Shown: piece after piece, positions 1-64,000 of the stretch
Layout of the letters: each line of letters starts with the position of its first letter
How positions within the stretch are numbered: the first letter of the stretch is position 1
Source of the DNA: Sphingobium ummariense RL-3
GTDB lineage: Bacteria > Pseudomonadota > Alphaproteobacteria > Sphingomonadales > Sphingomonadaceae
Length of the DNA: 64,000 nucleotides
Direction of reading: 5' to 3'
Assembly (NCBI RefSeq): GCF_000447205.1
Contig: NZ_AUWY01000136.1
Location: forward strand, 1 to 64,000
Notes under the pieces: generated by a model
Told to the model about the DNA's origin: nothing
Database searches by the model: none
Seen by the model: the letters and a program-made list of their open reading frames with translations, nothing else
Program-made: the position numbers and the translations under genes

Positions 1-491
1 GGGGTGCCGGGTGCGAGCCGTGTTTCCTCCGCCGGGGCGGGCGGGGGAGCGGTATCGGCCGGAATGGGCTGCGGGTCGGACGCGACGGGCGCGTCCGGCT
101 GGATGGAAGGTGCTGCCCGGCCCTGCGTGCCGTTCTCGCCCGCCGGCTCCTGGGCCTGTGGGGGAGCGGGTTCGGGCGCCGGACGTCGCGGCGCCGCCTG
201 CCGGGGGGCGGGGGCCTGGCGTTGCTGCGGCGCTTCGGCAGCGGGTGGCAGGATAACCGGCGGGGGCACCTGCACCGTAGGCGCGACAGCGGGCCGCTGC
301 GCGGTTCCGGGAACAGGATCGCGATATACGTCCAGCTCGGGTCCCTGGCGTTGCGACGGGCCGGAGGGCTGGGCCTGATCGCGGGGCAGGGTGAAGACAG
401 GCTGCTGCGGTTGGTCTTGCTGCTGCGCAAGGGCGGGGGCCGAGGGCGACAACGCCAGCGCGGCCAGAAGAAGGGCAGGACGGATCCCCAT
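1..491 (-). CDS. proline-rich exported protein, 3' end outside window
   Basis: The minus strand is open from an ATG at 491 to the window edge, giving about 163 residues. The N-terminus (MGIRPALLLAALALSPSAPALAQ) is a clear Sec signal peptide with an AxA-type cleavage site. The mature part is a low-complexity Pro/Ala/Gln linker with repeated PP and AP pairs. That suggests a periplasmic spacer ahead of a folded domain that lies outside the window. It is transcribed divergently from queF with about 100 bp between the starts. The family cannot be named from the linker. The ATG was chosen because it opens directly into the signal peptide; an in-frame TTG lies four codons upstream. Confidence 0.65.
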   Translation of the reverse strand, partial: MGIRPALLLAALALSPSAPALAQQQDQPQQPVFTLPRDQAQPSGPSQRQGPELDVYRDPVPGTAQRPAVAPTVQVPPPVILPPAAEAPQQRQAPAPRQAAPRRPAPEPAPPQAQEPAGENGTQGRAAPSIQPDAPVASDPQPIPADTAPPPAPAEETRLAPGT

Positions 492-591
492 GGGCCAAGC
501 CAAGGCAATGGCGCCGCTGAACGCCCGGTGAACGGCGCTGGCACGCAGCACGGCGATGACTTTATGCGTGCAATGGCGTAGATGGCCCGCC

Positions 592-1050
592 ATGACCGAT
601 ATTCCCCAGCCTCTTCACCTCGGCCGCGCCAGCGCCCTGCCGCAGCGGCCCGAGGACGCCGTCCTTGACTATGTCCCCAATCCCCGCCCGGGCAAGCCCT
701 ATCTGGTGCGCTTCACCGCGCCTGAATTCACCTCGCTCTGTCCCGTGACGGGCCAGCCCGACTTCGCGCATCTGGTCATCGACTATGCGCCGGCGGCCAC
801 GATCGTTGAATCCAAGTCGCTGAAGCTGTTTCTGGGTGCCTTCCGCAACCATGCCGCCTTCCACGAGGATTGCACCGTCGGCATAGGTGAGCGGCTGTTC
901 GACGAGATGCAGCCGCACTGGCTGCGCATCGGCGGCTACTGGTATCCGCGCGGCGGCATCCCGATCGACGTCTTCTGGCAGTCGGGCGAGCCGCCTGCGG
1001 GTCTGTGGCTGCCGCCGCAGGACGTGCCGGGCTATCGCGGGCGGGGCTGA
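592..1050 (+). CDS. queF: NADPH-dependent preQ0 reductase QueF
   Basis: Cytosolic enzyme that reduces the nitrile of 7-cyano-7-deazaguanine (preQ0) to preQ1 in the queuosine tRNA-modification pathway. At 152 residues it matches the short, unimodular QueF type. The active-site pair is visible as Cys50 (SLCPVTGQ), which forms the thioimide with the nitrile, and Asp57 seven residues later. The QueF signature ESKSLK follows at residues 73-78. The ATG at 592 was chosen over an in-frame start 12 codons upstream because family similarity begins here. It is a single-gene unit with a GC-rich hairpin downstream. Identification is secure. Confidence 0.95.
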
Positions 1051-1175
1051 GCCATAGCGGCCTGCAGGAAGCCGCGCGTTTGACCAACGCGCGACAGGGT
1101 TCGACGAACGACATTGGCGGCGGAACGCCCCGCTTGACCGGTGAGGCGAAAGCGCCGATTCCCGACGCCATCACG

Positions 1176-1197
1176 GCGCCGGCGTTTCCGCCGGCGC
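1176..1197 (+). terminator. GC-rich hairpin between queF and the aminopeptidase gene
   Basis: A perfect 9-bp stem (GCGCCGGCG / CGCCGGCGC) closes a TTTC loop, 126 bp past the queF stop and 26 bp before the aminopeptidase start. No long T tract follows, so it may terminate queF or be a structured leader of the next gene. Confidence 0.4.
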
Positions 1198-1223
1198 TTG
1201 AGGCTTGTCGGAGTCCCCGTTTC

Positions 1224-3869
1224 ATGTCCCTTGCGAAAATTCTTCCCTTTCTGGTCGCGGCCGCACCGCTCGCGATCACCACGCCCGCGCTCGCCCAGCC
1301 CGCCCATTCGGGCCCCGCGGCCGATGTAACGACCCAGCTGCCGCGCGGCGCCGCTCCCAGCCATTATGCGATCACCGTCACGCCCGACGCCGCGAACCTC
1401 AAGTTCATGGGCAAGGTGCGGATCGACCTGACCGTGGCACGGCCGATGCCCACGCTGGTTCTGAACGCCGCAGACCTGACCTTCGGCGCGGTGACGCTGA
1501 CTCCCGCAAAGGGCAAGCCGGTCAAGGGCACCGCGAAGGTCGATGCCGATGCGCAGACGGTCACATTCGACTTCGGCGGACCGTTGGCGGTCGGCGCCTA
1601 TACGCTCGACATCGATTATGCCGGCATCATCAACACCCAGGCGAACGGCCTGTTCGCGCTCGACTATACCGACAATGCGGGCGCATCCAAGCGCGCGCTC
1701 TTCACCCAGTTCGAGGCGCCCGATGCCCGCCGCTTCGTGCCGAGCTTCGACGAGCCGAGCTACAAGGCGACCTTCGACCTCAGCGCCGTGGTGCCGGCCG
1801 ACCAGCTGGCGGTGGGCAACATGCCGGTCAAGAGCAGCGCGAACACGGCGGGCGGCAAGAAGCTGGTGACGTTCGGCACCACGCCCAAAATGTCGTCCTA
1901 CCTGCTGTTCTTCGGCCTTGGCGAACTGGACCGCGCCACCAAGATGGCGGGCAGCACCGAGGTCGGCGTCATCACCGGCAAGGGCAACACCGGCAAGGCG
2001 CAGCTGGCGCTGGACGCTTCCGCCGCGATCCTGCCCTGGTACAACGACTATTTCGGCGTGCCCTATCCGCTGCCCAAGCTCGACAATGTCGCCGGCCCTG
2101 GCCAGAGCCAGTTCTTCAGCGCGATGGAGAATTGGGGCGCGATCTTCACCTTCGAGCGCGCGCTGCTGGTCGATCCGCGCTTCACGTCGGAAAGCACGCG
2201 GCGCACGATCTACGGCATCGTCGCGCATGAAATGGCGCACCAGTGGTTCGGCGACCTGGTCACCATGGCTTGGTGGGACGACCTGTGGCTGAACGAGGGC
2301 TTCGCGAGCTGGATGGCGACCAAGGTCACCGACAAGCTGAACCCGCAATGGGAGATGCTGCTGTCCCGCGTGGACGGACGCGAGTCGGCGATGAGCCTGG
2401 ATGCGCTCGCCACCACCCATCCGGTCGTGCAGAAGATCACCACCGTCGACCAGGTGAACCAGGCCTTCGACGCCATCACCTATGAAAAGGGCGAGGCGGT
2501 GATCGCGATGCTGGAAGGCTATGCCGGCGAGGACGTCTGGAGGAGCGGTATCCGCGCCTATATGAAGGCGCACGCCTATGGCAACACCGTCACCGACGAC
2601 CTGTGGAAGGCGGTGGAGGGCGCGGGCGCCAAGGGGCTGGTGTCGATCGCGCACGACTTTACCAGCCAGCCGGGGATTCCGCTGGTGAAGGTGGACAGCG
2701 CGCAGTGCCAGGGCGGAAACACCGTTCTCACGCTGTCGCAGGGCGAATTCAGCCGCGACCGGAAGGACAAGACGCCGCTGCGCTGGAACGTCCCCGTGAT
2801 GGCGCAGACCGTGGGTGGCGCACCGCAGCGGCTGATCCTGCAGGGCAACGGCCAGGTCACGCTGCCGGGTTGCGGCGCCTATGTCGTCAATGCCGGGCAG
2901 ACGGGCTATTTCCGGTCGCTCTATCCCGAGGCGAACGTCAAGGCGCTGGCGAAGGACTTCACGAAGCTGGCCAGCATCGACCAGAACGGGTTGCTGGCGG
3001 ACAATTTCCAGCTGGGGCTGGGCGGCTATCAACCGATGGGACTGGCGCTGGACCTGGTGGACGCGGTGCCTGCGACCGCGAGCCCGGCGGTGATGGCGGA
3101 GGTGCCGGGCTATCTGAACAGCGTTTACACCATGCTGGAAAGCGACAAGGCGGCGCAGGCGCGCGTGGCCGCCTATGGCTCCGCCAAGCTGACGCCGGTG
3201 CTGGCCGGCATCGGCTATGACGCGAAGGCTGGCGAGGGGCCGCAGGTGCCGGTGCTGCGCTCCAGCCTGATCGCGACGCTGGGCGGCATGGGCGACAAGG
3301 CGGTGGTGGCGGAGGCGAACAAGCGCTTCGCCGCGCTCGCCTCCAACCCTGCCGCGCTTGACGGACCTCTGCGCAACGTCTGGCTGCGGATCATTGCCGC
3401 CAATGCGGACCAGGCGACCTGGGACAGGCTGCGGGCGATGGCGAAGGGGGCCAAGACCGACCTGGAGAAGAGCACGCTTTTCGCCCTGCTCGGCGCGGCG
3501 AAGGACGAAGGACTTGCCGCCAAGGCGCTCGACCTCGCCCTGACCGACGAGCCCGGCAAGACGACCAGTGCCGCGATCATCGCACAGGTGGGCGCCGAGC
3601 ATCCCATGCTGGCGGTCGACTATGTGCTGGCGCACCGGCAGCAATATGAGGCGCTGATCGATGTGTCCGCGCGCAGCCAGGCGCTGGCGCGGCTCGGCGG
3701 CGGATCGGCCGACCCGGCGATGGTGACCAAGCTGGATGCCTATGCGAACCAGTATTTGACGCCAGAGTCACGCAAGGTCGTGGATCGCGCCATCGCCGCG
3801 ATCAAGACGCGGATCGAGACGCGGGCGCGGCTGAAGCCGGCGCTGACGGCCTGGTTCGCCGGCAAGTAA
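1224..3869 (+). CDS. M1-family zinc aminopeptidase, exported
   Basis: Metallopeptidase of 881 residues that removes N-terminal residues from peptides. A signal peptide (about residues 1-25, ending PALAQ) places it in the periplasm or outside. The M1 hallmarks are all present: the substrate N-terminus motif SAMEN at residues 299-303 (a GAMEN variant), the zinc motif HEMAH at 335-339, and the third zinc ligand Glu358 in WLNEGF. The C-terminal half fits the helical ERAP1-like domain. The start at 1224 was chosen because it opens into the signal peptide; the frame stays open for 73 more codons upstream without homology. An imperfect symmetrical terminator follows the stop. Close in type to PepN/aminopeptidase N, but exported, so no symbol is given. 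Confidence 0.9.
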   Translation: MSLAKILPFLVAAAPLAITTPALAQPAHSGPAADVTTQLPRGAAPSHYAITVTPDAANLKFMGKVRIDLTVARPMPTLVLNAADLTFGAVTLTPAKGKPVKGTAKVDADAQTVTFDFGGPLAVGAYTLDIDYAGIINTQANGLFALDYTDNAGASKRALFTQFEAPDARRFVPSFDEPSYKATFDLSAVVPADQLAVGNMPVKSSANTAGGKKLVTFGTTPKMSSYLLFFGLGELDRATKMAGSTEVGVITGKGNTGKAQLALDASAAILPWYNDYFGVPYPLPKLDNVAGPGQSQFFSAMENWGAIFTFERALLVDPRFTSESTRRTIYGIVAHEMAHQWFGDLVTMAWWDDLWLNEGFASWMATKVTDKLNPQWEMLLSRVDGRESAMSLDALATTHPVVQKITTVDQVNQAFDAITYEKGEAVIAMLEGYAGEDVWRSGIRAYMKAHAYGNTVTDDLWKAVEGAGAKGLVSIAHDFTSQPGIPLVKVDSAQCQGGNTVLTLSQGEFSRDRKDKTPLRWNVPVMAQTVGGAPQRLILQGNGQVTLPGCGAYVVNAGQTGYFRSLYPEANVKALAKDFTKLASIDQNGLLADNFQLGLGGYQPMGLALDLVDAVPATASPAVMAEVPGYLNSVYTMLESDKAAQARVAAYGSAKLTPVLAGIGYDAKAGEGPQVPVLRSSLIATLGGMGDKAVVAEANKRFAALASNPAALDGPLRNVWLRIIAANADQATWDRLRAMAKGAKTDLEKSTLFALLGAAKDEGLAAKALDLALTDEPGKTTSAAIIAQVGAEHPMLAVDYVLAHRQQYEALIDVSARSQALARLGGGSADPAMVTKLDAYANQYLTPESRKVVDRAIAAIKTRIETRARLKPALTAWFAGK

Positions 3870-3872
3870 GGG

Positions 3873-3907
3873 AAAAAGGGCGGTGGAGGGATCCACCGCC
3901 CTTTTTT
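3873..3907. terminator. bidirectional rho-independent terminator
   Basis: The stem GGGCGGTGG / CCACCGCCC (3878-3886 and 3893-3901) is flanked by five A on the left and six T on the right. It can therefore end both the plus-strand aminopeptidase and the minus-strand phytase transcript, which converge here. Confidence 0.9.
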
Positions 3908-3916
3908 CGAGGTTGC

Positions 3917-4987
3917 CTATTCGGGCAAGCCCAGCGCTTTCGCGATGTCGTCCCAGGCGACGAGCTTGAAGTTCTGCGCAGCGGCGGCGTTGTGGCCGTC
4001 CTGCGCAACGAAGAGGCCATGGGGATAGGTCGGACCGAAATCGCCCAGCATCAGTTCGATGCCGTCGGTCTCCTCCGCTCCGCCGACAGGGCCGTCGACG
4101 ATGCGGAAGCGGCCGACATAGCTGTCGTCGGTCAGGCGATAGACGACATAGGCATTGTCACCCTGACTGGAAACCAGCACATAGCCGTCCTTTTCGCCAA
4201 TCGGGGCGATGGCGACACCCTCGGCATCATCGACGAGGTTCTTGCGGTCGACCGCTGCGATTTGCGTCGGGGTGATGGAGCCGCTGACGCGCGCGTCGAA
4301 GCGCCAGAGGCCGACATCCTCTTCCGCGACATAGAGGATATGCGTGCGGTCATCGACGGCGCAGCCTTCCGACTGGGTGCCGAGCTTCATCGTGCGGACG
4401 ATGCGTGCGGTGGGGACGGCGGCGGAGGTGTCCAGCAGAAGCTGGTTTATCGTGCCGTCCTTCAGCACGACGAAGGCGGAAAGCCCTGTGTCGTCGCGAC
4501 CGAGACAGATGCCATATGCTTCGCCCTTGCCGCCATCCACAGTGCCCAGCGCGGTCAGCTTTGCGCTTGCGGGGTCGAGGCGGAACAGAGCGACCTTCGC
4601 ATGGGCGACGTCGTTGCGGTCGCTGGCGGCGACGATGATGCCGGTGGCGCCACCGAAGTTCACACCGTCCTTCAGATCGACATTGTTGACCCGGCCCGCG
4701 TCGAGGAAGTCGCGCACCTTGCCGTCGAGGCCATAGACATAGAGCCCGGCCTTCTTGTCGGTGCCCACGATCAGGCTGGCGGCAGGGTCGGCCGCGTTGC
4801 GCCAGATCGCCGGGTCGTCGGCGGCGTCGGCGTTGGCGGTGCCGACAGGCGCGGTCTCGCCGCGCGCGGTGACGGTCACGGCCGGGGTCGCATTGGCGAT
4901 GCGGACCGCGACCGGGATGTCCTTCTCGCCCGCGGCGCAGGCCGACAGGGCGAGAAGGGGAAGGGCAAGAGGCCGGGTAACCCGCAT
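3917..4987 (-). CDS. beta-propeller phytase (3-phytase), lipoprotein
   Basis: Releases phosphate from phytate (inositol hexakisphosphate). The 356-residue protein begins with a lipoprotein signal ending in the lipobox LSAC (Cys17), so it is probably anchored to a membrane. The mature N-terminus has the family motif D-DPAIW near residue 57, followed by GTDKKAGLYVYGLDG. This is the pattern of the calcium-dependent six-bladed beta-propeller phytases, not of the histidine acid phosphatases. The start codon shares one base with the stop of the TonB receptor gene upstream (TGATG), so the two are translationally coupled. A receptor and phytase pair of this kind points to uptake of phytate or its products. 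Confidence 0.9.
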   Translation of the reverse strand: MRVTRPLALPLLALSACAAGEKDIPVAVRIANATPAVTVTARGETAPVGTANADAADDPAIWRNAADPAASLIVGTDKKAGLYVYGLDGKVRDFLDAGRVNNVDLKDGVNFGGATGIIVAASDRNDVAHAKVALFRLDPASAKLTALGTVDGGKGEAYGICLGRDDTGLSAFVVLKDGTINQLLLDTSAAVPTARIVRTMKLGTQSEGCAVDDRTHILYVAEEDVGLWRFDARVSGSITPTQIAAVDRKNLVDDAEGVAIAPIGEKDGYVLVSSQGDNAYVVYRLTDDSYVGRFRIVDGPVGGAEETDGIELMLGDFGPTYPHGLFVAQDGHNAAAAQNFKLVAWDDIAKALGLPE

Positions 4988-7824
4988 CAGAACTTGACCC
5001 GTGCGCCGAATTTCATCGTCCAGCTATATTCCTCGAACTGGAGCAGGTTCCGGCGATCGCCAACGGTGTTGTACGCGAAATATTTGGCGTTGTTGATGTT
5101 CACCCACTCATAGAAGACCTGGATATTCTTCGTGACATCATATTTCGCGCTGAGGTCGAGCTGGAAGTGGTTGTCCACGATCCGGTCTTCTGCCGCCACG
5201 TCGCCCAGTTCGTCCAGATATTTGGAGCGATAGGTGCCTGCCACGCGCAGCGAGACCGGACCCTTTTCGTAGCCCAGGGCGACGTTGAAGGTATGCTTCG
5301 ATGCAGCCGGCAGGTCGATCTTGCGCAGGTCGCTGGCGTCGCCGTCGTTCGGCACCTTGCCCGTCGCGTCGGTGTAGGTGTAGTTCGTCTGCACCAGCAG
5401 CCCGTCGAGCGGTGCCGGCAGGAAGCGAAGCGGCTGCGCGTAGCTGAGTTCGAGGCCCCAGATTTTGGCGGTGTCGCCGTTGACCGGAATGGTCGCCTCG
5501 TCATAGGCGATGCCGCGATATTCGCCCGGCTCGTCCAGGTTCACATCGACGATGAAGTTCTTGACGCTCTTGTAGAAGAAGCCGGCCGACAGGGCGCCGT
5601 TGCCGGGCAGATAATATTCGATCCCTGCGTCGAAATTCCATGCCTGATAGGGTTTCAGATCCGGATTGCCGAACTCGCCCTCGCGCTCGTCATCGTCATT
5701 CTGTTCGATGGTGAAGTGCGGCGCGAGCTTGGAGAGCTTGGGGCGAACGAGGCTCTTGTAGCCGGCCGCGCGCAGCACCAGGTCGTGCTGCGGTTCCCAG
5801 CGGATCGTCAGGCTCGGCAGCCAGTCGCCATAGCTGCGCTTGAACTGGTTGGGAGTGATGAGGATGATGTCTTCGTCAGCGGTCGTGCCGTCGGGCAGGG
5901 TGCCGTCTTCCTCGATGGTCGTGACGGTGCTGGCGCGGATGTCGTTCTTGGTGTGCTCGTAGCGCACGCCGCCGATGACCCGAAGCGTGGCGCTGTCCCA
6001 GCGGCCAAGCAGATAGCCAGCGGTGATGTCCTCGCTGACCGAATAATCGTCGAGCGTGGAGTCGAGCAGCGTGTCGAACTCGTTGAGTTCGAAGGCGCTC
6101 CGGTTCGCGTCGAAGAAGCTGCGGACCGCATGCTTGCCGACTACGGGCGAGATATCGGTGATGCGATAGGTCTGCCGGCCGAGGACGTCGGCGAGGGTCA
6201 GATCGTCATTTTCCCAATATTCGGTCTCCAGATTGTAGCTCTTGTCGCGCCACCGCGCCTTGGCGCCGGCCTGAACGGTGAAGGTGCCACCGTCCATCGC
6301 GAATTCGTGGCCCAAGTCGAACTTGGCGGCCCATTCCCGGTCGCGGGAGTCGGAAAGCGTAGTCAGTTGCACGCTGTCGAGCTCATATTCCGAGGGATCG
6401 GAGAAATCCGCGATCGCGCCGGGGCGACCGCCGACCGAATAGAGCGGCTTGCGCGGGTCAGCGAAGTCGAGGCCGATCGTCAGGCCGCCATCCTCGAACG
6501 TCCGTTCGAAATTGCCCGGGTCGATCGATCCGTTCTCCCGCTCGGATGACTTGGCGTAGCTGACCGAATATTTGGCATGCCAGCCGTCGGTGTCTGTCGT
6601 GCCGCCCAGCACCAGGCTGCGGATCCGCTGGCGCTCGAAGCGGTCCTTGATGGAGCGCTGGACCGACAGCTCGCCGTCCTCGTCGCTATAATCGATATCG
6701 GCGCCGCTGCCCGAAATCTCTCCCGCATCCTCCAGCTTCAGGCTCGTCTCGCGACGATATTCATGATCGTCGAACTGGCTATAGATGCCGCGCGCATAGA
6801 GCTTGGTCGAGGCACCGGCGCGAAAGTCGAGGTTGAGGTTGGCGGAGGTGCGGCGCCGTTCGACGTCATAGTCGCGATAGTTCAATTCTTCCGTCGTGAT
6901 GAGGCCGTCATCCTCGTCCCACCCGTCGGCCTCGACATTGTCGGTCTCGAAGCGGCGCTGATAGTAGGAAATGCCGCCGGATATGCCGAAATTGTCGGAT
7001 ACCCGCTGCGAGAAGTCGACGCTGCCCTTGGGCGTCAGGAATTCCGAATAATTGTTGTAGCTGCCCTCGCCCTTCAGGGTCAGCAGGTTCTTGCTGCGTT
7101 CGAAGGCGCTGGTCGTGTTGATCTCGATCGAGGCGCCGATGGTATCGGCGTCCATGTCCGGCGTCAGCGACTTCTTGACCTCGATGGATTCGATGCTGTC
7201 GCTGGAGATGACGTCGAGCGCGACCGAGCGGACGTCGCTTTCCGGCGCGGGCAGGCGGACGCCGTTGACCGCGGTCGAGTTTAGCTCCGGATCGAGGCCG
7301 CGGACGGAAACGAAGCGCCCCTCGCCCTGGTCGTTCAGGACGTTGATGCCGGGCAGGCGGCGCAGCGATTCGGCGACGTTCTGGTCGGGGAACTGGCCGA
7401 CCGCGTCGCGGGTCAGCACGCTTTCCACGCCGTCCGCCGCGCGCTGGCGGGACAGGGCGCTGGTCATGTTCGCGACCTGACCGATGACGATGATGGACGC
7501 GTCGATGTTGGAACCGATCCGGATGTCGGCATCGACATCGCCGCTTTCGGGAACGGTCACGCTGCGCTGCACGACATCAGCGCCGACATAGCGGGCTTCG
7601 ATGGTGTAGGTACCGGCCGGAACCTCCGGAAAACGATAGGAACCGTCCTTGCCAGCCTCGGCCACCCGGCCCAGTTCGATGATCCGGAGCTGCGTCGATT
7701 GCAGGGCGCGGGTGCCGGTGCCGTCGGTCACGGTGCCGCTGATGGTGCCGGCGAAGGCGGCGGCCGGAGCGGCAAGCGCAAGAATCATGGCTGCACGGCT
7801 GGCGCCGCGGAAAAGGCTGGTCAT
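4987..7824 (-). CDS. TonB-dependent receptor with carboxypeptidase-regulatory-like N-domain
   Basis: Outer-membrane active transporter of 945 residues, with a signal peptide of about 25 residues. A carboxypeptidase-D regulatory-like fold follows (GTISGTVTDGTG...YTIEARYVG, about residues 26-95). Then come the plug (QFPDQNVAESLRRLPGI; FVSVRGLDPELNSTAVNG) and a 22-strand-type barrel ending in the aromatic C-terminus GARVKF. Because it is coupled by a one-base overlap to the phytase gene, the likely cargo is phytate or an inositol phosphate; that is inferred from context. Transcription would start in the 164-bp gap above 7824. I could not find a convincing Pho box there. Confidence 0.9.
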   Translation of the reverse strand: MTSLFRGASRAAMILALAAPAAAFAGTISGTVTDGTGTRALQSTQLRIIELGRVAEAGKDGSYRFPEVPAGTYTIEARYVGADVVQRSVTVPESGDVDADIRIGSNIDASIIVIGQVANMTSALSRQRAADGVESVLTRDAVGQFPDQNVAESLRRLPGINVLNDQGEGRFVSVRGLDPELNSTAVNGVRLPAPESDVRSVALDVISSDSIESIEVKKSLTPDMDADTIGASIEINTTSAFERSKNLLTLKGEGSYNNYSEFLTPKGSVDFSQRVSDNFGISGGISYYQRRFETDNVEADGWDEDDGLITTEELNYRDYDVERRRTSANLNLDFRAGASTKLYARGIYSQFDDHEYRRETSLKLEDAGEISGSGADIDYSDEDGELSVQRSIKDRFERQRIRSLVLGGTTDTDGWHAKYSVSYAKSSERENGSIDPGNFERTFEDGGLTIGLDFADPRKPLYSVGGRPGAIADFSDPSEYELDSVQLTTLSDSRDREWAAKFDLGHEFAMDGGTFTVQAGAKARWRDKSYNLETEYWENDDLTLADVLGRQTYRITDISPVVGKHAVRSFFDANRSAFELNEFDTLLDSTLDDYSVSEDITAGYLLGRWDSATLRVIGGVRYEHTKNDIRASTVTTIEEDGTLPDGTTADEDIILITPNQFKRSYGDWLPSLTIRWEPQHDLVLRAAGYKSLVRPKLSKLAPHFTIEQNDDDEREGEFGNPDLKPYQAWNFDAGIEYYLPGNGALSAGFFYKSVKNFIVDVNLDEPGEYRGIAYDEATIPVNGDTAKIWGLELSYAQPLRFLPAPLDGLLVQTNYTYTDATGKVPNDGDASDLRKIDLPAASKHTFNVALGYEKGPVSLRVAGTYRSKYLDELGDVAAEDRIVDNHFQLDLSAKYDVTKNIQVFYEWVNINNAKYFAYNTVGDRRNLLQFEEYSWTMKFGARVKF

Positions 7825-7988
7825 CGGTGGAACTCCCCTGGATCGGCTCGACGGGGAGCGCCGGAAAATGCCGCCCGCCGTCGTTCGCAGGGGCGACTGC
7901 CGCTGTTTGTTTACAGGATGATGCCTTGTCCATTACCGTCGGATGACCAATGCATGTCTCTTATGTGACGTTGCATTCCGGCCACAGA

Positions 7989-9947
7989 TCAGAGCGGGTT
8001 CGAGGCCTGGCGCCTGAGCCGCAGATAAAGCGCCGCGATCACGCCAGCGAAGACGATCACCGCCAGCGGCACGCTCCAGGGATTCTCGTCCACCAGCGCC
8101 AGTGGGGCGTCGCTGTTGGTCGCCGCCACGATGCCGGCGAAGGCCACGCCGAACAGGCTTTCGCCGACGATGAAGCCGGTCGCCATCAGCACGCCCATGC
8201 GCTCGGCGAAATCGGGGTTCGCCTGCCGCATCGCCCAGCGGTTGTAGAAATGGCCGACCACCGCGCCGACCGGGATCAGCAGAGTCAGCGCCATCGGCAG
8301 ATAGATGCCCATGCCGACCGCAAGCGGCGGCAGGCGCAGCTTGCCGGCCTTGCCCAGCATCTCGTCAATCGCGATCACGACCGCGCCGATCAGCGCGCCG
8401 AAGCCGATGAGATTCCAGTCGAGATCGCCACCCAGCACGCCCTTCGCCAAGGCAGAGATCAGCGCGGCCTGCGGCGCGGGCAGGGCGGTCGCCTTGGCGC
8501 CCGGCGCGCCGGCGAAGCCGAAGGCGCTGTTGAGCAGATCCAGCACCGGCGGGATGACCAGCGCGCCGAACAGCACACCCAGCACCAGCGCCAGCTGCTG
8601 CTTCCATGGCGTCGCGCCGACGAGCTGGCCGGTCTTCAGATCCTGAAGATTGTCGTTGGAGATGGTGGCGACGCCGAAGACAATCGCGGTGGTGAACAGC
8701 GCATAGGCGATCAGCGCCTGGCTCTGCGCCGGATCGCCGCCCGACCCGTAGATCGCCGCGAGGATGAGCGATGCGCCCAGCACCGCGAGGATGCCGACGC
8801 CCGAGATCGGGCTGTTCGACGCGCCGATCAGGCCGGCCATATAGCCGCAGACCGAGGCGATGACGACGCCCGCGACCAGGATGTAGGCCAGCGTCAGCGC
8901 GATGATCGGGACGGGATTGGCGGCGATCGGCCCGCCCTGCGCGAAGACCCACAGCAGCACGCCGATCGGGAGCAGCGAAGCGAGGATGGTGCCCCCGACG
9001 ATGCCGATGGGCAGGTCGCGCTCGGTCAGTTCCAGCAGGCTGCCATCGCCCCCCTTGCGCCGCTTTGCCGCCGCCATGGCGGAGCGGATGCCGCTGACGA
9101 TTGGCCCCAGGATCTTGAGCAGGGTCCAGATCGCCGCGATGCCGATCGTACCCGCGCCGATGAAGCGCGCCTTCATGCGAAAGGCGGTGCCGACGATTTC
9201 CGACAGATCGGCGCCCGCGGGCAGGGGCGCGGTGAGCCAGGGGACCAGTCCGATCCAGCTGATCAAAAGGCCGAAGAACATCGCCACGCCGACCGACAGG
9301 CCGACAAGATGGCCGACGCCGATCAGGGCCATGGAGAAGCTGGTGGAGAGGGAGGTGGCACCCGCACCGAACTTGAAGAAGGTGGCGGCCTCCTCCGCCA
9401 GGATGCGGGTCTTCGCGATGATCGAGAAGGCGGCGGCGGCCAGCGAGCTCATGAGGATGGCGGCAAGGCCGCGCTTGTTCTCCTCCAGCCCCTCGCGCGA
9501 TCCGGCGCCGACCTTCAGCACCTCGGCCGCCGCGACGCCTTCGGGATAGGGCAGGTCGGAGCCGGTGACGAGCGCGCGGCGCAGCGGCACCGAATACATG
9601 ACGCCCAATATGCCGCCCAGCGCGATGGTGAAGGCGCTGAGCCAGTAGGGGAAGCCCTGCCACCAGCCGATGATGACCAGGCCCGGCAGCACGAAGATGA
9701 TCGCCGACAGCGTGCCCGCGGCCGAGGCGATGGTCTGGACGATGTTGTTTTCCAGGATCGTGCCGGTCGCGAAGAGCCGCAGCACCGCCATCGAGATCAC
9801 GGCGGCCGGGATGGAGGTGGCGAAGGTGAGACCGATCCTGAGGCCGAGATAGACGTTCGCGGCGGTGAAGACGAGCGTGATGAGCCCGCCCAGGATGACG
9901 CCCCTGATCGTCAGTTCCGCCATCGGCGTGGCCTTGTCCGTCGTCAC
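7989..9947 (-). CDS. OPT-family oligopeptide/metal-chelate transporter
   Basis: Polytopic inner-membrane protein of 652 residues with more than a dozen hydrophobic segments. The opening (LTIRGVILGGLITLVFTAANVYLGLRIG) is typical of the bacterial OPT family, whose members import oligopeptides or metal chelates. The start is a GTG at 9947, preceded by a strong GGGGGGA ribosome-binding site; the frame stays open for 56 codons further upstream with no homology. It is transcribed in the same direction as the receptor-phytase pair 164 bp downstream. Co-regulation with that pair is possible but unproven. Confidence 0.88.
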   Translation of the reverse strand: MTTDKATPMAELTIRGVILGGLITLVFTAANVYLGLRIGLTFATSIPAAVISMAVLRLFATGTILENNIVQTIASAAGTLSAIIFVLPGLVIIGWWQGFPYWLSAFTIALGGILGVMYSVPLRRALVTGSDLPYPEGVAAAEVLKVGAGSREGLEENKRGLAAILMSSLAAAAFSIIAKTRILAEEAATFFKFGAGATSLSTSFSMALIGVGHLVGLSVGVAMFFGLLISWIGLVPWLTAPLPAGADLSEIVGTAFRMKARFIGAGTIGIAAIWTLLKILGPIVSGIRSAMAAAKRRKGGDGSLLELTERDLPIGIVGGTILASLLPIGVLLWVFAQGGPIAANPVPIIALTLAYILVAGVVIASVCGYMAGLIGASNSPISGVGILAVLGASLILAAIYGSGGDPAQSQALIAYALFTTAIVFGVATISNDNLQDLKTGQLVGATPWKQQLALVLGVLFGALVIPPVLDLLNSAFGFAGAPGAKATALPAPQAALISALAKGVLGGDLDWNLIGFGALIGAVVIAIDEMLGKAGKLRLPPLAVGMGIYLPMALTLLIPVGAVVGHFYNRWAMRQANPDFAERMGVLMATGFIVGESLFGVAFAGIVAATNSDAPLALVDENPWSVPLAVIVFAGVIAALYLRLRRQASNPL

Positions 9948-10035
9948 CTGCGTCCCCCCTTCGGATTCTGTGTCATGTGCTGGTAATAATGTTGCTTGGA
10001 TTTGGATCAATCGGAAACTGCCGCTAGTGGCGGGA

Positions 10036-10818
10036 TCAGGAGGCTCCGTTCGTCCCCGCGTCGGCCAGCACGGCCCTGTCCAGATAGCGATCCACTTCCT
10101 TCGTCCAGAGCGCATAGCCCCTGGCGTTCATATGCAGCCCGTCCTGCCGGAACAGCGAAGCGTCGGGCAGGCCATCGGGCGCGAGGAGCAGCCTGCCTAC
10201 ATCGAGATAGTCGAACTTCATCGCCCGGGCCCGCGCTGCGACGGTCATGTTGACCGCGGCCATGCGCGGCCAGAGCTGCCAGCGCAGCGGGCTGGGCTTC
10301 AGCGAGAGATAGGCGATATGCGCCTTGGGATAATCCGCGCGCAGCTTGCGCAGCAGGGTGAGGACGCCGTTCGCCACTTTCTCGGGCGTGTCGCCCTCAG
10401 CAAGGTCGTTTTCCCCCACATAGACGACGACCGAGCGCGGCTTCGCGCGGGGCAGCAGGCGGGAATAGTAATGCAGCACGTCCGGGGTCGTGGCACCGCC
10501 GAACCCCCGGTTCACCGTGCCGATGTCGGGGAAGCTGCCATGGATGTTCCACAGGCGGATGCTGGAGCTGCCCAGGAACAGCGTAGCGTCGCGGAGCGGC
10601 TCCCCGGACTCATTGGCCTTGGCGAAGGCCTCGATCTCGTTGGAGAAGGGGAAGACGGGATCGGCATTGATACGCGGCGGCGCGTCCTGCGCCGCCAGCG
10701 TCGGCGTGGCGAGCGCAAGGCCCAGCAGCGCGGCCGCGAGCGCGCCGTGGGCTGCCCTGCGCGCCTGGAGGCGCTCAGTGCCGGTGGAGCGGCCGCAGCT
10801 GATACTTGCCGTCCGCAT
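10036..10818 (-). CDS. SGNH/GDSL-type esterase, exported
   Basis: Serine hydrolase of the SGNH fold, 260 residues from the chosen start. Block I appears as LFLGSSSIRLW (Ser in GSS at residues 83-85), block III as the GEND motif, and block V as DGLHMNARGY with the catalytic Asp-x-x-His. A hydrophobic segment ending TPTLAAQ suggests export. The start is uncertain: the ATG at 10818 overlaps the end of hspQ by 44 bases and gives an unusually long signal region, and no better in-frame ATG, GTG or TTG lies between it and the signal core. Substrate unknown; carbohydrate esters are common for such enzymes. Confidence 0.75.
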   Translation of the reverse strand: MRTASISCGRSTGTERLQARRAAHGALAAALLGLALATPTLAAQDAPPRINADPVFPFSNEIEAFAKANESGEPLRDATLFLGSSSIRLWNIHGSFPDIGTVNRGFGGATTPDVLHYYSRLLPRAKPRSVVVYVGENDLAEGDTPEKVANGVLTLLRKLRADYPKAHIAYLSLKPSPLRWQLWPRMAAVNMTVAARARAMKFDYLDVGRLLLAPDGLPDASLFRQDGLHMNARGYALWTKEVDRYLDRAVLADAGTNGAS

Positions 10819-11146
10819 AGGCTCCGAACATGCCGGTGATGGCGGGGTGGTCGACGGGTTCGCCGCTGTCATCGGTGATCAGGTTCTGCTGGCTGACATA
10901 GGCGACATAGCTGGACTCGCCATTTTCGGCGAGCAGATGATAGAAGGGCTGGTGCTTGTCAGGCCGGCGGTCCTCCGGAATGGCCTCATACCATTCCTCG
11001 CTGTTGGCGAAGACCGGATCAATGTCGAACACCACGCCGCGGAACCCAAACAGGCGATGCTTGACGATATCGCCGATGCTGAAGCGCGCATGCGCGATGG
11101 GAGGAGCCGTGATGCCTTCGCCGAAGAGCTGAATCGTTTGTGCCAT
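10775..11146 (-). CDS. hspQ: heat shock protein HspQ / hemimethylated-DNA-binding YccV-type protein
   Basis: Small cytosolic protein of 123 residues. The family core is present: FSIGDIVKHRLFGFRGVVFDIDP at about residues 22-44, the segment PFYHLLAE near 68 and YVSQQNL near 83. In E. coli HspQ delivers or enhances substrates of the Lon protease and binds hemimethylated oriC DNA. The 3' end overlaps the presumed start of the SGNH hydrolase gene, so the two are probably cotranscribed. The protein is slightly longer than the 105-residue E. coli form. Confidence 0.88.
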   Translation of the reverse strand: MAQTIQLFGEGITAPPIAHARFSIGDIVKHRLFGFRGVVFDIDPVFANSEEWYEAIPEDRRPDKHQPFYHLLAENGESSYVAYVSQQNLITDDSGEPVDHPAITGMFGAYADGKYQLRPLHRH

Positions 11147-11269
11147 GTTGCCAATTTAGGCGACCTGCGCGGCCTTACAAGAAAAATAGCCGCACCTGCT
11201 TGGCAAGGCTTCCTTCATCCGCTAATGGCCGCCGCTCGACCGGCCGCTGCACTGCTTCAGGCCTTCTGC

Positions 11270-11357
11270 GGAGAGGTGGCAGAGTGGTCGAATGCGCCGC
11301 ACTCGAAATGCGGTTTACGGCAACGTAACGTGGGTTCGAATCCCACCCTCTCCGCCA
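11270..11357 (+). tRNA. tRNA-Ser (anticodon CGA)
   Basis: The acceptor stem GGAGAGG (11270-11276) pairs with CCTCTCC (11347-11353), followed by G and an encoded CCA. The anticodon stem CCGCA/TGCGG encloses CTCGAAA, with CGA at 11304-11306, which reads UCG codons. A long variable arm (TTACGGCAACGTAA) and the T-loop GTTCGAATC confirm a class II serine tRNA. Recognisable mobile-element debris starts within 200 bp of the 3' end. Confidence 0.95.
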
Positions 11358-11680
11358 TTTACCTGTTCACCGACATTCGCCCATAACCGCCAAGAGCCGC
11401 AGACTTCTGCGGAAAACTGTGGCGTAATGGGTCGCCGATGTTCGTTGTCGTCCACCTGAAAACGCGATAAAATGTGGGTGAAACTGTGGTGGAATGAGGG
11501 GGGTGTGGTGGAACCAACCCTAACGAGGTATCCCATGGGGAAACTGACAGCTAACGAAGTCAAATCCTATCACGACGGTTTCCGGAAGAGCGGAATTCCG
11601 CATCCAACTAACTCATGGACATCTTATCGAACCCGCCTAGTGAGGCCAGAGGACCATGACTAGCATGTGGATGACTTGGA
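11358..11680 (+). other. intergenic stretch behind the tRNA with a possible integrase remnant
   Basis: No intact gene. An ATG at 11535 starts MGKLTANEVKS, which resembles the first residues of tRNA-targeting tyrosine integrases of the alphaproteobacterial MGKLTxxxV type. The frame ends at 11663 without the integrase catalytic domain. The composition is poorer in GC than the flanks. If this is an integrase remnant, the tRNA 3' end was the attachment site. I found no second copy of that 3' end in the window. Confidence 0.4.
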
Positions 11681-12130
11681 TTGGTGCTCTCAAACAAACG
11701 CGAACCGCTCTCTACAAGATGCATTGAAGGCGGGGGAAGGCTGGGGCCTTCGCTCGGACGCGAGCAGCGCTATTACAGCGATTTCGCGCCCAGGCTGGAT
11801 CATGGCGATGGGGCGGTGCTGAAGGTTCAGCACTGGCTCCAGGCGTCCGGCGCGACCGACGCCCGCCTGTCGAGTATGGCCGCCATAGGTGGACTTGAGA
11901 AACGGACTTTGTTGCGCCGTTTTCTAAAGGCGACGGGCCTTCCCACCACCGACTATTGCCAGCGGCTGCGCGTGGCGAACGCGCAGGAATTGCTGCGGTC
12001 GAGCGTGCTGCCGATCGACCGGATTGCGTGGGAGGAGGGCTATGCAGACACGTCTTGGTTCCGAAAGCTGTACACCCGCATCGTCGGGCTGACCCCTGGC
12101 GAGTATCGGCTGCGCTTCCAGGGGCGATGA
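11681..12130 (+). pseudogene. C-terminal remnant of a GlxA-type AraC-family regulator
   Basis: An open frame of 149 codons. From about residue 28 it matches the C-terminal part of regulators that combine a DJ-1/PfpI domain with an AraC DNA-binding domain: RYYSDFAPRLDHGDGAVL..VQHWLQ, then two helix-turn-helix motifs ending in IVGLTPGEYRLRF. The amidotransferase-like N-domain of about 190 residues is missing, and the first 25 codons look unrelated. I read it as a 5'-truncated gene rather than a small regulator. In relatives such regulators often neighbour an SDR gene, as here. It converges on the SDR gene at 12199. Confidence 0.6.
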
Positions 12131-12198
12131 CGGCTAGATCGTCGGGACGCGCAAACGCATCGGCCGGCTTGGGATGCCTCGGGCGGGGGGGAGCGGAC

Positions 12199-13023
12199 TT
12201 ACTTCCGCAGGCCATAGCGCGCGGCGGGTTCTGCGTTGAACATCGATTGCAGCAGCGTTCCGCTTGCGCTGTCATAGGCTTCGAGGAGAGACGTGTCCGC
12301 CAGCGACGGCGCGATCACGGGTTCGCCCTGCTCCAGGCCCGCCATGACGGCATCGACGCAATCTTCGGTTGTCATGACGATGGCATCGGGCAGCGGGTCC
12401 AGTTCGGCGCCCCCGGCCACGTCCCATCCTTCGGAAACCACGGCGCCGGGTAGGACCAGCCGGACATTGACGCCCGTGCCTTCGACTTCATTCTGGAGAT
12501 ATTTGGTCAGGAGATAGACGTAAGCCTTGGTGGAGGCATAAACCGGAATGCCGATGCCGGGGAAGGGCGCGAAGCCCGCGCCCGAGCCGATGTTGATGAG
12601 CGTGCCGGCACCCCGATCCGTAAAGCGCACCAGCGCGGCTTTGGACAGGGTCGTTAGCGCCGTGACGTTGAGGGCGATCATGTTGGCGATGACATCGTCG
12701 GGCGTTTCGACCAGCGTCTTGATCGTCGAAAAGCCGGCATTGTTCACCAGGAACGACACCGAAGGGTCGCCGGAAATACGCTCCGAGACGGCGGCGACGC
12801 CAGCGGGATCGGAAAGGTCGGCGACCAGAACGTCGGCGCGCGCCGAAAAGCGGCTTTCCAGATCGGCCTCGATGGCGCGAAGCCGGTCTTCACGCCGCGC
12901 GACGAGCACGAGGTCGTAGCCGCGCGCGGCGAGACGATCGGCGAACAGCTTGCCGATACCCGAAGAAGCCCCGGTAACGATCGCGGTGCCAAGATTCCCA
13001 GACAAATCAGTTTCCTTTAGCAT
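12199..13023 (-). CDS. short-chain dehydrogenase/reductase (SDR)
   Basis: NAD(P)-dependent oxidoreductase of 274 residues, cytosolic. The cofactor motif TGASSGIG is at residues 18-25, NNAG at about 94-97, the catalytic Ser in the INIGSGAGF region, and the catalytic pair in VYASTK. Substrate unknown. It reads away from the catabolic operon at 13334; the 310-bp gap between them holds one copy of the repeated operator-like motif, plus a half-site (TTGCGAC on the minus strand near 13064-13070) close to this gene's start. The gene could therefore belong to the same regulon. Confidence 0.85.
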   Translation of the reverse strand: MLKETDLSGNLGTAIVTGASSGIGKLFADRLAARGYDLVLVARREDRLRAIEADLESRFSARADVLVADLSDPAGVAAVSERISGDPSVSFLVNNAGFSTIKTLVETPDDVIANMIALNVTALTTLSKAALVRFTDRGAGTLINIGSGAGFAPFPGIGIPVYASTKAYVYLLTKYLQNEVEGTGVNVRLVLPGAVVSEGWDVAGGAELDPLPDAIVMTTEDCVDAVMAGLEQGEPVIAPSLADTSLLEAYDSASGTLLQSMFNAEPAARYGLRK

Positions 13024-13060
13024 GTGGAGAGGAGCCGATCGGGCGAATACCCAATGTTAT

Positions 13061-13261
13061 GCGTCGCAATATGCTACCGATCTGTGCGGGGCCATGACCA
13101 ATCGCCTCATGAAGCGGGTGACATATGTGCTCACGCCCGCGCGTGGCGGCGGGCAGACAAATATTCCCTACTCTCTCCTGCGCTTAAGCCGTCCTGGCCG
13201 CGCGTGCAGGCGCTGGTGGGTTGAGCGTGATTGCGACGTTTGGGCTGCATCAAACCGTCCT
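13061..13261 (+). promoter_or_regulatory. divergent control region with motif copy D
   Basis: Copy D of the repeated motif spans 13228-13261: TTGCGAC at 13231-13237, GGCTGCA at 13243-13249 and TC-T at 13258-13261. It ends 72 bp before the acyl-CoA dehydrogenase start. A half-site with TTGCGAC reads toward the SDR gene at 13061-13074. The rest of the 310-bp gap shows no gene. Confidence 0.55.
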
Positions 13262-13333
13262 AGCCGCCACGCCGGAAAGCTCCCAAGGCACAATCGCGCG
13301 CGTTAGCGCACCGCTTGGCCCTCAGGAGTTACC

Positions 13334-15127
13334 GTGAGCACCATCGTCGATCGTCACAATCTCGACTTTCTGTTGTTCGACATGTTCGATCTGGAAAAGG
13401 CGCATGCGTCCGGTCCCTTCGAGGGGCAGGACCGGGAGCTGATTTCCCAGCTTCTGGATACGGCGCAGCGCATCGCCGAGGCCGAATATCTGCCGACCGC
13501 CGCTTCGCTCGACGCCGTTCCGCCGACATTCGAGAATGGCAAGGCGGTGATGCCGGCCTATGTCGGCCGTGCGCTGAAGGCCTATAGCGACGCGGGCCTG
13601 TCGGCGCAGAGCTTTCCGGTGGAATTTGGCGGGCTGGGCATATCGCACACGGTCAGCATGACCGTGAACGGCATGTTCAGCGCCGCCAATATCGCCATCG
13701 CCAACTATTTCCTGCTGACCGCTGCGGCGGCACGCCTTTTGCTGGCGTTCGGGACGGAGGAGCAGAAGTCTCGTTACGCTTCGCACATGATCGCGGGACG
13801 CTGGATGGGCACGATGTGCCTGTCCGAGCCGCAGGCCGGATCGTCGCTCGCCGACATCACGACACGGGCCGATCCTGCGGGCGACGACGCCTATCATCTG
13901 CGCGGAACGAAGATCTGGATTTCGAGCGGCGGCCACAGCATGAGCGAGAATATCGTTCATCTCGTGCTTGCCCGGCTTCCCGATGCACCCGCGGGCGTCA
14001 AGGGCATCTCCCTGTTTCTCGTCCCGCAAAAGCGCCTGAATGAAGCGGGCGAACCGGGGGAGGACAATAATGTCACGCTGATCGGCCTGGCGCACAAAAT
14101 GGGACAGCGCGGAACGACCAATTGCCAGCTCAATTTCGGGGAGGATGGTCCCTCGGTCGGTTATCTGGTCGGCAAGCCCAACCAGGGGCTGCACGCCATG
14201 TTCCACATGATGAACGAGGCGCGCATAGGCGTGGGGCATGTCGCGACCATGTCGGGGCTGGTGGGGTATCTCTATTCGCTTCAATATGCGACCCAACGGC
14301 TTCAGGGCCGCCGCATCGGCCAGAAAGATCCCGCATCGCCCCAGATACCGCTGATCGAGCATGTCGACATCAGGCGGATGCTGCTGGCGCAGAAGGCGGC
14401 GGTCGAAGGAGCGCTTGCGCTCTGCACCTATTGCGCGCTGCTGGTCGATGAGCAGAAGAGGGCGGAGGAGGCGGATCAGGCCGACCTTGCCCTGTTGCTG
14501 GAGGTGCTGACGCCGATCGTCAAATCATGGCCCTCCGAACACTGCCTTGAAGCGAACAAATGGGCGATGCAGATATTGGGCGGGGCGGGATATACCAGCG
14601 ATCATCCGCTGGAGCGCCTGTATCGCGACAATCGCCTGAACCATATTTACGAAGGCACTTATGGCATTCAGGGCATCGATCTTCTGGGACGGAAAGTCCG
14701 GCTGGCGGAGGGGCGGGGTCTCGACCTGCTGCTTGAACGGATCGACGCGACGATCGCGGAAGCGGCGCATATTCCCGCGCTGTCGAGCCACGCGGCCTGG
14801 CTGGCCGAAGCGGTCGGCTGGGTCAAGGAGGCGACCAGCGCCGCGCTGGCCGAACCCGATCTGGAGCGCAGCCTTGCCAATGCGACGCTCTACCTCGACG
14901 CGACGGGGACGGTGGTGATCGGCTGGCTCTGGCTGTGGCAGGCGATCGTCGCTGTCCGCATGGAAGAAGGCGGCGCTGCCAGCAAAGCGTTTTACGAAGC
15001 CAAGCGCGCCGCCTGCGACTATTTCTTCCGCTACCAGTTGCCGCGCGCGCAGATCGACTTGGGGCTGGTGAAGACGCTGGACGATACCTGCCTTGCTACC
15101 ACTCCCGAGCAGCTTAGGGTCGCCTGA
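13334..15127 (+). CDS. acyl-CoA dehydrogenase, large DmdC/AcdB-like type
   Basis: FAD-dependent alpha,beta-dehydrogenase of acyl-CoA thioesters, 597 residues. This is longer than the 380-residue classical enzymes and fits the DmdC-like group with an extra N-terminal segment and an acetyl-CoA-dehydrogenase-like C-terminal domain. Visible blocks are CLSEPQAGSSLADI (flavin and substrate contact), WISSGGHSM, MMNEARIGVG and the C-terminal ILGGAGYTSDHPLERLYRDNR. The start is a GTG at 13334, preceded by CAGGAG. It leads a three-gene operon with a hydratase and an epoxide-hydrolase-like gene. The substrate is probably a bulky or branched acyl-CoA, by inference. Confidence 0.88.
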   Translation: MSTIVDRHNLDFLLFDMFDLEKAHASGPFEGQDRELISQLLDTAQRIAEAEYLPTAASLDAVPPTFENGKAVMPAYVGRALKAYSDAGLSAQSFPVEFGGLGISHTVSMTVNGMFSAANIAIANYFLLTAAAARLLLAFGTEEQKSRYASHMIAGRWMGTMCLSEPQAGSSLADITTRADPAGDDAYHLRGTKIWISSGGHSMSENIVHLVLARLPDAPAGVKGISLFLVPQKRLNEAGEPGEDNNVTLIGLAHKMGQRGTTNCQLNFGEDGPSVGYLVGKPNQGLHAMFHMMNEARIGVGHVATMSGLVGYLYSLQYATQRLQGRRIGQKDPASPQIPLIEHVDIRRMLLAQKAAVEGALALCTYCALLVDEQKRAEEADQADLALLLEVLTPIVKSWPSEHCLEANKWAMQILGGAGYTSDHPLERLYRDNRLNHIYEGTYGIQGIDLLGRKVRLAEGRGLDLLLERIDATIAEAAHIPALSSHAAWLAEAVGWVKEATSAALAEPDLERSLANATLYLDATGTVVIGWLWLWQAIVAVRMEEGGAASKAFYEAKRAACDYFFRYQLPRAQIDLGLVKTLDDTCLATTPEQLRVA

Positions 15128-15174
15128 CGATCCAAGTCTCGGCAGACATGCGCGATAATCAAAAGGAGGATGGC

Positions 15175-15987
15175 TTGGGACACCGGAATACAGGGACGCC
15201 CGATCTGCTGTCGGCAATGGACGAGGGCGTTTTGACGCTGACGCTCAACCGGCCGGAGGCGCGCAATGCGATGAGCGATCCGATGCTGGAGGCGATGGAC
15301 CGGGAACTCGCATTTGCCGAAAGCAGCAGCGAGGTGCGGTGCGTGGTTCTTCAGGGAAATGGCCGCGCCTTCTGCGCGGGCGGCGACGTGAAGGCGATGG
15401 GGGAAAGTCCGCTCACGCCCTCCGCGCTGGACGACCGGGTTGAATATCAGCGCGCCATCCAGCGCGCGACATCGGGCAGGCTGGTCGCAATGGGCAAGCC
15501 GAGCTTGGCGGTCATCAACGGTCCCGCTGCGGGCGCGGGCCTTGCGCTGGCGCTGGCGTGCGACCTGCGGATCATGGCGCGCCCGGCGTTTCTGCTGACG
15601 GCGTTCGCGAATGTCGCGCTTTCGGGTGATTTCGGCGTCGGATATCTGCTCGCCCGGCTTGTCGGCATGGCGCGGGCGAAAGAGATGATGTTCCTGCCGG
15701 AGCGCGTGCCGAGCGAGCGCGCGCTCGATCTGGGGCTGACCAACTGGGTATGCGAAGCCGAGGAACTGGAGGCGCAGGCGGCGCTGATCGCCAAGCGTCT
15801 CGCTGCCGGGCCGCCGCAGGCGCTGGCCTATATGAAGGCGCATCTCAACAGCGCGCTGTCCGCCGAGTTCGGCGCTTATATGGACCATGAAGTGCGCTGT
15901 CATATCGACTGTTCGCAAACGGCGGACCATCTGGAGGGCGTCAGGGCTTTCGCGGAGAAGCGCGCGCCTGTATTCAGCGCGCGTTGA
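15175..15987 (+). CDS. enoyl-CoA hydratase/isomerase family protein
   Basis: Crotonase-fold protein of 270 residues that would hydrate or isomerise an enoyl-CoA. The oxyanion-hole segments are visible in FCAGGDVKAMG (about residues 65-75) and in NGPAAGAGLALALACDL. The glutamates that carry out hydration in classical ECH are not obvious in the FANVALSGDFG segment, so isomerase, hydrolase or lyase chemistry is possible. The TTG at 15175 was chosen because AAGGAGG sits five bases upstream; an ATG at 15148 is the alternative. The stop is one base from the next start, which indicates tight coupling. Confidence 0.82.
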   Translation: MGHRNTGTPDLLSAMDEGVLTLTLNRPEARNAMSDPMLEAMDRELAFAESSSEVRCVVLQGNGRAFCAGGDVKAMGESPLTPSALDDRVEYQRAIQRATSGRLVAMGKPSLAVINGPAAGAGLALALACDLRIMARPAFLLTAFANVALSGDFGVGYLLARLVGMARAKEMMFLPERVPSERALDLGLTNWVCEAEELEAQAALIAKRLAAGPPQALAYMKAHLNSALSAEFGAYMDHEVRCHIDCSQTADHLEGVRAFAEKRAPVFSAR

Positions 15988-15988
15988 G

Positions 15989-17143
15989 GTGGGCAGCGAG
16001 CCCGGCGGTCCGGGGTCGATTCCCGACTCCATCCTGCCCAAGGGCATCCGGTCCCGCATCGTCGGCGGTGTCGGCGATCTCGACATGCATATTCTGGAAG
16101 CCGGATATGAGGGGAGGGGGCGGCCCGCCATCCTTCTTCTCCACGGCTTTCCCGAACTGGCGTGGTGCTGGCGCAGGGTGATGCCGCTGCTCGCTGCTGC
16201 GGGCTATCATGTGATCGCGCCGGACCAGCGGGGATTTGGACGGACCAGCCCGCAGCCGAATGCCTATCTCGCCGATCTGGAGCCTTATGCCACCGGCAAT
16301 CTGGCGGCGGACATCTTCAACCTGATGGGCGCGCTGGGCCTGTCGTCCGTGGACATGCTGATCGGCCATGACGCGGGTTCGATCGTGGCGGGATTCTGCG
16401 CGTTCGCGCGGCCCGACAGGGTGCGCCGGTTGGTGCTTTCCGCGTCGCCCTTCGGCGCTCTCCCGCCCCAGGGGGCCGCGCCTGGCGCGCCCTTCCTCGA
16501 CCATCCGATCCATGAGGAACTGGCCCGCCTGTCTCGGCCGCGCAAACATTACCAAGCCTATTATTGCGGTCCGGACGCGAATGCCGACATGAGGCATCCG
16601 CCGCAGGGGATGCACCCGTTTCTGCGGGGCTATTACCATCAGAAAAGCGCCGATTGGGATGGCAACAGGCCTGGTCCGCTCAAGGGATGGACGGGTGAGG
16701 AAATCGCCAGACTGCCGCATTATTACTGCATGCCCGCGCAGAGTGGAATGGAGGAGGTTGCCACCGCGATCATGCCCGATGCGCGGCAGGTGGCCGGCTG
16801 CCCATGGCTGAGCGATGCCGATCTGGCGGTCGCCGCCGCCGAATTCGCGCGGACCGGGTTCCAGCCCGCGCTTAACTGGTATCGCAGCGCACTGGCCGAG
16901 GGGATGACAGGCCGGGATTTGGCACCCTTCTACGGTCGGCGTCTTGCCATGCCGGTGGCATTCATTGCCGGCAAGGCCGACTGGGGGCCCTATCAGTCGC
17001 CAGGATTGTTGGAATCGATGCGGGACGGATTGGCGACGCAGCCGGTTGCCCTCCATTTCATCGAGAGGGCGGGGCACTGGGTGCAGCAGGAGCAACCGGA
17101 GCGCTTTGCCGACATCCTGCTTGCTTTCTCCGGGCCGTCATGA
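15989..17143 (+). CDS. epoxide-hydrolase-like alpha/beta hydrolase
   Basis: Alpha/beta-hydrolase fold enzyme of 384 residues. The oxyanion motif HGFPE (residues 52-56) and the nucleophile elbow GHDAGS with Asp128 place it among epoxide hydrolases and dehalogenase-like enzymes, which use Asp, rather than among serine esterases. The acid/base His is in AGHWVQQEQPERF near the C-terminus. The cap region is rich in Tyr (HYQAYYCG; RGYYHQK), as expected of residues that polarise an epoxide. The GTG start at 15989 follows the hydratase stop by one base. Its partners suggest it opens an epoxide or lactone-like intermediate on a CoA or acid backbone; that is inference. Confidence 0.78.
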   Translation: MGSEPGGPGSIPDSILPKGIRSRIVGGVGDLDMHILEAGYEGRGRPAILLLHGFPELAWCWRRVMPLLAAAGYHVIAPDQRGFGRTSPQPNAYLADLEPYATGNLAADIFNLMGALGLSSVDMLIGHDAGSIVAGFCAFARPDRVRRLVLSASPFGALPPQGAAPGAPFLDHPIHEELARLSRPRKHYQAYYCGPDANADMRHPPQGMHPFLRGYYHQKSADWDGNRPGPLKGWTGEEIARLPHYYCMPAQSGMEEVATAIMPDARQVAGCPWLSDADLAVAAAEFARTGFQPALNWYRSALAEGMTGRDLAPFYGRRLAMPVAFIAGKADWGPYQSPGLLESMRDGLATQPVALHFIERAGHWVQQEQPERFADILLAFSGPS

Positions 17144-17154
17144 GGCTTTGCCGC

Positions 17155-17188
17155 AAATCGCGACCAGAGGGTTGCGAGGGCTGGTCAT
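17155..17188 (+). promoter_or_regulatory. repeated operator-like motif, copy A
   Basis: AAATCGCGACC (17155-17165), GGTTGCG (17170-17176) and GGTCAT (17183-17188). It has the same elements and spacing as the copies at 13228, 25178 and 45127. It lies in the 199-bp gap ahead of the esterase operon, 154 bp before the start codon. Confidence 0.6.
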
Positions 17189-17342
17189 TGCCCCGCCGCG
17201 TGCCGATGGCATGATCGGGGCAGCATTTCGCGCTGAAAAAGCGGTCCGGTCCCAACATGATTCCATCGCTTCCTGTCCTTCTGCACATGGGTAGAGCGGT
17301 GCGCGCGGCGGGCGAAATGCGAAAAAGACGGAGAGGCATAGA

Positions 17343-18377
17343 ATGACTAAGCTCTTGAATGACCATCGGATCGATCCACGGATCAAGGCTGTTTTCGGCG
17401 AATATGGCGCGCCGGCCGCGTCCGATCTGCTTACGCGCGAAGAGCTGATCGAATTCATGCACACGCCCGAAGCGCAGGCGGCCGTAGCGGCCGACGCGCA
17501 ATTTTTTGCGGAAGCCGTGTGCGAAGCGTCTGCGCCGTCCTCCGGCATCATCTATGAAACCAAGACCTTCATTTCGCAGCCCGACGGGAATGAGATCAAG
17601 ATCCAGTATATCCGCCCCGAAGGCGCGGGCGTCCTGCCCTGCGTCTACTATATGCATGGCGGCGGGATGGCGACCTTGTCCGCCTTCGACCCCAATTATC
17701 GGGGATGGGGCAGCATCATCGCAGCGCAGGGCGTAGCGGTCGCCATGGTCGATTTCCGCAACAGCCTGCTGCCGTCTTCCGCGCCTGAAATCGCGCCCTT
17801 TCCCGCCGGCCTCAACGACTGTGTTTCCGGGCTGAAATGGGTCCACGCGCATGCGGAGGAGTTGCAGATCGATCCTGACCGGATCACGCTTGCCGGCGAG
17901 AGCGGCGGCGGCAATCTGGCGCTGGCGACCGCGCTGAAGCTTAATCGTGACGGCGACATCGGCCTTATCAACGGCGTCTATTCGCTGTGCCCCTTCATCG
18001 CAGGGCAGTGGCCGCACCCTGATCATCCGTCATCGCACAATAATGAAGGCATCTTCATCAGCATCGGCAACAATCGCCTGACGCTGGCCTATGGTATCGA
18101 GGCGTTCGAGCGGAAAGACCCGCTGGCTTGGCCCATCTTCGCGTCTGAAGACGATCTAAAAGGGCTGCCGCAAACCGTCATCAGTGTGAATGAGTGCGAT
18201 CCCCTTCATGACGAAGGCGTCGCTTTCTATCGCAAGCTGCTGGCGGCGGGCGTGCCCGCGCGGTGCCGCTCCTTGATCGGGACGGTGCATGCGGTCGAGA
18301 TTTTGCCGCGATGCGCGCCCGATATCAGCGCCAACACCGCCAACGACATCGCCTATCTCGCGCGGACCGGCAAGTGA
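17343..18377 (+). CDS. alpha/beta hydrolase of the HSL family (esterase)
   Basis: Serine esterase or lipase of 344 residues, cytosolic. The HSL oxyanion motif HGGGM begins at His105, the nucleophile elbow GESGGG has Ser187, and the triad is completed by Asp286 (NECDPLHDEG) and His316 (GTVHAVE). Members hydrolyse short or bulky carboxylic esters. It is first in a four-gene unit with an aldolase, an HD-domain protein and a second hydrolase, downstream of motif copy A. The ATG follows the sequence GGAGAGGCATAG, which contains a good ribosome-binding site. Confidence 0.85.
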   Translation: MTKLLNDHRIDPRIKAVFGEYGAPAASDLLTREELIEFMHTPEAQAAVAADAQFFAEAVCEASAPSSGIIYETKTFISQPDGNEIKIQYIRPEGAGVLPCVYYMHGGGMATLSAFDPNYRGWGSIIAAQGVAVAMVDFRNSLLPSSAPEIAPFPAGLNDCVSGLKWVHAHAEELQIDPDRITLAGESGGGNLALATALKLNRDGDIGLINGVYSLCPFIAGQWPHPDHPSSHNNEGIFISIGNNRLTLAYGIEAFERKDPLAWPIFASEDDLKGLPQTVISVNECDPLHDEGVAFYRKLLAAGVPARCRSLIGTVHAVEILPRCAPDISANTANDIAYLARTGK

Positions 18378-18443
18378 GGATGGCTCCGCCCTCTGCCGAT
18401 GTCGCTGGCTCGCCTTTCGACGGAATTGCTAAAGGAGATTGCA

Positions 18444-19241
18444 ATGGCTGACGGTTCTTGGTCGCCGACACCTTCATTGAAAAGTCAGGTGAGCGAAGCG
18501 GAATGGCGGATGCGGGTCGATCTCGCCGCGCTGTATCGGCTCGTGGCTCTGCATGGTTGGGACGATATGGTCTATACCCATATCTCCGCACGGGTGCCGG
18601 GGCCGGAAGAGCATTTTCTCATCAACCCCTACGGCATCTTCTTCGAGGAAATGACGGCGTCGTCGCTGGTGAAGATCGATATGGAGGGCAATATCGTTCA
18701 GGATACGCCCTACAAGGTCAATGCGGCGGGTTTCACCATCCACTCGGCGATCCATGGCGCGCGGGAGGATGTGAAGTTCGTGATGCATCTTCATACCGAT
18801 CAGGGCATCGCCGTGTCGGCGCAGAAGGAGGGGTTGCTGCCGCTCAGCCAGACCGCGCTCGCGATCCTGCCCGAGCTTGCCTATCATGACTATGAAGGCA
18901 TCGCGCTCGATCTGGATGAGCGCGAGCGGCTGGTCGCTGACCTCGGCAACAACGCGGCGATGCTGCTCCGCAATCACGGGACGCTGGCGGTCGGGCTGGA
19001 TGCGGGGGATTGCTGGCGGACCATGTTCATATTGGAGCGGGCCTGCAAGATTCAGGTCATGGCGCTGACCGCAGGACGCGACGGCGTGTTGATCGCGCCG
19101 GAAGAAGCGCAGGATACCGTTGCCCGTCAAATGGCGGCGCGTGGCCCGCTCCGGCTGGAGGGCGGCCAGTCCGCCTATGAACTGATCTGGCCGGGCTGCC
19201 TGCGCCGCCTGCATCGTCAACTGCCGGGCTTCGACGCCTGA
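18444..19241 (+). CDS. class II aldolase/adducin family protein
   Basis: Zinc-dependent aldolase-fold protein of 265 residues. The metal ligands of the fuculose-phosphate-aldolase family are visible as His115 and His117 (HLHTDQG) and His178 (RNHGTLAVG). Members cleave or decarboxylate hydroxy-carbonyl compounds. The ATG at 18444 was chosen because AAAGGAG lies just upstream; 15 further in-frame codons upstream have no support. In this setting it may carry out a retro-aldol or decarboxylation step on a side chain released by the neighbouring hydrolases. Confidence 0.82.
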   Translation: MADGSWSPTPSLKSQVSEAEWRMRVDLAALYRLVALHGWDDMVYTHISARVPGPEEHFLINPYGIFFEEMTASSLVKIDMEGNIVQDTPYKVNAAGFTIHSAIHGAREDVKFVMHLHTDQGIAVSAQKEGLLPLSQTALAILPELAYHDYEGIALDLDERERLVADLGNNAAMLLRNHGTLAVGLDAGDCWRTMFILERACKIQVMALTAGRDGVLIAPEEAQDTVARQMAARGPLRLEGGQSAYELIWPGCLRRLHRQLPGFDA

Positions 19242-19273
19242 CTATATTGATGCTCATGCAAGAAAGTCCGACC

Positions 19274-19873
19274 ATGTCCGACACCAAGGAAATCGAAGGC
19301 GCCACGACCCATTTCACGCAAATGGCGGATTCCACCAGAGAGGACTGGGCGATCATCGACAGCCATTACAAGCCCTTCCACGCGGGCTTGTCCAACCGGA
19401 TATTGACGCATCTGAAGTTGCTGGACGGCGACTTCGGTGGCTATCCGGTCGATCGGCTGGAACATAGCGTCCAGTCTGCCACGCGCGCCTATCGGGCGGG
19501 GATGGACGAGGAATATGTCGTGTGCGCCCTGCTGCACGACATTGGCGATACGCTGGGTTCGGGCAATCATGCCGATCTCGCGGCCGCGATCCTGAAGCCC
19601 TATGTCTCTGAAAAGAACCATTGGATGGTGGAGAAGCACGCCATCTTCCAAGGCTACTATTTCTTCCACCATATCGGCGAAGACCAGCATATGCGGGAGA
19701 AGTTCAGGGGCCACCCGCATTTCGAGTACACGGCGGATTTCTGCCACCTCTACGATCAGTCCGCGTTCGATGCCAATTATGAAAGCATGCCGCTCGAAGC
19801 GTTCGAGCCGATGGTCCACCGGCTGTTTTCGACGATGCGCTATTCCTTCTACAAAAGCCCGACCGCAGAATAA
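19274..19873 (+). CDS. HD-domain protein, PhnZ/MIOX-like
   Basis: Protein of 199 residues with an HD-fold metal site: His64 (RLEHSVQS), the signature HD at 88-89 (LLHDIGD), and further histidines in the NHWMVEKH and FHHIGEDQH segments. The pattern resembles small HD proteins related to the diiron oxygenases PhnZ and myo-inositol oxygenase. It could therefore be an oxygenase rather than a phosphohydrolase. If so, it would be the only candidate oxygen-inserting enzyme in the catabolic locus. The start is uncertain: ATG at 19274 (after AGAAAG), with in-frame ATGs at 19247, 19250 and 19256. Confidence 0.72.
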   Translation: MSDTKEIEGATTHFTQMADSTREDWAIIDSHYKPFHAGLSNRILTHLKLLDGDFGGYPVDRLEHSVQSATRAYRAGMDEEYVVCALLHDIGDTLGSGNHADLAAAILKPYVSEKNHWMVEKHAIFQGYYFFHHIGEDQHMREKFRGHPHFEYTADFCHLYDQSAFDANYESMPLEAFEPMVHRLFSTMRYSFYKSPTAE

Positions 19874-19893
19874 TCGGCCGATAGCAGACAGAC

Positions 19894-20745
19894 ATGATCG
19901 AAACGCGCTGCGTCAGCCTGAACGACCTTGAATTCACCGTCGACATCGCGGGTCACGAGCATGAGCAGACCGTTCTGCTGCTCCATGGCTTCCCGGAATC
20001 GCGCTATATGTGGCATGCCCAGGTCGAGGCGCTGTCGGCGGCGGGCTTTCGGGTCATCGCGCCCGACCAGCGCGGCTATTCCACGGGCGCGCGCCCAGCC
20101 GACCAGGATTCCTACCGGGTGGAGTTCATCGTTCAGGATGCGGTCGACCTGATGGAGGCGCTGGACATCCCGAACTTCCATCTGGTGGGACATGACTGGG
20201 GCGGGCAGATCGCATGGTTGCTTGCAGCAGCTCATCCGGAGCGGATCCGCACGCTGAGCGTCTTGTCGCGACCGCATCCGGCGGCGTTTGCGCGGGCGAT
20301 GGCGGAAGACCCGGAACAGCCGGAGCGTTCGCGTCACCACCGCTTCCTGAAGGATGCGGACGCCTATGACCGGATGCGGGTGGACGGACTTCGACCCTTG
20401 CGGGAAGCGCTGGAAACCCAATATGTGCCGCCGGAGATCGCAGCCGTTCACATCGCCAAGCTCGCCGAGCCGGGCGGGGTGGAAGGCGCGATCAACTGGT
20501 ATCGCGCCAGCGGTTTCACGGGCGCGCAGACGCCGGCTATCGACCTGCCCACCCTCTATATCTGGGGCACGCAAGACGCGACGGTCGGGCGCTATGCGGC
20601 GGAACTGACGTCCGACTATGTGACCGGACCCTTCCGGTTCGAGATTGTCGAAGGGGCGGGGCATTTCATCGTCGATCAATGCCCCGACTCCGTGTCGAGC
20701 TTGTTGCTGAACCATATCAGGCAAGGCGCGGACAGCCCCGCATGA
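19894..20745 (+). CDS. alpha/beta hydrolase, epoxide hydrolase/haloalkane dehalogenase type
   Basis: Hydrolase of 283 residues with HGFPESRYMW (residues 31-40), Asp101 as probable nucleophile in GHDWGG, Asp228 (WGTQDATV) and His257 (GAGHFI). An Asp nucleophile in GHDWGG is typical of epoxide hydrolases and dehalogenases. It is the second enzyme of this class in the locus and the last gene of the 17343 unit. The IS3 element begins about 220 bp downstream. Confidence 0.8.
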   Translation: MIETRCVSLNDLEFTVDIAGHEHEQTVLLLHGFPESRYMWHAQVEALSAAGFRVIAPDQRGYSTGARPADQDSYRVEFIVQDAVDLMEALDIPNFHLVGHDWGGQIAWLLAAAHPERIRTLSVLSRPHPAAFARAMAEDPEQPERSRHHRFLKDADAYDRMRVDGLRPLREALETQYVPPEIAAVHIAKLAEPGGVEGAINWYRASGFTGAQTPAIDLPTLYIWGTQDATVGRYAAELTSDYVTGPFRFEIVEGAGHFIVDQCPDSVSSLLLNHIRQGADSPA

Positions 20746-20788
20746 CGAAGGCGTCCGCGTCTCGGATGTTTGACCCCACGGTTTGATG

Positions 20789-20953
20789 GTGCGATCCCTT
20801 CGTCGGAATGGAAGGACGCACCCGCAGGCTTTGGTCGCGACGCTGCGCCGGGCGCCGCGGATCAACCCCAAGACGGTGGCGAAATGGTGTAAGCGGAGAA
20901 GGCGATGGTGGTCGTGTTTCGCCGCCGCACGCGTGAACCGTAGACGGGATTGA
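20789..20953 (+). pseudogene. fragment resembling an IS481-type transposase N-terminus
   Basis: A short frame contains HPQALVATLRRAPRINPKTVAKW followed by Lys/Arg, which resembles the N-terminal helix-turn-helix of IS481-like transposases (INPKTVAKWKKR). The frame stops after 54 codons with no DDE domain. I read it as old insertion-sequence debris between the hydrolase operon and the IS3 element. Confidence 0.4.
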
Positions 20954-21027
20954 AGACAGGAGCTGTGACGTGAGCCCCTGAAATGTGACCGATTTTAGGT
21001 AGAGTCCGACGAAAGGAGTCGGACGGA

Positions 21028-21294
21028 ATGAAGCGCAGCAGGTTCAGCGAAGAGCAGATCATCGCGATCTTGAAGGAGCAGGAGGCTGGCATGGCGACGG
21101 CAGATGTGTGCCGGCGTCACGGGATCAGCTCTGCGACGTTCTACAAATGGAAGTCGAAATATGGCGGGCTAGAGGTGTCGGAGGCCCGGCGCCTGCGGAC
21201 GCTGGAGGAGGAGAACTCCCGGCTGAAGAAGCTACTGGCCGAGGCGATGCTCGACAATGTCGTATTGAAGGATCTGGCGTCAAAAAAATGGTGA
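21028..21294 (+). CDS. IS3-family transposase OrfA
   Basis: Protein of 88 residues with the OrfA helix-turn-helix ([29 protein letters not shown]) and a leucine-zipper coiled coil ([14 protein letters not shown]). It binds the element ends. The 3' end carries seven A (21282-21288) just before the stop, the expected site of -1 programmed frameshifting into OrfB. Confidence 0.92.
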
Positions 21295-22178
21295 CGCCCG
21301 GCGCGAAGCGGGAAGCGGTCGCCCATGCTCGTGAACATCACGGGCTGAGCGAGCGTCGGGCGTGCAGTCTGGTTGGCGTGAGCCGCAGGGTGATCCGGTA
21401 TCAACCGACAAGGGTTGATGATGCGCCCTTGCGGGCGCGGTTGCGTGAGCTGGCGGCGGAACGCCGCCGGTTCGGCTACCGTCGCCTGGGCTATCTTCTG
21501 GCGCGAGAGGGTATGACGCCCAACCACAAGAAGCTGCGGCGCATCTACCGCGAGGAGAACCTGCGCGTGCGCCGTCGTGGTGGCCGTAAGCGGGCCTTGG
21601 GCACGCGAGCGCCGATGCTGTTGCCGGACGGGCCGAACCAGCGCTGGTCGCTGGACTTCGTCTCCGACACGCTGACGTGCAGCCGTCGCTTTCGCATCCT
21701 GTGCGTGGTCGATGATTACACGCGGGAATGCCTCGCGCTGGTGGCCGACACGTCGCTGTCGGGCGTGCGGGTCGCGCGGGAGCTGACGCGGCTGATCGGA
21801 CTGCGCGGCAAGCCGCATACGGTGGTCAGCGACAACGGCACCGAACTGACCTCGTCGGCCATCCTGCGCTGGTCGCAAGAGCGTCGGGTCGAGTGGCATT
21901 ACATCGCGCCGGGCAAGCCGATGCAGAACGGCTTCGTCGAGAGCTTCAACGGCCGGCTGCGCGACGAGTGCCTCAATGAGACGCTGTTCACCTCACTGGC
22001 GCATGCCCGCTTTGTGCTCGACGCTTGGCAGCACGACTACAACCACGTCAGGCCGCACTCGAAACTGGGCGGGAAGACCCCTGCTGAGATCGCCGGCCAA
22101 CCTGTCTGGGGGCATGCCCCCAGACAGGTTGCCATCACCTCAACCAACCATCATGAAGGAGCGAGACTCTACCTCTGA
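21288..22178 (+). CDS. IS3-family transposase OrfB (DDE integrase)
   Basis: Catalytic part, about 297 residues, read in the -1 frame from the A7 run. The frame is open from 21108, but transposase similarity starts near [11 protein letters not shown]. The DDE residues are visible as Asp in [11 protein letters not shown], Asp in VVSDNGTE and Glu in [17 protein letters not shown]. It is normally made as an OrfAB fusion by frameshifting. All three catalytic residues are present, so the element may be active. A perfect 32-bp palindrome lies inside its 3' end. Confidence 0.9.
22099..22130. repeat. perfect 32-bp palindrome inside the transposase gene
   Basis: The 16-bp arm AACCTGTCTGGGGGCA is followed immediately by its exact reverse complement, with no loop. 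It lies within the last 30 codons of orfB. Confidence 0.85.
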
Positions 22179-22214
22179 ATGGTAACAATCAGGGGCTCAC
22201 GTCAGCGTCTAAAA

Positions 22215-22619
22215 ATGAATGGGTCGTCACAAGAAATAGCGACAGTCAGCATGTATAAGCAATATATCGCCTGCCTTAATGCCCGTGCCTGGAACGAGCT
22301 TGGCGAATTCGTGGCTGCCGATGTGGTCCACAATGAGCGCCCGCTCGGGGTCTATGGCTATCGGGCCATGCTTGAAGAGAATGTCCGAGACATCCCGGAC
22401 CTTTATTTCAACGCCGATATCGATGTGGCGAATGCCAGTCATGTCGCCTCACGGCTTCGTTTCGACTGCACGCCTGCGCAAGAGTTTCTTGGCGTTCCAG
22501 TCAACGGACGGCGCGTCGTGTTTCACGAACATGCTTTTTACACTTTGCGAGCTGGCAAGATCGCAGAAGTTTTCTCGGTCATCGATAAGACAGCAGTTGA
22601 AGCGCAGGTGAGGCGCTAG
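22215..22619 (+). CDS. SnoaL-like / NTF2-fold protein
   Basis: Small protein of 134 residues with the SnoaL ester-cyclase pattern: YKQYIACLNARAWNELGEFVAADVVHNERPLG, then EFLGVPVNGRRVVFHEHAFYTLRAGKIAEVFSVID. The family includes polyketide cyclases, dehydratases and isomerases, and many catabolic helpers of unknown reaction. The IS3 element ends 10 bp before the chosen ATG, so the native promoter is probably lost or replaced. The last four bases overlap the 3' end of the convergent AraC gene. Confidence 0.75.
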   Translation: MNGSSQEIATVSMYKQYIACLNARAWNELGEFVAADVVHNERPLGVYGYRAMLEENVRDIPDLYFNADIDVANASHVASRLRFDCTPAQEFLGVPVNGRRVVFHEHAFYTLRAGKIAEVFSVIDKTAVEAQVRR

Positions 22620-23740
22620 CTATCGCACAGGCGGCGTTGGAGGCGGTAGGCCGTCGGCGACATGCCGAGCCAGTCGAAGCAGGCGCGCCAGAGGCTGCGG
22701 CGATCCGAAAAGCCGAGATCGAACGCGATGTCGTCCAGATTGGCGTCCGTTGCAAGCAGGGTGCAAAGTTTCCGCATCCGAACTTCCCGCGAGAGCTCGC
22801 GGAAGCTCGTTCCTTCCTGCGTGAGCTTGCGCTGCAAGGTTGCCGCGCTCATCCCGAGCTTGCGCGCCGCGACACGCTGACTGGGAATTTCATCCTGCAT
22901 CAGCACCCGCAATTCCTCCACGATCGAGCTGGACGCCTCCGAATGCATCGAGCGCGGCGACCGTTGCGCGATTTCCATGAAGACGGACGATTCATGGAAG
23001 GAGAAGCTCTTGTACCGGCGCACGCCGAGCGGCATGTCGAGAATCCCCTTGGGATAAACCATCGAGACGCCGGTGCCGTGCCGCCAGCAACTGGTCGCCA
23101 GTCCTGTCAGCAGCGACTCGTTGCGATCGGCCAGCAGGCTCGACAATCGCGTGCGGACCGGCTCGATCCACTGGCCGGTGCCCCAGACCAGGACGCAGTG
23201 AAACACGATCGCGATGAGTTCGGCATAGATTTCCCCGCGTTCGGAAAGATCGTTCATCGCATAGGTGATGTTGATGCCGTCCGAGCCATAGCCGACCGAT
23301 ATCGTCATGCCGGATGGGATGACCTGAACGAACTCGCAGAAGCGCTTCAACCCTTCGCCGACTGAATCCATATGGTTCACTGCGGTGAAGATGACCGTCC
23401 AGCTGCCCTTGGGCAAGGGGCGGGGGGTGCAGCCATGGCCCTCATCGTCATATTTATAGACGCCATCGACGCACAGATTCCAGAAATCGACGCGGGAAAT
23501 GCTCGCCGGCAACTGACCTGCAGCGTCGCACAGCCCGGCTCCCACCATCAGCGCGCGCGCCCGTTCCGGCCCGAAAAATGTTTCGACATAATGTCTGGAG
23601 AGCTGTTCGGCGCCGAAATTGCGCGTTGCGGTCGAAAAGAGGACCGAGTGCCTGTCGGGCATCGCGCTGGGCCATGCCTGGGAGCCGAACATTGACGGAT
23701 AGCCGCTCGATTCCTGAACTCGGCAGAGGTTCGCTTTCAT
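22616..23740 (-). CDS. AraC-family transcriptional regulator (OruR/arabinose-binding-domain type)
   Basis: Regulator of 374 residues. The N-terminal 200 residues fit the AraC-type ligand domain found in OruR/Rv1395-like regulators. The C-terminus has both helix-turn-helix units (SQRVAARKLGMSAATLQRKL and LDDIAFDLGFSDRRSLWRACFDWLGMSPTAYR). Such proteins usually activate catabolic genes in response to substrate and bind direct repeats. It is divergent from the double TetR gene and is a candidate reader of the repeated motif, whose TTGCG blocks form a direct repeat 14 bp apart. Confidence 0.85.
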   Translation of the reverse strand: MKANLCRVQESSGYPSMFGSQAWPSAMPDRHSVLFSTATRNFGAEQLSRHYVETFFGPERARALMVGAGLCDAAGQLPASISRVDFWNLCVDGVYKYDDEGHGCTPRPLPKGSWTVIFTAVNHMDSVGEGLKRFCEFVQVIPSGMTISVGYGSDGINITYAMNDLSERGEIYAELIAIVFHCVLVWGTGQWIEPVRTRLSSLLADRNESLLTGLATSCWRHGTGVSMVYPKGILDMPLGVRRYKSFSFHESSVFMEIAQRSPRSMHSEASSSIVEELRVLMQDEIPSQRVAARKLGMSAATLQRKLTQEGTSFRELSREVRMRKLCTLLATDANLDDIAFDLGFSDRRSLWRACFDWLGMSPTAYRLQRRLCDS

Positions 23741-23792
23741 ATCCAGCCTCTCTCATGTCGGCCCGTCGTTGCGAGGCCAGTCCTTGACATAA

Positions 23793-23810
23793 TTTGTACT
23801 ATAGGACAAA
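23793..23810. promoter_or_regulatory. palindromic operator candidate between araC-type and tetR-type genes
   Basis: TTTGTACTATAGGACAAA is an 18-bp inverted repeat matching at 16 of 18 positions. It lies centrally in the 151-bp gap between the two divergent regulator genes, and a TTGACA hexamer overlaps its left side (23784-23789). Size and placement suit an autoregulatory TetR operator. Confidence 0.5.
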
Positions 23811-23891
23811 AAATGGTTCAAGGCAATGCCTGCCGCCTGTGGCTTAGGAGAGGATAGTTCCGCGTTGGCCGTCGCCCGTCGCCTTTCGACC

Positions 23892-25142
23892 ATGCCGGAT
23901 AAGCGCGCGCGGGCGCGTGAGCCGAAGCGCGCGCCGGCGCAGGCGCGGTCGGTCGAAACCCGCAAACGGATCATCGAAGGGGCGATCCTGGTGCTGGCGG
24001 AGCGCGGAATTGCGGGAATGACTCACCGGGAAATCGCCCGCACCGCAGGCGTTTCGCTTGCATCGACGACCTACCATTTCGCCAGCAAGTTCGACATATT
24101 GGCGGCGGCATCCCAGGAAATGCTGGATCATGACACGCTTCTTCTTCCCAGCGATGATGCCGCCGGGTCGAGCGAGGGGGCAGGGGCGGGATGCCCGCGA
24201 TCCTGGCTTATCGCCTTTCTTGCCAAGGTTGCCGGGGAGCAGCGCGTGCGTGGGGCGTGCTGGACCGAAATCATGCTGGACGCGCCGCGCCACCCGGAAT
24301 CCCTCGCGCTGGCTCGCCGCTGGTTCGCCGCCGCGACCAAAGTCTGGAGCGAATGGGCGGCCACCTCAGGGGATGGCGACAGCGATCTTACCGCGCGATC
24401 TTATGGTGACGTAACGATCGGGCTTCTCCTTTTCGTGCTCGTTCTCCGCCCGACCGAAGAGGATTTGAAGGCGGTGTTCGATGGCGGTGAAGACCCTCTC
24501 GACCGGTGGGGCCATGGGCAGAAGGTTGCCCCCGCCAAACCCGCCCGACAGAGCGGCAAGTCGGCGGTGACGCGCGAAGCGATATTGCGGGCGACGCTCG
24601 ACGAACTGGTTTCCAAGGGCCAGACGGCGATCGGGCTGAAGGCGATGGCGAGCAAGGCGGGACTTTCCCCGTCTGCGGCCTTTTACCACTTCCCCACGAC
24701 CGCCAGCCTGATCGAAACCGCCCAGCATCGCCTGTTTGAAAATGCGAAGGATCGCTACCGCATCGTCGCGTCGATGGAGCGTGGAGTAGAGAGCCTGGAA
24801 AGGCTGATCGATCGAACGAGCGTCATCTTCTTTCGCGAGGCGACGGAATATGCGCTGGAAAGCCTCGCCATCTATCGGGTCTGGCTCGAGGCCAGCCGTC
24901 AGCCGTCGCTGCAATCCGCGATCTGGGCCGACATTGCGGACCAGCACAGCGCCTGGCGGCGCCTTTTGACGCCGATCTCCTCGTCGCTGCGCCCGCTTGA
25001 TCCGCTGCTGTCCCAGGCGCTGTTCACGGGAAAGCTGATCCGGCTGGTGGCGAGCGGATCGCGGACGGAGGATCTCGCCCATGTACGCCGGGAGTTCGCC
25101 CATGATCTGGGGATGATCTCCTCCGGCCGGTTCTGGCTGTAA
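23892..25142 (+). CDS. double TetR-family regulator (two TetR units in one chain)
   Basis: Regulator of 416 residues made of two complete TetR units. The first has its helix-turn-helix at about residues 43-70 (MTHREIARTAGVSLASTTYHFASKFDIL). The second starts near residue 226 (TREAILRATLDELVSKG) with AMASKAGLSPSAAFYHFPTTASLI. A normal TetR is about 200 residues and dimerises, so this chain could form a pseudo-dimer on one operator. The ATG at 23892 was chosen at the start of the basic N-terminal arm; an ATG at 23826 and a TTG at 23863 are in frame. It reads toward the 20-kb gene run and is the best candidate for its repressor. Confidence 0.82.
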   Translation: MPDKRARAREPKRAPAQARSVETRKRIIEGAILVLAERGIAGMTHREIARTAGVSLASTTYHFASKFDILAAASQEMLDHDTLLLPSDDAAGSSEGAGAGCPRSWLIAFLAKVAGEQRVRGACWTEIMLDAPRHPESLALARRWFAAATKVWSEWAATSGDGDSDLTARSYGDVTIGLLLFVLVLRPTEEDLKAVFDGGEDPLDRWGHGQKVAPAKPARQSGKSAVTREAILRATLDELVSKGQTAIGLKAMASKAGLSPSAAFYHFPTTASLIETAQHRLFENAKDRYRIVASMERGVESLERLIDRTSVIFFREATEYALESLAIYRVWLEASRQPSLQSAIWADIADQHSAWRRLLTPISSSLRPLDPLLSQALFTGKLIRLVASGSRTEDLAHVRREFAHDLGMISSGRFWL

Positions 25143-25177
25143 GACGATCGATCGAATTGCGATTTCCGCCTTGCGGC

Positions 25178-25211
25178 AAATTGCGACATCGCGGGTGCGA
25201 TCAACCATCAT
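25178..25211 (+). promoter_or_regulatory. repeated operator-like motif, copy C
   Basis: AAATTGCGACA (25178-25188), GGGTGCG (25193-25199) and CATCAT (25206-25211), with the same spacing as the other copies. It ends 68 bp before the TonB receptor start that opens the long gene run. Confidence 0.6.
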
Positions 25212-25279
25212 TCTCCATCTAGCTGAAATCGATAAAAAGCGAATCGGCACAAAAAGACAAAACTGATGGAGGGGTTGTC

Positions 25280-27511
25280 ATGATGAAAGGCCATTGCGTG
25301 TTTGCGCTGCTCTGCGGAGCCGCAGCCGTTCCGGCTGCCTATGCGCAGACGTCCGATGCGCCCGCGCAGGGCGGTCAATCGTCCGGCGTGGACCAGATAG
25401 AGGATATTGTGGTTACCGCATCCCGCCGCAGCGAGACGATCCTGAAGACGCCCATCGCGGTGTCGGCCTATTCGGGCGACAAGCTGCGTGCCGCCCAGAC
25501 CGTGGCGCTGACCGATCTCGTCGGTCCCAATCCCAACATCCAGATCGGCAACAGCTATAATTCGGCCAACGTCGCGATCCGAGGCATCGGCAATGGGTCG
25601 TCGATCAACGCCGGATCGGATTCGGGCGTGTCGATCCAGGTGGACGGCGTCTACATGGCGCAGCCGCTGCTGACATTGTCGACCTTCCTCGACGTGGCGC
25701 GGGTGGAGGTTCTACGCGGTCCGCAAGGCACGCTGTTCGGACGCAACGCTACCGGTGGCGCCGTCAACATCATCCCGAACGAGCCGACGCCGGACGTGCA
25801 TTACGGCTTCGACGTCACGGCGGGCATCGATCCCGGCCGGATCAACACGGCAGGCTATGTCAGCGGGCCGCTCAATGCATCGGGCACCCTGACCGCCCGT
25901 CTCTCCGCCCAGCAGACCTACAATCGCGGCTATACGAAGAATCTGTCGAGGCCCCAGACCTACGCGCCCGGCTACTCGAACAATCTGGTCACCACCAACG
26001 CGCCTAGCCGGCTGGACGACGCGAACAATCAGTCGGTTCGCGGCCAGATCAAGTGGGAGCCGTCCGACAGTTTCAACGCCCGACTGCTGGTCGAATATCA
26101 GCGCGATCACTCCGATGGCCCGGCGACCTTCCTGGAAGGCACGCCCGATCCGGCCCAGCCTCTCCCCGCGATCCTTGTCGGGCAGTCGACCGGAAGCGTC
26201 CGCAAGCGCGAAGTCTATAATAACGAAGGGATGCGGCGGATCGAAGGCAAGAATGTCAACCTGACGCTGAACTGGGCGCTAGGGAGCGGCGACCTCAAGG
26301 CGGTCGGTTCCTATGCTGATACCAAGATCCACAACATCCAGGACGGCGACGGCACAGACGCGCTGCACACCTATTCCGACTTCAACAACAAGACCCACCA
26401 ATATTATGGGGAGCTGCTTTATTCGTCCGACGCGTCGAAGCCGTTCACCTACATCATCGGCACCAACTATTTCCACGAGAAGCTGAAGCAGGATATTTCG
26501 GTGCCGATCAGCCTGCTGCCGATGCCGGTCGATCTGGGCGCGAAGATCAACACGACCTCCTATGCCTTTTTCGGCCATGCCCAATATGCCCTGACGCCGG
26601 AGGCAAAGATCTTCGCCGGCTTGCGGTACACGCATGACAAGAAGGTCGATCTGGACGATTATAACAGCTATGTCGGCGTTCTGCCGAGGCAGAGCACGTC
26701 TTCCAGTCAGCTCACCTATGAAGTCGGCGCGTCCTACGCCTTCAACACGACCCTCGATGCCTATCTGAAATATGCCACCGGCTATAAGGGCGGCGGCTTT
26801 TCCGCCGGCGGTCTCGCCCCGGCCTTCGATCCGGAAAAGAACACCAATCTTGAGGCGGGCCTGAAAGGCTGGTTCTTCGACCGGGGATTGCAGGCGAATA
26901 TCGCCGCGTTCCACATGAAATATGACAATCTTCAGGTGAACCAGATTAACGGCGCGTCCACGCAGGTCGTGAACGCCGCGAAGGCGACCATCTACGGCAT
27001 CGAAGCCGAAACCGTCATCCGGCCGGTCGAGGCCCTGCGGTTCGAGGTGTCGGGCGCCTATCTCCACGCGACCTTCGACCGTTTCCGCACTGGCGATCCA
27101 GCGCGCCCCAATCTGGGGACGGTCGATCCTGACGGTACGCGGCGGTTCGACCTGGATGGCAACACCCTGCCGCAGGCCCCCCGATACAGCGTCAGCGCCG
27201 GCGGCTATTATGAAGTGCCGATCTCATCGGGCAAGGTCACGCTGGGCGCTCGATATGACTGGAAGTCGCGGCTCTATTTCAGCGAGTTCAACATCCCCGT
27301 CTCGTCGCAGGCGGCGGTGGGCAAGCTCAACCTGTCGCTCAACTATGAGAGCGAAGACCGGCGGATCACGGCGAGCCTGTTCGCGAAGAACGTCACCAAC
27401 GAACAGGTCAAATCGAACGTGATCGTGGTGTCCGCGCTGATCGGGTCGCTCGCGCTCAGCCAGTATCAGCCGCCACGGCAGATCGGCGCATCGTTCGGAT
27501 ATCATTTCTAG
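25280..27511 (+). CDS. TonB-dependent receptor
   Basis: Outer-membrane receptor of 743 residues. It has a signal peptide (1-23, ending AYAQ), a TonB-box and plug start IEDIVVTASRRSETI at about residue 37, the plug motif FLDVARVEVLRGPQGTLFGRNATGG, and a barrel ending GASFGYHF. Receptors of this type in sphingomonads take up hydrophobic or oligomeric carbon sources as well as siderophores. It is the first gene of the catabolic run, so its cargo is probably the growth substrate. It is a close paralogue of the interrupted receptor at 49835-53548. GGAGG lies just before the ATG. Confidence 0.92.
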   Translation: MMKGHCVFALLCGAAAVPAAYAQTSDAPAQGGQSSGVDQIEDIVVTASRRSETILKTPIAVSAYSGDKLRAAQTVALTDLVGPNPNIQIGNSYNSANVAIRGIGNGSSINAGSDSGVSIQVDGVYMAQPLLTLSTFLDVARVEVLRGPQGTLFGRNATGGAVNIIPNEPTPDVHYGFDVTAGIDPGRINTAGYVSGPLNASGTLTARLSAQQTYNRGYTKNLSRPQTYAPGYSNNLVTTNAPSRLDDANNQSVRGQIKWEPSDSFNARLLVEYQRDHSDGPATFLEGTPDPAQPLPAILVGQSTGSVRKREVYNNEGMRRIEGKNVNLTLNWALGSGDLKAVGSYADTKIHNIQDGDGTDALHTYSDFNNKTHQYYGELLYSSDASKPFTYIIGTNYFHEKLKQDISVPISLLPMPVDLGAKINTTSYAFFGHAQYALTPEAKIFAGLRYTHDKKVDLDDYNSYVGVLPRQSTSSSQLTYEVGASYAFNTTLDAYLKYATGYKGGGFSAGGLAPAFDPEKNTNLEAGLKGWFFDRGLQANIAAFHMKYDNLQVNQINGASTQVVNAAKATIYGIEAETVIRPVEALRFEVSGAYLHATFDRFRTGDPARPNLGTVDPDGTRRFDLDGNTLPQAPRYSVSAGGYYEVPISSGKVTLGARYDWKSRLYFSEFNIPVSSQAAVGKLNLSLNYESEDRRITASLFAKNVTNEQVKSNVIVVSALIGSLALSQYQPPRQIGASFGYHF

Positions 27512-27531
27512 AAAGAAACGACAGAAAAGCG

Positions 27532-28509
27532 ATGCTGACCGAACATCCGAGCGTGGCGCAGGCCCGAATAGTCAAAGACCATATAGCGGGCTTGATCGCG
27601 CGCTCGGATGAGACGGACGATCTTGAAGTCGCGATGCGCTACGTTATGGACAATTATTGCCTGACAGGTGCAGAGCGCGAATTCGGATGCGGCACGACGC
27701 CGGTCGATCTCGGCACCTGTTCGGGCGAGTGGTTCGTGCCGCCGCAGGCGGAGCCGGGCCACCACATCGTCTATATCCATGGCGGCGGCTGGTTCGCCGG
27801 GTCGGTGGACACGCACCGCCATCTGATTGATCTCATCGCGCGAAGGACCGGACGCGCGGTGTTCGCGCCGAATTATCGCCTTGCACCCGAACATCCGTTT
27901 CCGGCGGGTCTTGAGGATGCCGCGCGCGCTTATGACTACGCATGTTCCAACGGGCGGGCCGGGCCGTTGGCGGCCGCCTCCGTCGCCCTGATGGGCGATA
28001 GCGCGGGCGGCAACCTCTCCGCAGCGCTCGTGATCGATATTATTTCGCGCAGCGCCCGGCTGCCCGATGCGCTGGCTCTATTGTCCGGCGTCGTCGATTT
28101 CCGGCCGCCCGACCAGATGCCGCCGGGTTCCGACGACCCGACATGCGAGCCAACGACGCAGACAAGGATTGCAGAGCTATATCTTCAGGGCGTTACGACA
28201 GTGGACAATCCCCTGGTTTCGCCTGCCGCAGCCGATTCGGATGTCCTTGAGCGATTTCCGCCGACGATCATTCAGGCGTCGTCCGACGAATATCTGCGCG
28301 ATCAGGACGTCGCCTTCGCCGCCGCGCTGTGGCGGCTGGGGGTGACGGTTCATCTGAGCATCTGGCCGCATTTGCCGCACGCCTTCCACCTCTTTCCCCA
28401 GGAACTGTCGGCAGCGGGTCGCGCAGTGGATGAAATCGCCGCGTTTCTGGAAGGTGTCGAGGCAGTTCCGGCCGATAAACTTGCAAGCGTGGGAGCGCAG
28501 AATGACTAA
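27532..28509 (+). CDS. alpha/beta hydrolase of the HSL family (esterase)
   Basis: Serine esterase of 325 residues with HGGGW (His83), GDSAGG (Ser157), an Asp in SSDEYLRDQD and a His in LPHAFHLF near the C-terminus. It directly follows the receptor gene (20-bp gap) and overlaps the next start by 8 bp. This placement suggests it cleaves the imported ester before CoA activation. It differs from the esterase at 17343 in the oxyanion motif and in length. Confidence 0.87.
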   Translation: MLTEHPSVAQARIVKDHIAGLIARSDETDDLEVAMRYVMDNYCLTGAEREFGCGTTPVDLGTCSGEWFVPPQAEPGHHIVYIHGGGWFAGSVDTHRHLIDLIARRTGRAVFAPNYRLAPEHPFPAGLEDAARAYDYACSNGRAGPLAAASVALMGDSAGGNLSAALVIDIISRSARLPDALALLSGVVDFRPPDQMPPGSDDPTCEPTTQTRIAELYLQGVTTVDNPLVSPAAADSDVLERFPPTIIQASSDEYLRDQDVAFAAALWRLGVTVHLSIWPHLPHAFHLFPQELSAAGRAVDEIAAFLEGVEAVPADKLASVGAQND

Positions 28510-30217
28510 ATCCTGGCCCGCCATGTCGCTCAAGGAAGCGGAAGCACAGCTCTGTGTTCCGGGCTCGCGCTTTGAAATCCGCAAGGAAGTCATCAACGGC
28601 CGAGAATTGCGGACATGGGCAAGCCTTCCTGCCAATGTTGCCGAACTGGCGAAGCAGGTGCGGGCCAAGCATGGCGCGCGGGAGTTCCTTGTCCTAAATG
28701 ACGAGCGCGTCACTTATGAGGGCTGGTTCCGCGCGGTTGCGACACTGGCGGATCATCTCGTCCGCGAGGGTGTGAAGCAGGGGGATCGCGTCGCGATCGC
28801 GATGCGGAACGTGCCCGAATGGCCGGTGGCGCTCTTCGCGGCGACGGTGTGTGGGGCTATCGCCGTGCCGCTCAATGCATGGTGGACGGGCGAGGAACTC
28901 GCTTACGCGCTGGAGCAGTCCGGCTCCACTGTCCTTATCTGCGACGATGAACGCTTCGAACGCGTCATGAACGGCGATCCGGAATTCGCCGATCGCCTGA
29001 AAATCATCGTCTCGCGGTCGTCGCGCTCCGGTATCGCTTCACTCGAATCCGTCATCGGTGTCGTGGCGGACTATGGCCGATTGCCCAACCGGCCGCTGCC
29101 GGATGTGGATATGAAGCCCGACGATCCGCTGACGATCTTCTATACCAGCGGAACGACGGGGCGGCCCAAGGGCGCACTGGGTACGCACCGCAACATGCTC
29201 TCGGGTCTGGTGGCGATCGACTTCATCGCACAGCGCGGCGCATTGCGGCGTGGCGAGCCGGTCAGCGAGCCGACGCCTTCGGTCACGCTGATGACGATCC
29301 CGCTGTTCCACGTAACCGGCTGTGCCGCGCTGCTGATGTCCGCCTTCGCCTGCGGGGGTAAGGTAGTGCTGATGCACAAGTGGAACGCGGTCGAAGCGAT
29401 GGGGCTGATCGAGCGGGAGCGGATCACGTCGGCGGGCGGCGTCCCGACCATCGCGTGGCAGTTGATCGATTCCCCGGAGAGGAGCCGGTTCGATCTCAGT
29501 TCGCTCAATTATGTGCCCTATGGCGGGGCGCCGGCCGCGCCGGACCTGCCTTTCCTAATTGAGCGCGAACTGTCGGCCGTTCCCTATAATGGCTGGGGCA
29601 TGACGGAAACGTCGGGCACGATCACGGGGCACAGCGCGGAAGATTATCTCAGCAGGCCCGACAGTTGCGGACCGCCGCTGCCGGTCGATGATCTGCGCGT
29701 GGTCAACGAGGCGGGCGAGCCACTTCCTATCGGCGAGATCGGGGAATTATGCGTTCAGGGACCGCAGGTCGTGATGGGATATTGGCAGAATCCCGAAGCC
29801 ACCGGAGCGACTTTCGGCGACGGCTGGCTGCGAACCGGTGATCTGGCGCGGCTGGACGAGGAAGGCTTTTGCACCATCGTCGGCCGCAGCAAGGATGTCA
29901 TCATCCGCGGGGGCGAGAATATCTATGCCGTTGAGGTTGAAAACGCGCTGTTCAGCCATCCTGCGGTCACGGACGCGGCGGTGGTCGCCCTGCCGCATGA
30001 CAGGCTGGGCGAGGAACCCGGTGCGATGTGCCTGATCGCCGAGGGGCATGAGGTCAGCGAAGATGCGCTGAAGCTCTGGCTTCGCGAGCGGCTGGCGGCG
30101 TTCAAAATCCCGGTGGTGATCCGCTTTCACCATGAACCTTTGCCGCGCAACGCCAATGGCAAGGTCATGAAAAATGACGTGCGGGCGTTGCTTCTCTCCG
30201 ACGCGATGCAGGACTGA
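28502..30217 (+). CDS. acyl-CoA synthetase (AMP-forming)
   Basis: ANL-superfamily ligase of 571 residues that activates a carboxylic acid to its CoA thioester with ATP. The P-loop-like motif is YTSGTTGRPKGA, the A5-type motif is NGWGMTETSG, the hinge region is GWLRTGDLARLDEEGF with GRSKDVIIRGGENIYAVEVE, and the catalytic Lys lies in NANGKVMK near the end. The ATG at 28502 sits inside the end of the esterase gene, so translation is coupled. It is the activating enzyme of the pathway; chain type cannot be read from sequence. Confidence 0.92.
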   Translation: MTKSWPAMSLKEAEAQLCVPGSRFEIRKEVINGRELRTWASLPANVAELAKQVRAKHGAREFLVLNDERVTYEGWFRAVATLADHLVREGVKQGDRVAIAMRNVPEWPVALFAATVCGAIAVPLNAWWTGEELAYALEQSGSTVLICDDERFERVMNGDPEFADRLKIIVSRSSRSGIASLESVIGVVADYGRLPNRPLPDVDMKPDDPLTIFYTSGTTGRPKGALGTHRNMLSGLVAIDFIAQRGALRRGEPVSEPTPSVTLMTIPLFHVTGCAALLMSAFACGGKVVLMHKWNAVEAMGLIERERITSAGGVPTIAWQLIDSPERSRFDLSSLNYVPYGGAPAAPDLPFLIERELSAVPYNGWGMTETSGTITGHSAEDYLSRPDSCGPPLPVDDLRVVNEAGEPLPIGEIGELCVQGPQVVMGYWQNPEATGATFGDGWLRTGDLARLDEEGFCTIVGRSKDVIIRGGENIYAVEVENALFSHPAVTDAAVVALPHDRLGEEPGAMCLIAEGHEVSEDALKLWLRERLAAFKIPVVIRFHHEPLPRNANGKVMKNDVRALLLSDAMQD

Positions 30218-30255
30218 GGTTCTGGTGCGAGATAATTTTATTTGAGGAATGAACG

Positions 30256-31539
30256 ATGGATTTCACACTTACCGCCCGCCAGACTTCCTTTCGCGATCGC
30301 GTGCGCGCGTTCATCCAGACCAACGTCAGGTCCCGCTTGGGCGACTTTGAAGCTGAAGTGGCGGCGGAACCCCGCTGGAAGGTGATGCAGGTCATCGAGG
30401 ATCTGAAGCCGCTGGCGCGCGAGCAGGGCCTGTGGAACCTCTTCATGCCCCCGCATTCGGGCCAGGAGCATGTCGACAACAGCTTCGTGTTTGAGGGCGA
30501 GCAACTCACCAACCTTGAATATGCGCTGTGCGCCGAAGAGATGGGCCGCGTCTTCTGGGGTTCGGAGGTGTTCAACTGCTCGGCACCGGATACCGGCAAT
30601 ATGGAAGTACTCCACCGCTACGGCACGCTGGAGCAGAAGGAACAATGGCTGCGCCCGCTGATGAACGGTGAAATCCGGTCCGCCTTCCTGATGACCGAAC
30701 CAGACGTCGCCAGCTCGGACGCCACCAATATCCAGACGTCGATCCGGCGTGAGGGCGACGAATATGTCATCAACGGGCGCAAATGGTGGTCGACCGGTAC
30801 CGGTGATCCGCGCTGCAAGGTGGCGGTCGTCATGGGCAAGACCGATCCCGACGCCGACAAATATCGCCAGCAGAGCATGATCCTGGTGCCGATGGATACG
30901 CCGGGCGTGACGATCAAACGCATGCTGAACGTCTATGGCTATGACCATGCGCCGCACGGGCATGGCGAAGTGGTGCTGGACAATGTGCGGGTTCCGGCGA
31001 GCAACATGCTGCTGGGCGAGGGGCGCGGTTTCGAGATCGCGCAGGGGCGGCTCGGGCCGGGGCGCATCCATCACTGCATGCGTACCATCGGCGTCGCCGA
31101 GAACGCGCTGGAGGCGATGGCGGGCCGCCTGCTGTCGCGGCAGGCTTTCGGCAAGCCGATCGCGAGCCAATCGGTGTGGGAGCAACGCATCGCGCGCGCG
31201 CGCATCGACATCGAGATGACGCGGCTGCTCTGCCTCAAGGCGGCGGACATGATGGATCAGGCCGGCAACAAGAGCGCGCAGGTCGAGATCGCGATGCTGA
31301 AGGTTCAGGCGCCCATGATGGCATGCCAGATCCTCGACGATGCCATTCAGGCGCATGGCGGCGCGGGGGTGTGCGACGATTTCGACCTCGCCTTCGACTG
31401 GGCCAACACCCGGACGCTGCGGCTGGCGGACGGCCCCGACGAAGTGCATGCGCGTGCCATCGCGCGGGCGGAGTTCAAGAAATATCGGGATGTGGCCGGC
31501 GACAGCCTGTCGAGCGGCGATGTCGGAGCGACGCGCTGA
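30256..31539 (+). CDS. acyl-CoA dehydrogenase
   Basis: Flavoenzyme of 427 residues, of the ACAD10/11-like group often found beside an APH-like kinase. It carries [27 protein letters not shown] and the C-terminal [35 protein letters not shown]. It would introduce the alpha,beta double bond into the CoA ester made by the upstream ligase. GAGGAATG before the ATG gives a ribosome-binding site. Confidence 0.92.
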
Positions 31540-31572
31540 TGCCGGGGGTCGCCTTTCTTTGCGCCAAGGCAG

Positions 31573-32634
31573 ATGGGAATTACCGCGATGGTTGAGGCTG
31601 CGGTTGTCGATAGTGGCTTCGACGTCGGCAAATTGACGGCTTGGATGGAGGCTCATGTCCCGGATTTCGAAGGGCCGATCAGCTTCGACAAGTTTGCGGG
31701 CGGCCAATCGAACCCGACCTTCGCGCTCGACACGGCGACACGGCATTATGTGCTGCGTCGCAAGCCTGCGGGCGCGTTGCTGGCCTCCGCCCACGCCGTC
31801 GACCGCGAATATCGGCTGCTGAGCGCGCTCCATCCCGAGGGCTTTCCCGTGCCGCGTCCCATCGCCCTGTGCGAGGACGATGCGGTGATCGGATCGGCCT
31901 TTTACGTCATGGAGCGGATCAAGGGGCGGACGCTGTGGGACGGCGCGCTGCCCGATGAAACGCCGGGGGCGCGCCGGGCGATCTATGTCGAGATGGTGGA
32001 AACGCTTGCGCGGCTGCACCGGTTCGATCCGGCGCAGGTCGGGCTGGCGAATTACGGGCGGCCGGGCAATTATTTCGAGCGGCAGGTCGCGCGCTGGAGC
32101 CGTCAATATCGCGCCTCGCAGACCGAGGACGTGCCGGAAGTCGAAAAGCTGATGGAGTGGCTGGGCCGGACCGTGCCCGAGCAGTCGGCATCGACGATCA
32201 TTCATGGCGACTATCGGCTGGACAACCTGATCTTCGATCCGTCCGAGCCCAAGGTGCTGGCCGTCATCGACTGGGAATTGAGCACGATCGGCGATCCGCT
32301 GGCGGATTTCAGCTATTTCGCGGTGCACTGGCTGATGCCGGCGGACGGCCTTGCGGCGCTGGGCAATGTCGATCTGGAGGCGGCGGGCATTCCCTCGCTG
32401 GACGAGATTACCGACCTCTACTGCGAAATGAGCGGCCGGCCGCGCATCGCCAGCCCGCACTGGTATTTCGCCTTCAATCTCTTCCGCATCGTCGGGATTG
32501 TGCAGGGCATCCGCAAACGCATCATCGACGGCACCGCTTCAAGCCTTGAGGCGGAAAAGGCCGCTGCCAAGCTAGTGCCGATGGCGCGGCTCGGCTGGGA
32601 ACAGGCCCGGCTGGCCGGCGCCCTCGAACCATGA
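31573..32634 (+). CDS. APH-type phosphotransferase (ACAD10-like kinase domain)
   Basis: Kinase-fold protein of 353 residues. It shows QSNPTFAL and YVLRRKPAG (ATP-site Lys), the catalytic loop HGDYRLDN, and the metal motif IDWELSTIGDPLADF. In mammals the ACAD10/ACAD11 proteins fuse this kinase to an acyl-CoA dehydrogenase and phosphorylate 4-hydroxyacyl-CoAs so that the dehydrogenase can eliminate phosphate. Here the two are adjacent genes, so the pair may process a hydroxylated acyl-CoA. The ATG at 31588 is an alternative start. Confidence 0.85.
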   Translation: MGITAMVEAAVVDSGFDVGKLTAWMEAHVPDFEGPISFDKFAGGQSNPTFALDTATRHYVLRRKPAGALLASAHAVDREYRLLSALHPEGFPVPRPIALCEDDAVIGSAFYVMERIKGRTLWDGALPDETPGARRAIYVEMVETLARLHRFDPAQVGLANYGRPGNYFERQVARWSRQYRASQTEDVPEVEKLMEWLGRTVPEQSASTIIHGDYRLDNLIFDPSEPKVLAVIDWELSTIGDPLADFSYFAVHWLMPADGLAALGNVDLEAAGIPSLDEITDLYCEMSGRPRIASPHWYFAFNLFRIVGIVQGIRKRIIDGTASSLEAEKAAAKLVPMARLGWEQARLAGALEP

Positions 32635-32649
32635 AGACTGGAGAGAAAT

Positions 32650-33432
32650 GTGAACAAGCTGTTTGACCTGAGCGGCAAGGTCGCCATCGTTACCGGGTCG
32701 TCGCGTGGCATCGGCCGTGCTATCGCGGAGGCGCTGGCGGACGCCGGGGCGCAGGTGGTCATATCCAGCCGCAATCTCGATGCGTGCGAGGAGGCCGCCG
32801 CCGCGATAAACGCGCAAATGGGCGAAACGCGCGCCACCGCGATCGCGGCGGACATTTCGGTGAAGGACGATCTGCGGGCGCTGGTCACGGAAGCGGAAGC
32901 GCAGTGTGGTCCGGTCGATATTCTGGTCTGCAACGCGGCGGTCAGTTCGCATTATGGGCCGACGCTCGAAATTCCGGACGATGAATTCCACAAGATTATC
33001 AACGGCAACATCCTGTCCAACCAGTGGCTCGTCCAGCTCGTCGCGCCCGGCATGATCGAGCGGCAGGCGGGGTCGATCATCATCGTCGCATCGCTCGGCG
33101 CCTATCTTGGGTCCGGCATGATTGGCACCTATCATGTGTCGAAGGCCGCCGACCTCCAGATGGTTCGCAACCTTGCCGTGGAACTCGGCAAGCACAGCAT
33201 CAGGGTCAATGCCATCTCGCCTGGCATCACGAAGACGGATTTCGCGAAGCGGCTATGGGAAGACCCGGCGGGCGCCGAGCAGGTTACGAAGCGCACGCCC
33301 CTGTGCCGCATTGGCGTGCCGGGCGAAATGGCCGGCGCAGCAGTCTATCTGGCGGCTGAAGCGAGCGCCTTCATGACGGGGCAGTCGCTGCTCATCGACG
33401 GCGGCATGGCGATAGGCCCGGCAAGGCTTTGA
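32650..33432 (+). CDS. SDR-family oxidoreductase (DHRS4-like), tandem copy 1
   Basis: SDR of 260 residues with TGSSRGIG at about residues 15-22, CNAAVS replacing the usual NNAG, and the catalytic TYHVSK. The start is GTG at 32650. The next gene encodes a clear paralogue, similar along the whole length (same first 40 residues apart from a few changes, same NAA motif, same NAISPG segment). It probably oxidises a hydroxyacyl-CoA or a ring alcohol. Confidence 0.88.
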   Translation: MNKLFDLSGKVAIVTGSSRGIGRAIAEALADAGAQVVISSRNLDACEEAAAAINAQMGETRATAIAADISVKDDLRALVTEAEAQCGPVDILVCNAAVSSHYGPTLEIPDDEFHKIINGNILSNQWLVQLVAPGMIERQAGSIIIVASLGAYLGSGMIGTYHVSKAADLQMVRNLAVELGKHSIRVNAISPGITKTDFAKRLWEDPAGAEQVTKRTPLCRIGVPGEMAGAAVYLAAEASAFMTGQSLLIDGGMAIGPARL

Positions 33433-33466
33433 CGTCGCAGGCACTCAACAGAGTCAGGAACGAAGC

Positions 33467-34246
33467 ATGAGCAACCTGTTTGACCTCTCCGGCAAGACAG
33501 CCATCGTGACCGGATCGTCACGTGGCATCGGCCGCGCCATCGCTGAGGCTCTGGCCGACGCGGGTGCTCGCGTCGTCATATCCAGCCGCAAGCAGGCGTC
33601 CTGCGAGGATGTCGCGGCCGCCATCAACGCGCGTCATGGCGAAGGGCGCGCGACCCCCATCGAGGCCAGCATTTCCAACAAGGTGGCGCTGGAAGCGCTA
33701 GTCAGAAACACCCAGGAGCGGATCGGTCCCATCGACATCCTGATCTGCAACGCGGCATCCAACCCCTATTACGGGCCGACGCTGGGGATCAATGACGACC
33801 AGTTCCGCAAAATCCTGGAAAACAACATCCTGTCGAACCACTGGCTGGCGCAATTGGTCGCGCCGTCCATGATCGAGCGCAAATCGGGGTCGATCGTCAT
33901 CGTTTCGTCGATCGGCGCTTACATCGGTTCGGACACGATCGGCACCTATCATCTGTCGAAGGCCGCCGATCTCGCCATGGTCCGCAATCTGGCTGTCGAA
34001 TTCGGACCCCACAAGGTACGGGTCAACGCCATCTCGCCCGGTGTGACGCGGACCGACTTCGCCAAGGCGCTGTGGGAAGATCCCGCAAAGGAGACCGCGT
34101 TCAGCCAGCAGATCCCGCTGCGCCGCATCGGCGAGCCGGGAGAAATGGCGGGAGCGGCGCTTTTCCTCGCATCCGACGCCTCTTCCTATGTGACTGGCCA
34201 GGCCATCGTGGTGGACGGCGGCATGACCATCGCTCCGGTGGCGTAA
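33467..34246 (+). CDS. SDR-family oxidoreductase (DHRS4-like), tandem copy 2
   Basis: SDR of 259 residues, paralogue of the preceding gene, with TGSSRGIG, CNAASNPYYGPT and TYHLSK. The two proteins differ most in the stretch after residue 40 and in the substrate loop (WEDPAKETAF versus WEDPAGAEQV). That suggests duplication followed by divergence in substrate or stereochemistry. Its stop is three bases before the start of a third, more distant SDR. Confidence 0.88.
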   Translation: MSNLFDLSGKTAIVTGSSRGIGRAIAEALADAGARVVISSRKQASCEDVAAAINARHGEGRATPIEASISNKVALEALVRNTQERIGPIDILICNAASNPYYGPTLGINDDQFRKILENNILSNHWLAQLVAPSMIERKSGSIVIVSSIGAYIGSDTIGTYHLSKAADLAMVRNLAVEFGPHKVRVNAISPGVTRTDFAKALWEDPAKETAFSQQIPLRRIGEPGEMAGAALFLASDASSYVTGQAIVVDGGMTIAPVA

Positions 34247-34249
34247 AGC

Positions 34250-35044
34250 ATGGCGCGCTTCAAGAACAAGGTTGTGGCGATTACTGGCGCGGCCTCTGGC
34301 ATCGGCGCTGCGACAACGCGCCTCTTCGCACAAGAAGGCGCGCAGGTGGTCGCGTTCGATACCAGCCAGACACTGGCGGAGAGCTTTGCTGGGGAAGCCG
34401 CGATCGTCACCATGCAGGGCGACGCCGGGCGCGAAGAGGATGTGCTGGCGATGTTTGCGCTGGCGACGAGCCGCTTCGGCGGTGTCGATATCATCTGCGC
34501 CAATGCGGGCGTGACGGGGGGCGAAGCGGGGCTGTTCGACCAGAGCGTCGAAAGCTGGGAGCAGGTGCTGCGTATCAACCTGATCGGTCCGTTTTTGGCT
34601 GTCCGGCATGGCGCGAAGACCATGGTCGATAGCGGCAGGGCCGGCGCCATCGTCTGCACCGCTTCAGTCGCGGCGTTGCGCGCGGGGGCAGGCGGCCCGG
34701 CCTATTCGGCGTCGAAGGCGGGCGTCGTGAACCTCGTCCAGATCGCGGCCCAGCAGCTCGCCGGATCGGGCATCCGCGTCAACGCGGTCTGCCCCGGCCT
34801 GATCGAAAGCGGCATGACCAGAGAGCTGTATGACAAGGCGCGCGCCAAGGGGCGGGAAGGATCGATCGGCAAGCTCAATCCGCTCCGGCGCGGCGGGCAT
34901 CCGGCCGAAATCGCGCGGGCCATCGCCTTTCTTGCGTCGGACGAGGCCAGCTACGTCAACGGGCATGCTCTCGTCGTGGATGCAGGACTTTCGACGTCTC
35001 ACCCCTTCGCCCGACCCAGCGCTCTGGGCGAAACCATTTTTTGA
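34250..35044 (+). CDS. SDR-family oxidoreductase
   Basis: SDR of 264 residues with TGAASGIG at residues 13-20, CANAG, the catalytic Ser in the CTASVAAL region, AYSASK and [13 protein letters not shown]. It belongs to the classical FabG-like group and is not a close copy of the two genes before it. Three consecutive SDR genes suggest several oxidation steps, or two stereo-isomeric alcohols, in the pathway. Confidence 0.88.
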
Positions 35045-35054
35045 GAGAGAGAAT

Positions 35055-37097
35055 ATGATCGAGACACATCGCCACGGCACCATCCTCGCAATTCAGATCG
35101 GTAATCCGCCCGTCAACGCTCTGTCGGAAGATGTGCGGCGCGGCATCTATCAGGCGATAGAAGCCGCCCAGAGCGATGACGGCATTTCAGCCATCGTGAT
35201 CCATGGGGCGGGGCGGATGTTCAGCGCGGGCGCCGACATCACCGAGTTCGGCAAGCCGCTCGCAGAGCCGGGCCTTGCGGTGGTAATCGACGCCATCGAA
35301 GCCAGCGCCAAGCCTGTCGTCGCCGCCATCCACGGCTCCGCGCTCGGCGGCGGGCTGGAGGTCGCGCTGGGTGCGCATTATCGCGTCGCGACCGCGAGCG
35401 CGAAGCTGGGGCTGCCCGAAGTCGCCCTGGGCCTGCTGCCGGGCGCCGGCGGCACCCAGCGGCTCCCCCGCCTCGTCGGCATTCCCGCCGCGCTCGATAT
35501 GATCGTTTTGGGCAGCCCGATTTCGGGCGCGAAGGCGCTGGACATCGATCTGGTGGACAAGGTCGTGCCGGAGCAAAGGCTGGTCGAGGATGCAATCGCC
35601 TATGCTGCAAAGCTCGACAGGCCGCGCCCGACCGGCGAACGCGCGGTGTCCTTCGACGGGGGCGAATTCGATCGCTTCGCGGAACAGAATGCGCGCAAGA
35701 TCAAGGGGCTGGATGCACCCCAGGCCTGTATCGAGGCGGTTCGCGCGGCAACGACGCTGTCGCTCGCCGACGGGCAGGAGAAGGAGCGGAGCCTTTTCCA
35801 TCGGTTGATGGACGGCGCGCAGTCGAAGGCGTTGCGCCATGCCTTCTTCGCCGAGCGCGCCGCCGCCAAGATCGACGGGTTACCCAAGGATGTCGCGCTG
35901 CGATCCGTCGCGAAGGTCGGCGTGATCGGCGCGGGCACGATGGGCGGCGGGATTTCGATGAATTTCCTATCCGCCGGCATTCCCGTCACCATCGTGGAGA
36001 TGGCGGAGGAAGCGCTCGACCGCGGCACGGGCCTGATGCGGAAAAATTATGAGGCGACCGCCGCCAAGGGGCGCATGACCGGCGCGCAGGTCGAGGGCGC
36101 GCTGGCGCTGCTGACGCCGACGCTGGATTTCAGCGCCCTGTCGGACTGCGATCTCATCATCGAGGCGGTCTATGAGAATATGGACGTGAAGAAGGAGATT
36201 TTCGCGCGGCTCGACGGCATCGCCAAGCCCGGCGCGATCCTCGCATCCAACACATCCTACCTCTCGGTCGATGAGATTGCGGAGGTGACGAAACGGCCTC
36301 AGGACGTGGTAGGCCTGCACTTCTTCTCGCCCGCCAATATCATGAAGCTGGTGGAGGTGGTGCGCGGTGACAAGACCGCGTCGGACGTGCTGGCGACCGG
36401 CATGGCGATCGCGCGCAAGATCGGCAAGGTGCCGGTCGTGTCGGGTGTATGCTTCGGCTTCATCGGCAACCGGATGCTCGATCCCCGGCTGGAAGGCGCG
36501 ATGGAGATGCTGCTGGAGGGCGCGACGCCCGACCAGATCGACCGTGTCTCGGTCGGCTTCGGCATGCCGATGGGGCCGTTGCAGATGATCGACCTCGCCG
36601 GCGTCGACATTGGCTGGCATCGCGATCCGACCCGTATCGAAAGCCTACGCGACGCGCTGAATGCCCTGGGCCGATGGGGGCAGAAGGCCGGTGGCGGTTT
36701 CTACGACTATGACGAGAAGCGCCGTCCTCTTCCGTCCCCGGCCGCGACCGGGATCATCGATGATTACCGCGCCAAGGCCGGGGTGACGCCGCGCGCGATT
36801 TCTGACGAGGAAATCATGGTCCGCACCATGCACGTCATGGTCAATGAAGGGGCCAAGATCCTGAGCGAAGGGATCGCGCAGCGGGCTTCGGACATCGATG
36901 TCGTCTGGATCTACGGCTATGGCTGGCCGCGCCATACCGGCGGACCGATGTTCTGGGCGGAGCAGGTCGGCCTCACCAAGATCGTCGCCGATCTGGAGCG
37001 CTATGCCGATCGGCTCGGCGATGACTTTTCGCTATCCCCCCTTCTGGCGAAGGCGGCGCGCGATGGCCGGTCGCTCGACCAGGCCAAGGCCAGATGA
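35055..37097 (+). CDS. FadB/FadJ-type enoyl-CoA hydratase and 3-hydroxyacyl-CoA dehydrogenase
   Basis: Bifunctional beta-oxidation enzyme of 680 residues. The N-terminal crotonase domain has MFSAGADI and [20 protein letters not shown] (Glu122 among the probable catalytic acids). The C-terminal dehydrogenase domain starts near residue 290 with [12 protein letters not shown] and contains [17 protein letters not shown] with its catalytic His. It hydrates an enoyl-CoA and oxidises the 3-hydroxyacyl-CoA to the keto form, ready for the thiolase encoded two genes on. The ATG at 35055 was chosen because the crotonase fold begins there. Confidence 0.93.
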
Positions 37098-37546
37098 GCG
37101 ACGTGCTGGCGCGTTTGCAGGCTGACAAGGGGGTCACGCACCATTCGGATTGGCTGACCGTCGATCAGGCGATGATCAACCGGTTCGCGGACGCGACGAT
37201 GGACTGGCAGCATATCCATGTCGATCCGGAGCGCGCGCGAGAGACCCGTTTCGGCGGCACGATCGCGCATGGCTTTCTGGTCCTGTCGTTGCTGTCCCAT
37301 CTGGAGGAAAAGACCACGGCTGCGCGGTTACCGGACATCAAGATCGGCGTGAATTACGGCTTCGACCGCGTCCGGTTCGTTTCGCCCGTGAAGGCCGGCA
37401 GCCGCATCCGTTCGGTTTCGACGCTCAGAAGCGTGAAAGAGAAGAATCCCCGCCACTTCGAACAGACGCAGGACATCTGCGTCGAAATCGAGGGGCAGGA
37501 CAAGCCCGCCGTCGTGGCGACGTGGGTAACCCAGTTTTTCGTGTGA
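37094..37546 (+). CDS. MaoC-like (R)-specific hydratase
   Basis: Hot-dog-fold protein of 150 residues with the hydratase-2 motif [12 protein letters not shown] (Asp and His dyad near residue 36) and [13 protein letters not shown]. It would hydrate an enoyl-CoA with (R) stereochemistry, next to the (S)-specific FadB-type enzyme. The start overlaps the stop of that gene by four bases (ATGA). Confidence 0.9.
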
Positions 37547-37574
37547 CCGCAAAGGTCTGCCTAGGAGATTGAAC

Positions 37575-38747
37575 ATGCAGGACGCCGTCATCGTGTCAGC
37601 CGCGCGCACCCCCATCGGGCGCGCCTATCGCGGAGCGTTCAACGCGACACCGTCGCCGACGCTGGCCGCCCACGCGATCCGGGCGGCGGTGTCGCGCGCC
37701 GGAATCGATCCGGCCGAAATCGACGATGTGCTGCTGGGCGCGTCGTTGCAGCAGGGCTATCAGTCGACCATCGGACGAACCGCGGCGATGCGCGCCGGAC
37801 TGCCAGTCACGGTCGCGGGCATGTCGCTCGACCGGCAATGCGCTTCGGGCCTGATGACGATCGCCACGGCGGCCAAGCAGATCATGGTCGACCGGATGAA
37901 GGTGATCGTCGCAGGCGGGGTCGAATCCATTTCGCTGGTGCAGACCGAGGCGCTCAGGATCGATGAGGATCTCGAACTGGTGGCGATGGTGCCGGACATG
38001 TTCATGCCCATGCTGCAAACCGCCGAAACCGTCGCGCGGCGTTACGGCATCGGGCGTGAGCGGCAGGACGCCTACGCCCTGCGGTCGCAGCAGCGCACGG
38101 CGGCCGCGCAGCAGAATGGCGCGTTCGATGACGAGATCGTGCCCGTCGAGGCGACCATGACGGTGCGTGACAAGGCCACCGGCGTGGTATCGTCGCAGCG
38201 CATCACGCTGACCAAGGATGAGGGCGCTCGTCCCGAAACGACGGCTGAAGGACTGGCCGCGCTAAAGACCGTGGTCGAGGGCGGCACCGTCACCGCAGGC
38301 AATGCGAGCCAGCTATCCGATGGCGCGGCGGCTGTCGTCGTCATGGATGCGAGCCTCGCCGCCGAGCGCGGGCTACGCCCGCTGGGCCGCTATGTCGGCA
38401 TGGCGGTTGCGGGCACCGAGCCGGACGAGATGGGCATCGGCCCGGTGTTCGCCATCCCCAAGCTGATCCAGCGCTTCGGCCTTACCATGGACGATATCGG
38501 CCTTTGGGAACTCAACGAAGCCTTCGCCGTGCAGGTGATCTATTGCCAGGACAGGCTGGGTATTCCGGAAGACCGGCTGAACGTGAACGGTGGCGCGATC
38601 TCCATCGGCCATCCCTATGGCATGTCGGGCGCTCGGCTGGTCGCGCACGCGCTGATCGAGGGTAGGAAGCGCGGCGCGCGCTATGTCGTGGTGACGATGT
38701 GCGTCGGGGGCGGTATGGGCGCCGCCGGCCTGTTCGAGGTCCTGTGA
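37575..38747 (+). CDS. thiolase (acetyl-CoA acyltransferase)
   Basis: Degradative-type thiolase of 390 residues. The nucleophile is Cys89 (SLDRQCASG), the second-site His is in [16 protein letters not shown], and the acid/base Cys is in [10 protein letters not shown]. It cleaves a 3-ketoacyl-CoA with free CoA and so completes a beta-oxidation round with the genes before it. The ATG at 37575 was chosen because TAGGAG lies 7 bases upstream. The stop overlaps the next ATG (TGATG). Confidence 0.93.
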
Positions 38748-39754
38748 TGAAAGCCCTGCTTTCCGTCGATCCGGGCGGCCCGGAGTCCCTGAGGCTGTCC
38801 GACATTCCGGTTCCGGACCCCGGCCCGGGCCAGTTGCGGGTGCGCGTGCTGGCCTGCGGCATCAACTATCCCGACGTTCTGGTGATCGAGGACAAATATC
38901 AGTTCAAGCCGCCGCGGCCTTTCGCGCCGGGGGTTGAGGTTTCGGGCGTCGTCGATGCGGTGGGCGAGGGCGTGACCGGCTGGCGAAAGGGCGACAGCCT
39001 GATAGCGACCCTGGCGCAATCGAATGGCGGGCTGGTCGAATATGCGGTGTTCGATGCGGCCGACGCGTTCAAGATACCCGAAGGGCAGGACCCCATCGCG
39101 GCTGCCGGGCTTCTGCTCACCTATGCCACCACGATCCATGCTCTGGCCGACCGCGGAAATCTGACCGCGGGCGAGACGCTGCTGGTGCTCGGGGCAGCGG
39201 GCGGCGTCGGTCTGGCGGCGATCGAGATCGGCAAGGTCATGGGCGCGCGGGTTGTGGCCGCCGTATCCAGCGAGGAAAAGGCCGAGGTGGTCCTTACCGC
39301 CGGGGCCGACGACGTCATGGTCTATGACCGTGCGCCCTTCGACAAGGAGCAGGCGCGCGCGCTGGGGCTGGCGTTCAAGGAACGGGTGGGACCGGAGGGC
39401 GCGCACGTCATCTATGATCCCGTGGGAGGCGACTATGCCGAGCCGGCCCTGCGCTGCATTGCCTGGGAAGGGCGTTATCTGGTCGTGGGCTTTCCGGCGG
39501 GGATACCGAAGATCCCGCTCAACCTGCCGCTGCTCAAATCCTGCGATATTCGCGGCATCTTCTGGGGCGGCTTCGCCAGGCGCGCGCCCGACCATAACCG
39601 GCGCAACATCCTGCAACTGATCGACTGGTGGACGGCGGGTCGGATCACGCCGAAGATCGACCAGATCTTCCCCCTCGAACGCGGCGGCGAGGCGATCGCC
39701 CGGCTGGCGAGCCGGTCGGCGGTCGGCAAAGTCATCGTGACGATCGGCGCGTGA
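38747..39754 (+). CDS. NADPH:quinone oxidoreductase-like MDR enzyme
   Basis: Zinc-free medium-chain reductase of 335 residues. The GroES-like domain opens with GGPESLRLSDIP and CGINYPDVLVIEDKYQ; the cofactor fold has LLVLGAAGGVGLAAIEIGK, and PVGGDYAEPALRCIAWEGR follows. Relatives reduce alpha,beta-unsaturated ketones, quinones or acyl-CoAs with NADPH. It is coupled to the thiolase gene by a one-base overlap, so saturation of an enone or enoyl intermediate is likely. Confidence 0.87.
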   Translation: MKALLSVDPGGPESLRLSDIPVPDPGPGQLRVRVLACGINYPDVLVIEDKYQFKPPRPFAPGVEVSGVVDAVGEGVTGWRKGDSLIATLAQSNGGLVEYAVFDAADAFKIPEGQDPIAAAGLLLTYATTIHALADRGNLTAGETLLVLGAAGGVGLAAIEIGKVMGARVVAAVSSEEKAEVVLTAGADDVMVYDRAPFDKEQARALGLAFKERVGPEGAHVIYDPVGGDYAEPALRCIAWEGRYLVVGFPAGIPKIPLNLPLLKSCDIRGIFWGGFARRAPDHNRRNILQLIDWWTAGRITPKIDQIFPLERGGEAIARLASRSAVGKVIVTIGA

Positions 39755-39798
39755 TGAGCGGCGAAGCGACCATCGGCATGCCCGCGCCCCGACCGGTC

Positions 39799-39973
39799 AG
39801 GGTTTTGCCGGCCTCGCCACCGGGCCGATCATCGCCGCGGGTCTGCTGCTGTCGTCTTCGGACCTGCCCTTCTATGGCTCGGTCGTCTGCTTCTGCATGG
39901 CGACCGGATTGAGCCTTCATGCCGAGCGCGGATCGCGTTCGGTCCCTAAAGTTCTGGAGAACCCCTTGCCATG
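39799..39973 (+). pseudogene. C-terminal scrap of an MFS-type transporter
   Basis: In one frame the gap between the two reductase genes reads GQGFAGLATGPIIAAGLLL, then LPFYGSVVCFCMATGLSL and a charged tail ending at 39973. This looks like the last membrane segments and tail of a major-facilitator transporter. No start or upstream domains exist, so I read it as a deletion scar. A permease may once have stood between these genes. Confidence 0.4.
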
Positions 39974-40996
39974 ACAAGCACATATCGGGCGTGGACGCTC
40001 GTGCGGCGGGCCAAAGGCCTGCCCGGCAGCGACCTTTTCGAACTGCGCGATTTCGACGATGCGCCGCTTGCCGAAGGGGAGGTCCGGGTGCGGAACGACT
40101 GGCTGACGGTCGGGCCGGCCATGCGGGTGCGGATGTCGGCGCAGACGCGCGGCTATCTGGCACCCTATGGTTTGGGCGATCCCATTCCGGGCTGGGCCGT
40201 GGGCGAAGTGATCGCGTCGCGCTCCGCCGATTTCGCACCGGGCGCCCGGGTTCTTCACCAGTTCGGTATGCGCGACTATGGGCAGGGACCGGCGACCGCC
40301 TTTGAAAAACTGCCTTCGTCCGGCGCGCCCGAACATTATCTCAACGCCATGGGTTCCACAGGCTTCGTGGCCTATTATGGGCTGTTTGAGATAGCCAAAG
40401 CCAAGGCCGGAGAGACGCTGTTCGTGTCGGCGGCGGCGGGTGCGGTCGGGAGCACGGCGGTGCAGATCGGCAAGGCCATCGGCCTCACAGTCATCGGTTC
40501 CGCCGGCGGCAGCGCCAAGGGCGAGCGGTTGAAAGAGATCGGCGCGGATGCCGTGATCGATTATAAAACTCCAGGCTCGCTAGAGGAAAAGCTGGCTGCG
40601 GTGGCGCCGCAGGGCATCGACATCTATCTCGACAATGTGGGGGGCGAGCATCTCGACGCCGCGCTGGCCAACGCGAACCCCAACGCGCGGTTCGCGATCA
40701 GCGGGATGATCGGCAGCTATAATCAGGAGCGCGCGTCCGACATGATGCACCACCTCAACCGCATCGTGACGCAGCGTATCCACGTCCAGGGCTATCTGCC
40801 CTATTCCGATCGCGCCGACCTGCTGGGCGGGTTTCGCGAGCGGATGTCCGCCTGGATCGCGAACGGCACCGTTCGTCCCTGGCAGGAAGTCAGGGACGGG
40901 CTGGAGAGCGTTCCGCAGGCCATTCAGGATCTTTTCACCGGCGGCTTCTCGGGGAAGCCGCTCATTCGTCTCAACACCGAAGGCGCGCGGCCTTGA
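39971..40996 (+). CDS. NADP-dependent oxidoreductase, CurA/LTB4-dehydrogenase-like
   Basis: MDR-family protein of 341 residues in the group of prostaglandin reductase and curcumin reductase (CurA), which saturate the double bond of enones with NADPH. Visible are MRVRMSAQTRGYLAPYGLGDPI, ETLFVSAAAGAVGSTAVQIGKAIG (cofactor), GADAVIDYKTP, IDIYLDNVGGEHLDAAL and SGMIGSYN. It is the second double-bond reductase in the run. Confidence 0.88.
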   Translation: MTSTYRAWTLVRRAKGLPGSDLFELRDFDDAPLAEGEVRVRNDWLTVGPAMRVRMSAQTRGYLAPYGLGDPIPGWAVGEVIASRSADFAPGARVLHQFGMRDYGQGPATAFEKLPSSGAPEHYLNAMGSTGFVAYYGLFEIAKAKAGETLFVSAAAGAVGSTAVQIGKAIGLTVIGSAGGSAKGERLKEIGADAVIDYKTPGSLEEKLAAVAPQGIDIYLDNVGGEHLDAALANANPNARFAISGMIGSYNQERASDMMHHLNRIVTQRIHVQGYLPYSDRADLLGGFRERMSAWIANGTVRPWQEVRDGLESVPQAIQDLFTGGFSGKPLIRLNTEGARP

Positions 40997-41055
40997 CCGG
41001 CGTGGCCCCTTCGCCTTCCGCCGGCAGCGGAGGCAGCCATCGAAAGGATGACCCC

Positions 41056-41946
41056 ATGACAGCCCCCCTCATCTCGCTTTCCGGCCATGTCGCTCTGGTG
41101 ACCGGCGCCGGTCAGGGGCTGGGCCGCGCCCATGCGCTCGCGCTGGCCCGGCACGGTGCCATGGTCGCGGTGAACGACCTGTCCCAAAAGGATGCGGAAG
41201 CGGTGGCGCAGGACATCGTCGCCGCCGGCGGACAGGCCATCGCCTGCCCGGCCAATGTCGCTGATTCCGACAGCGTGACCGCGATGGTCGACGCGATCGT
41301 GGCGCAGTGGGGGCAGGTCGACATCCTCGTCAACAATGCCGGCATCCTGCGCGACCGCACTTTTGCCAAATCGACCATTGCGGACTTCCGGGCGGTGATC
41401 GACGTGAACCTGATGGGATCGGTCCATTGTACCCACGCGGTCTGGAACTTGATGCGCGAACGGGGCTATGGCCGGATCGTCTTCACCACATCCTCGTCGG
41501 GCCTGTACGGCAATTTCGGCCAGGCGAATTACAGCGCGGCCAAGATGGCGCTGGTCGGCCTGATGCAGACGCTCGCGATCGAGGGGGAGCGATACGGTAT
41601 CCATGTGAATTGCCTCGCACCCAGCGCGGCGACCGGTATGACCAGCGGCCTCTATGACAGTGGCGACCTTGCCCGGCTGGGCAGCGACATGGTCGCCCCC
41701 GCAGTCGTGGCGCTTTCAGCCGAAGAAGCGCCGAGCCGGGCCATCGTTCTAGCGGGTGCGGGGCGCTTCGCGCGGGCGCATATCACGATGACCAGCGGCG
41801 CTTATCTGATCGGGGAAGAGGACATGGCGGCGGCGCTGCTGTCGCAGATGGACAGGATCGGCGACCGGACGGGCGAGCATGTGCCTGCGTCCGGCCCGGA
41901 ACAGCACCGCAGGGAAGTCGCCGGGCTTCAGGAACTCGCCCGATAG
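41056..41946 (+). CDS. SDR-family 3-hydroxyacyl-CoA dehydrogenase (MFE-2/HSD17B4-like)
   Basis: SDR of 296 residues whose opening GHVALVTGAGQGLGRAHALALARHGA and ILVNNAGILRDRTFAK match the dehydrogenase unit of peroxisomal multifunctional enzyme 2. The catalytic motif is ANYSAAKMAL. It would oxidise (R)-3-hydroxyacyl-CoA and so pairs logically with the MaoC hydratase upstream; such pairs act in degradation of steroid-like side chains and other branched acids. The ATG at 41056 follows GAAAGGA; an upstream in-frame TTG has no support. Confidence 0.88.
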   Translation: MTAPLISLSGHVALVTGAGQGLGRAHALALARHGAMVAVNDLSQKDAEAVAQDIVAAGGQAIACPANVADSDSVTAMVDAIVAQWGQVDILVNNAGILRDRTFAKSTIADFRAVIDVNLMGSVHCTHAVWNLMRERGYGRIVFTTSSSGLYGNFGQANYSAAKMALVGLMQTLAIEGERYGIHVNCLAPSAATGMTSGLYDSGDLARLGSDMVAPAVVALSAEEAPSRAIVLAGAGRFARAHITMTSGAYLIGEEDMAAALLSQMDRIGDRTGEHVPASGPEQHRREVAGLQELAR

Positions 41947-41961
41947 AAACCGTTGCCGGAT

Positions 41962-44442
41962 ATGATAGGATATGGCGAGGGCTTTCTGAAGCCCTACAGG
42001 GTGATAGACCTGACCGATCATCGGGGGCTTCTTGCAGGGCATATGCTGGCGCAGATGGGCGCGGACGTGGTGCAGGTGGAACCCGAAGGGGGGAACATCG
42101 CCCGGCAGCTTCCGCCGTTCGCGCCCGACTGGCCGGAAGGCGAGCAATCCTTATTCTGGGCCACCTATACGGCGGGCAAGCGCTCCATCGTCGCCGATCC
42201 CGAGGGGGATGGGGCGTTATGGGAACGTCTGCTGCGATCGGCCGATATCTTGATCGAATCCTATACGCCCCGTGAAGGGCGGCCTTTCTGGCTCGATCCG
42301 GGGGCGCTGGCCGAACGGCATCCGCATCTCGTCCATGTTTCGATCACGCCCTTCGGGCTGGAAGGTCCCAAGCATGATTGGCAGGATAGTGAAATCACCC
42401 TCTGGGCGGCGGGCGGTCCGCTGTGGCTGACGCGCGGCCATGACGACCGGCCGTTACGCATCAGTGTTCCCCAAGCCTATCTCCATGCCGGGGCGACCGC
42501 CGTCAGCGCGGCGCTGATCGCCCTGACCGATCGCAGCCGCACAGGACGTGGGCAGCATCTCGATCTGGCGGTTGTCCAGACGCTGCCGCAGTGCACGCTT
42601 GGCGCGGTGCTCGCCGAAGGGGTGGGGCATGCCGATTTCGTGCCGCGCAGGAAGGCGGGGGACGAGCATGTCGTGGACTTGAGCGGCAGCGGATCGATCA
42701 CGCGCAAGTCCAAGTGGATGGTGTCGGACGGTCTGGCGGAGATGCATCTGGGCATCGGGCCGGCGGCCGGTCCCGCGTCCAACAAGCTGATGACGTGGAT
42801 GCGCGACGAGGGTTGGTTCCACCCCATATTCAGCGACTGGGACTGGAGCAGGCTTCACGAGAAGATCATCTCCAGGGAGGTGAGCGAGGCCGATCTCGAC
42901 GCGGTTCGGGCCTGGGTGCAATCCTTTCTCACCGCGCGGCACAAGGATGAGTTGGTGGGCGTGGCGATCGAGCGCGGGGTCCGCATCGCGCCTATCCTGA
43001 CGGTGGCCGATCTGGCCGAGAGCGCCCAATTTGCAGCGCGAGGCTTCATCGAGACGATTGACGGTCCTTTCGGCTCTTACAGAATGCCGGGCGCCTTTGC
43101 CCGTGGCTGTCCTGAAGGATTTGTGTGGCCTCGTCCCGCTCCCCGGCTGGGCGAACATGATGCGGAGGTCCGGGACGAATGGCTGGCGGGGAGCCGGTCG
43201 CCGCCTTCTTCCGCCGAGGCTGGCGATGCGATCGGGCGACCGCTGGGGAAACTCAAGGTGCTCGACCTTGCCTGGGTGGTGGCCGGTCCCTTGATCGGGC
43301 GCACGCTGGCGGACTTTGGCGCGACGGTGGTGCGGGTCGAATCGTCGCGTCGGGTTGAAACGGCGCGCGTCATGGGGCCGTTTCCGGGCGGCCGATATGA
43401 TGTGCAGCAGTCCGCGCTGTTCGAGACATGCAATGCCGGCAAGCTCGGGCTGTCGCTCGATCTGTCGAAGGACGCAGCGCGGGATGTGGTTCGCGATCTC
43501 GTCCGGTGGGCGGATGTCCTGGTGGAGTCCTTCACCCCCGGGCAGATGGCGAAATGGAACCTGTCCTATGAAGAATTACGCGCCATCAACCCCGGACTGG
43601 TGATGGTGAGCACCTCGCTGTCGGGTCAGGATGGGCCCAACGCCCGCTACTCGGGCTATGGCAACCATGGCGCCGCCCTTTCCGGGTTCCAGTATATCGT
43701 GGGCGCGCCGGACGGGCCACTCGTCGGCCCCTATGGACCCTATACCGACTTCGTGGCCCCCCGCTTCGGCCTGGCGGTGCTGCTTGCGGCGCTCGACTAT
43801 CGGCGGCGCACGGGGAAGGGGTGCTATCTGGAGGTTTCCCAGGTCGAAGCGGGCGTGCAGTTTCTCGCGCCGCAGATCGCGGCCTTTTCGGTGACGGGAG
43901 AGATACAGGGGGCGGTGGGCAATCGCGACGCGCTGATGGCGCCCCATGGCGTATTCCGGGCGGCCGGAGACGATCAATGGATCGCGCTGGCCGTCGAGAA
44001 TGACGGGCAATGGCGCGATCTCGCTGGATTGATGGGCGGCGAGGGTCTGGAGCGGGACCAGCGCTTTGCCACCGTGCAAGCGCGTCGAGAGCATCTCGAG
44101 GAGGTGGAGGCGATTGTCGAGGAGTGGACGGCGAGCCGGGATGTACAATGGCTGGAGGAGAGCCTGCGCCAGTGCGGTATTCCTGCCCATCGGGTCCAGT
44201 CCATTTATGGGATGGATGCCGTTCCACAGATGCGGGGGCGGGAGCATCTGGTCCGCATCGCCCATCCCTTGTCCGGCGTGGCGATGATCGAGGCGGCGCC
44301 GTTCCGGCTATCCCGAACGCCGGCGCACTATGATGTTTGCGCGCCGCCCTATGGCCGGAACAATGACCGCGTGCTGCGCGGAATATTGGGTTATGGAGAG
44401 GATCGGCTGGACGCTCTGGCGGCGGCCGACGTATTGCTCTGA
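41962..44442 (+). CDS. fused double CaiB/BaiF (class III) CoA-transferase
   Basis: Protein of 826 residues made of two class III CoA-transferase units. Unit 1 (about 1-400) starts YRVIDLTDHRGLLAGHMLAQMGADVVQVE. Unit 2 (about 425-826) starts LKVLDLAWVVAGPLIGRTLADFGATVVRVE. Single-unit relatives are about 400 residues and form interlocked dimers, so this chain may fold as an internal pseudo-dimer. At the position of the nucleophilic Asp of formyl-CoA transferase, unit 1 has Gln (LAVVQT) and unit 2 has Glu (VSQVEA). Only unit 2 seems equipped for catalysis. It would move CoA between a product and a new substrate acid without ATP. The start (ATG 41962 or TTG 41953) is uncertain. Confidence 0.87.
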   Translation: MIGYGEGFLKPYRVIDLTDHRGLLAGHMLAQMGADVVQVEPEGGNIARQLPPFAPDWPEGEQSLFWATYTAGKRSIVADPEGDGALWERLLRSADILIESYTPREGRPFWLDPGALAERHPHLVHVSITPFGLEGPKHDWQDSEITLWAAGGPLWLTRGHDDRPLRISVPQAYLHAGATAVSAALIALTDRSRTGRGQHLDLAVVQTLPQCTLGAVLAEGVGHADFVPRRKAGDEHVVDLSGSGSITRKSKWMVSDGLAEMHLGIGPAAGPASNKLMTWMRDEGWFHPIFSDWDWSRLHEKIISREVSEADLDAVRAWVQSFLTARHKDELVGVAIERGVRIAPILTVADLAESAQFAARGFIETIDGPFGSYRMPGAFARGCPEGFVWPRPAPRLGEHDAEVRDEWLAGSRSPPSSAEAGDAIGRPLGKLKVLDLAWVVAGPLIGRTLADFGATVVRVESSRRVETARVMGPFPGGRYDVQQSALFETCNAGKLGLSLDLSKDAARDVVRDLVRWADVLVESFTPGQMAKWNLSYEELRAINPGLVMVSTSLSGQDGPNARYSGYGNHGAALSGFQYIVGAPDGPLVGPYGPYTDFVAPRFGLAVLLAALDYRRRTGKGCYLEVSQVEAGVQFLAPQIAAFSVTGEIQGAVGNRDALMAPHGVFRAAGDDQWIALAVENDGQWRDLAGLMGGEGLERDQRFATVQARREHLEEVEAIVEEWTASRDVQWLEESLRQCGIPAHRVQSIYGMDAVPQMRGREHLVRIAHPLSGVAMIEAAPFRLSRTPAHYDVCAPPYGRNNDRVLRGILGYGEDRLDALAAADVLL

Positions 44443-44456
44443 GCAGGGGAGGGGCC

Positions 44457-45086
44457 GTGATCCAACTCTATCATTGCGAGGGGGCACGGTCGTTTCGTGC
44501 GCTCTGGATGCTGGAAGAACTGGGCGCGGAATATAGGTTGCACATGCTGCCATTCCCGCCCCGGTTTCGCGCGCCCGATTATCTGGAGATCAATCCGCTG
44601 GGCACTATCCCATACATGATCGTGAATGGCGCGGCGATGAGCGAATCCTCCGCCATCGCGCAATATCTGGCCGACACGCATTGGGAAGCCGGGCTGTCGG
44701 TCGCGCCATCCGACCTTGCCTATGCCGACTATCTCAACTTCCTGCACATGGGGGAGGCGACGCTCACCTTTCCACAGACGCGATATTTCCGATATACAAT
44801 GCTCGAGCCGCCGGAGCGCCGCAACCCCCAAGTGGCTGAGGATTATCGGCGCTGGTTCCTCAAGCGTCTGGAAGCGGCGATGGGCATGATGCGCGGGCGG
44901 GACCATGCGTGCGGTGGTCGTTTCACCGCAGCCGATATATCGGTCGGCTATGCCATCAAGTTCGCGGAGGCGCTGGGCCTTGGCGATGATCTCCCTCCGG
45001 CCGCGACTGAATATTTCCGCCGGCTCGAAGCGCGCCCGGCCTATCGGCGAGCCGTGGCGGCCGAGCGGGGTAATGCCGTGGAATGA
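44457..45086 (+). CDS. glutathione S-transferase family protein
   Basis: GST of 209 residues with a thioredoxin-like N-domain (IQLYHCEGARSFRALWMLEELG), the cis-Pro and glutathione-binding segment NPLGTIPYMIV, SESSAIAQYL, and the helical domain motif FTAADISVGYAI. It may conjugate or isomerise an electrophilic intermediate (for example an epoxide or an unsaturated dicarbonyl), or serve detoxification. The GTG start is preceded by AGGGGAGG. It is the last gene of the 20-kb run. Confidence 0.88.
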   Translation: MIQLYHCEGARSFRALWMLEELGAEYRLHMLPFPPRFRAPDYLEINPLGTIPYMIVNGAAMSESSAIAQYLADTHWEAGLSVAPSDLAYADYLNFLHMGEATLTFPQTRYFRYTMLEPPERRNPQVAEDYRRWFLKRLEAAMGMMRGRDHACGGRFTAADISVGYAIKFAEALGLGDDLPPAATEYFRRLEARPAYRRAVAAERGNAVE

Positions 45087-45126
45087 GCGGACGATGCAGG
45101 CGTCCGCCTCTCGCCCTCTCCTGCCC

Positions 45127-45160
45127 AAATTGCGACCGGACGGTTGCGCGTTAGGGTCAT
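45127..45160 (+). promoter_or_regulatory. repeated operator-like motif, copy B
   Basis: AAATTGCGACC (45127-45137), GGTTGCG (45142-45148) and GGTCAT (45155-45160). This is the copy closest to the consensus. It ends 55 bp before the start of the nitronate-monooxygenase-like gene. Confidence 0.6.
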
Positions 45161-45215
45161 GGCGGCTCGACACAGGCCTGATTATCACCCGTCAAGACGT
45201 TTTCAGGGAATCCCC

Positions 45216-46187
45216 ATGCAGACACGCATCACGCAATTATTCGGCATTCAATTTCCCATCGTTCAGGGCGGCATGCATTTTGTCGGCAAGGCCGAATTGG
45301 CGGCGGCTGTTTCGGAAGCTGGCGGCCTTGGCATATTGACGGCGCTGACGCAGCGGACGCCGGCCGATCTGGCGGCGGAAATCGACCGGTGCCGCGCCAT
45401 GACCGACAAGCCATTTGGCGTTAACCTCACCTTCCTGCCAGTTGTGAACGCGCCGGACTATCCGGGCTATCTGCGGGTGATCTGCGAGAAGGGCATCCCG
45501 GTCGTCGAAACCGCAGGAAACAATCCCGTTGAGCATCTGCCGGCGCTCAAGGCGGCGGGCGTCAAGGTCATCCACAAATGCACCTCGATCCGCCATGCGC
45601 TGAAAGCCCAGGACATCGGGTGCGACGCGGTCAGCGTCGACGGCTTCGAATGCGGTGGGCATCCCGGCGAGGATGACGTGCCGGGCCTCATTCTGCTGCC
45701 GCTGGCGGCGAAGGCGCTTTCCGTCCCCTTCATCGCGTCCGGCGGGATGGCGGACGGCAAGTCGCTCGTCGCGGCCCTCGCACTGGGCGCGGACGGCATC
45801 AATCTGGGCACGCGTTTCGTGGCGACGCAGGAGGCCCCGGTGCATGAGCGCGTGAAGCAGGCGATCGTCGCGGCGGGAGAACGCGACACGCGCCTCATCA
45901 TGCGGCCGCTCAGGAACACCGAACGCGTGCTGCGCAACCCGGCGGTGGATCAAATTATCGACACGGAACGGGCGCTGGGCGACCGCATCCGATTCGAGGA
46001 TATCGCCGAGCAGGTCGCCGGCGTCTACTACCGGATCATGGTCGACGGGGATGTCGATGCGGGAGCCTGGAGTTGCGGCATGGTCGCCGGGCTGATCGAC
46101 GACGTCCCGACCGTCAGGGAACTCATCGACCGCATCGTCGCGGAGGCGAAATCGATCACGAAGGAGCGGCTGGCGTCTCTCTTCTGA
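45216..46187 (+). CDS. nitronate monooxygenase-like FMN enzyme
   Basis: TIM-barrel flavoprotein of 323 residues. It has PIVQGGMHFVGKAELAAAVSEAGGLG, FGVNLTFLP, the FMN-phosphate loops FECGGHPGEDDV and FIASGGMADG, and GADGINLGTRFVAT. The family includes nitronate monooxygenases, FabK-type enoyl-ACP reductases and enoyl-CoA or enone reductases. In a gene cluster without nitro chemistry, a reductase role on an unsaturated CoA ester is at least as likely as nitronate oxidation. It has its own promoter region with motif copy B. Confidence 0.83.
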   Translation: MQTRITQLFGIQFPIVQGGMHFVGKAELAAAVSEAGGLGILTALTQRTPADLAAEIDRCRAMTDKPFGVNLTFLPVVNAPDYPGYLRVICEKGIPVVETAGNNPVEHLPALKAAGVKVIHKCTSIRHALKAQDIGCDAVSVDGFECGGHPGEDDVPGLILLPLAAKALSVPFIASGGMADGKSLVAALALGADGINLGTRFVATQEAPVHERVKQAIVAAGERDTRLIMRPLRNTERVLRNPAVDQIIDTERALGDRIRFEDIAEQVAGVYYRIMVDGDVDAGAWSCGMVAGLIDDVPTVRELIDRIVAEAKSITKERLASLF

Positions 46188-46202
46188 TCCGCATCGCGAG
46201 CG

Positions 46203-46226
46203 CCGCCTGAAGGCAGGGTCAGGCGG
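46203..46226. terminator. stem-loop between convergent genes
   Basis: An 8-bp stem CCGCCTGA / TCAGGCGG with an 8-nt loop lies in the 48-bp gap between the ends of the plus-strand monooxygenase-like gene and the minus-strand hydrolase gene. There is no T run, so terminator function is only likely from position. Confidence 0.4.
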
Positions 46227-46235
46227 GCGTGCCGC

Positions 46236-47047
46236 TCAGCTTGCCGCCGGGATGATCGGCAGCAGGATTCGGGACGGATGTGCTTCGTCATGAAGCACCT
46301 GCTGATGCGCGACCTTCGCGTCCGCCAATGTGCCGCCCCATTCATCCCAGATGTTGAGGTTTCTCGCCCAGCGAGGGAAGCAACTGCTGGTGACGTCCAG
46401 TTGCAGCTGATGCCCCGCCTTGAACAGGTTGCTCGTCGGCAGAAGTTCGATGCGCAGCAGATAGGGCTTGCCGGGTTCCAGCGGTTCCGCCTGCCGGGTG
46501 AGGTCGTCGGGATCGTCGCGATAGCGGGCGCGGATGATGCCGTCGGTGATGAGGCGCGCCGTGCCGTCCGGATGCACGTCCACCAGTCGGGCGACGAAAT
46601 CGGTGTCGACCACATCGGTCTTCACCCACAGTTCGACAAAGGGCGTTCCGGTGACTTCGATCTCCTCTTCCAGAATATCGGATGTATAGACCAATATGTC
46701 ATCGCGCTTCTCTATCAGATTCTGGTCGCTGCCGCCCGGAACGCAGCTTACGCCGAACACCGCGCCGCCGCGCGTGGGCACGGGATTTGCCGGGTCGTAG
46801 ACGAAGGCGTCGGGTGGTCCGCCACTGCCCTGTTGCGGTGACAGGACGCCATCGCCCTCGCTCGTATTGGCCTGGCCGCCGCTCGACAGATACCAAGGCG
46901 TGACGACGGTGCGCGCTATCGGCCATTCCTGTTCGTCGCGCCACCTGTTCGCGCCCATGATCCAGATCTTGACCGGCGCTGCCTCCTCGCCTTCGTCCAG
47001 CGCGGAAAAATAGCGGGCGGCAAGGCCCATATGGCCGAAGGGATTAA
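46236..47047 (-). pseudogene. CocE/NonD family hydrolase, C-terminal part (interrupted by IS)
   Basis: About 270 codons covering NPFGHMGLAARYFSALDEG, the WIMGANRW segment, and the C-terminal jelly-roll domain (VYDPANPVPTRGG; SDILEEEIEVTGTPFVELWV; LQLDVTSSCFPRWARNLN). This is the second half of a cocaine-esterase/X-Pro dipeptidyl-peptidase-type serine hydrolase. The first half is at 48696-49669. Joining the halves at one TTAA gives a continuous frame of 593 residues, the normal family length. The frame enters this part from the insertion element through a short element-derived peptide, so no functional product is expected from this half alone. Confidence 0.85.
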
Positions 47048-48695
47048 CCCGCACTATTCATGAGGCCTCCGCTCCGGGTTCGTGCGAGCATGGTTTGTCG
47101 GTCGTCGGGTGATCAGAGCAAGCTCCTCCGGCGGTTTTTTTCACCGCGTCAGGATCGATGGGCTTTTCGAGGTTGAAGGACGAGGGCTCGGGCTTTGGGC
47201 GGCACTGCCGCGCTGGTTATGTGGGTGCCGGCCGGAGGCCGGTGGCAATGGTTCTGAACAGGCTGGCATCGGGACAGGCTGACGCGAAGGCGACGCGGAT
47301 GCGCGTAGCGGTTTCGATGACGCGGGCGGCGACCTTGAGCAACCGCAGGCGCAGCGTTGCGAACTCGGCGGTGGCGAGCGCGGCAGCCTTCGGGATTTCC
47401 TGCTGGATGCGCCACACGAGCCAGTAGGCGGCGGTGTGCAGGATGAGGCGCATCTGGTTGGCATTGGCTGAGCGGCACGAGGTACGATCGCTGGCAAGCT
47501 GGGTCTTGTGGCGCTTGATCAGGTTCTCGGCGTTGCCGCGCGCGCAGTAGAGGGTGTCGTAGATATGCTCAGCCGAACCTTCGGCCAGCGAGGTGACGAC
47601 ATAGCGGATGTCCATGCCCAGCGTGCTGGCCTCGATCCGGGCGACGACGCGGCGCTGGCACTTCCAGCTCTTCGCGCCGTAGCGGGTCTCGGCATAGTTG
47701 CGCAGGACCGGATATTGGCGCTGAGCCCGCTTAACCGCGCAGGCATCGGCGGCAGCGACGATTTCGGGATCAGCACGCAGCGCGGCGTTGGTCGGCAGGC
47801 CGAACACGTAGTCGACGCCGGCCGCCTCGCAGAAGGCCATGACCTCGGGCCGGCCATAGTGCCCGTCGCCGCGGATGGTGATGTGCGTTTCGGGCCAGTG
47901 CCGGCGCAGATGGCGCACCAGGCGCCGGATGTGGCCGGCAGCTTCGGCGCCCGACGGTGTCTTGCCGGTGCGCAGCAGCATCGCCACCGGTCGGCCGGTG
48001 GCAGTGTCGTAGACATGGATCGGCAGGAAGCAGCGCTCGCCATGATGCCCGTTCCAGAAGGAGAGCTGCTGATAGCCATGAACAACGTCACAGGTGTCAT
48101 CGATATCCAGCGTCACCGCCGCCGGCGCGGCGGGGTAGCTGGTGCAGTAGATGTCGATCATCGCGGCCATCATCCTGGCCAGTTCGCGTGTGGTCGGCGC
48201 ATTTTCCCACCGGCTCATCGTCGGTTGGCTGGCCAGCCCCGCGCCCGATCCCGGCAGCTTGCCCAGCGCCAGACGGAAGCCCGGATCGTCGCGCAGAGCG
48301 TCGAGATCATCGGCGTCTTCATAGCCGCAGGCGATCGCGAACACCCGGGCACGCAGGATGTCATCAAGGCGATGGATCACCCGCACAGGGTCCCGCGGAT
48401 CGGCAATGCAAGCCGCAAGCCGCCGGCAAAGCCCCATCGCGCGCTCGGCCTGTGCCAGCAGCAGAACACCGCCATCCGAGGTGAGCCGACCTCCGTCGAA
48501 CGCGGCTGTGATCTTCTTGCGCCCGATCGCTGGAAACGAAAATCCCGGCGCGCTATCATCGCTCCCGGCGGGTGTGGCCCGTGGCATAAATTGCCTCGCT
48601 GCAGGACTGGTCTAGACACCCATTTTCCTACATCAAAGCAATCGCTTACACCACTCCCGCCAACCCTGCTGACTGAGCCCGATGAATAAGCCGGG
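47048..48695 (-). mobile_element. IS1380-family insertion sequence, 1648 bp, with TTAA target duplication
   Basis: The ends are imperfect inverted repeats (CCCGCACTATTCATGAGGCC at 47048-47067, and inverted at 48676-48695; 14 of 20 identical). TTAA lies directly outside both ends (47044-47047 and 48696-48699). The element carries one transposase gene on the minus strand. It splits the CocE-type hydrolase gene. Confidence 0.9.
47217..48587 (-). CDS. IS1380-family transposase
   Basis: Transposase of 456 residues with the family N-terminus (DGGRLTSDGGVLLLAQAERAMGL). The probable DDE residues are Asp in TLDIDDTCD, Asp in TIRGDGHYG and Glu in ARGNAENLIKRHK. The frame is intact, so the element may be mobile. 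The gap of 169 bp from its stop to the element end holds no other gene. Confidence 0.92.
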   Translation of the reverse strand: MPRATPAGSDDSAPGFSFPAIGRKKITAAFDGGRLTSDGGVLLLAQAERAMGLCRRLAACIADPRDPVRVIHRLDDILRARVFAIACGYEDADDLDALRDDPGFRLALGKLPGSGAGLASQPTMSRWENAPTTRELARMMAAMIDIYCTSYPAAPAAVTLDIDDTCDVVHGYQQLSFWNGHHGERCFLPIHVYDTATGRPVAMLLRTGKTPSGAEAAGHIRRLVRHLRRHWPETHITIRGDGHYGRPEVMAFCEAAGVDYVFGLPTNAALRADPEIVAAADACAVKRAQRQYPVLRNYAETRYGAKSWKCQRRVVARIEASTLGMDIRYVVTSLAEGSAEHIYDTLYCARGNAENLIKRHKTQLASDRTSCRSANANQMRLILHTAAYWLVWRIQQEIPKAAALATAEFATLRLRLLKVAARVIETATRIRVAFASACPDASLFRTIATGLRPAPT

Positions 48696-49669
48696 TTAAG
48701 CGCTTGGATCGCGGCGGAACCGGGCAATATCTGTTCGCCCGTCATCTTGCTCTGCGGATGATGCGCCCAGGGGCCGACGATCAACCGGCTTTTCGTCCGC
48801 GCGCCGTCGCTGCGCGCCCTTGAACGGAGGCCGACGAACTGGTCGATCGAACCGCGGATGAAGATGTCATACCATCCGGCCACGATCAGCGCGGGAACGG
48901 TGATATTCTCGTACTCGTTCGCCCGGGCGCTGGCCTTCATGGACGGATCGTCGATGCCATTCTTTAGCAGCGCGAAAAGCTGCGCGCCCTGCGCGCTGTG
49001 CTTCACCGGCTCGAAACGGTTGAGCGGGAGATGGTTGTAGCCGCCGTCCCGCGCCAGGGCTTCGAGCAACGCGCCCGCGCGCGCGATGGCCTCGGTCCGG
49101 GCCTCGGGGGAGTCCCAGTCGCGGCGCATGAGCTCTTCGACGCCCAGCATGGTCCACCAGTAGCCGTTCAGCTCCAGCTCGAAGACGCCGCTGCAATAGA
49201 TGAAGGAGCGGTTGAAGTGGCCCACCGGCACGATGGGGTTGATCGCCTGCAGGGAGGGCGGCTGCTCGGCCGCTGCCGCCCATTGCACGAACCCCAGATA
49301 GGAAGGGCCGCTCATATAGACCCTGCCGTTGGAATAGGGGAGGGCGGCCGCCCATTCCACCACCTCCGCGCCGTCCCGTCCCTCGTCGACCCATGGTTGG
49401 AAATCGGCCTTGCCATCCGATGTCCCGCGACCCCGCACGTCCTGGATGATGGTGACATACCCGTGCCGGGCGCCGTGCGTCAGGTCGGTCGTGAACCCCG
49501 GCGCCACGGCTTTGCCATAAGGCGTGCGTGCGAGAATGACCGGCCATCGTCCTTCCCCCGCCGGCCGCGCCACATCGGCGCGGAGCACTGTCCCGTCGCT
49601 CAGCGTGCAGGGAACGTCATAATGGATCACCACGTCCTGCGGAACGGCAGCCTGGTCAGAGGACGGCAT
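48696..49669 (-). pseudogene. CocE/NonD family hydrolase, N-terminal part (interrupted by IS)
   Basis: About 324 native codons with the alpha/beta-hydrolase part: TLSDGTVLRADVARPAGEG, RTPYGK, IQDVRGRGTSDG, the nucleophile elbow MSGPSYLGF (Ser-x-Ser context of the family) and IVGPWAHHPQ carrying the His. The frame runs into the IS1380 element after AIQALNP and continues in element sequence to 48377. The intact protein would hydrolyse an ester or amide. It is downstream of the TonB receptor on the same strand, so the two probably formed one transcription unit, now disrupted. Confidence 0.85.
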
Positions 49670-49834
49670 AAACAGGAGAACTCCAGAAAGTTGTTCATTG
49701 TCCGGTCGATCCGCCCCGGCACCGGATCGGCCGCTTTCGCGTCATCGCCTCCAGCGGAGGCATTCCGGCCGGCAAAGCGCACTTCGCCGACCAGAATTTC
49801 CCGTTGTTCATTCTGATCGGACTTGCGGGTCCGA

Positions 49835-51121
49835 TTAGAAATGATAGCCCACCGACATGCCCACCTGGCGGCCCGGCTGATACTGGCCGAGCGCAAGCGA
49901 GCCGATGATGGAAGACACGACGATCACGTTGCCCTTCACCTGTTCGTTGGTCACATTCTTGACGAAGAGGCTGCCCGTCAGGCGGCCGTTGTCGCTTTCA
50001 TAATTCAGGAACAGGTTGAGCTTGCCTACCGATTTCTGCGAGGAAATGGGCAGGTTGAACTCGGTGAAATATACGCGCGATTTCCAGTCGTAGCGGGCGC
50101 CCAGCGTGACCTTCCCCGTTGAGGTCGGAATGTCATAATAGCCGCCCAGGCTGCTCGTATATTTGGGCGATTGCGGCAAAGCATTGCCCGACAGGTCGAT
50201 CGAACAGGGGACATTGCCTACCCCGGTGCCCGGATCGCACGTCGTGGGGCGGGAAGAGTCTGCCGTCTGGAACCGGTCGAACGACGTATTCAGATAGGCG
50301 CCCGACCATTCGATGCGCAGCGCATCGGCGAGGCGCAGGGAGGTTTCCAGTTCGACGCCATAGACCGTCGCCTTGGCCGCGTTGGTGACGGAGGAGGAGA
50401 CGCCGACGATCTGGTTCACCTGCAGGTCGTCATATTTCATGTAGAAGGTGGCAAGATTGGCCTGCAGCGCACGGTTGAAGAAATTGCCCTTCAACCCCGC
50501 CTCATAGTTGGCGTTGGTCTCCGGACGGAAGGAAGGCGCCAGCGTGCCCGCTGAATAGCCGCCGCCCTTGAAGCCGGTCGAATATTTGAGATAGCCGTCG
50601 AGCGTGGGGCTGAATGCATAGGACGCGCCCAGTTCGTAGGTCAGCCGATCCCATTTCGAAGTGGACGACTGAAGCGCGCCGCCATTGATGAAGTTGTTAT
50701 ACTGAACGATCGACTTCTTGTCGCGGGTGTAGCGCAGGCCGGCAAACAGCTTGAAATCGCGCGTGAACGCATATTGGGCGCGCCCGAACGCAGCATAGGA
50801 TGTGGTGATGAGCGGAACCGCGCCGCCGAATACGGTGATGTTGTAGAGCGTGACGCCCCCGCCCAGAGGCGCTTCGGCAATGGGCACCTCGATCGCCTGT
50901 TCCAGATGCTCGCGGAAGTAATTGACACCCAACAGATAGGTGAACGGCTTGGAGTTGTCGGAGGTGTAGATGAGTTCGTTGTAGGTCTGGCGCGCCGTAT
51001 TCTTGAAGGACGCATAGGTGTCCTCCGCCGCCGTCCCGTCGCCATCCGATACGTTGAGCAGCTTGGAGTCGGCATAGGAAAGGAGCGCCTTCAGATTCCC
51101 GCCGCCGAGCGCCCAGTTTAG
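49835..51121 (-). pseudogene. TonB-dependent receptor, C-terminal part (interrupted by IS)
   Basis: The barrel-forming C-terminal 427 codons: it resumes with NWALGGGNLKALLSYAD directly at the element edge and ends GMSVGYHF, a normal outer-membrane C-terminus. It is similar over the whole length to the receptor at 25280 (for example LAPSFRPETNANYEAGLKG against LAPAFDPEKNTNLEAGLKG). The N-terminal part is at 52579-53548. Removing the element with one TTAG gives a continuous 750-residue receptor, close to the 743 residues of the paralogue. Confidence 0.88.
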
Positions 51122-52578
51122 CAGGCCGTTGACGAAGTCGGCGGTGGCTGATTCAGTGCGGCAGTGGGATTGTCTGGCGGGTTAGCGGCGATGGCGATGG
51201 GGCGTGATAGCGAGGTCCAGTCCGATTTGATCGTGACGTGGGCGGAGATACCGCGTTCACCGGGGCATGTTTTCTACGACAAGCTCCAGAAGCTGCTGGC
51301 CGAGGCGGGCTTCGATGGCTTTGTCGAGAAGACGTGCAAGCCCTATTATGCGCCGCGGATGGGAGCCCCGTCGCTGCCGCCGGGCCGCTATTTCCGCATG
51401 CTGCTGATCGGCTATTTCGAGGGCATCGACAGCGAACGCGGGATTGTCTGGCGCTGTTCGGATTCGCTGTCGCTGCGGGAGTTCCTGCGACTGTCGAGCC
51501 GCGACAAGGTCCCTGATCATAGCTGGTTGTCGAAGACGCGGAGCCGCCTGCCGCACGAGGTACATGACCAGATCTTCGGCTGGGTACTGGCCCTCGTCGC
51601 CGGGCACGATCTGGTGAAAGGCGAGCGGATCGGCGTCGATGGCTCGACCATGGAGGCGAACGCCGCGCTGCGTACCATCGTGCGGCGTGACAATGGCGAG
51701 ACCTACCGCGAGATGCTGGTGCGCATGGCGCAAGAGAGCGGCATCGACACGCCGACGATCGACGACCTTGTCCGGCTCGATCGCAAACGCAAGGGCAAGA
51801 AGCTGTCGAATGCGGACTGGGCGAGCAAGACCGATCCCGACGCGAAGGTCGCGCGGATGAAGAACGGCTCGACGCGTCTGGCCTACAAGCCCGAACACGC
51901 GGTCGATCTCGACACGGGTGTTATCGTGGCAGCGCCGATCCACCCGGCCGACAAGGGCGACACGACAACGCTCGACGCCACGCTGGAGACGGCAGCACGC
52001 AACCTCGCCGACATTGGCCTGGCGCCGACGTCCGGGGATCCCTGCGATCTTGTGACCGATAAAGGCTATCATTCGCGCGAGCTCCTCAAGGGTCTCGACG
52101 GCGACATCTGGAAGACGCGCATCGCCGAGCCGGCACCGCCGAATGGATATCTGCGCTGGCACGGCGACGAGGCTGCCCAGAAGGCCGTCTACGCCAATCG
52201 GTCTCGCCTGAAATCCGCCGTCGGACGCAAGGCGATGCGCAAGCGTGGTGAGATGGTCGAGCGTAGCTTTGCCCACGTCCTGGATCGCGGCGGCATGCGC
52301 CGCGCGTGGCTGCGCGGGCGCGAGAATGTTCACAAGCGTTATTTGATCCACGTCGCCGGGTTCAATCTTGGCATTCTCATGCGCGCCCTGTTCGGTTGCG
52401 GCACTCCGAGGGGCGCCAGGGGCGCATCCAAGGCATTCTTGTTCGTAGTTCAGACCGATGTTGCGCTCGTCATCGCCCTCGTCGCCGAGTTCGACGGAGA
52501 AAGGGCCATGCTCCTCATCGTTTTTACCCCTGAAGGCGCTGACAGACCCGGCTGAAAACCGACTTCGTCACCGCGCTG
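51122..52578 (+). mobile_element. IS1182/IS5-superfamily insertion sequence, 1457 bp, with TTAG target duplication
   Basis: The inverted repeats CAGGCCGTTGACGAAGTCGG (51122-51141) and, inverted, CAGCGCGGTGACGAAGTCGG (52559-52578) agree at 17 of 20 positions. TTAG lies outside both ends (51118-51121 and 52579-52582). A single transposase gene is on the plus strand. The element interrupts the TonB receptor gene on the other strand. Confidence 0.9.
51191..52555 (+). CDS. IS1182-like transposase
   Basis: DDE transposase of 454 residues. It shows YFRMLLIGYFEGIDSERGI, PDHSWLSKTRSRLP, the first catalytic Asp in IGVDGSTMEANAALR, Asp in LVTDKGYHS and the C-terminal Glu in RGEMVERSFAHVLDRGGMRR. The ATG at 51191 was chosen over a GTG nine codons upstream. 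The frame is intact and ends 23 bp before the element edge. Confidence 0.9.
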   Translation: MAMGRDSEVQSDLIVTWAEIPRSPGHVFYDKLQKLLAEAGFDGFVEKTCKPYYAPRMGAPSLPPGRYFRMLLIGYFEGIDSERGIVWRCSDSLSLREFLRLSSRDKVPDHSWLSKTRSRLPHEVHDQIFGWVLALVAGHDLVKGERIGVDGSTMEANAALRTIVRRDNGETYREMLVRMAQESGIDTPTIDDLVRLDRKRKGKKLSNADWASKTDPDAKVARMKNGSTRLAYKPEHAVDLDTGVIVAAPIHPADKGDTTTLDATLETAARNLADIGLAPTSGDPCDLVTDKGYHSRELLKGLDGDIWKTRIAEPAPPNGYLRWHGDEAAQKAVYANRSRLKSAVGRKAMRKRGEMVERSFAHVLDRGGMRRAWLRGRENVHKRYLIHVAGFNLGILMRALFGCGTPRGARGASKAFLFVVQTDVALVIALVAEFDGERAMLLIVFTPEGADRPG

Positions 52579-53548
52579 TTAGGGTCAGGTTCGCGTTGAA
52601 GGCATGAACCTTGCGATAGTTGATGTTCGCGAACACTTCCCGATCGCCGACATCGCCGCGCGACTGTCCGACTAGGATCGACGGCAGCGGAATGGTCGGA
52701 TCGGGGGTTCCCTCCAGGAAAGTCGCCGGTCCGTTGGAATCGTCGTTGGCATATTCAACCAGAACCCGCGCATTGAAAGAGTCCGATGGCTCCCACTTGA
52801 TCTGGCCGCGGATCGACTGGTTCTTCGCGTCGTCCAGGCGGTTGGGGCCGTTGGGGAGGAGATTGCGCGTGAAGCCGCGATTATAAGTCTGCTGCGCCGC
52901 GACGCGGCCGCTCAGCGTCCCTGAATCGTTGAGCGCGCCGTTGATGAAGCCTGAGATCTGGAACAGGGCTGGATCGACGCCCGCTGTCAGGTCAAAGCCA
53001 TAATGGGTCTCAGCGGTCGGCTCGTTCGGAACCACGTTGATGACGCCACCGGTGGCGTTACGTCCGAACAGCGTGCCCTGCGGCCCGCGAAGAATTTCCA
53101 CGCGCGCCAGATCGAGGAAGGTCGCGAGGGTCAGTGACGGCTGGCCGATATAGACCCCGTCGGAATGGATCGCGACGCCCGAATCCTGGCCTGCGTTGAT
53201 CTGCTGGTTGCCGATGCCGCGGATTGTGATGTTCGACGAATTGTAGCTGTTGCCGATCTGGATGTTGGGGCTTGGCCCGACTAGGTCGTTGAGGCTCTTC
53301 GTCTGGGCGGCCTCGAGCTTCTGCCCGGCATAGGCGGACACGGCGATGGGCGTTTTCCGAACGGTGTCGCTCCGGCGCGACGCCGTAACGATGATTTCGC
53401 CGAGGTCTTGCGAAGACAGGTCTTGCGAGGGTCTCCCTGTTCTGGCGGCCGGTTCACCGGCTGGCTGGGTCGGTGATATGTCGGCCTGAGCCAGTGCAAC
53501 GTGCGACACGCATATCCCGCAAATGGCGATGAGCAATCGGTAACGCAA
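52579..53548 (-). pseudogene. TonB-dependent receptor, N-terminal part (interrupted by IS)
   Basis: The first 323 codons of the receptor: signal peptide ending VALAQ, TonB-box and plug start LGEIIVTASRRSDTVRKTPIAVSAYAG, the plug motif ARVEILRGPQGTLFGRNATGG, and the first barrel strands up to NANLTL, where the element begins. The TTG at 53548 was chosen because AGGGAGGGG lies 5 bases upstream; a GTG at 53575 is less well supported. Without the element it continues into 49835-51121. Upstream lies foreign debris (IS256 and relaxase pieces), so the native promoter may also be gone. Confidence 0.88.
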
Positions 53549-53705
53549 TTTCCCCTCCCTTATTTTTGCTGCCACCTTTTAGAGGGTGGCTATGCAGGCT
53601 TGGAATGATGGATCATCACAAAGTGGGGGTGTTAATTTCTCGCATTCGACGGACTGCGATACAGCATTCCTCAACGTCAGCCCGGGTCGTGTCCCGCGGG
53701 ATTCA

Positions 53706-53837
53706 CGCGATGCCCTCGGCCTCTTCCCCAACGATGCCGCCGTGATCCGCCTCGTCGGCGCGCTGATGCTGGAGCAGAATGATGAGTGGGCGATATCGCG
53801 CCGCCAAATGACGCTGGAAACGCTCGGCTCGGTGAGC
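53706..53837 (+). pseudogene. C-terminal remnant of an IS256-family transposase
   Basis: Reads DALGLFPNDAAVIRLVGALMLEQNDEW followed by MTLETL, the conserved C-terminal end of IS256-type (mutator) transposases. Nothing of the catalytic domain precedes it. It is fused in frame with the relaxase fragment that follows. Confidence 0.7.
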
Positions 53838-53843
53838 GATGAG

Positions 53844-54143
53844 AACGGTCGGATCATCCGGTGGGACCCGCGTCTTGGCCGTCCCCGCCAGATCAACGTC
53901 TTCAATCGCGAGGAGCGCGATCTTGCGCAGGGCGACCGCATCCAATGGCGGCTCGTCAACAAGGACCTGCACCTGAAGAATGCCGAGCGTGGAACCGTCG
54001 AGAAGCTCGACGGGCCGATCGCCACCATCCGTTGGGATCGCGACGACCGCGTGCAGACAATCGACCTCTCCGTCCACAAGACCTGGGACCACGGCTATGC
54101 CGAGACCCTCTCTTCCGCCTATGATCGCGTCTATGTGCTGGCG
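53844..54143 (+). pseudogene. fragment of a MobF (TrwC/TraA-type) conjugative relaxase
   Basis: Reads NGRIIRWDPRLGRPRQINVFNREERDLAQGDRIQW, ERGTVEKLDGPIATIRWD, then HKTWDHGYAETLSSA. This matches the region of MobF relaxase-helicases between helicase motifs, where ELAxGDRI, ERGTV and DHGYAxT are typical. Relaxase and helicase core are both missing. It marks the passage of a conjugative element and helps set the right edge of the accessory region. Confidence 0.6.
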
Positions 54144-54289
54144 CTGGTAAACTCGGGTCTAGACGGATCGGCACATTCTGGGGCGTCGCCGGTCGCCTTG
54201 ATAGTGTCTCGAACCTTACGCGCCTGGATGGGTGTGACACCCATTCCGTGGAGCAGTCGGGCGGGCGCCCAATCAGTGGGGTTAGGGCC

Positions 54290-54742
54290 ATGCGTCTGGT
54301 AGGATCGAGAGAGGCGCAGACGCTCACCGATCTTTCGGCTGACCAGATCCGCGAGTGGACTGGTCGTCAGGGCCTCATTCAACCTGATGTTCCGGCGTGC
54401 GGAAAGGGAACGCAGGCTCGTTTTTCATGGCGAACTCTGCTTCTGCTCAGGCTCGCTGGAGCGATCCGCTCGCATTTGCATGTCGAGCTCGAGGGCCATC
54501 GAGCGGCCTTCTCTTCATTGCAAGAGCAACTGCGGAGCCATGCCTTCCATGCGCGGGATCGCTGGCTCGTTATGGCGGCAGGGCTTTGCAGCCTCGAACG
54601 GCTTAACGATGTCGAATTTGTCGGCCGCGGACCTGCACTGATCGTCAGCTTAGCGCCGCATCTTGAGATTGTTTCAAATGGCCTGCGAATTGTCGAGCCG
54701 ATGGCTCAATTGCCTCTCTTTCCTGCTGACGGTCTGCGATGA
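54290..54742 (+). CDS. MerR-like DNA-binding protein
   Basis: Small protein of 150 residues whose first 70 residues look like a MerR-type winged helix (LTDLSADQIREWTGRQGLIQPDVP..GTQARFSWRTLLLLRLA). A helical segment and a C-terminal half without recognisable motifs follow. It may be a regulator carried by the mobile element whose debris precedes it. An in-frame GTG at 54248 is an alternative start; the ATG at 54290 has GGGGTTAGGG before it. Its stop overlaps a 30-codon frame. Confidence 0.6.
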   Translation: MRLVGSREAQTLTDLSADQIREWTGRQGLIQPDVPACGKGTQARFSWRTLLLLRLAGAIRSHLHVELEGHRAAFSSLQEQLRSHAFHARDRWLVMAAGLCSLERLNDVEFVGRGPALIVSLAPHLEIVSNGLRIVEPMAQLPLFPADGLR

Positions 54743-54831
54743 GCGTCGCAAACCTCGCAACGATTGCGGACGCGCTGCTCGCTCGACTCGGGTATAATCG
54801 ATCGAACGGATGGACCAATAGTAGCAGCTAA
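54739..54831 (+). other. 30-codon frame coupled to the MerR-like gene, probably a cut-off gene start
   Basis: MSVANLATIADALLARLGY and a further 11 residues, starting with an ATGA overlap on the previous stop. The coupling and the regular helix suggest the beginning of a longer protein that was cut off by rearrangement at about 54830. It is too short to assign. Confidence 0.3.
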
Positions 54832-54882
54832 CGCCGATCCAGGCGCCCGGGGCTGAACGCTAGGAACGGCCGGTTGCGGAAA

Positions 54883-54900
54883 TTGTCATCAATCTTTCAC
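54883..54900 (+). promoter_or_regulatory. Pho-box-like site upstream of the sigma factor gene
   Basis: TTGTCAT-CAAT-CTTTCAC consists of two 7-bp blocks with the 4-bp A/T-rich spacer of a PhoB half-site pair. It agrees at 12 of 14 block positions with CTGTCAT/CTGTCAC. It lies 83 bp ahead of the ECF sigma start. The remaining 54832-54983 sequence shows no gene. Confidence 0.45.
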
Positions 54901-54983
54901 GTGCAGGGTCTTTTGGGAGCCATCCTTGCCTGCGCCGATTCGGCTGGCGGCAAATCCAGAGGATCGCGAACGGCTGACGGCGC

Positions 54984-55577
54984 ATGGGGGATGGGCACGA
55001 CATCATTTCCGCATGGATCGGCAGGGAAGTTCTGCCCCATGAAGGCGCCGTGCGCAGCTGGCTTTCGCGTCGCTGGCGCAATGTGGTCGATCCCAACGAC
55101 GTGATCCAGGAAGCCTATTGCCGCATCGCCAGCCTGGCCTCCGTCGATCATATCCGCAATCCCGCAGCTTATTTCCATCGCACCGCCCATGCGGTCGCGA
55201 CCGACATCATGCGTCGCTCGGGCATAATTAGTTTCACGTCCATGACCGAAAACGAATGGCTGAACGTCATGGACAGGGAGCCATTGGCAGATCGGGCGGT
55301 GGCGGCGGACCAAGATCTGAAGCGCGTAAACGGGCTGCTCGCCGAATTGTCCGACACCTGCCGCCAGGCCATCGAGCTGCGACGGATAGAAGGCGTGTCA
55401 CAAAGAGAGGCGGCCCAGCGCCTGGGAGTGAGCGAGGATGTCATACGAAATCATCTGGTGCGCGGCGTGCAAAAGGTGCTGAAGGCAATCGCGGCCCAGG
55501 ACGCGCAGGCACATGGCGACGGGCAAGAGACCGTAGAACAGAAGGCGGAAGCCATTGGCACCCCCCGGTTCCTCTAA
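54984..55577 (+). CDS. ECF sigma factor, FecI-like
   Basis: Extracytoplasmic-function sigma factor of 197 residues. Region 2 reads VVDPNDVIQEAYCRIASL and PAAYFHRTAHAVATDIMRR (core and -10 binding). Region 4 reads LSDTCRQAIELRRIEGVSQREAAQRLGVSEDVIRNHLVRGVQKV (-35 binding). It is followed by a FecR anti-sigma gene that overlaps its end and by a receptor with a signalling domain. That is the cell-surface signalling layout in which substrate binding to the receptor frees the sigma factor. Confidence 0.9.
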   Translation: MGDGHDIISAWIGREVLPHEGAVRSWLSRRWRNVVDPNDVIQEAYCRIASLASVDHIRNPAAYFHRTAHAVATDIMRRSGIISFTSMTENEWLNVMDREPLADRAVAADQDLKRVNGLLAELSDTCRQAIELRRIEGVSQREAAQRLGVSEDVIRNHLVRGVQKVLKAIAAQDAQAHGDGQETVEQKAEAIGTPRFL

Positions 55578-56586
55578 CAGCATCGACGACCAGGCTGCCC
55601 ATTGGGCGGTAGAGGCAGCCTATGGTGAGCTGTCGCCGGAAAGCCACGCCGAGCTGGAAGCCTGGCTCGCGGAGGATTCGCGTCATCGCGGCGCCTTCGC
55701 GCGCGTTCGTGCCGCCCTGCATGTCATGGAAGAGGCAGTGGTTGATGCCCATGAGGCGACTGGGCCTTCTCCTTCGTCGAATGGCGACAACGACAATGAT
55801 GCCGCGCATGGGGCAAACGCGGACGTGCCCGGGCCTTTGCAGCGCGGATTTTTCCGCTGGGGGGCAAGGGGCTTTGCAGCCGGCGCAGCGCTCGCCGCGT
55901 CGGTCGCGGCGGCCGTCATGGTGGGCGTGCCGGTTCCCCTGCCGTTCGGGCGGGCCGTTCAGGATGGCGCCGGCGAACAGGTGGTAACACTCAAGGACGG
56001 ATCGGTCGCGACCCTGCGCCATGGCGCGAAGCTGGAAGTCACGCTGTCCGGCAATTTTCGCCGGATCACCCTGCTGAACGGGGAAGCGCGTTTCAAGGTC
56101 GCGAAGGACAAGTCGCGCCCCTTTGTGGTACGATCCGGCGATGTCTATGCGCAGGCGACCGGGACCGTCTATTCGGTCAGCCGTGTCGGCCTGACCGGCG
56201 GGACCGTCAAGGTGACGGAGGGCAGCGTGCTGGTGTGGTCGCGCGATGAGCGTGAACAGGCGGTCCTGCTCCATGCGGGGGACGCCGTGACCCTCGATCT
56301 GGGGCCGGTGCAATTGCCCGCGCCCGGAACGAAGGGCGTGCCGTCCCTGCCGCCGCCCGAACTGGCCCAGATCTCGTTCGACAATGTGCCGATCAAATCG
56401 GCCGTGGCCCGGTTCAACCGCGTCAACAGCACCAAGATCATCATCGCCGATCCTGCGATCGGCGACACCAGGATCGTCGGCCTGTTCGGCGCCAGCGACA
56501 TCGAGCAGTTCGCGCAGGCCGCCGCGGTCCTGTCGGGAGGCAAGGTCGAGCATGGGAACGGCATAATTGTAATAAAAAAGAAGTAA
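55555..56586 (+). CDS. FecR-like anti-sigma factor/signal transducer
   Basis: Inner-membrane regulator of 343 residues. It has a cytosolic N-domain (DDQAAHWAVEAAYGELSPESHAELEAWLAEDSRHRGAFARV), one membrane span at about residues 103-125, a periplasmic FecR domain (TLKDGSVATLRHGAKLEV; LLNGEARFKVAKDKSRPFVV; TGTVYSV) and a C-terminal STN-like segment (FDNVPIKSAVARFNR). It relays the state of the TonB receptor to the sigma factor. The start is probably a TTG at 55555, inside the sigma gene, after AAGGCGGA. Confidence 0.9.
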   Translation: MAPPGSSNSIDDQAAHWAVEAAYGELSPESHAELEAWLAEDSRHRGAFARVRAALHVMEEAVVDAHEATGPSPSSNGDNDNDAAHGANADVPGPLQRGFFRWGARGFAAGAALAASVAAAVMVGVPVPLPFGRAVQDGAGEQVVTLKDGSVATLRHGAKLEVTLSGNFRRITLLNGEARFKVAKDKSRPFVVRSGDVYAQATGTVYSVSRVGLTGGTVKVTEGSVLVWSRDEREQAVLLHAGDAVTLDLGPVQLPAPGTKGVPSLPPPELAQISFDNVPIKSAVARFNRVNSTKIIIADPAIGDTRIVGLFGASDIEQFAQAAAVLSGGKVEHGNGIIVIKKK

Positions 56587-56679
56587 AAATGCCTTGAATG
56601 ATTAATTTATTCGGGGTGACCGAAATAAAAATCCAGCCCGTCAATAGGTTTGAGAGCATCAAACAGAGGGGCTTTCCCA

Positions 56680-59600
56680 ATGAATTTCAAATATCGTTCA
56701 TCTCTTTCCTCCATGGCGGCCATTGCGGGGGCGATAGTGCTGCCCGCCGTGGCGCAGGCCCAAACCCGCAGTTTCGATATCCCCGCCCAGGCGGCGTCGA
56801 GCGGGGTCCGGGAGTTCGCGCGCCAGGCGGGCATTCGCGTCATCGTCGCCGGCCGCGACACCGACGGACGGACCACCAAGGCGGTGCAGGGCACCCTCGA
56901 CACGCGCGAGGCGCTCGACCGGCTGCTGGCGGATACGGGGCTGACCGTCCGGTCCTTCGGCGGCGGGGTCGCCATATTGGGCGGCATGTCCGACCAGCGG
57001 TCCGACGCGGGGGACATCACGACCGATATCCAGGTCACCGGAACGCGCATCGTTCGCGACGGCTATGACGCGCCCACGCCCACGACGGTGCTGAGCGAGG
57101 AGGAAATCGCCCGGCGAGCGCCTGAAAATATCGCCGATTATGTCACCCTGCTGCCGGCGGTGACCCCCGGCAACTCCCCGGCGCAGAACACAGGGACCAC
57201 CGCTTCGGGTGCCACGGGCGTCAATTCGCTCGACCTGCGCAACCTGGGCACCAGCCGCACCCTGGTCCTGCTGGAAGGGCGCCGCCTGCCTGCCGCCACC
57301 ATCAACGGATCGATCGTCGACATCAACGTCATTCCCAACGCCTTCATCAAGCGTGTGGACATCGTGACCGGCGGTGCCTCCGCGGCCTGGGGTTCGGACG
57401 CCGACGCCGGCGTGGTCAACTTCGTGCTCGACAAGGAATTCACCGGCGTTAAGGGCAGGGTGCAGGGCGGCGTCACCACCTATGGCGACAGGAAGAATTA
57501 CACGGTCTCGCTCGGCGCCGGCGCCAAGTTCGCCGGCGGCCGCGGCCATATCCTGCTCAGTGTCGAACATTCGCAGATCGACGGGATCGATGGCGTACCC
57601 CGGTCCTGGTACAACGGAAACCGGACCTTCGCCAATCCGGACTGGACGGCGACCAACGGCCAGCCCCGCTACCTTTCGCTGGAGCATGTCGGCTACAGCG
57701 CGATCGCGCCGGGCGGTATCGTGACGTCCGGCCCGTTGCGCGGCGTGTATTTCGGACAGAACGGCACGCCCGCGCAGATCAATTTCGGATCGCTGCTGAC
57801 CTCTTCGACCTTCGTCGGCGGCGACTGGAAATATACCGACTGGTCGAAGAACACCCAGTCCTTCCTCAACGGGAATTCGCGGCAGAGCGCCTTCGCGCGC
57901 ACCAGCTTCGATCTGACCGATTCCATCCAGCTCTACGGCCAGTTCATCTTCACGCGTTCGAATGTGACATCGGTCGCCGCGCCGACCATCACGACCGCCA
58001 ATATCAGCCGCGACAACGCCTTCCTGCCCGCCAGCGTCGCCCAGCGCATGGACCAGCTCGGCCTCACCACGCTGAATGTCGGATCGTCCAACTGGGACTT
58101 CGGCAACAAGAATTATGAGAGCAATCACTCGCTCTACCAGTATCTCGTCGGCGCCAACGGATCGCTCGACCTCTTCGGAAAGGGCTTCACCTGGGAAGTC
58201 TCGGCCTATCGCAGCATCAGCAAGATCGGTCAGGACTTCATGGTGCCCAAGAGCGCCGAGTTCAACATGGCCATGGACGCCGTCCGCGGTCCGAACGGCG
58301 TCGTCGTCTGCCGGTCGACGCTGACGAACCCGGGCAACGGCTGCGTGCCCTACAACCGGCTCGGCACCGGGGTGAACAACCAAGCCGCGATCGACTATCT
58401 TATGGGGACCGACTGGGTGCGCCAGACCATACGCCAGGACGGCGTGGCGGGCACGCTCCGGGGAGAACCCTTCTCGACATGGGCTGGCCCTGTGTCCATC
58501 GCCACCGGCTTCGAATACCGCAAGGACAAGGCCTATGGCACGGCCGACCCGTTGGGCCTGGTCAACGGCTTCGCCAACGGCAACTACAAGCCGATCGTGG
58601 GCTCGATGGACGTGACCGAGGGGTTTCTGGAAGTCGTCGTCCCGCTGGTCAAGGACACGATCTTCAAGTCGCTGGATTTCAACGGCGCGGTTCGCGGCAC
58701 CGACTACAGCTCGTCGGGATTCGTCACCACCTGGAAAGGCGGCGTCACGTTCGAGCCGACCGAGGATGTGAAACTGCGCTTCACCCGCTCACGCGACATC
58801 CGGGCGGGCAACCTGTCGGAGCTGTTCGCCGCGGGTTCCACCGGGTCGTCCGTCATCTCCGACCCGTTCCTGGGCGGCGAGGCCTATACGACGCAGCTGA
58901 TCACCACCGGTAACCCGACGATCCGCCCGGAAAAGGCGAACACGATCACCTTCGGCGCCGTCCTGACGCCCCGCTTCATCCCCGGCCTGTCGCTGTCGGC
59001 GGACTATTGGGACGTAAAAATCCGCGACGCCATCACCTCGGTGTCCGGCAGCTCGACGGTCGACCAGTGCTTCAACGGTATCCAGGATCTCTGCGACAAC
59101 ATCGTGCGCGGCGACAATGGAAAGATCCGCTACGTCTATACGCGCCCCGTCAATCTCGACCTCTTCTGGGCGCGGGGCATTGATTTCGAGGCGAGCTACC
59201 GGCTTCGCATGGCCGATGTGGCGGCGTCGCTGGGTTCGGGCACGCTGTCGTTCCGCGGACTCTTCACCCTCAACCTCAAGAACGGCAGCGAAAGCGGGCT
59301 GACCGGGATTTTCGACTCCGCCCTTCGGGAAGGCGGGGCGCCGAGATATCGCTATCTGGCCGATCTATCCTACCGCAATGGACCGCTCACCGTATCGCTG
59401 ACCGGCCGCGGCATCAGCGCCGGCGTCCGCGATACCAGCTTCGTCGAATGCAGCACCAACTGCCCCGGCGGAAACAACACGATCAACAACAACCATGTCG
59501 AAGGTGCCTTCTGGGTCGATGCGTCGGCGAGCCATGAAATCGTCGAAGGCGTGGAGGGCTTCTTCGTGGTCACCAACATCGCCAATCGCGCGCCGATCGC

Positions 59601-59703
59601 ATCCGCCGATGGCCCGGGGTTCAGCACCGCGCAGTTCGGATATAACCGCGCCTATTCCGACCTGGGCCGCGCCTTCCGGGCCGGGGTTCGCTTCAAATTC
59701 TAG
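56680..59703 (+). CDS. TonB-dependent receptor with STN signalling domain
   Basis: Outer-membrane transducer-type receptor of 1007 residues. After a signal peptide (ending AVAQAQ) comes an STN/secretin domain (RSFDIPAQAASSGVREFARQAGIRVIVAG; LDTREALDRLLADTGLTV), the partner of FecR. Next are the plug (LRNLGTSRTLVLLEGRRLPAATING; IVTGGASAAWGSDADAGVVNF) and a long barrel ending AGVRFKF. The ATG at 56680 was chosen because AGAGGGG precedes it and the signal peptide begins there. With a phosphatase encoded downstream, an organophosphate cargo is a reasonable inference. Confidence 0.92.
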   Translation: MNFKYRSSLSSMAAIAGAIVLPAVAQAQTRSFDIPAQAASSGVREFARQAGIRVIVAGRDTDGRTTKAVQGTLDTREALDRLLADTGLTVRSFGGGVAILGGMSDQRSDAGDITTDIQVTGTRIVRDGYDAPTPTTVLSEEEIARRAPENIADYVTLLPAVTPGNSPAQNTGTTASGATGVNSLDLRNLGTSRTLVLLEGRRLPAATINGSIVDINVIPNAFIKRVDIVTGGASAAWGSDADAGVVNFVLDKEFTGVKGRVQGGVTTYGDRKNYTVSLGAGAKFAGGRGHILLSVEHSQIDGIDGVPRSWYNGNRTFANPDWTATNGQPRYLSLEHVGYSAIAPGGIVTSGPLRGVYFGQNGTPAQINFGSLLTSSTFVGGDWKYTDWSKNTQSFLNGNSRQSAFARTSFDLTDSIQLYGQFIFTRSNVTSVAAPTITTANISRDNAFLPASVAQRMDQLGLTTLNVGSSNWDFGNKNYESNHSLYQYLVGANGSLDLFGKGFTWEVSAYRSISKIGQDFMVPKSAEFNMAMDAVRGPNGVVVCRSTLTNPGNGCVPYNRLGTGVNNQAAIDYLMGTDWVRQTIRQDGVAGTLRGEPFSTWAGPVSIATGFEYRKDKAYGTADPLGLVNGFANGNYKPIVGSMDVTEGFLEVVVPLVKDTIFKSLDFNGAVRGTDYSSSGFVTTWKGGVTFEPTEDVKLRFTRSRDIRAGNLSELFAAGSTGSSVISDPFLGGEAYTTQLITTGNPTIRPEKANTITFGAVLTPRFIPGLSLSADYWDVKIRDAITSVSGSSTVDQCFNGIQDLCDNIVRGDNGKIRYVYTRPVNLDLFWARGIDFEASYRLRMADVAASLGSGTLSFRGLFTLNLKNGSESGLTGIFDSALREGGAPRYRYLADLSYRNGPLTVSLTGRGISAGVRDTSFVECSTNCPGGNNTINNNHVEGAFWVDASASHEIVEGVEGFFVVTNIANRAPIASADGPGFSTAQFGYNRAYSDLGRAFRAGVRFKF

Positions 59704-59710
59704 CGAGCGG

Positions 59711-59746
59711 CGGCGGCGGGTGCCCCTTCCGGGGCGCCCGCCGCCG
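59711..59746 (+). terminator. strong stem-loop behind the receptor gene
   Basis: A 16-bp stem with one G-U pair (left arm CGGCGGCGGGTGCCCC) closes a TTCC loop 8 bp past the stop. No T run follows. It may end transcription partly, or stabilise the receptor mRNA and set its level apart from the phosphatase gene. Confidence 0.55.
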
Positions 59747-59806
59747 GCCTTCGCGTCCATCGACTTTCCTCATGTTTGTCCGCTCGTGTCGGACCGGAGA
59801 TGACCC

Positions 59807-61051
59807 ATGAAGCGTAGAGAATTCCTGGCCGCCGTTGCGCTGACCTCTGTCCTTCCCTTCCACGCGGCGTTTGCTCAGCGGACGGTACAGCCACAGGTTG
59901 TGGGAACGCCGTTCCGGCGGCGTTGGCCCGATGCGCCCTATGCCCGCAACATCTGGACCATGGAGGTGTTCGAGGACCGGCTCTTTCTGGGTGCGGGCAA
60001 CAGCGCGAATGGCGGGCCATCCTCCAATTCCGGGCCGGTTCCGGTCATCTCCTACGACGGACAGGCCTTTGCCGAGGAATATACCGTCAACGAGGAGCAG
60101 ATCACCCACTTCTACCCGACGGGCGGGAGCCTGATCGTCCCCGGGCACGACAGCCGCGACGACTGGTCCTACGGCAATCTCTATCGCCGTGCCGATGGCC
60201 GCTGGACCAAGCTTCGGACGGTGCCGCACGGCATCCACGTCTACGACATCCGCGCCTATGCTGGGCGGTTGGTCGCCGTGGGCGGCGCGTTCGACCAGTC
60301 CATTTCCGCCTGGATATCGGACGACGACGCGGCGACGTGGAAACCCGCGGCGCTGCTTCCCAATCCCGCGCTGGCGCCTTCCTTCTCCCCGGCGGGCAGG
60401 AACGCCACCGTGCTGGGGCACCAGACCGTCGTCGTGGGCCGGTTCTGGACCCTGCTGGAGATCGGCGACGCGCTCTACGCCAGCACGACCGCGCCGTTGA
60501 GAGTGGGCGAGGGGGAGGACGGCCTGCGGATGGCGACGCTCTTCCGCTTTGATTCTGCCCGGAACGGCTTTCAGCCCGTGGCTTTCGGAATGCCGGCGCT
60601 GTTCCCCGGCGTCCCGGCGGACGGCACCCGGACGGGGCTGGTCGAACGCTGGGCCCGGATCGGCCAGGAGACGGTCTATATCGGCGGATGGCAGCATAAT
60701 GACCACCAATGGCTACCGATCGGCCTCTTCGCGGCGACCTCGCCGGAAAAGGCCCGCCGCCTGGCCCTGCCGGCAGACGAGCAGCCCTGGGACATCCTCG
60801 TCAGGGACGGCCGCCTCTACTGCCTGTCCGCAAGGCGGGAGGCGCCGGACCGGTTCCGCATTTCGGTTACCCGCTTCGAGCGCGACCTGGGCAAGGGGAA
60901 GCTGCTGCTGAGCTTTGACGCACCCACTTTCGCGCGGTCGTTCGCCGTTTTCCGCGGGCGATTTTATTTCGGCCTCGGCACGGAAACCGACATGGGTGTG
61001 CCGCTGTCGGATGCGAGCGGCACGCTGCTCAGCACCCCTTTCATCCCCTGA
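59807..61051 (+). CDS. exported beta-propeller-like protein of unknown function
   Basis: Protein of 414 residues. The N-terminus MKRREFLAAVALTSV with a twin-arginine pair and a hydrophobic core ending FAQ suggests export by Tat or Sec. The body has repeated short blocks, each with a Trp or Tyr near a Gly-Gly (GNSANGGPS, SDDDAATWKPAA, VYIGGWQHND, RFYFGLGTETD), as in sialidase- or Kelch-like propellers. I do not recognise a family. It sits between the receptor and the phosphatase genes, so it may bind or process the same organophosphate. Confidence 0.75.
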   Translation: MKRREFLAAVALTSVLPFHAAFAQRTVQPQVVGTPFRRRWPDAPYARNIWTMEVFEDRLFLGAGNSANGGPSSNSGPVPVISYDGQAFAEEYTVNEEQITHFYPTGGSLIVPGHDSRDDWSYGNLYRRADGRWTKLRTVPHGIHVYDIRAYAGRLVAVGGAFDQSISAWISDDDAATWKPAALLPNPALAPSFSPAGRNATVLGHQTVVVGRFWTLLEIGDALYASTTAPLRVGEGEDGLRMATLFRFDSARNGFQPVAFGMPALFPGVPADGTRTGLVERWARIGQETVYIGGWQHNDHQWLPIGLFAATSPEKARRLALPADEQPWDILVRDGRLYCLSARREAPDRFRISVTRFERDLGKGKLLLSFDAPTFARSFAVFRGRFYFGLGTETDMGVPLSDASGTLLSTPFIP

Positions 61052-61133
61052 ACCGCATCGGGCCTGCGACCCGGATCTGCAACAGTCCGCCGTTAGGCCC
61101 CGAAGACTCCAACGCTCCCGAGGTAGCAAGCCC

Positions 61134-62279
61134 ATGTCCCGATCGATCGAACATTTCCGCGCGTCCCGCAATCGCAAGGGCGGGCGAGTTGCTGCGTTGC
61201 TTGCGCTGGCGATGCTGTCGCTCGTCGCTGCGACCCCCGCCGAAGCACGCCCGGCGCGCAACGTGATCCTGTTCATCGGCGACGCGGGCGGCCTGCCGAC
61301 GCTGAACGCGGCGGGCATCTATGCGCATGATCGCCCGCAATCGCTGTTTCTGCAGTCCATGCCCCATATCGGCCTGTCGGACACCTCGGCGCTCAACCGC
61401 TGGGTGACGGACTCCGCGGCGGGCATGACCGCGATCGTCACGGGCCACAAGACCAACAGCGGCATGAATTCCGTCCTGCCGTCCGCCGACGGGACGACGG
61501 TGACGCCGCTGAAGACGATCCTGGAATATGCCGAGCAGCGCGGGCTTTCCACCGGCGTCATCACCAACATGCCGATCTGGGATGCGACGCCGGCCGCCTG
61601 CTATGCCCATGTCGGCAAGCGGTCCGAGAAGGACGATATCTTCCGGCAATTGCTGGCGCCCCGCTATGGCGACGGCGTCGATATCGTCATCGGCAAGGAC
61701 CGCGCGGCCGCCGATGCCGCGTTTGCCGGCACGGGAAGGACGGCGGCCCAGGCCTTCGAGGCCGCGGGCTATACCTTCAGCGACGATCCGTCCGTGCTGA
61801 AGCCGGATACGCGCCGCGCCGCGATCATCCGCGACGAGGATTATGCCGCCATCCCGACCGTCGAGGCCGCCATCTCCAGCCTCAGTCGCAACCCGAAGGG
61901 CTATTTCCTGATGGTGGAGTGGGACATGCACACCAACAAGCTCCAGGACGGGCTGCGGCACGTCATCGAGATGGACGACATGATCCGCAAGGTCAGCGAG
62001 CGCGTGGGCAAGGATACGCTGATCCTGTTCGTCGCCGACCATTCCTATAATCTGAAACTGCTGTCGGGCACACGCGATCGCCCGCTTGCCGAGCAGGTTT
62101 CTGCCGACCAGTCGGCGCCCGGAACCGGCGTGATCGTCGCCGACGGCAAGGGCGCCCATGCCGGGGAAGAGGTCGTCGCGGCGGCCAGCGGCCCCGGGGC
62201 GGAACGCGTGAAGGGCTTCTTCCCTAACACTTGGCTGTTCAACGTCATGATGTCGGCTTTCGGTTGGAAGGCCGACTGA
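61134..62279 (+). CDS. alkaline phosphatase, PhoA family, exported
   Basis: Phosphomonoesterase of 381 residues with a signal peptide ending AEARP. The metal-binding Asp50 is in ILFIGDAGG, the nucleophile Ser94 is in VTDSAAGMTAIVTG, the second metal cluster is in VEWDMHTN, and DHSYN carries a further Asp-x-His. It releases phosphate in the periplasm or outside. The ATG at 61134 was chosen at the signal peptide; the frame is open upstream without homology. It ends the sigma-receptor-phosphatase locus. Confidence 0.88.
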   Translation: MSRSIEHFRASRNRKGGRVAALLALAMLSLVAATPAEARPARNVILFIGDAGGLPTLNAAGIYAHDRPQSLFLQSMPHIGLSDTSALNRWVTDSAAGMTAIVTGHKTNSGMNSVLPSADGTTVTPLKTILEYAEQRGLSTGVITNMPIWDATPAACYAHVGKRSEKDDIFRQLLAPRYGDGVDIVIGKDRAAADAAFAGTGRTAAQAFEAAGYTFSDDPSVLKPDTRRAAIIRDEDYAAIPTVEAAISSLSRNPKGYFLMVEWDMHTNKLQDGLRHVIEMDDMIRKVSERVGKDTLILFVADHSYNLKLLSGTRDRPLAEQVSADQSAPGTGVIVADGKGAHAGEEVVAAASGPGAERVKGFFPNTWLFNVMMSAFGWKAD

Positions 62280-62282
62280 CCA

Positions 62283-62396
62283 TTAGAGTGGCTTGAATTC
62301 GGGATCGGTACGCTCGCTCAGCGCCGCGTCGTTCACCGAGATGCCGATCCCGGGCTTGTCCGGCACCGGCAGATAGCCGTCCACCAGCGTCAGGGG
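62283..62396 (-). pseudogene. C-terminal remnant of an enolase-superfamily dehydratase
   Basis: The minus strand reads LTLVDGYLPVPDKPGIGISVNDAAL and ends TDPEFKPL, the usual C-terminus of mandelate racemase/muconate-lactonizing-type sugar-acid dehydratases. No catalytic part precedes it. The break at about 62396 marks a rearrangement. Confidence 0.6.
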
Positions 62397-62791
62397 TTAG
62401 CGGTTGCCTACCCCGCTCTTAAAACAATGTCCTCGGCGGCCATAGACAAGACGATCGGCTACGATCACCGCATCTGGTTTGATCCGCCTGCTGAACGCTG
62501 GGGCGATGGTTGCCGGTCGGCAACGGTCGCTTGGGCGCAATGGTGCGCTGAGACATATATCCACCAACTGCCGAACTGGCCCGCGTTCACACGGAGCGCG
62601 ATGCTGGCGGCGGCTGGCCGAACTCCGCCACCGGCCGGGTCGGCACCCTTGAACCGTCAGCAAATGTTTGTAGCGCGGTTTCTCAAGCGCCAGCCCGCGG
62701 GCAACGTACCAGAGGCCTGTGCCAATTCCGATCCTTAGCCGCCATTCACGGCCTCGATGGAGCTCTCCAGAAGAGACATTCACGAGTGCGG
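62397..62791. other. stretch without a recognisable gene
   Basis: Open frames exist on both strands (about 100 codons plus, 130 codons minus), but none shows family motifs, a signal peptide or convincing ribosome-binding sites. Together with the truncated dehydratase next to it, this looks like rearranged DNA. Confidence 0.5.
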
Positions 62792-63175
62792 TCATCGACG
62801 ATGATGTGCTCCCGGTGGCGCCAGTTCACCTCTTTTCACCTCCGTCTTGACCATCCGCTCGGGTGCCAGATGCTCGGACAATGACGCCAGCGCTGCCGCT
62901 GGATCATGACGGGCGCCACACAGGAAGATATCGGCAGCCGCATAGCCATGTTCGGGCCATGTGTGGATCGACATATGGGATTCCGCGAGCAGGACCACAC
63001 CGGTGACACCCTGCTCTTCCCCGAAATGATGGAGGTGAAGACCGATCACCGTCGCCCCGGCGCTCTCCGCCGCGCTGCGCAGGGCGATCTCTATCAAGGC
63101 AGCATCGTTCAGCACCGGGCATCCATAGAAGTCCGCCAGCAGGTGTCTGCCATCATATGTCGAGGGCGGGATCAT
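62792..63175 (-). CDS. speD: S-adenosylmethionine decarboxylase proenzyme
   Basis: Pyruvoyl enzyme of 127 residues that supplies decarboxylated AdoMet for spermidine-type polyamine synthesis. The self-cleavage site is Glu65-Ser66 (LLAESHMSIHTWPEHGYAA), with His71 and Cys86 as the processing and proton-donor residues. The length fits the short bacterial class. The ATG at 63175 overlaps the stop of the oxidoreductase gene upstream by four bases (ATGA), so the two are translated together. Confidence 0.93.
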   Translation of the reverse strand: MIPPSTYDGRHLLADFYGCPVLNDAALIEIALRSAAESAGATVIGLHLHHFGEEQGVTGVVLLAESHMSIHTWPEHGYAAADIFLCGARHDPAAALASLSEHLAPERMVKTEVKRGELAPPGAHHRR

Positions 63176-64000
63176 AAGAGGGTCTCGTGAGCATGGCCGA
63201 GCGACGACAAGGCGGCTTCCGCAGCTGCCATGCCTTGATAATGCGCTTCCTCGAACAGCGACAGGCCGCTCATGTCCGAATGGGCGCGGAAGAAAGGCGG
63301 CCGGATCGCAGCCCGTTGGGCCGGCACGACCCGCCACAGGAAGCCAGGCGTCGGCCGGATCATGGCATGCCCCCATTTCCACAGGTCGATCGACCGGATC
63401 GCGCCGTCAAGATCGGGGTTCATGCCCAGCAGATCGTCGCGCACCATCCGTCGCCACTCCGCGTCGGAGCGCTCGACCAGGAGGCGACGGCCGTAGATAG
63501 GCGACATGTCGGACAGGGCCAAATACCAGGTCAGCACCGTCGGGCCTTCGCGCGAAGCGCTCTGATGGGTGGCAACGACATAGCCGAGCGAGGCGCTGCT
63601 TGCCGAGACATTGTCCCACGCCAACCCGCTTCCTTTTCCAGCCGGCACGCGATCGACAGTGACGTTGGCGACAAGCCAGGGAGCATAGCTATGGGCGGGA
63701 TCGGGCTTTTCGCCGAGCAGGCGGCTGGCGATGAAGTGCGGCATGGCAAGGATGACGGCATCGGCGCGGTAGCGGACGCTGGTGCCCTGCGCAGCGTTGA
63801 AGACATCGACGGCTGCGCCGGCCTTATCAGCCTGGGCGCGGAAAGCGACCTGCCCCGTAAGGATGCGGTTCCCTAGCCGCTCGGCCATCAGACGGGTGAG
63901 GCGTCCATTGCCTTCCGGCCAGGTCAGTTCATTGTCGCCTGCGCCATCTGCGGTGAAGCCGCGCCGGCTGGCGAAATAGTGGATGCCGGCCCACGCCGAC
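63172..64000 (-). CDS. FAD-dependent oxidoreductase (amine-oxidase-like), 5' end outside window
   Basis: The minus strand is open from the window edge to the TGA at 63172, giving the C-terminal 275 residues. Features are IHYFASRRG, LTWPEGNGRL, a Rossmann-associated segment VRYRADAVILAMPHFIASRLLG, RWRRMVRDDLLGMNPDLD-like substrate-domain text, and the C-terminal FAD contact FRAHSDMSGLSLFEEAHYQG. The start lies beyond 64000. Tight coupling to speD suggests a polyamine-related oxidation, but the family is broad. Confidence 0.8.
   Translation of the reverse strand, partial: SAWAGIHYFASRRGFTADGAGDNELTWPEGNGRLTRLMAERLGNRILTGQVAFRAQADKAGAAVDVFNAAQGTSVRYRADAVILAMPHFIASRLLGEKPDPAHSYAPWLVANVTVDRVPAGKGSGLAWDNVSASSASLGYVVATHQSASREGPTVLTWYLALSDMSPIYGRRLLVERSDAEWRRMVRDDLLGMNPDLDGAIRSIDLWKWGHAMIRPTPGFLWRVVPAQRAAIRPPFFRAHSDMSGLSLFEEAHYQGMAAAEAALSSLGHAHETLL

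Follow-up and report, generated by a model that had tools for sequence, protein, structure and literature searches.

Cell-surface signalling through STN receptors is known mostly for iron, and the locus described here raises the question of why such a system should carry a Pho-box-like site ahead of its sigma factor gene and end in an alkaline phosphatase gene. The window, i.e. the whole stretch of 64,000 nucleotides of Sphingobium ummariense RL-3 DNA that was analysed, contains on its forward strand (54984-62279) the genes for an ECF sigma factor, a FecR protein, an STN receptor, a beta-propeller protein and a PhoA-family phosphatase, in this order. The gene identities, the box, its conservation and a recurrent gene company can be read from the DNA itself, and together they make it probable that the operon mediates PhoB-gated cell-surface signalling for the scavenging of a phosphate ester.

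The sigma factor gene (54984-55577, +; 197 aa) encodes Sigma70_r2 and r4_2 domains that score above the cut-off. It overlaps with the gene for a FecR-type anti-sigma factor (55555-56586, +; 343 aa counted from the first possible start), in which the FecR and DUF4880 domains exceed their cut-offs. The outer-membrane TonB-dependent receptor (about 56680-59703, +; 1007 aa if translated from the ATG at 56680, a start backed by comparison with the orthologous clusters L069 and L070) contains STN, Plug and barrel (PF00593) domains, all above the Pfam cut-off, with the STN domain scoring 29.2 against 28.4. A FecI/FecR/FecA-type trio of ECF sigma factor, FecR-domain protein and STN receptor, each above the Pfam cut-off, is thus present. 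These domain matches bear out the gene list of the original prediction (sigma factor, FecR, STN receptor and PhoA-type phosphatase), which nevertheless missed the fifth gene, located between receptor and phosphatase. A plasmid origin of the cluster was rejected: among plasmid records only one matched the DNA, over 8% of the query, and a search of the plasmid collection with the propeller protein (E 1e-5) found nothing.

The last gene (61134-62279, +; 381 aa) scores 138.9 bits against the Alk_phosphatase family (PF00245), far above the cut-off of 24.4, and is the only PhoA-family gene found in the genome. Positions D50, D93-S94, T152, R163, E262, D264, H266, D302-H303 and H342, which we take to be catalytic, are invariant in six phosphatase homologues. 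By family score and catalytic positions, the product is a PhoA-family phosphatase and a predicted phosphomonoesterase. It differs from E. coli PhoA in having an E-x-D-x-H motif where the E. coli enzyme has a longer loop, and from the PhoA family in that its gene sits in a receptor operon. The preceding gene (59807-61051, +) encodes an exported protein of 414 aa, whose RR-x-F-L start points to Tat export. It has no match in Pfam (E 0.001) or NCBIfam and none to the beta-propeller phytase family PF02333, and sequence comparison with solved structures revealed no homologous phosphatase, phytase or other enzyme. A structure model built from six sequences (pLDDT 75.7, pTM 0.81) adopts a propeller fold, and its Foldseek and VIA-align matches are propellers as well, generic ones that name no function; the product is, as modelled, a beta-propeller. 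Phytase or phosphotriesterase chains are absent among the structure matches listed, an absence that excludes nothing. A single-sequence model of the same protein was discarded (pLDDT 33).

The complete five-gene cluster occurs in two further named genomes (L069 and L070), at 68-81% identity. The phosphatase clade was examined at 26 loci in 25 genomes, and a TonB receptor precedes the phosphatase in 20 of these loci: sigma factor, FecR and receptor genes lie upstream in 15, a receptor was found without sigma factor and FecR in five, and no receptor is in view in the remaining six. Included in this count are five loci (L050, L056, L057, L060 and L064) whose sigma factor, FecR or phosphatase genes had been missed by the gene caller and were detected by tblastn; L057 was counted despite a receptor reading frame in two pieces, and its genome (G005) although the phosphatase match spans a TGA codon. 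A phosphatase fragment at a contig end (G034), two Novosphingobium plasmid relatives (H2 and H3), short or low-identity PF00245 matches and matches above E 1e-60 were left out. The sigma-FecR-receptor sets at the phosphatase are of two clearly distinct kinds, accompanied by two divergent ones. The commonest set, kind B, is represented by ten clusters, which do not provide independent evidence because they are orthologues of each other. For a 346-aa protein of L063, we had assumed from motifs a zinc nuclease or phospholipase, but this guess was dropped, as supporting matches were found neither in Pfam and NCBIfam nor in the PDB.

In a receptor-only locus, L052, which has a Pho box at -93, a beta-propeller phytase (PF02333) lies between receptor and phosphatase, in the slot of the propeller protein. 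The claim that the signalling is dedicated to an organophosphate can thus be kept as a suggestion drawn from gene company, namely the phosphatase here and the phytase in one relative. However, S. chungbukense (L012) and Eilatimonas (L013) have retained sigma factor, FecR, receptor and propeller genes without the phosphatase, so that the receptor may have other functions besides serving the phosphatase. In L142, moreover, the phosphatase gene is found behind genes for a receptor-like protein, a PQQ dehydrogenase, an NHL protein, an amine oxidase and a cytochrome c, and it can therefore travel with carbon catabolism. These two arrangements would suit an operon that is gated by PhoB but imports a carbon compound or another nutrient through its receptor, with the phosphatase trimming a side group and starvation being only permissive. 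We consider this unlikely, given that a phytase occupies the propeller's slot in L052 and that PhoB control suits a gain of phosphorus better than a gain of carbon.

Scavenging of a phosphate ester under PhoB control would depend on the site ahead of the sigma factor gene. The sequence TTGTCATCAATCTTTCAC (54883-54900, +), 83 bp 5' of the ATG at 54984, contains a direct repeat that constitutes a predicted Pho box (54884-54900, +), with the half-sites TGTCAT-N5-TTTCAC at a spacing of 11 bp. Compared with the E. coli consensus CTGTCAT-N4-CTGTCAT, it has three mismatches; the agreement, originally put at 12 of 14 positions, is 11 of 14 by strict count and reaches 12 only with the final C allowed. 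At a stringency of three mismatches, the window contains four consensus sites as against 3.03 in shuffles, and a bare match to the E. coli consensus is therefore not significant. A plain consensus scan was dropped as the main test for this lack of excess over shuffles, and a scan with a pattern derived from the site itself was discarded as circular. By contrast, a 17-mer matrix derived from pstS promoters within the genus (30 in all, from the best-matching of 60 genomes carrying pstS; 17 distinct sites, none of them contributed by this locus) ranks the site at 54884 (+) first among 127,968 positions in the window. L069 and L070, the two full orthologous clusters found, have retained the box in the same position, with ranks of 2 of 42,446 and 1 of 42,458, respectively. 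The box is picked out only by this two-half-site model, not by the three-half-site 28-mer pstS model, which scores the region upstream of the sigma factor gene poorly (best 6.8 in the window, -2.7 in L069 and 4.9 in L070). The pattern TGTCATNNNNNTGTCAY, with one mismatch, occurs at 25 places in the genome, compared to five for the reversed control, and was not used as proof because no classical Pho gene lies downstream at the 10 of these 25 places that were looked at, and because the pattern does not pick up the pst locus even when two mismatches are allowed. The genome encodes PhoB (TIGR02154; 334 bits, over the family cut-off), whose gene shares one cluster with phoU, a PhoR-family gene (best match 291 bits, under the cut-off of 334) and a PstS-family gene (153, under the cut-off of 206.6).

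Pho-like repeats also align before the sigma factor gene in all ten kind B clusters, strongly in seven of them, and in eight of the ten the best upstream score is within the top three of the locus by at least one matrix. The 17-mer of L063 ranks first in its locus; scores are weak in L064 as well as in L057 and L061 of kind B. In the phosphatase-less S. chungbukense, the best upstream 17-mer, TGTAAC-N5-CGTAAC, scores 13.1 (rank 1 of 37,970, with an estimated sigma start), so that a clean pairing of Pho box and phosphatase cannot be claimed; the corresponding score in Eilatimonas is 4.6. The Pho-box-like site of the original prediction thus holds up, with its first rank by a lineage matrix and its retention in L069 and L070. 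At the level of sequence, an outer control by phosphate starvation is well supported by the lineage-specific box, its conservation, a PhoB protein above the cut-off with PhoR- and PstS-family genes next to its own, and the ten out of ten kind B clusters with Pho-like repeats before a different receptor set but the same terminal phosphatase.

Concerning iron, classical Fur matches close to the two promoters reach 11 of 19 positions at best, a score that 102 places of the window attain; before the receptor gene in L069 and L070, the match is 12 of 19. By classical Fur scoring, no Fur-like site stands out near either promoter. As the scan covered the classical Fur site only, these matches of 11-12 of 19 argue just mildly for the contention that the ligand is an organophosphate rather than iron. 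An ordinary iron-type FecI-FecR-FecA operon, with an incidentally acquired phosphatase gene and a Pho-like site arisen by chance, would agree with the resemblance of sigma factor, FecR and receptor to Fec-type models, the chance-level match to the E. coli consensus and the missing phosphatase in two relatives. Yet it appears about as unlikely as the uptake of a carbon compound or other nutrient: an independent matrix ranks the 54884 site first, the site is conserved, and none of the six further sigma/FecR pairs that the genome encodes is preceded by a site of equal strength (genus-matrix scores of 3.6-12.1, compared with 15.3 here). In addition, Pho-like repeats recur ahead of another sigma set that is linked to this phosphatase clade, and no Fur-like site is prominent.

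A second Pho-like block, with three half-site positions as in pstS, overlaps the end of fecR (56568-56595, +). It is the top 28-mer of the window by the 28-mer pstS model (17.3; next best, 13.3), and the orthologous blocks in L069 and L070, with scores of 22.0 and 24.2, are the two highest in 505,781 bases scanned. In a column-permutation control, one of 30 permuted matrices likewise ranked this region first. Because the 28-mer matrix favours A-rich spacers, the block may alternatively represent an upstream element rich in AT; other 28-mer matches look false in several cases, such as the one at 9077 of L053, within the receptor gene. Between block and receptor lies GACCGAAAT-N10-CCCGTCA (56618-56643, +), whose two boxes are invariant among the window, L069 and L070 while the spacer varies. 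The pattern CCGAAATN{10,12}CCCGTCA has its single occurrence in the whole genome at this position, which we presume to be a promoter recognised by the sigma factor that the operon encodes. That PhoB alone drives both promoters, with sigma factor and FecR being vestigial or fine-tuning, would fit the pstS-like block and its high-scoring orthologues but is the least likely explanation of all, considering this presumed sigma-type promoter and the conservation of sigma factor and FecR at 68-81%.

For PhoB-gated scavenging of an ester, we infer a mechanism that comprises PhoB binding, a defined signalling order, an ester as the ligand and the propeller protein as an enzyme. At low phosphate, PhoB would bind the box at 54884-54900, and sigma70 would transcribe the genes for the sigma factor and FecR. 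FecR would restrain the sigma factor until a ligand binds the outer-membrane receptor, whose STN domain would relay the signal to FecR. The freed sigma factor would then initiate transcription of the receptor, propeller and phosphatase genes at 56618-56643, possibly assisted by PhoB at 56568-56595. The receptor would import the ester, the propeller protein would make or present a monoester, and the phosphatase would liberate phosphate destined for PstS.

It is tempting, if doubtful, to go further and speculate that sphingomonads possess a modular class of PhoB-gated organic-phosphate receptor operons and that the 414-aa propeller protein founds a new family of phosphoester hydrolases. If so, these operons would always end in the phosphatase gene but exchange their sigma-FecR-receptor sets and the enzyme that makes the first cut (the propeller, the phytase or the 346-aa protein of L063). 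PhoB and the ECF sigma factor would co-act at the receptor promoter, and with the ester itself as the signal perceived by the receptor, the operon would need low phosphate plus ester. As the phosphatase-bearing version recurs with different receptors, phosphate esters can be proposed as the class of ligand and put to the test; the locus also offers a defined two-input promoter to dissect and a candidate new enzyme family. Degradation of organophosphate flame retardants is known from some sphingomonads, and an uptake of phosphate esters gated by a receptor in such strains, if true, would therefore be useful in practice.

Among known systems, FecI-FecR-FecA, which mediates ferric citrate signalling, shares with the operon the gene set, the order of the regulators, the STN receptor and the presumed sigma-type promoter before the receptor gene, whereas the operon has a Pho box in place of a recognisable Fur site and ends in a phosphatase gene. 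The arrangement with a beta-propeller phytase, as in L052, is similar in that a propeller of the secreted type separates receptor and phosphatase, but the propeller of the window lacks a PF02333 match. In open-access PMC texts, no description of such loci in sphingomonads was found among the matches listed, and the only proteobacterial case of PhoB-controlled cell-surface signalling found here is PUMA3 (VreA-VreI-VreR) of Pseudomonas aeruginosa. This operon, which encodes an ECF sigma factor, an anti-sigma factor and a receptor-like protein, requires PhoB and low phosphate; Pho boxes are also present at the sigma-dependent target promoters, which serve secretion and virulence functions, VreA has no barrel, and the gene order is A-I-R (PMC4971064). 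Its inducing signal is described as still unknown in the abstract of another report (PMC7035377). The window resembles PUMA3 in combining an ECF sigma factor, an anti-sigma factor and a receptor-type protein with a predicted Pho box on the regulator operon, but its receptor is full length with a barrel, the order is sigma-FecR-receptor, and a phosphatase gene comes last. The phosphate utilisation systems (PUS) of Flavobacterium are phosphate-starvation-induced outer-membrane uptake loci in which ECF sigma and FecR-like regulators stand beside phosphatases, as in the window; they comprise Bacteroidetes SusC/SusD pairs (PMC8115612), whereas none of the window's five proteins matches the SusD family. 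The best reading is thus that the operon works like PUMA3 and the Flavobacterium PUS while being a member of neither.

In the 4.75-Mb genome, the window of contig C136 carries a cluster of five genes on the forward strand: an ECF sigma gene (54984-55577), a FecR gene (55555-56586) and a TonB receptor gene (ATG 56680 to 59703), all identified by family profile matches, followed by a gene for an exported 414-aa protein (59807-61051) and a PhoA-family phosphatase gene (61134-62279). The last is the sole PF00245 gene found in the genome, and the next downstream gene with a Pfam match, encoding an S-adenosylmethionine decarboxylase (62792-63382), lies on the opposite strand. The metal-ligand loop of the phosphatase clade reads V-E-W-D-x-H-T in all six sequences aligned (alignment A7) and is shorter than that of the E. 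coli enzyme. To the left, a reverse-strand TonB-dependent receptor gene (49835-53575) is apparently broken by a forward-strand DUF772/DDE transposase gene (51164-52555), so that this flank is rich in mobile elements. A peptidase S15/PepX_C-type hydrolase (region 46236-49669; N part 48377-49669, C part 46236-47054) also appears to be cut in two by a DDE transposase gene (47217-48587).

The original prediction placed a PhoB-site-like sequence ahead of the sigma gene. Since the plain Pho consensus was unimpressive (four window sites with up to three mismatches vs 3.03 expected), the lineage's own Pho box was derived from pstS promoters. pstS is present in 60 of 61 genomes of the genus, and promoters were taken from the 30 best-matching of the 60 loci. 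All 30 contain an NGTCA(T/C)-N16-NGTCA(T/C) repeat, 105-118 bp upstream of the pstS match, with a degenerate half-site between the outer two and an 11-bp period. A two-half-site 17-mer matrix, built from the 17 distinct sites in these promoters, ranked 54884 on the forward strand first of 127,968 window positions, a result reproduced on a repeat scan. The full cluster was found in only two other genomes, Sphingomonas sp. dw_22 (L069) and S. kyeonggiensis (L070), in which the aligned site is kept as CGTCATCAATATTTCAC (rank 2 of 42,446) and GGTCATCAACATGTCAT (rank 1 of 42,458), respectively; the conserved stretch starts at the Pho site, and the DNA upstream of it is not conserved. The genome contains seven FecR matches, and the best upstream scores of the sigma genes preceding the other six were 3.6, 12.1, 5.4, 6.0, 5.3 and 4.7, as compared with 15.3 here. 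By its rank, its conservation and its top place among the seven sigma/FecR pairs, the predicted site is borne out, and phosphate gating of the operon is supported at the sequence level. Other one-mismatch Pho-like repeats in the genome (L075, L076, L077, L087, L090) lie near a chemotaxis receptor gene, two outer-membrane barrel genes and two TonB receptor-like genes.

Between the end of fecR and the first codon of the receptor gene, conservation extends to the DNA level, AT-rich codons included. A block at 56568 is the window's top match to the three-half-site pstS matrix (28-mer; 17.3, next 13.3), and at 22.0 and 24.2 the orthologous blocks have the two highest scores in the 505,781 bases of loci scanned. 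However, one of 30 column-permuted matrices likewise put this region first, so the block could possibly be an AT-rich element instead of a Pho-like one. The same region carries a predicted sigma-type promoter, GACCGAAAT-N10-CCCGTCA (56618-56643, forward strand), whose boxes are invariant and whose spacer is variable in three genomes. Its core has a single exact match genome-wide, and the element looks as would be expected of a promoter reserved for the sigma factor that the operon itself encodes.

The 414-aa protein is uncommon: outside its own genome, strong matches occur in two of 150 relatives searched, three of 397 family members searched give weak matches only, and the genome collection contains five matching loci, of which one is cyanobacterial (31%). 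Sequence comparison with Pfam, NCBIfam and PDB yielded nothing of note. A six-sequence structure model (pLDDT 75.7, pTM 0.81) identifies it as a predicted beta-propeller, and its invariant residues (N-S-x-N, H-D, H, H-N-D-H) suggest a site. In S. chungbukense (L012/L068), of the same genus as the window genome, and Eilatimonas milleporae (L013/L071), sigma, FecR and a related receptor are followed by the propeller with no phosphatase, and the propeller thus accompanies the receptor. The best upstream 17-mer of L012 scores 13.1 with poor half-sites, yet ranks first in its locus; that of L013 scores 4.6. S. chungbukense also has a second, fragmentary propeller copy (L014, G045:C10:200829-201099), about 60 kb from the first.

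To place the phosphatase in context, 23 loci from 22 genomes (18 from a first search, five from a second) were combined with the window, L069 and L070, giving 26 loci in 25 genomes, with neighbours judged from called genes and tblastn. The phosphatase closes a sigma-FecR-receptor set in 15 loci: three of the window type (kind A; window, L069, L070), ten of another common type (kind B; L050, L051, L053-L058, L060, L061), L063 and L064. Five loci have an upstream receptor with sigma/FecR not found (L052, L065, L140, L142, known from a partial receptor match only, and L144), and no receptor was seen among called neighbours or by tblastn in six (L059, L062, L066, L067, L141, L143). Kinds A and B share 31% identity in sigma, 22% in FecR and 25% in the N-terminal part of the receptor; L063 has about 30% identity to each of them, with L064 nearer kind B (48%, 41% and 34%). 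Given this distance, either the phosphatase-receptor pairing arose on more than one occasion, or its regulators were exchanged or strongly diverged. The L064 locus (G194:C2) apparently lies on a 200-kb plasmid of Croceibacterium sp. TMG7-5b_MA50; plasmids can therefore carry such a set. In L052 a beta-propeller phytase (PF02333, 246.7 bits) stands between receptor and phosphatase; L140 has a two-component pair interposed; and L142 groups the phosphatase with a PQQ dehydrogenase and an amine oxidase, a setting at odds with a role in phosphate supply alone. In L141 (9215-11851), the phosphatase forms the C-terminal part of an 878-aa open frame that has no Pfam match elsewhere; this frame is either a fusion or simply too long. 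Beside the kind-B cluster of L050, a second TonB receptor lies near a homologue of a 346-aa L063 protein (3029-7724), possibly a related scavenging unit.

Pho-like signals recur at these loci. All ten kind-B upstream regions align on GTCA..-AAT-.. and GTCAT-.AAA-.TGA repeats, and the best score lies at -63 or -64 except in L057, where it lies at -44. In seven of the ten, both matrices place that score among the top three of the locus; in L053 one matrix does so, and in L057 and L061 neither. L063 ranks first in its locus with the 17-mer, the top-ranked position of the L052 locus is a Pho box at -93, and L059, a phosphatase locus with no receptor seen, has the top 17-mer score of all loci scanned, 17.1, at about 320 bp upstream. 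Scores upstream of sigma are weak in L064, and the matrices detected no Pho-like upstream signal in L062, L065 and L066.

The signalling order established for FecI-FecR-FecA provides the analogy for a putative mechanism. Low phosphate would act through PhoB to induce the sigma factor and FecR; a ligand at the receptor would free the sigma factor, which would then drive production of receptor, propeller and phosphatase, the output being phosphate from an imported ester. Of the original proposal, phosphate starvation as the outer control is thus backed by sequence, whereas an organophosphate signal, here a phosphate ester, is inferred from the gene company.

Among the matches listed in searches of open-access texts, no sphingomonad loci of this kind are described, and the accessible parts of PMC9123166, PMC12406696 and PMC9414882 contain nothing on such loci. 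In P. aeruginosa, PhoB controls the regulator operon of PUMA3 and is required, alongside the sigma factor, at the promoters of target genes too (PMC4971064). The Flavobacterium PUS, receptor loci induced by phosphate starvation, place phosphatases next to ECF sigma and FecR-like regulators (PMC8115612). The Pho box on the regulator operon and the second Pho-like layer before the receptor resemble the PUMA3 logic (PMC4971064). The sphingomonad loci share the principle common to PUMA3 and PUS but fall under the definition of neither (PMC4971064, PMC8115612). PhoB-controlled cell-surface signalling and phosphate-induced receptor loci with phosphatases are therefore already known from these two systems.
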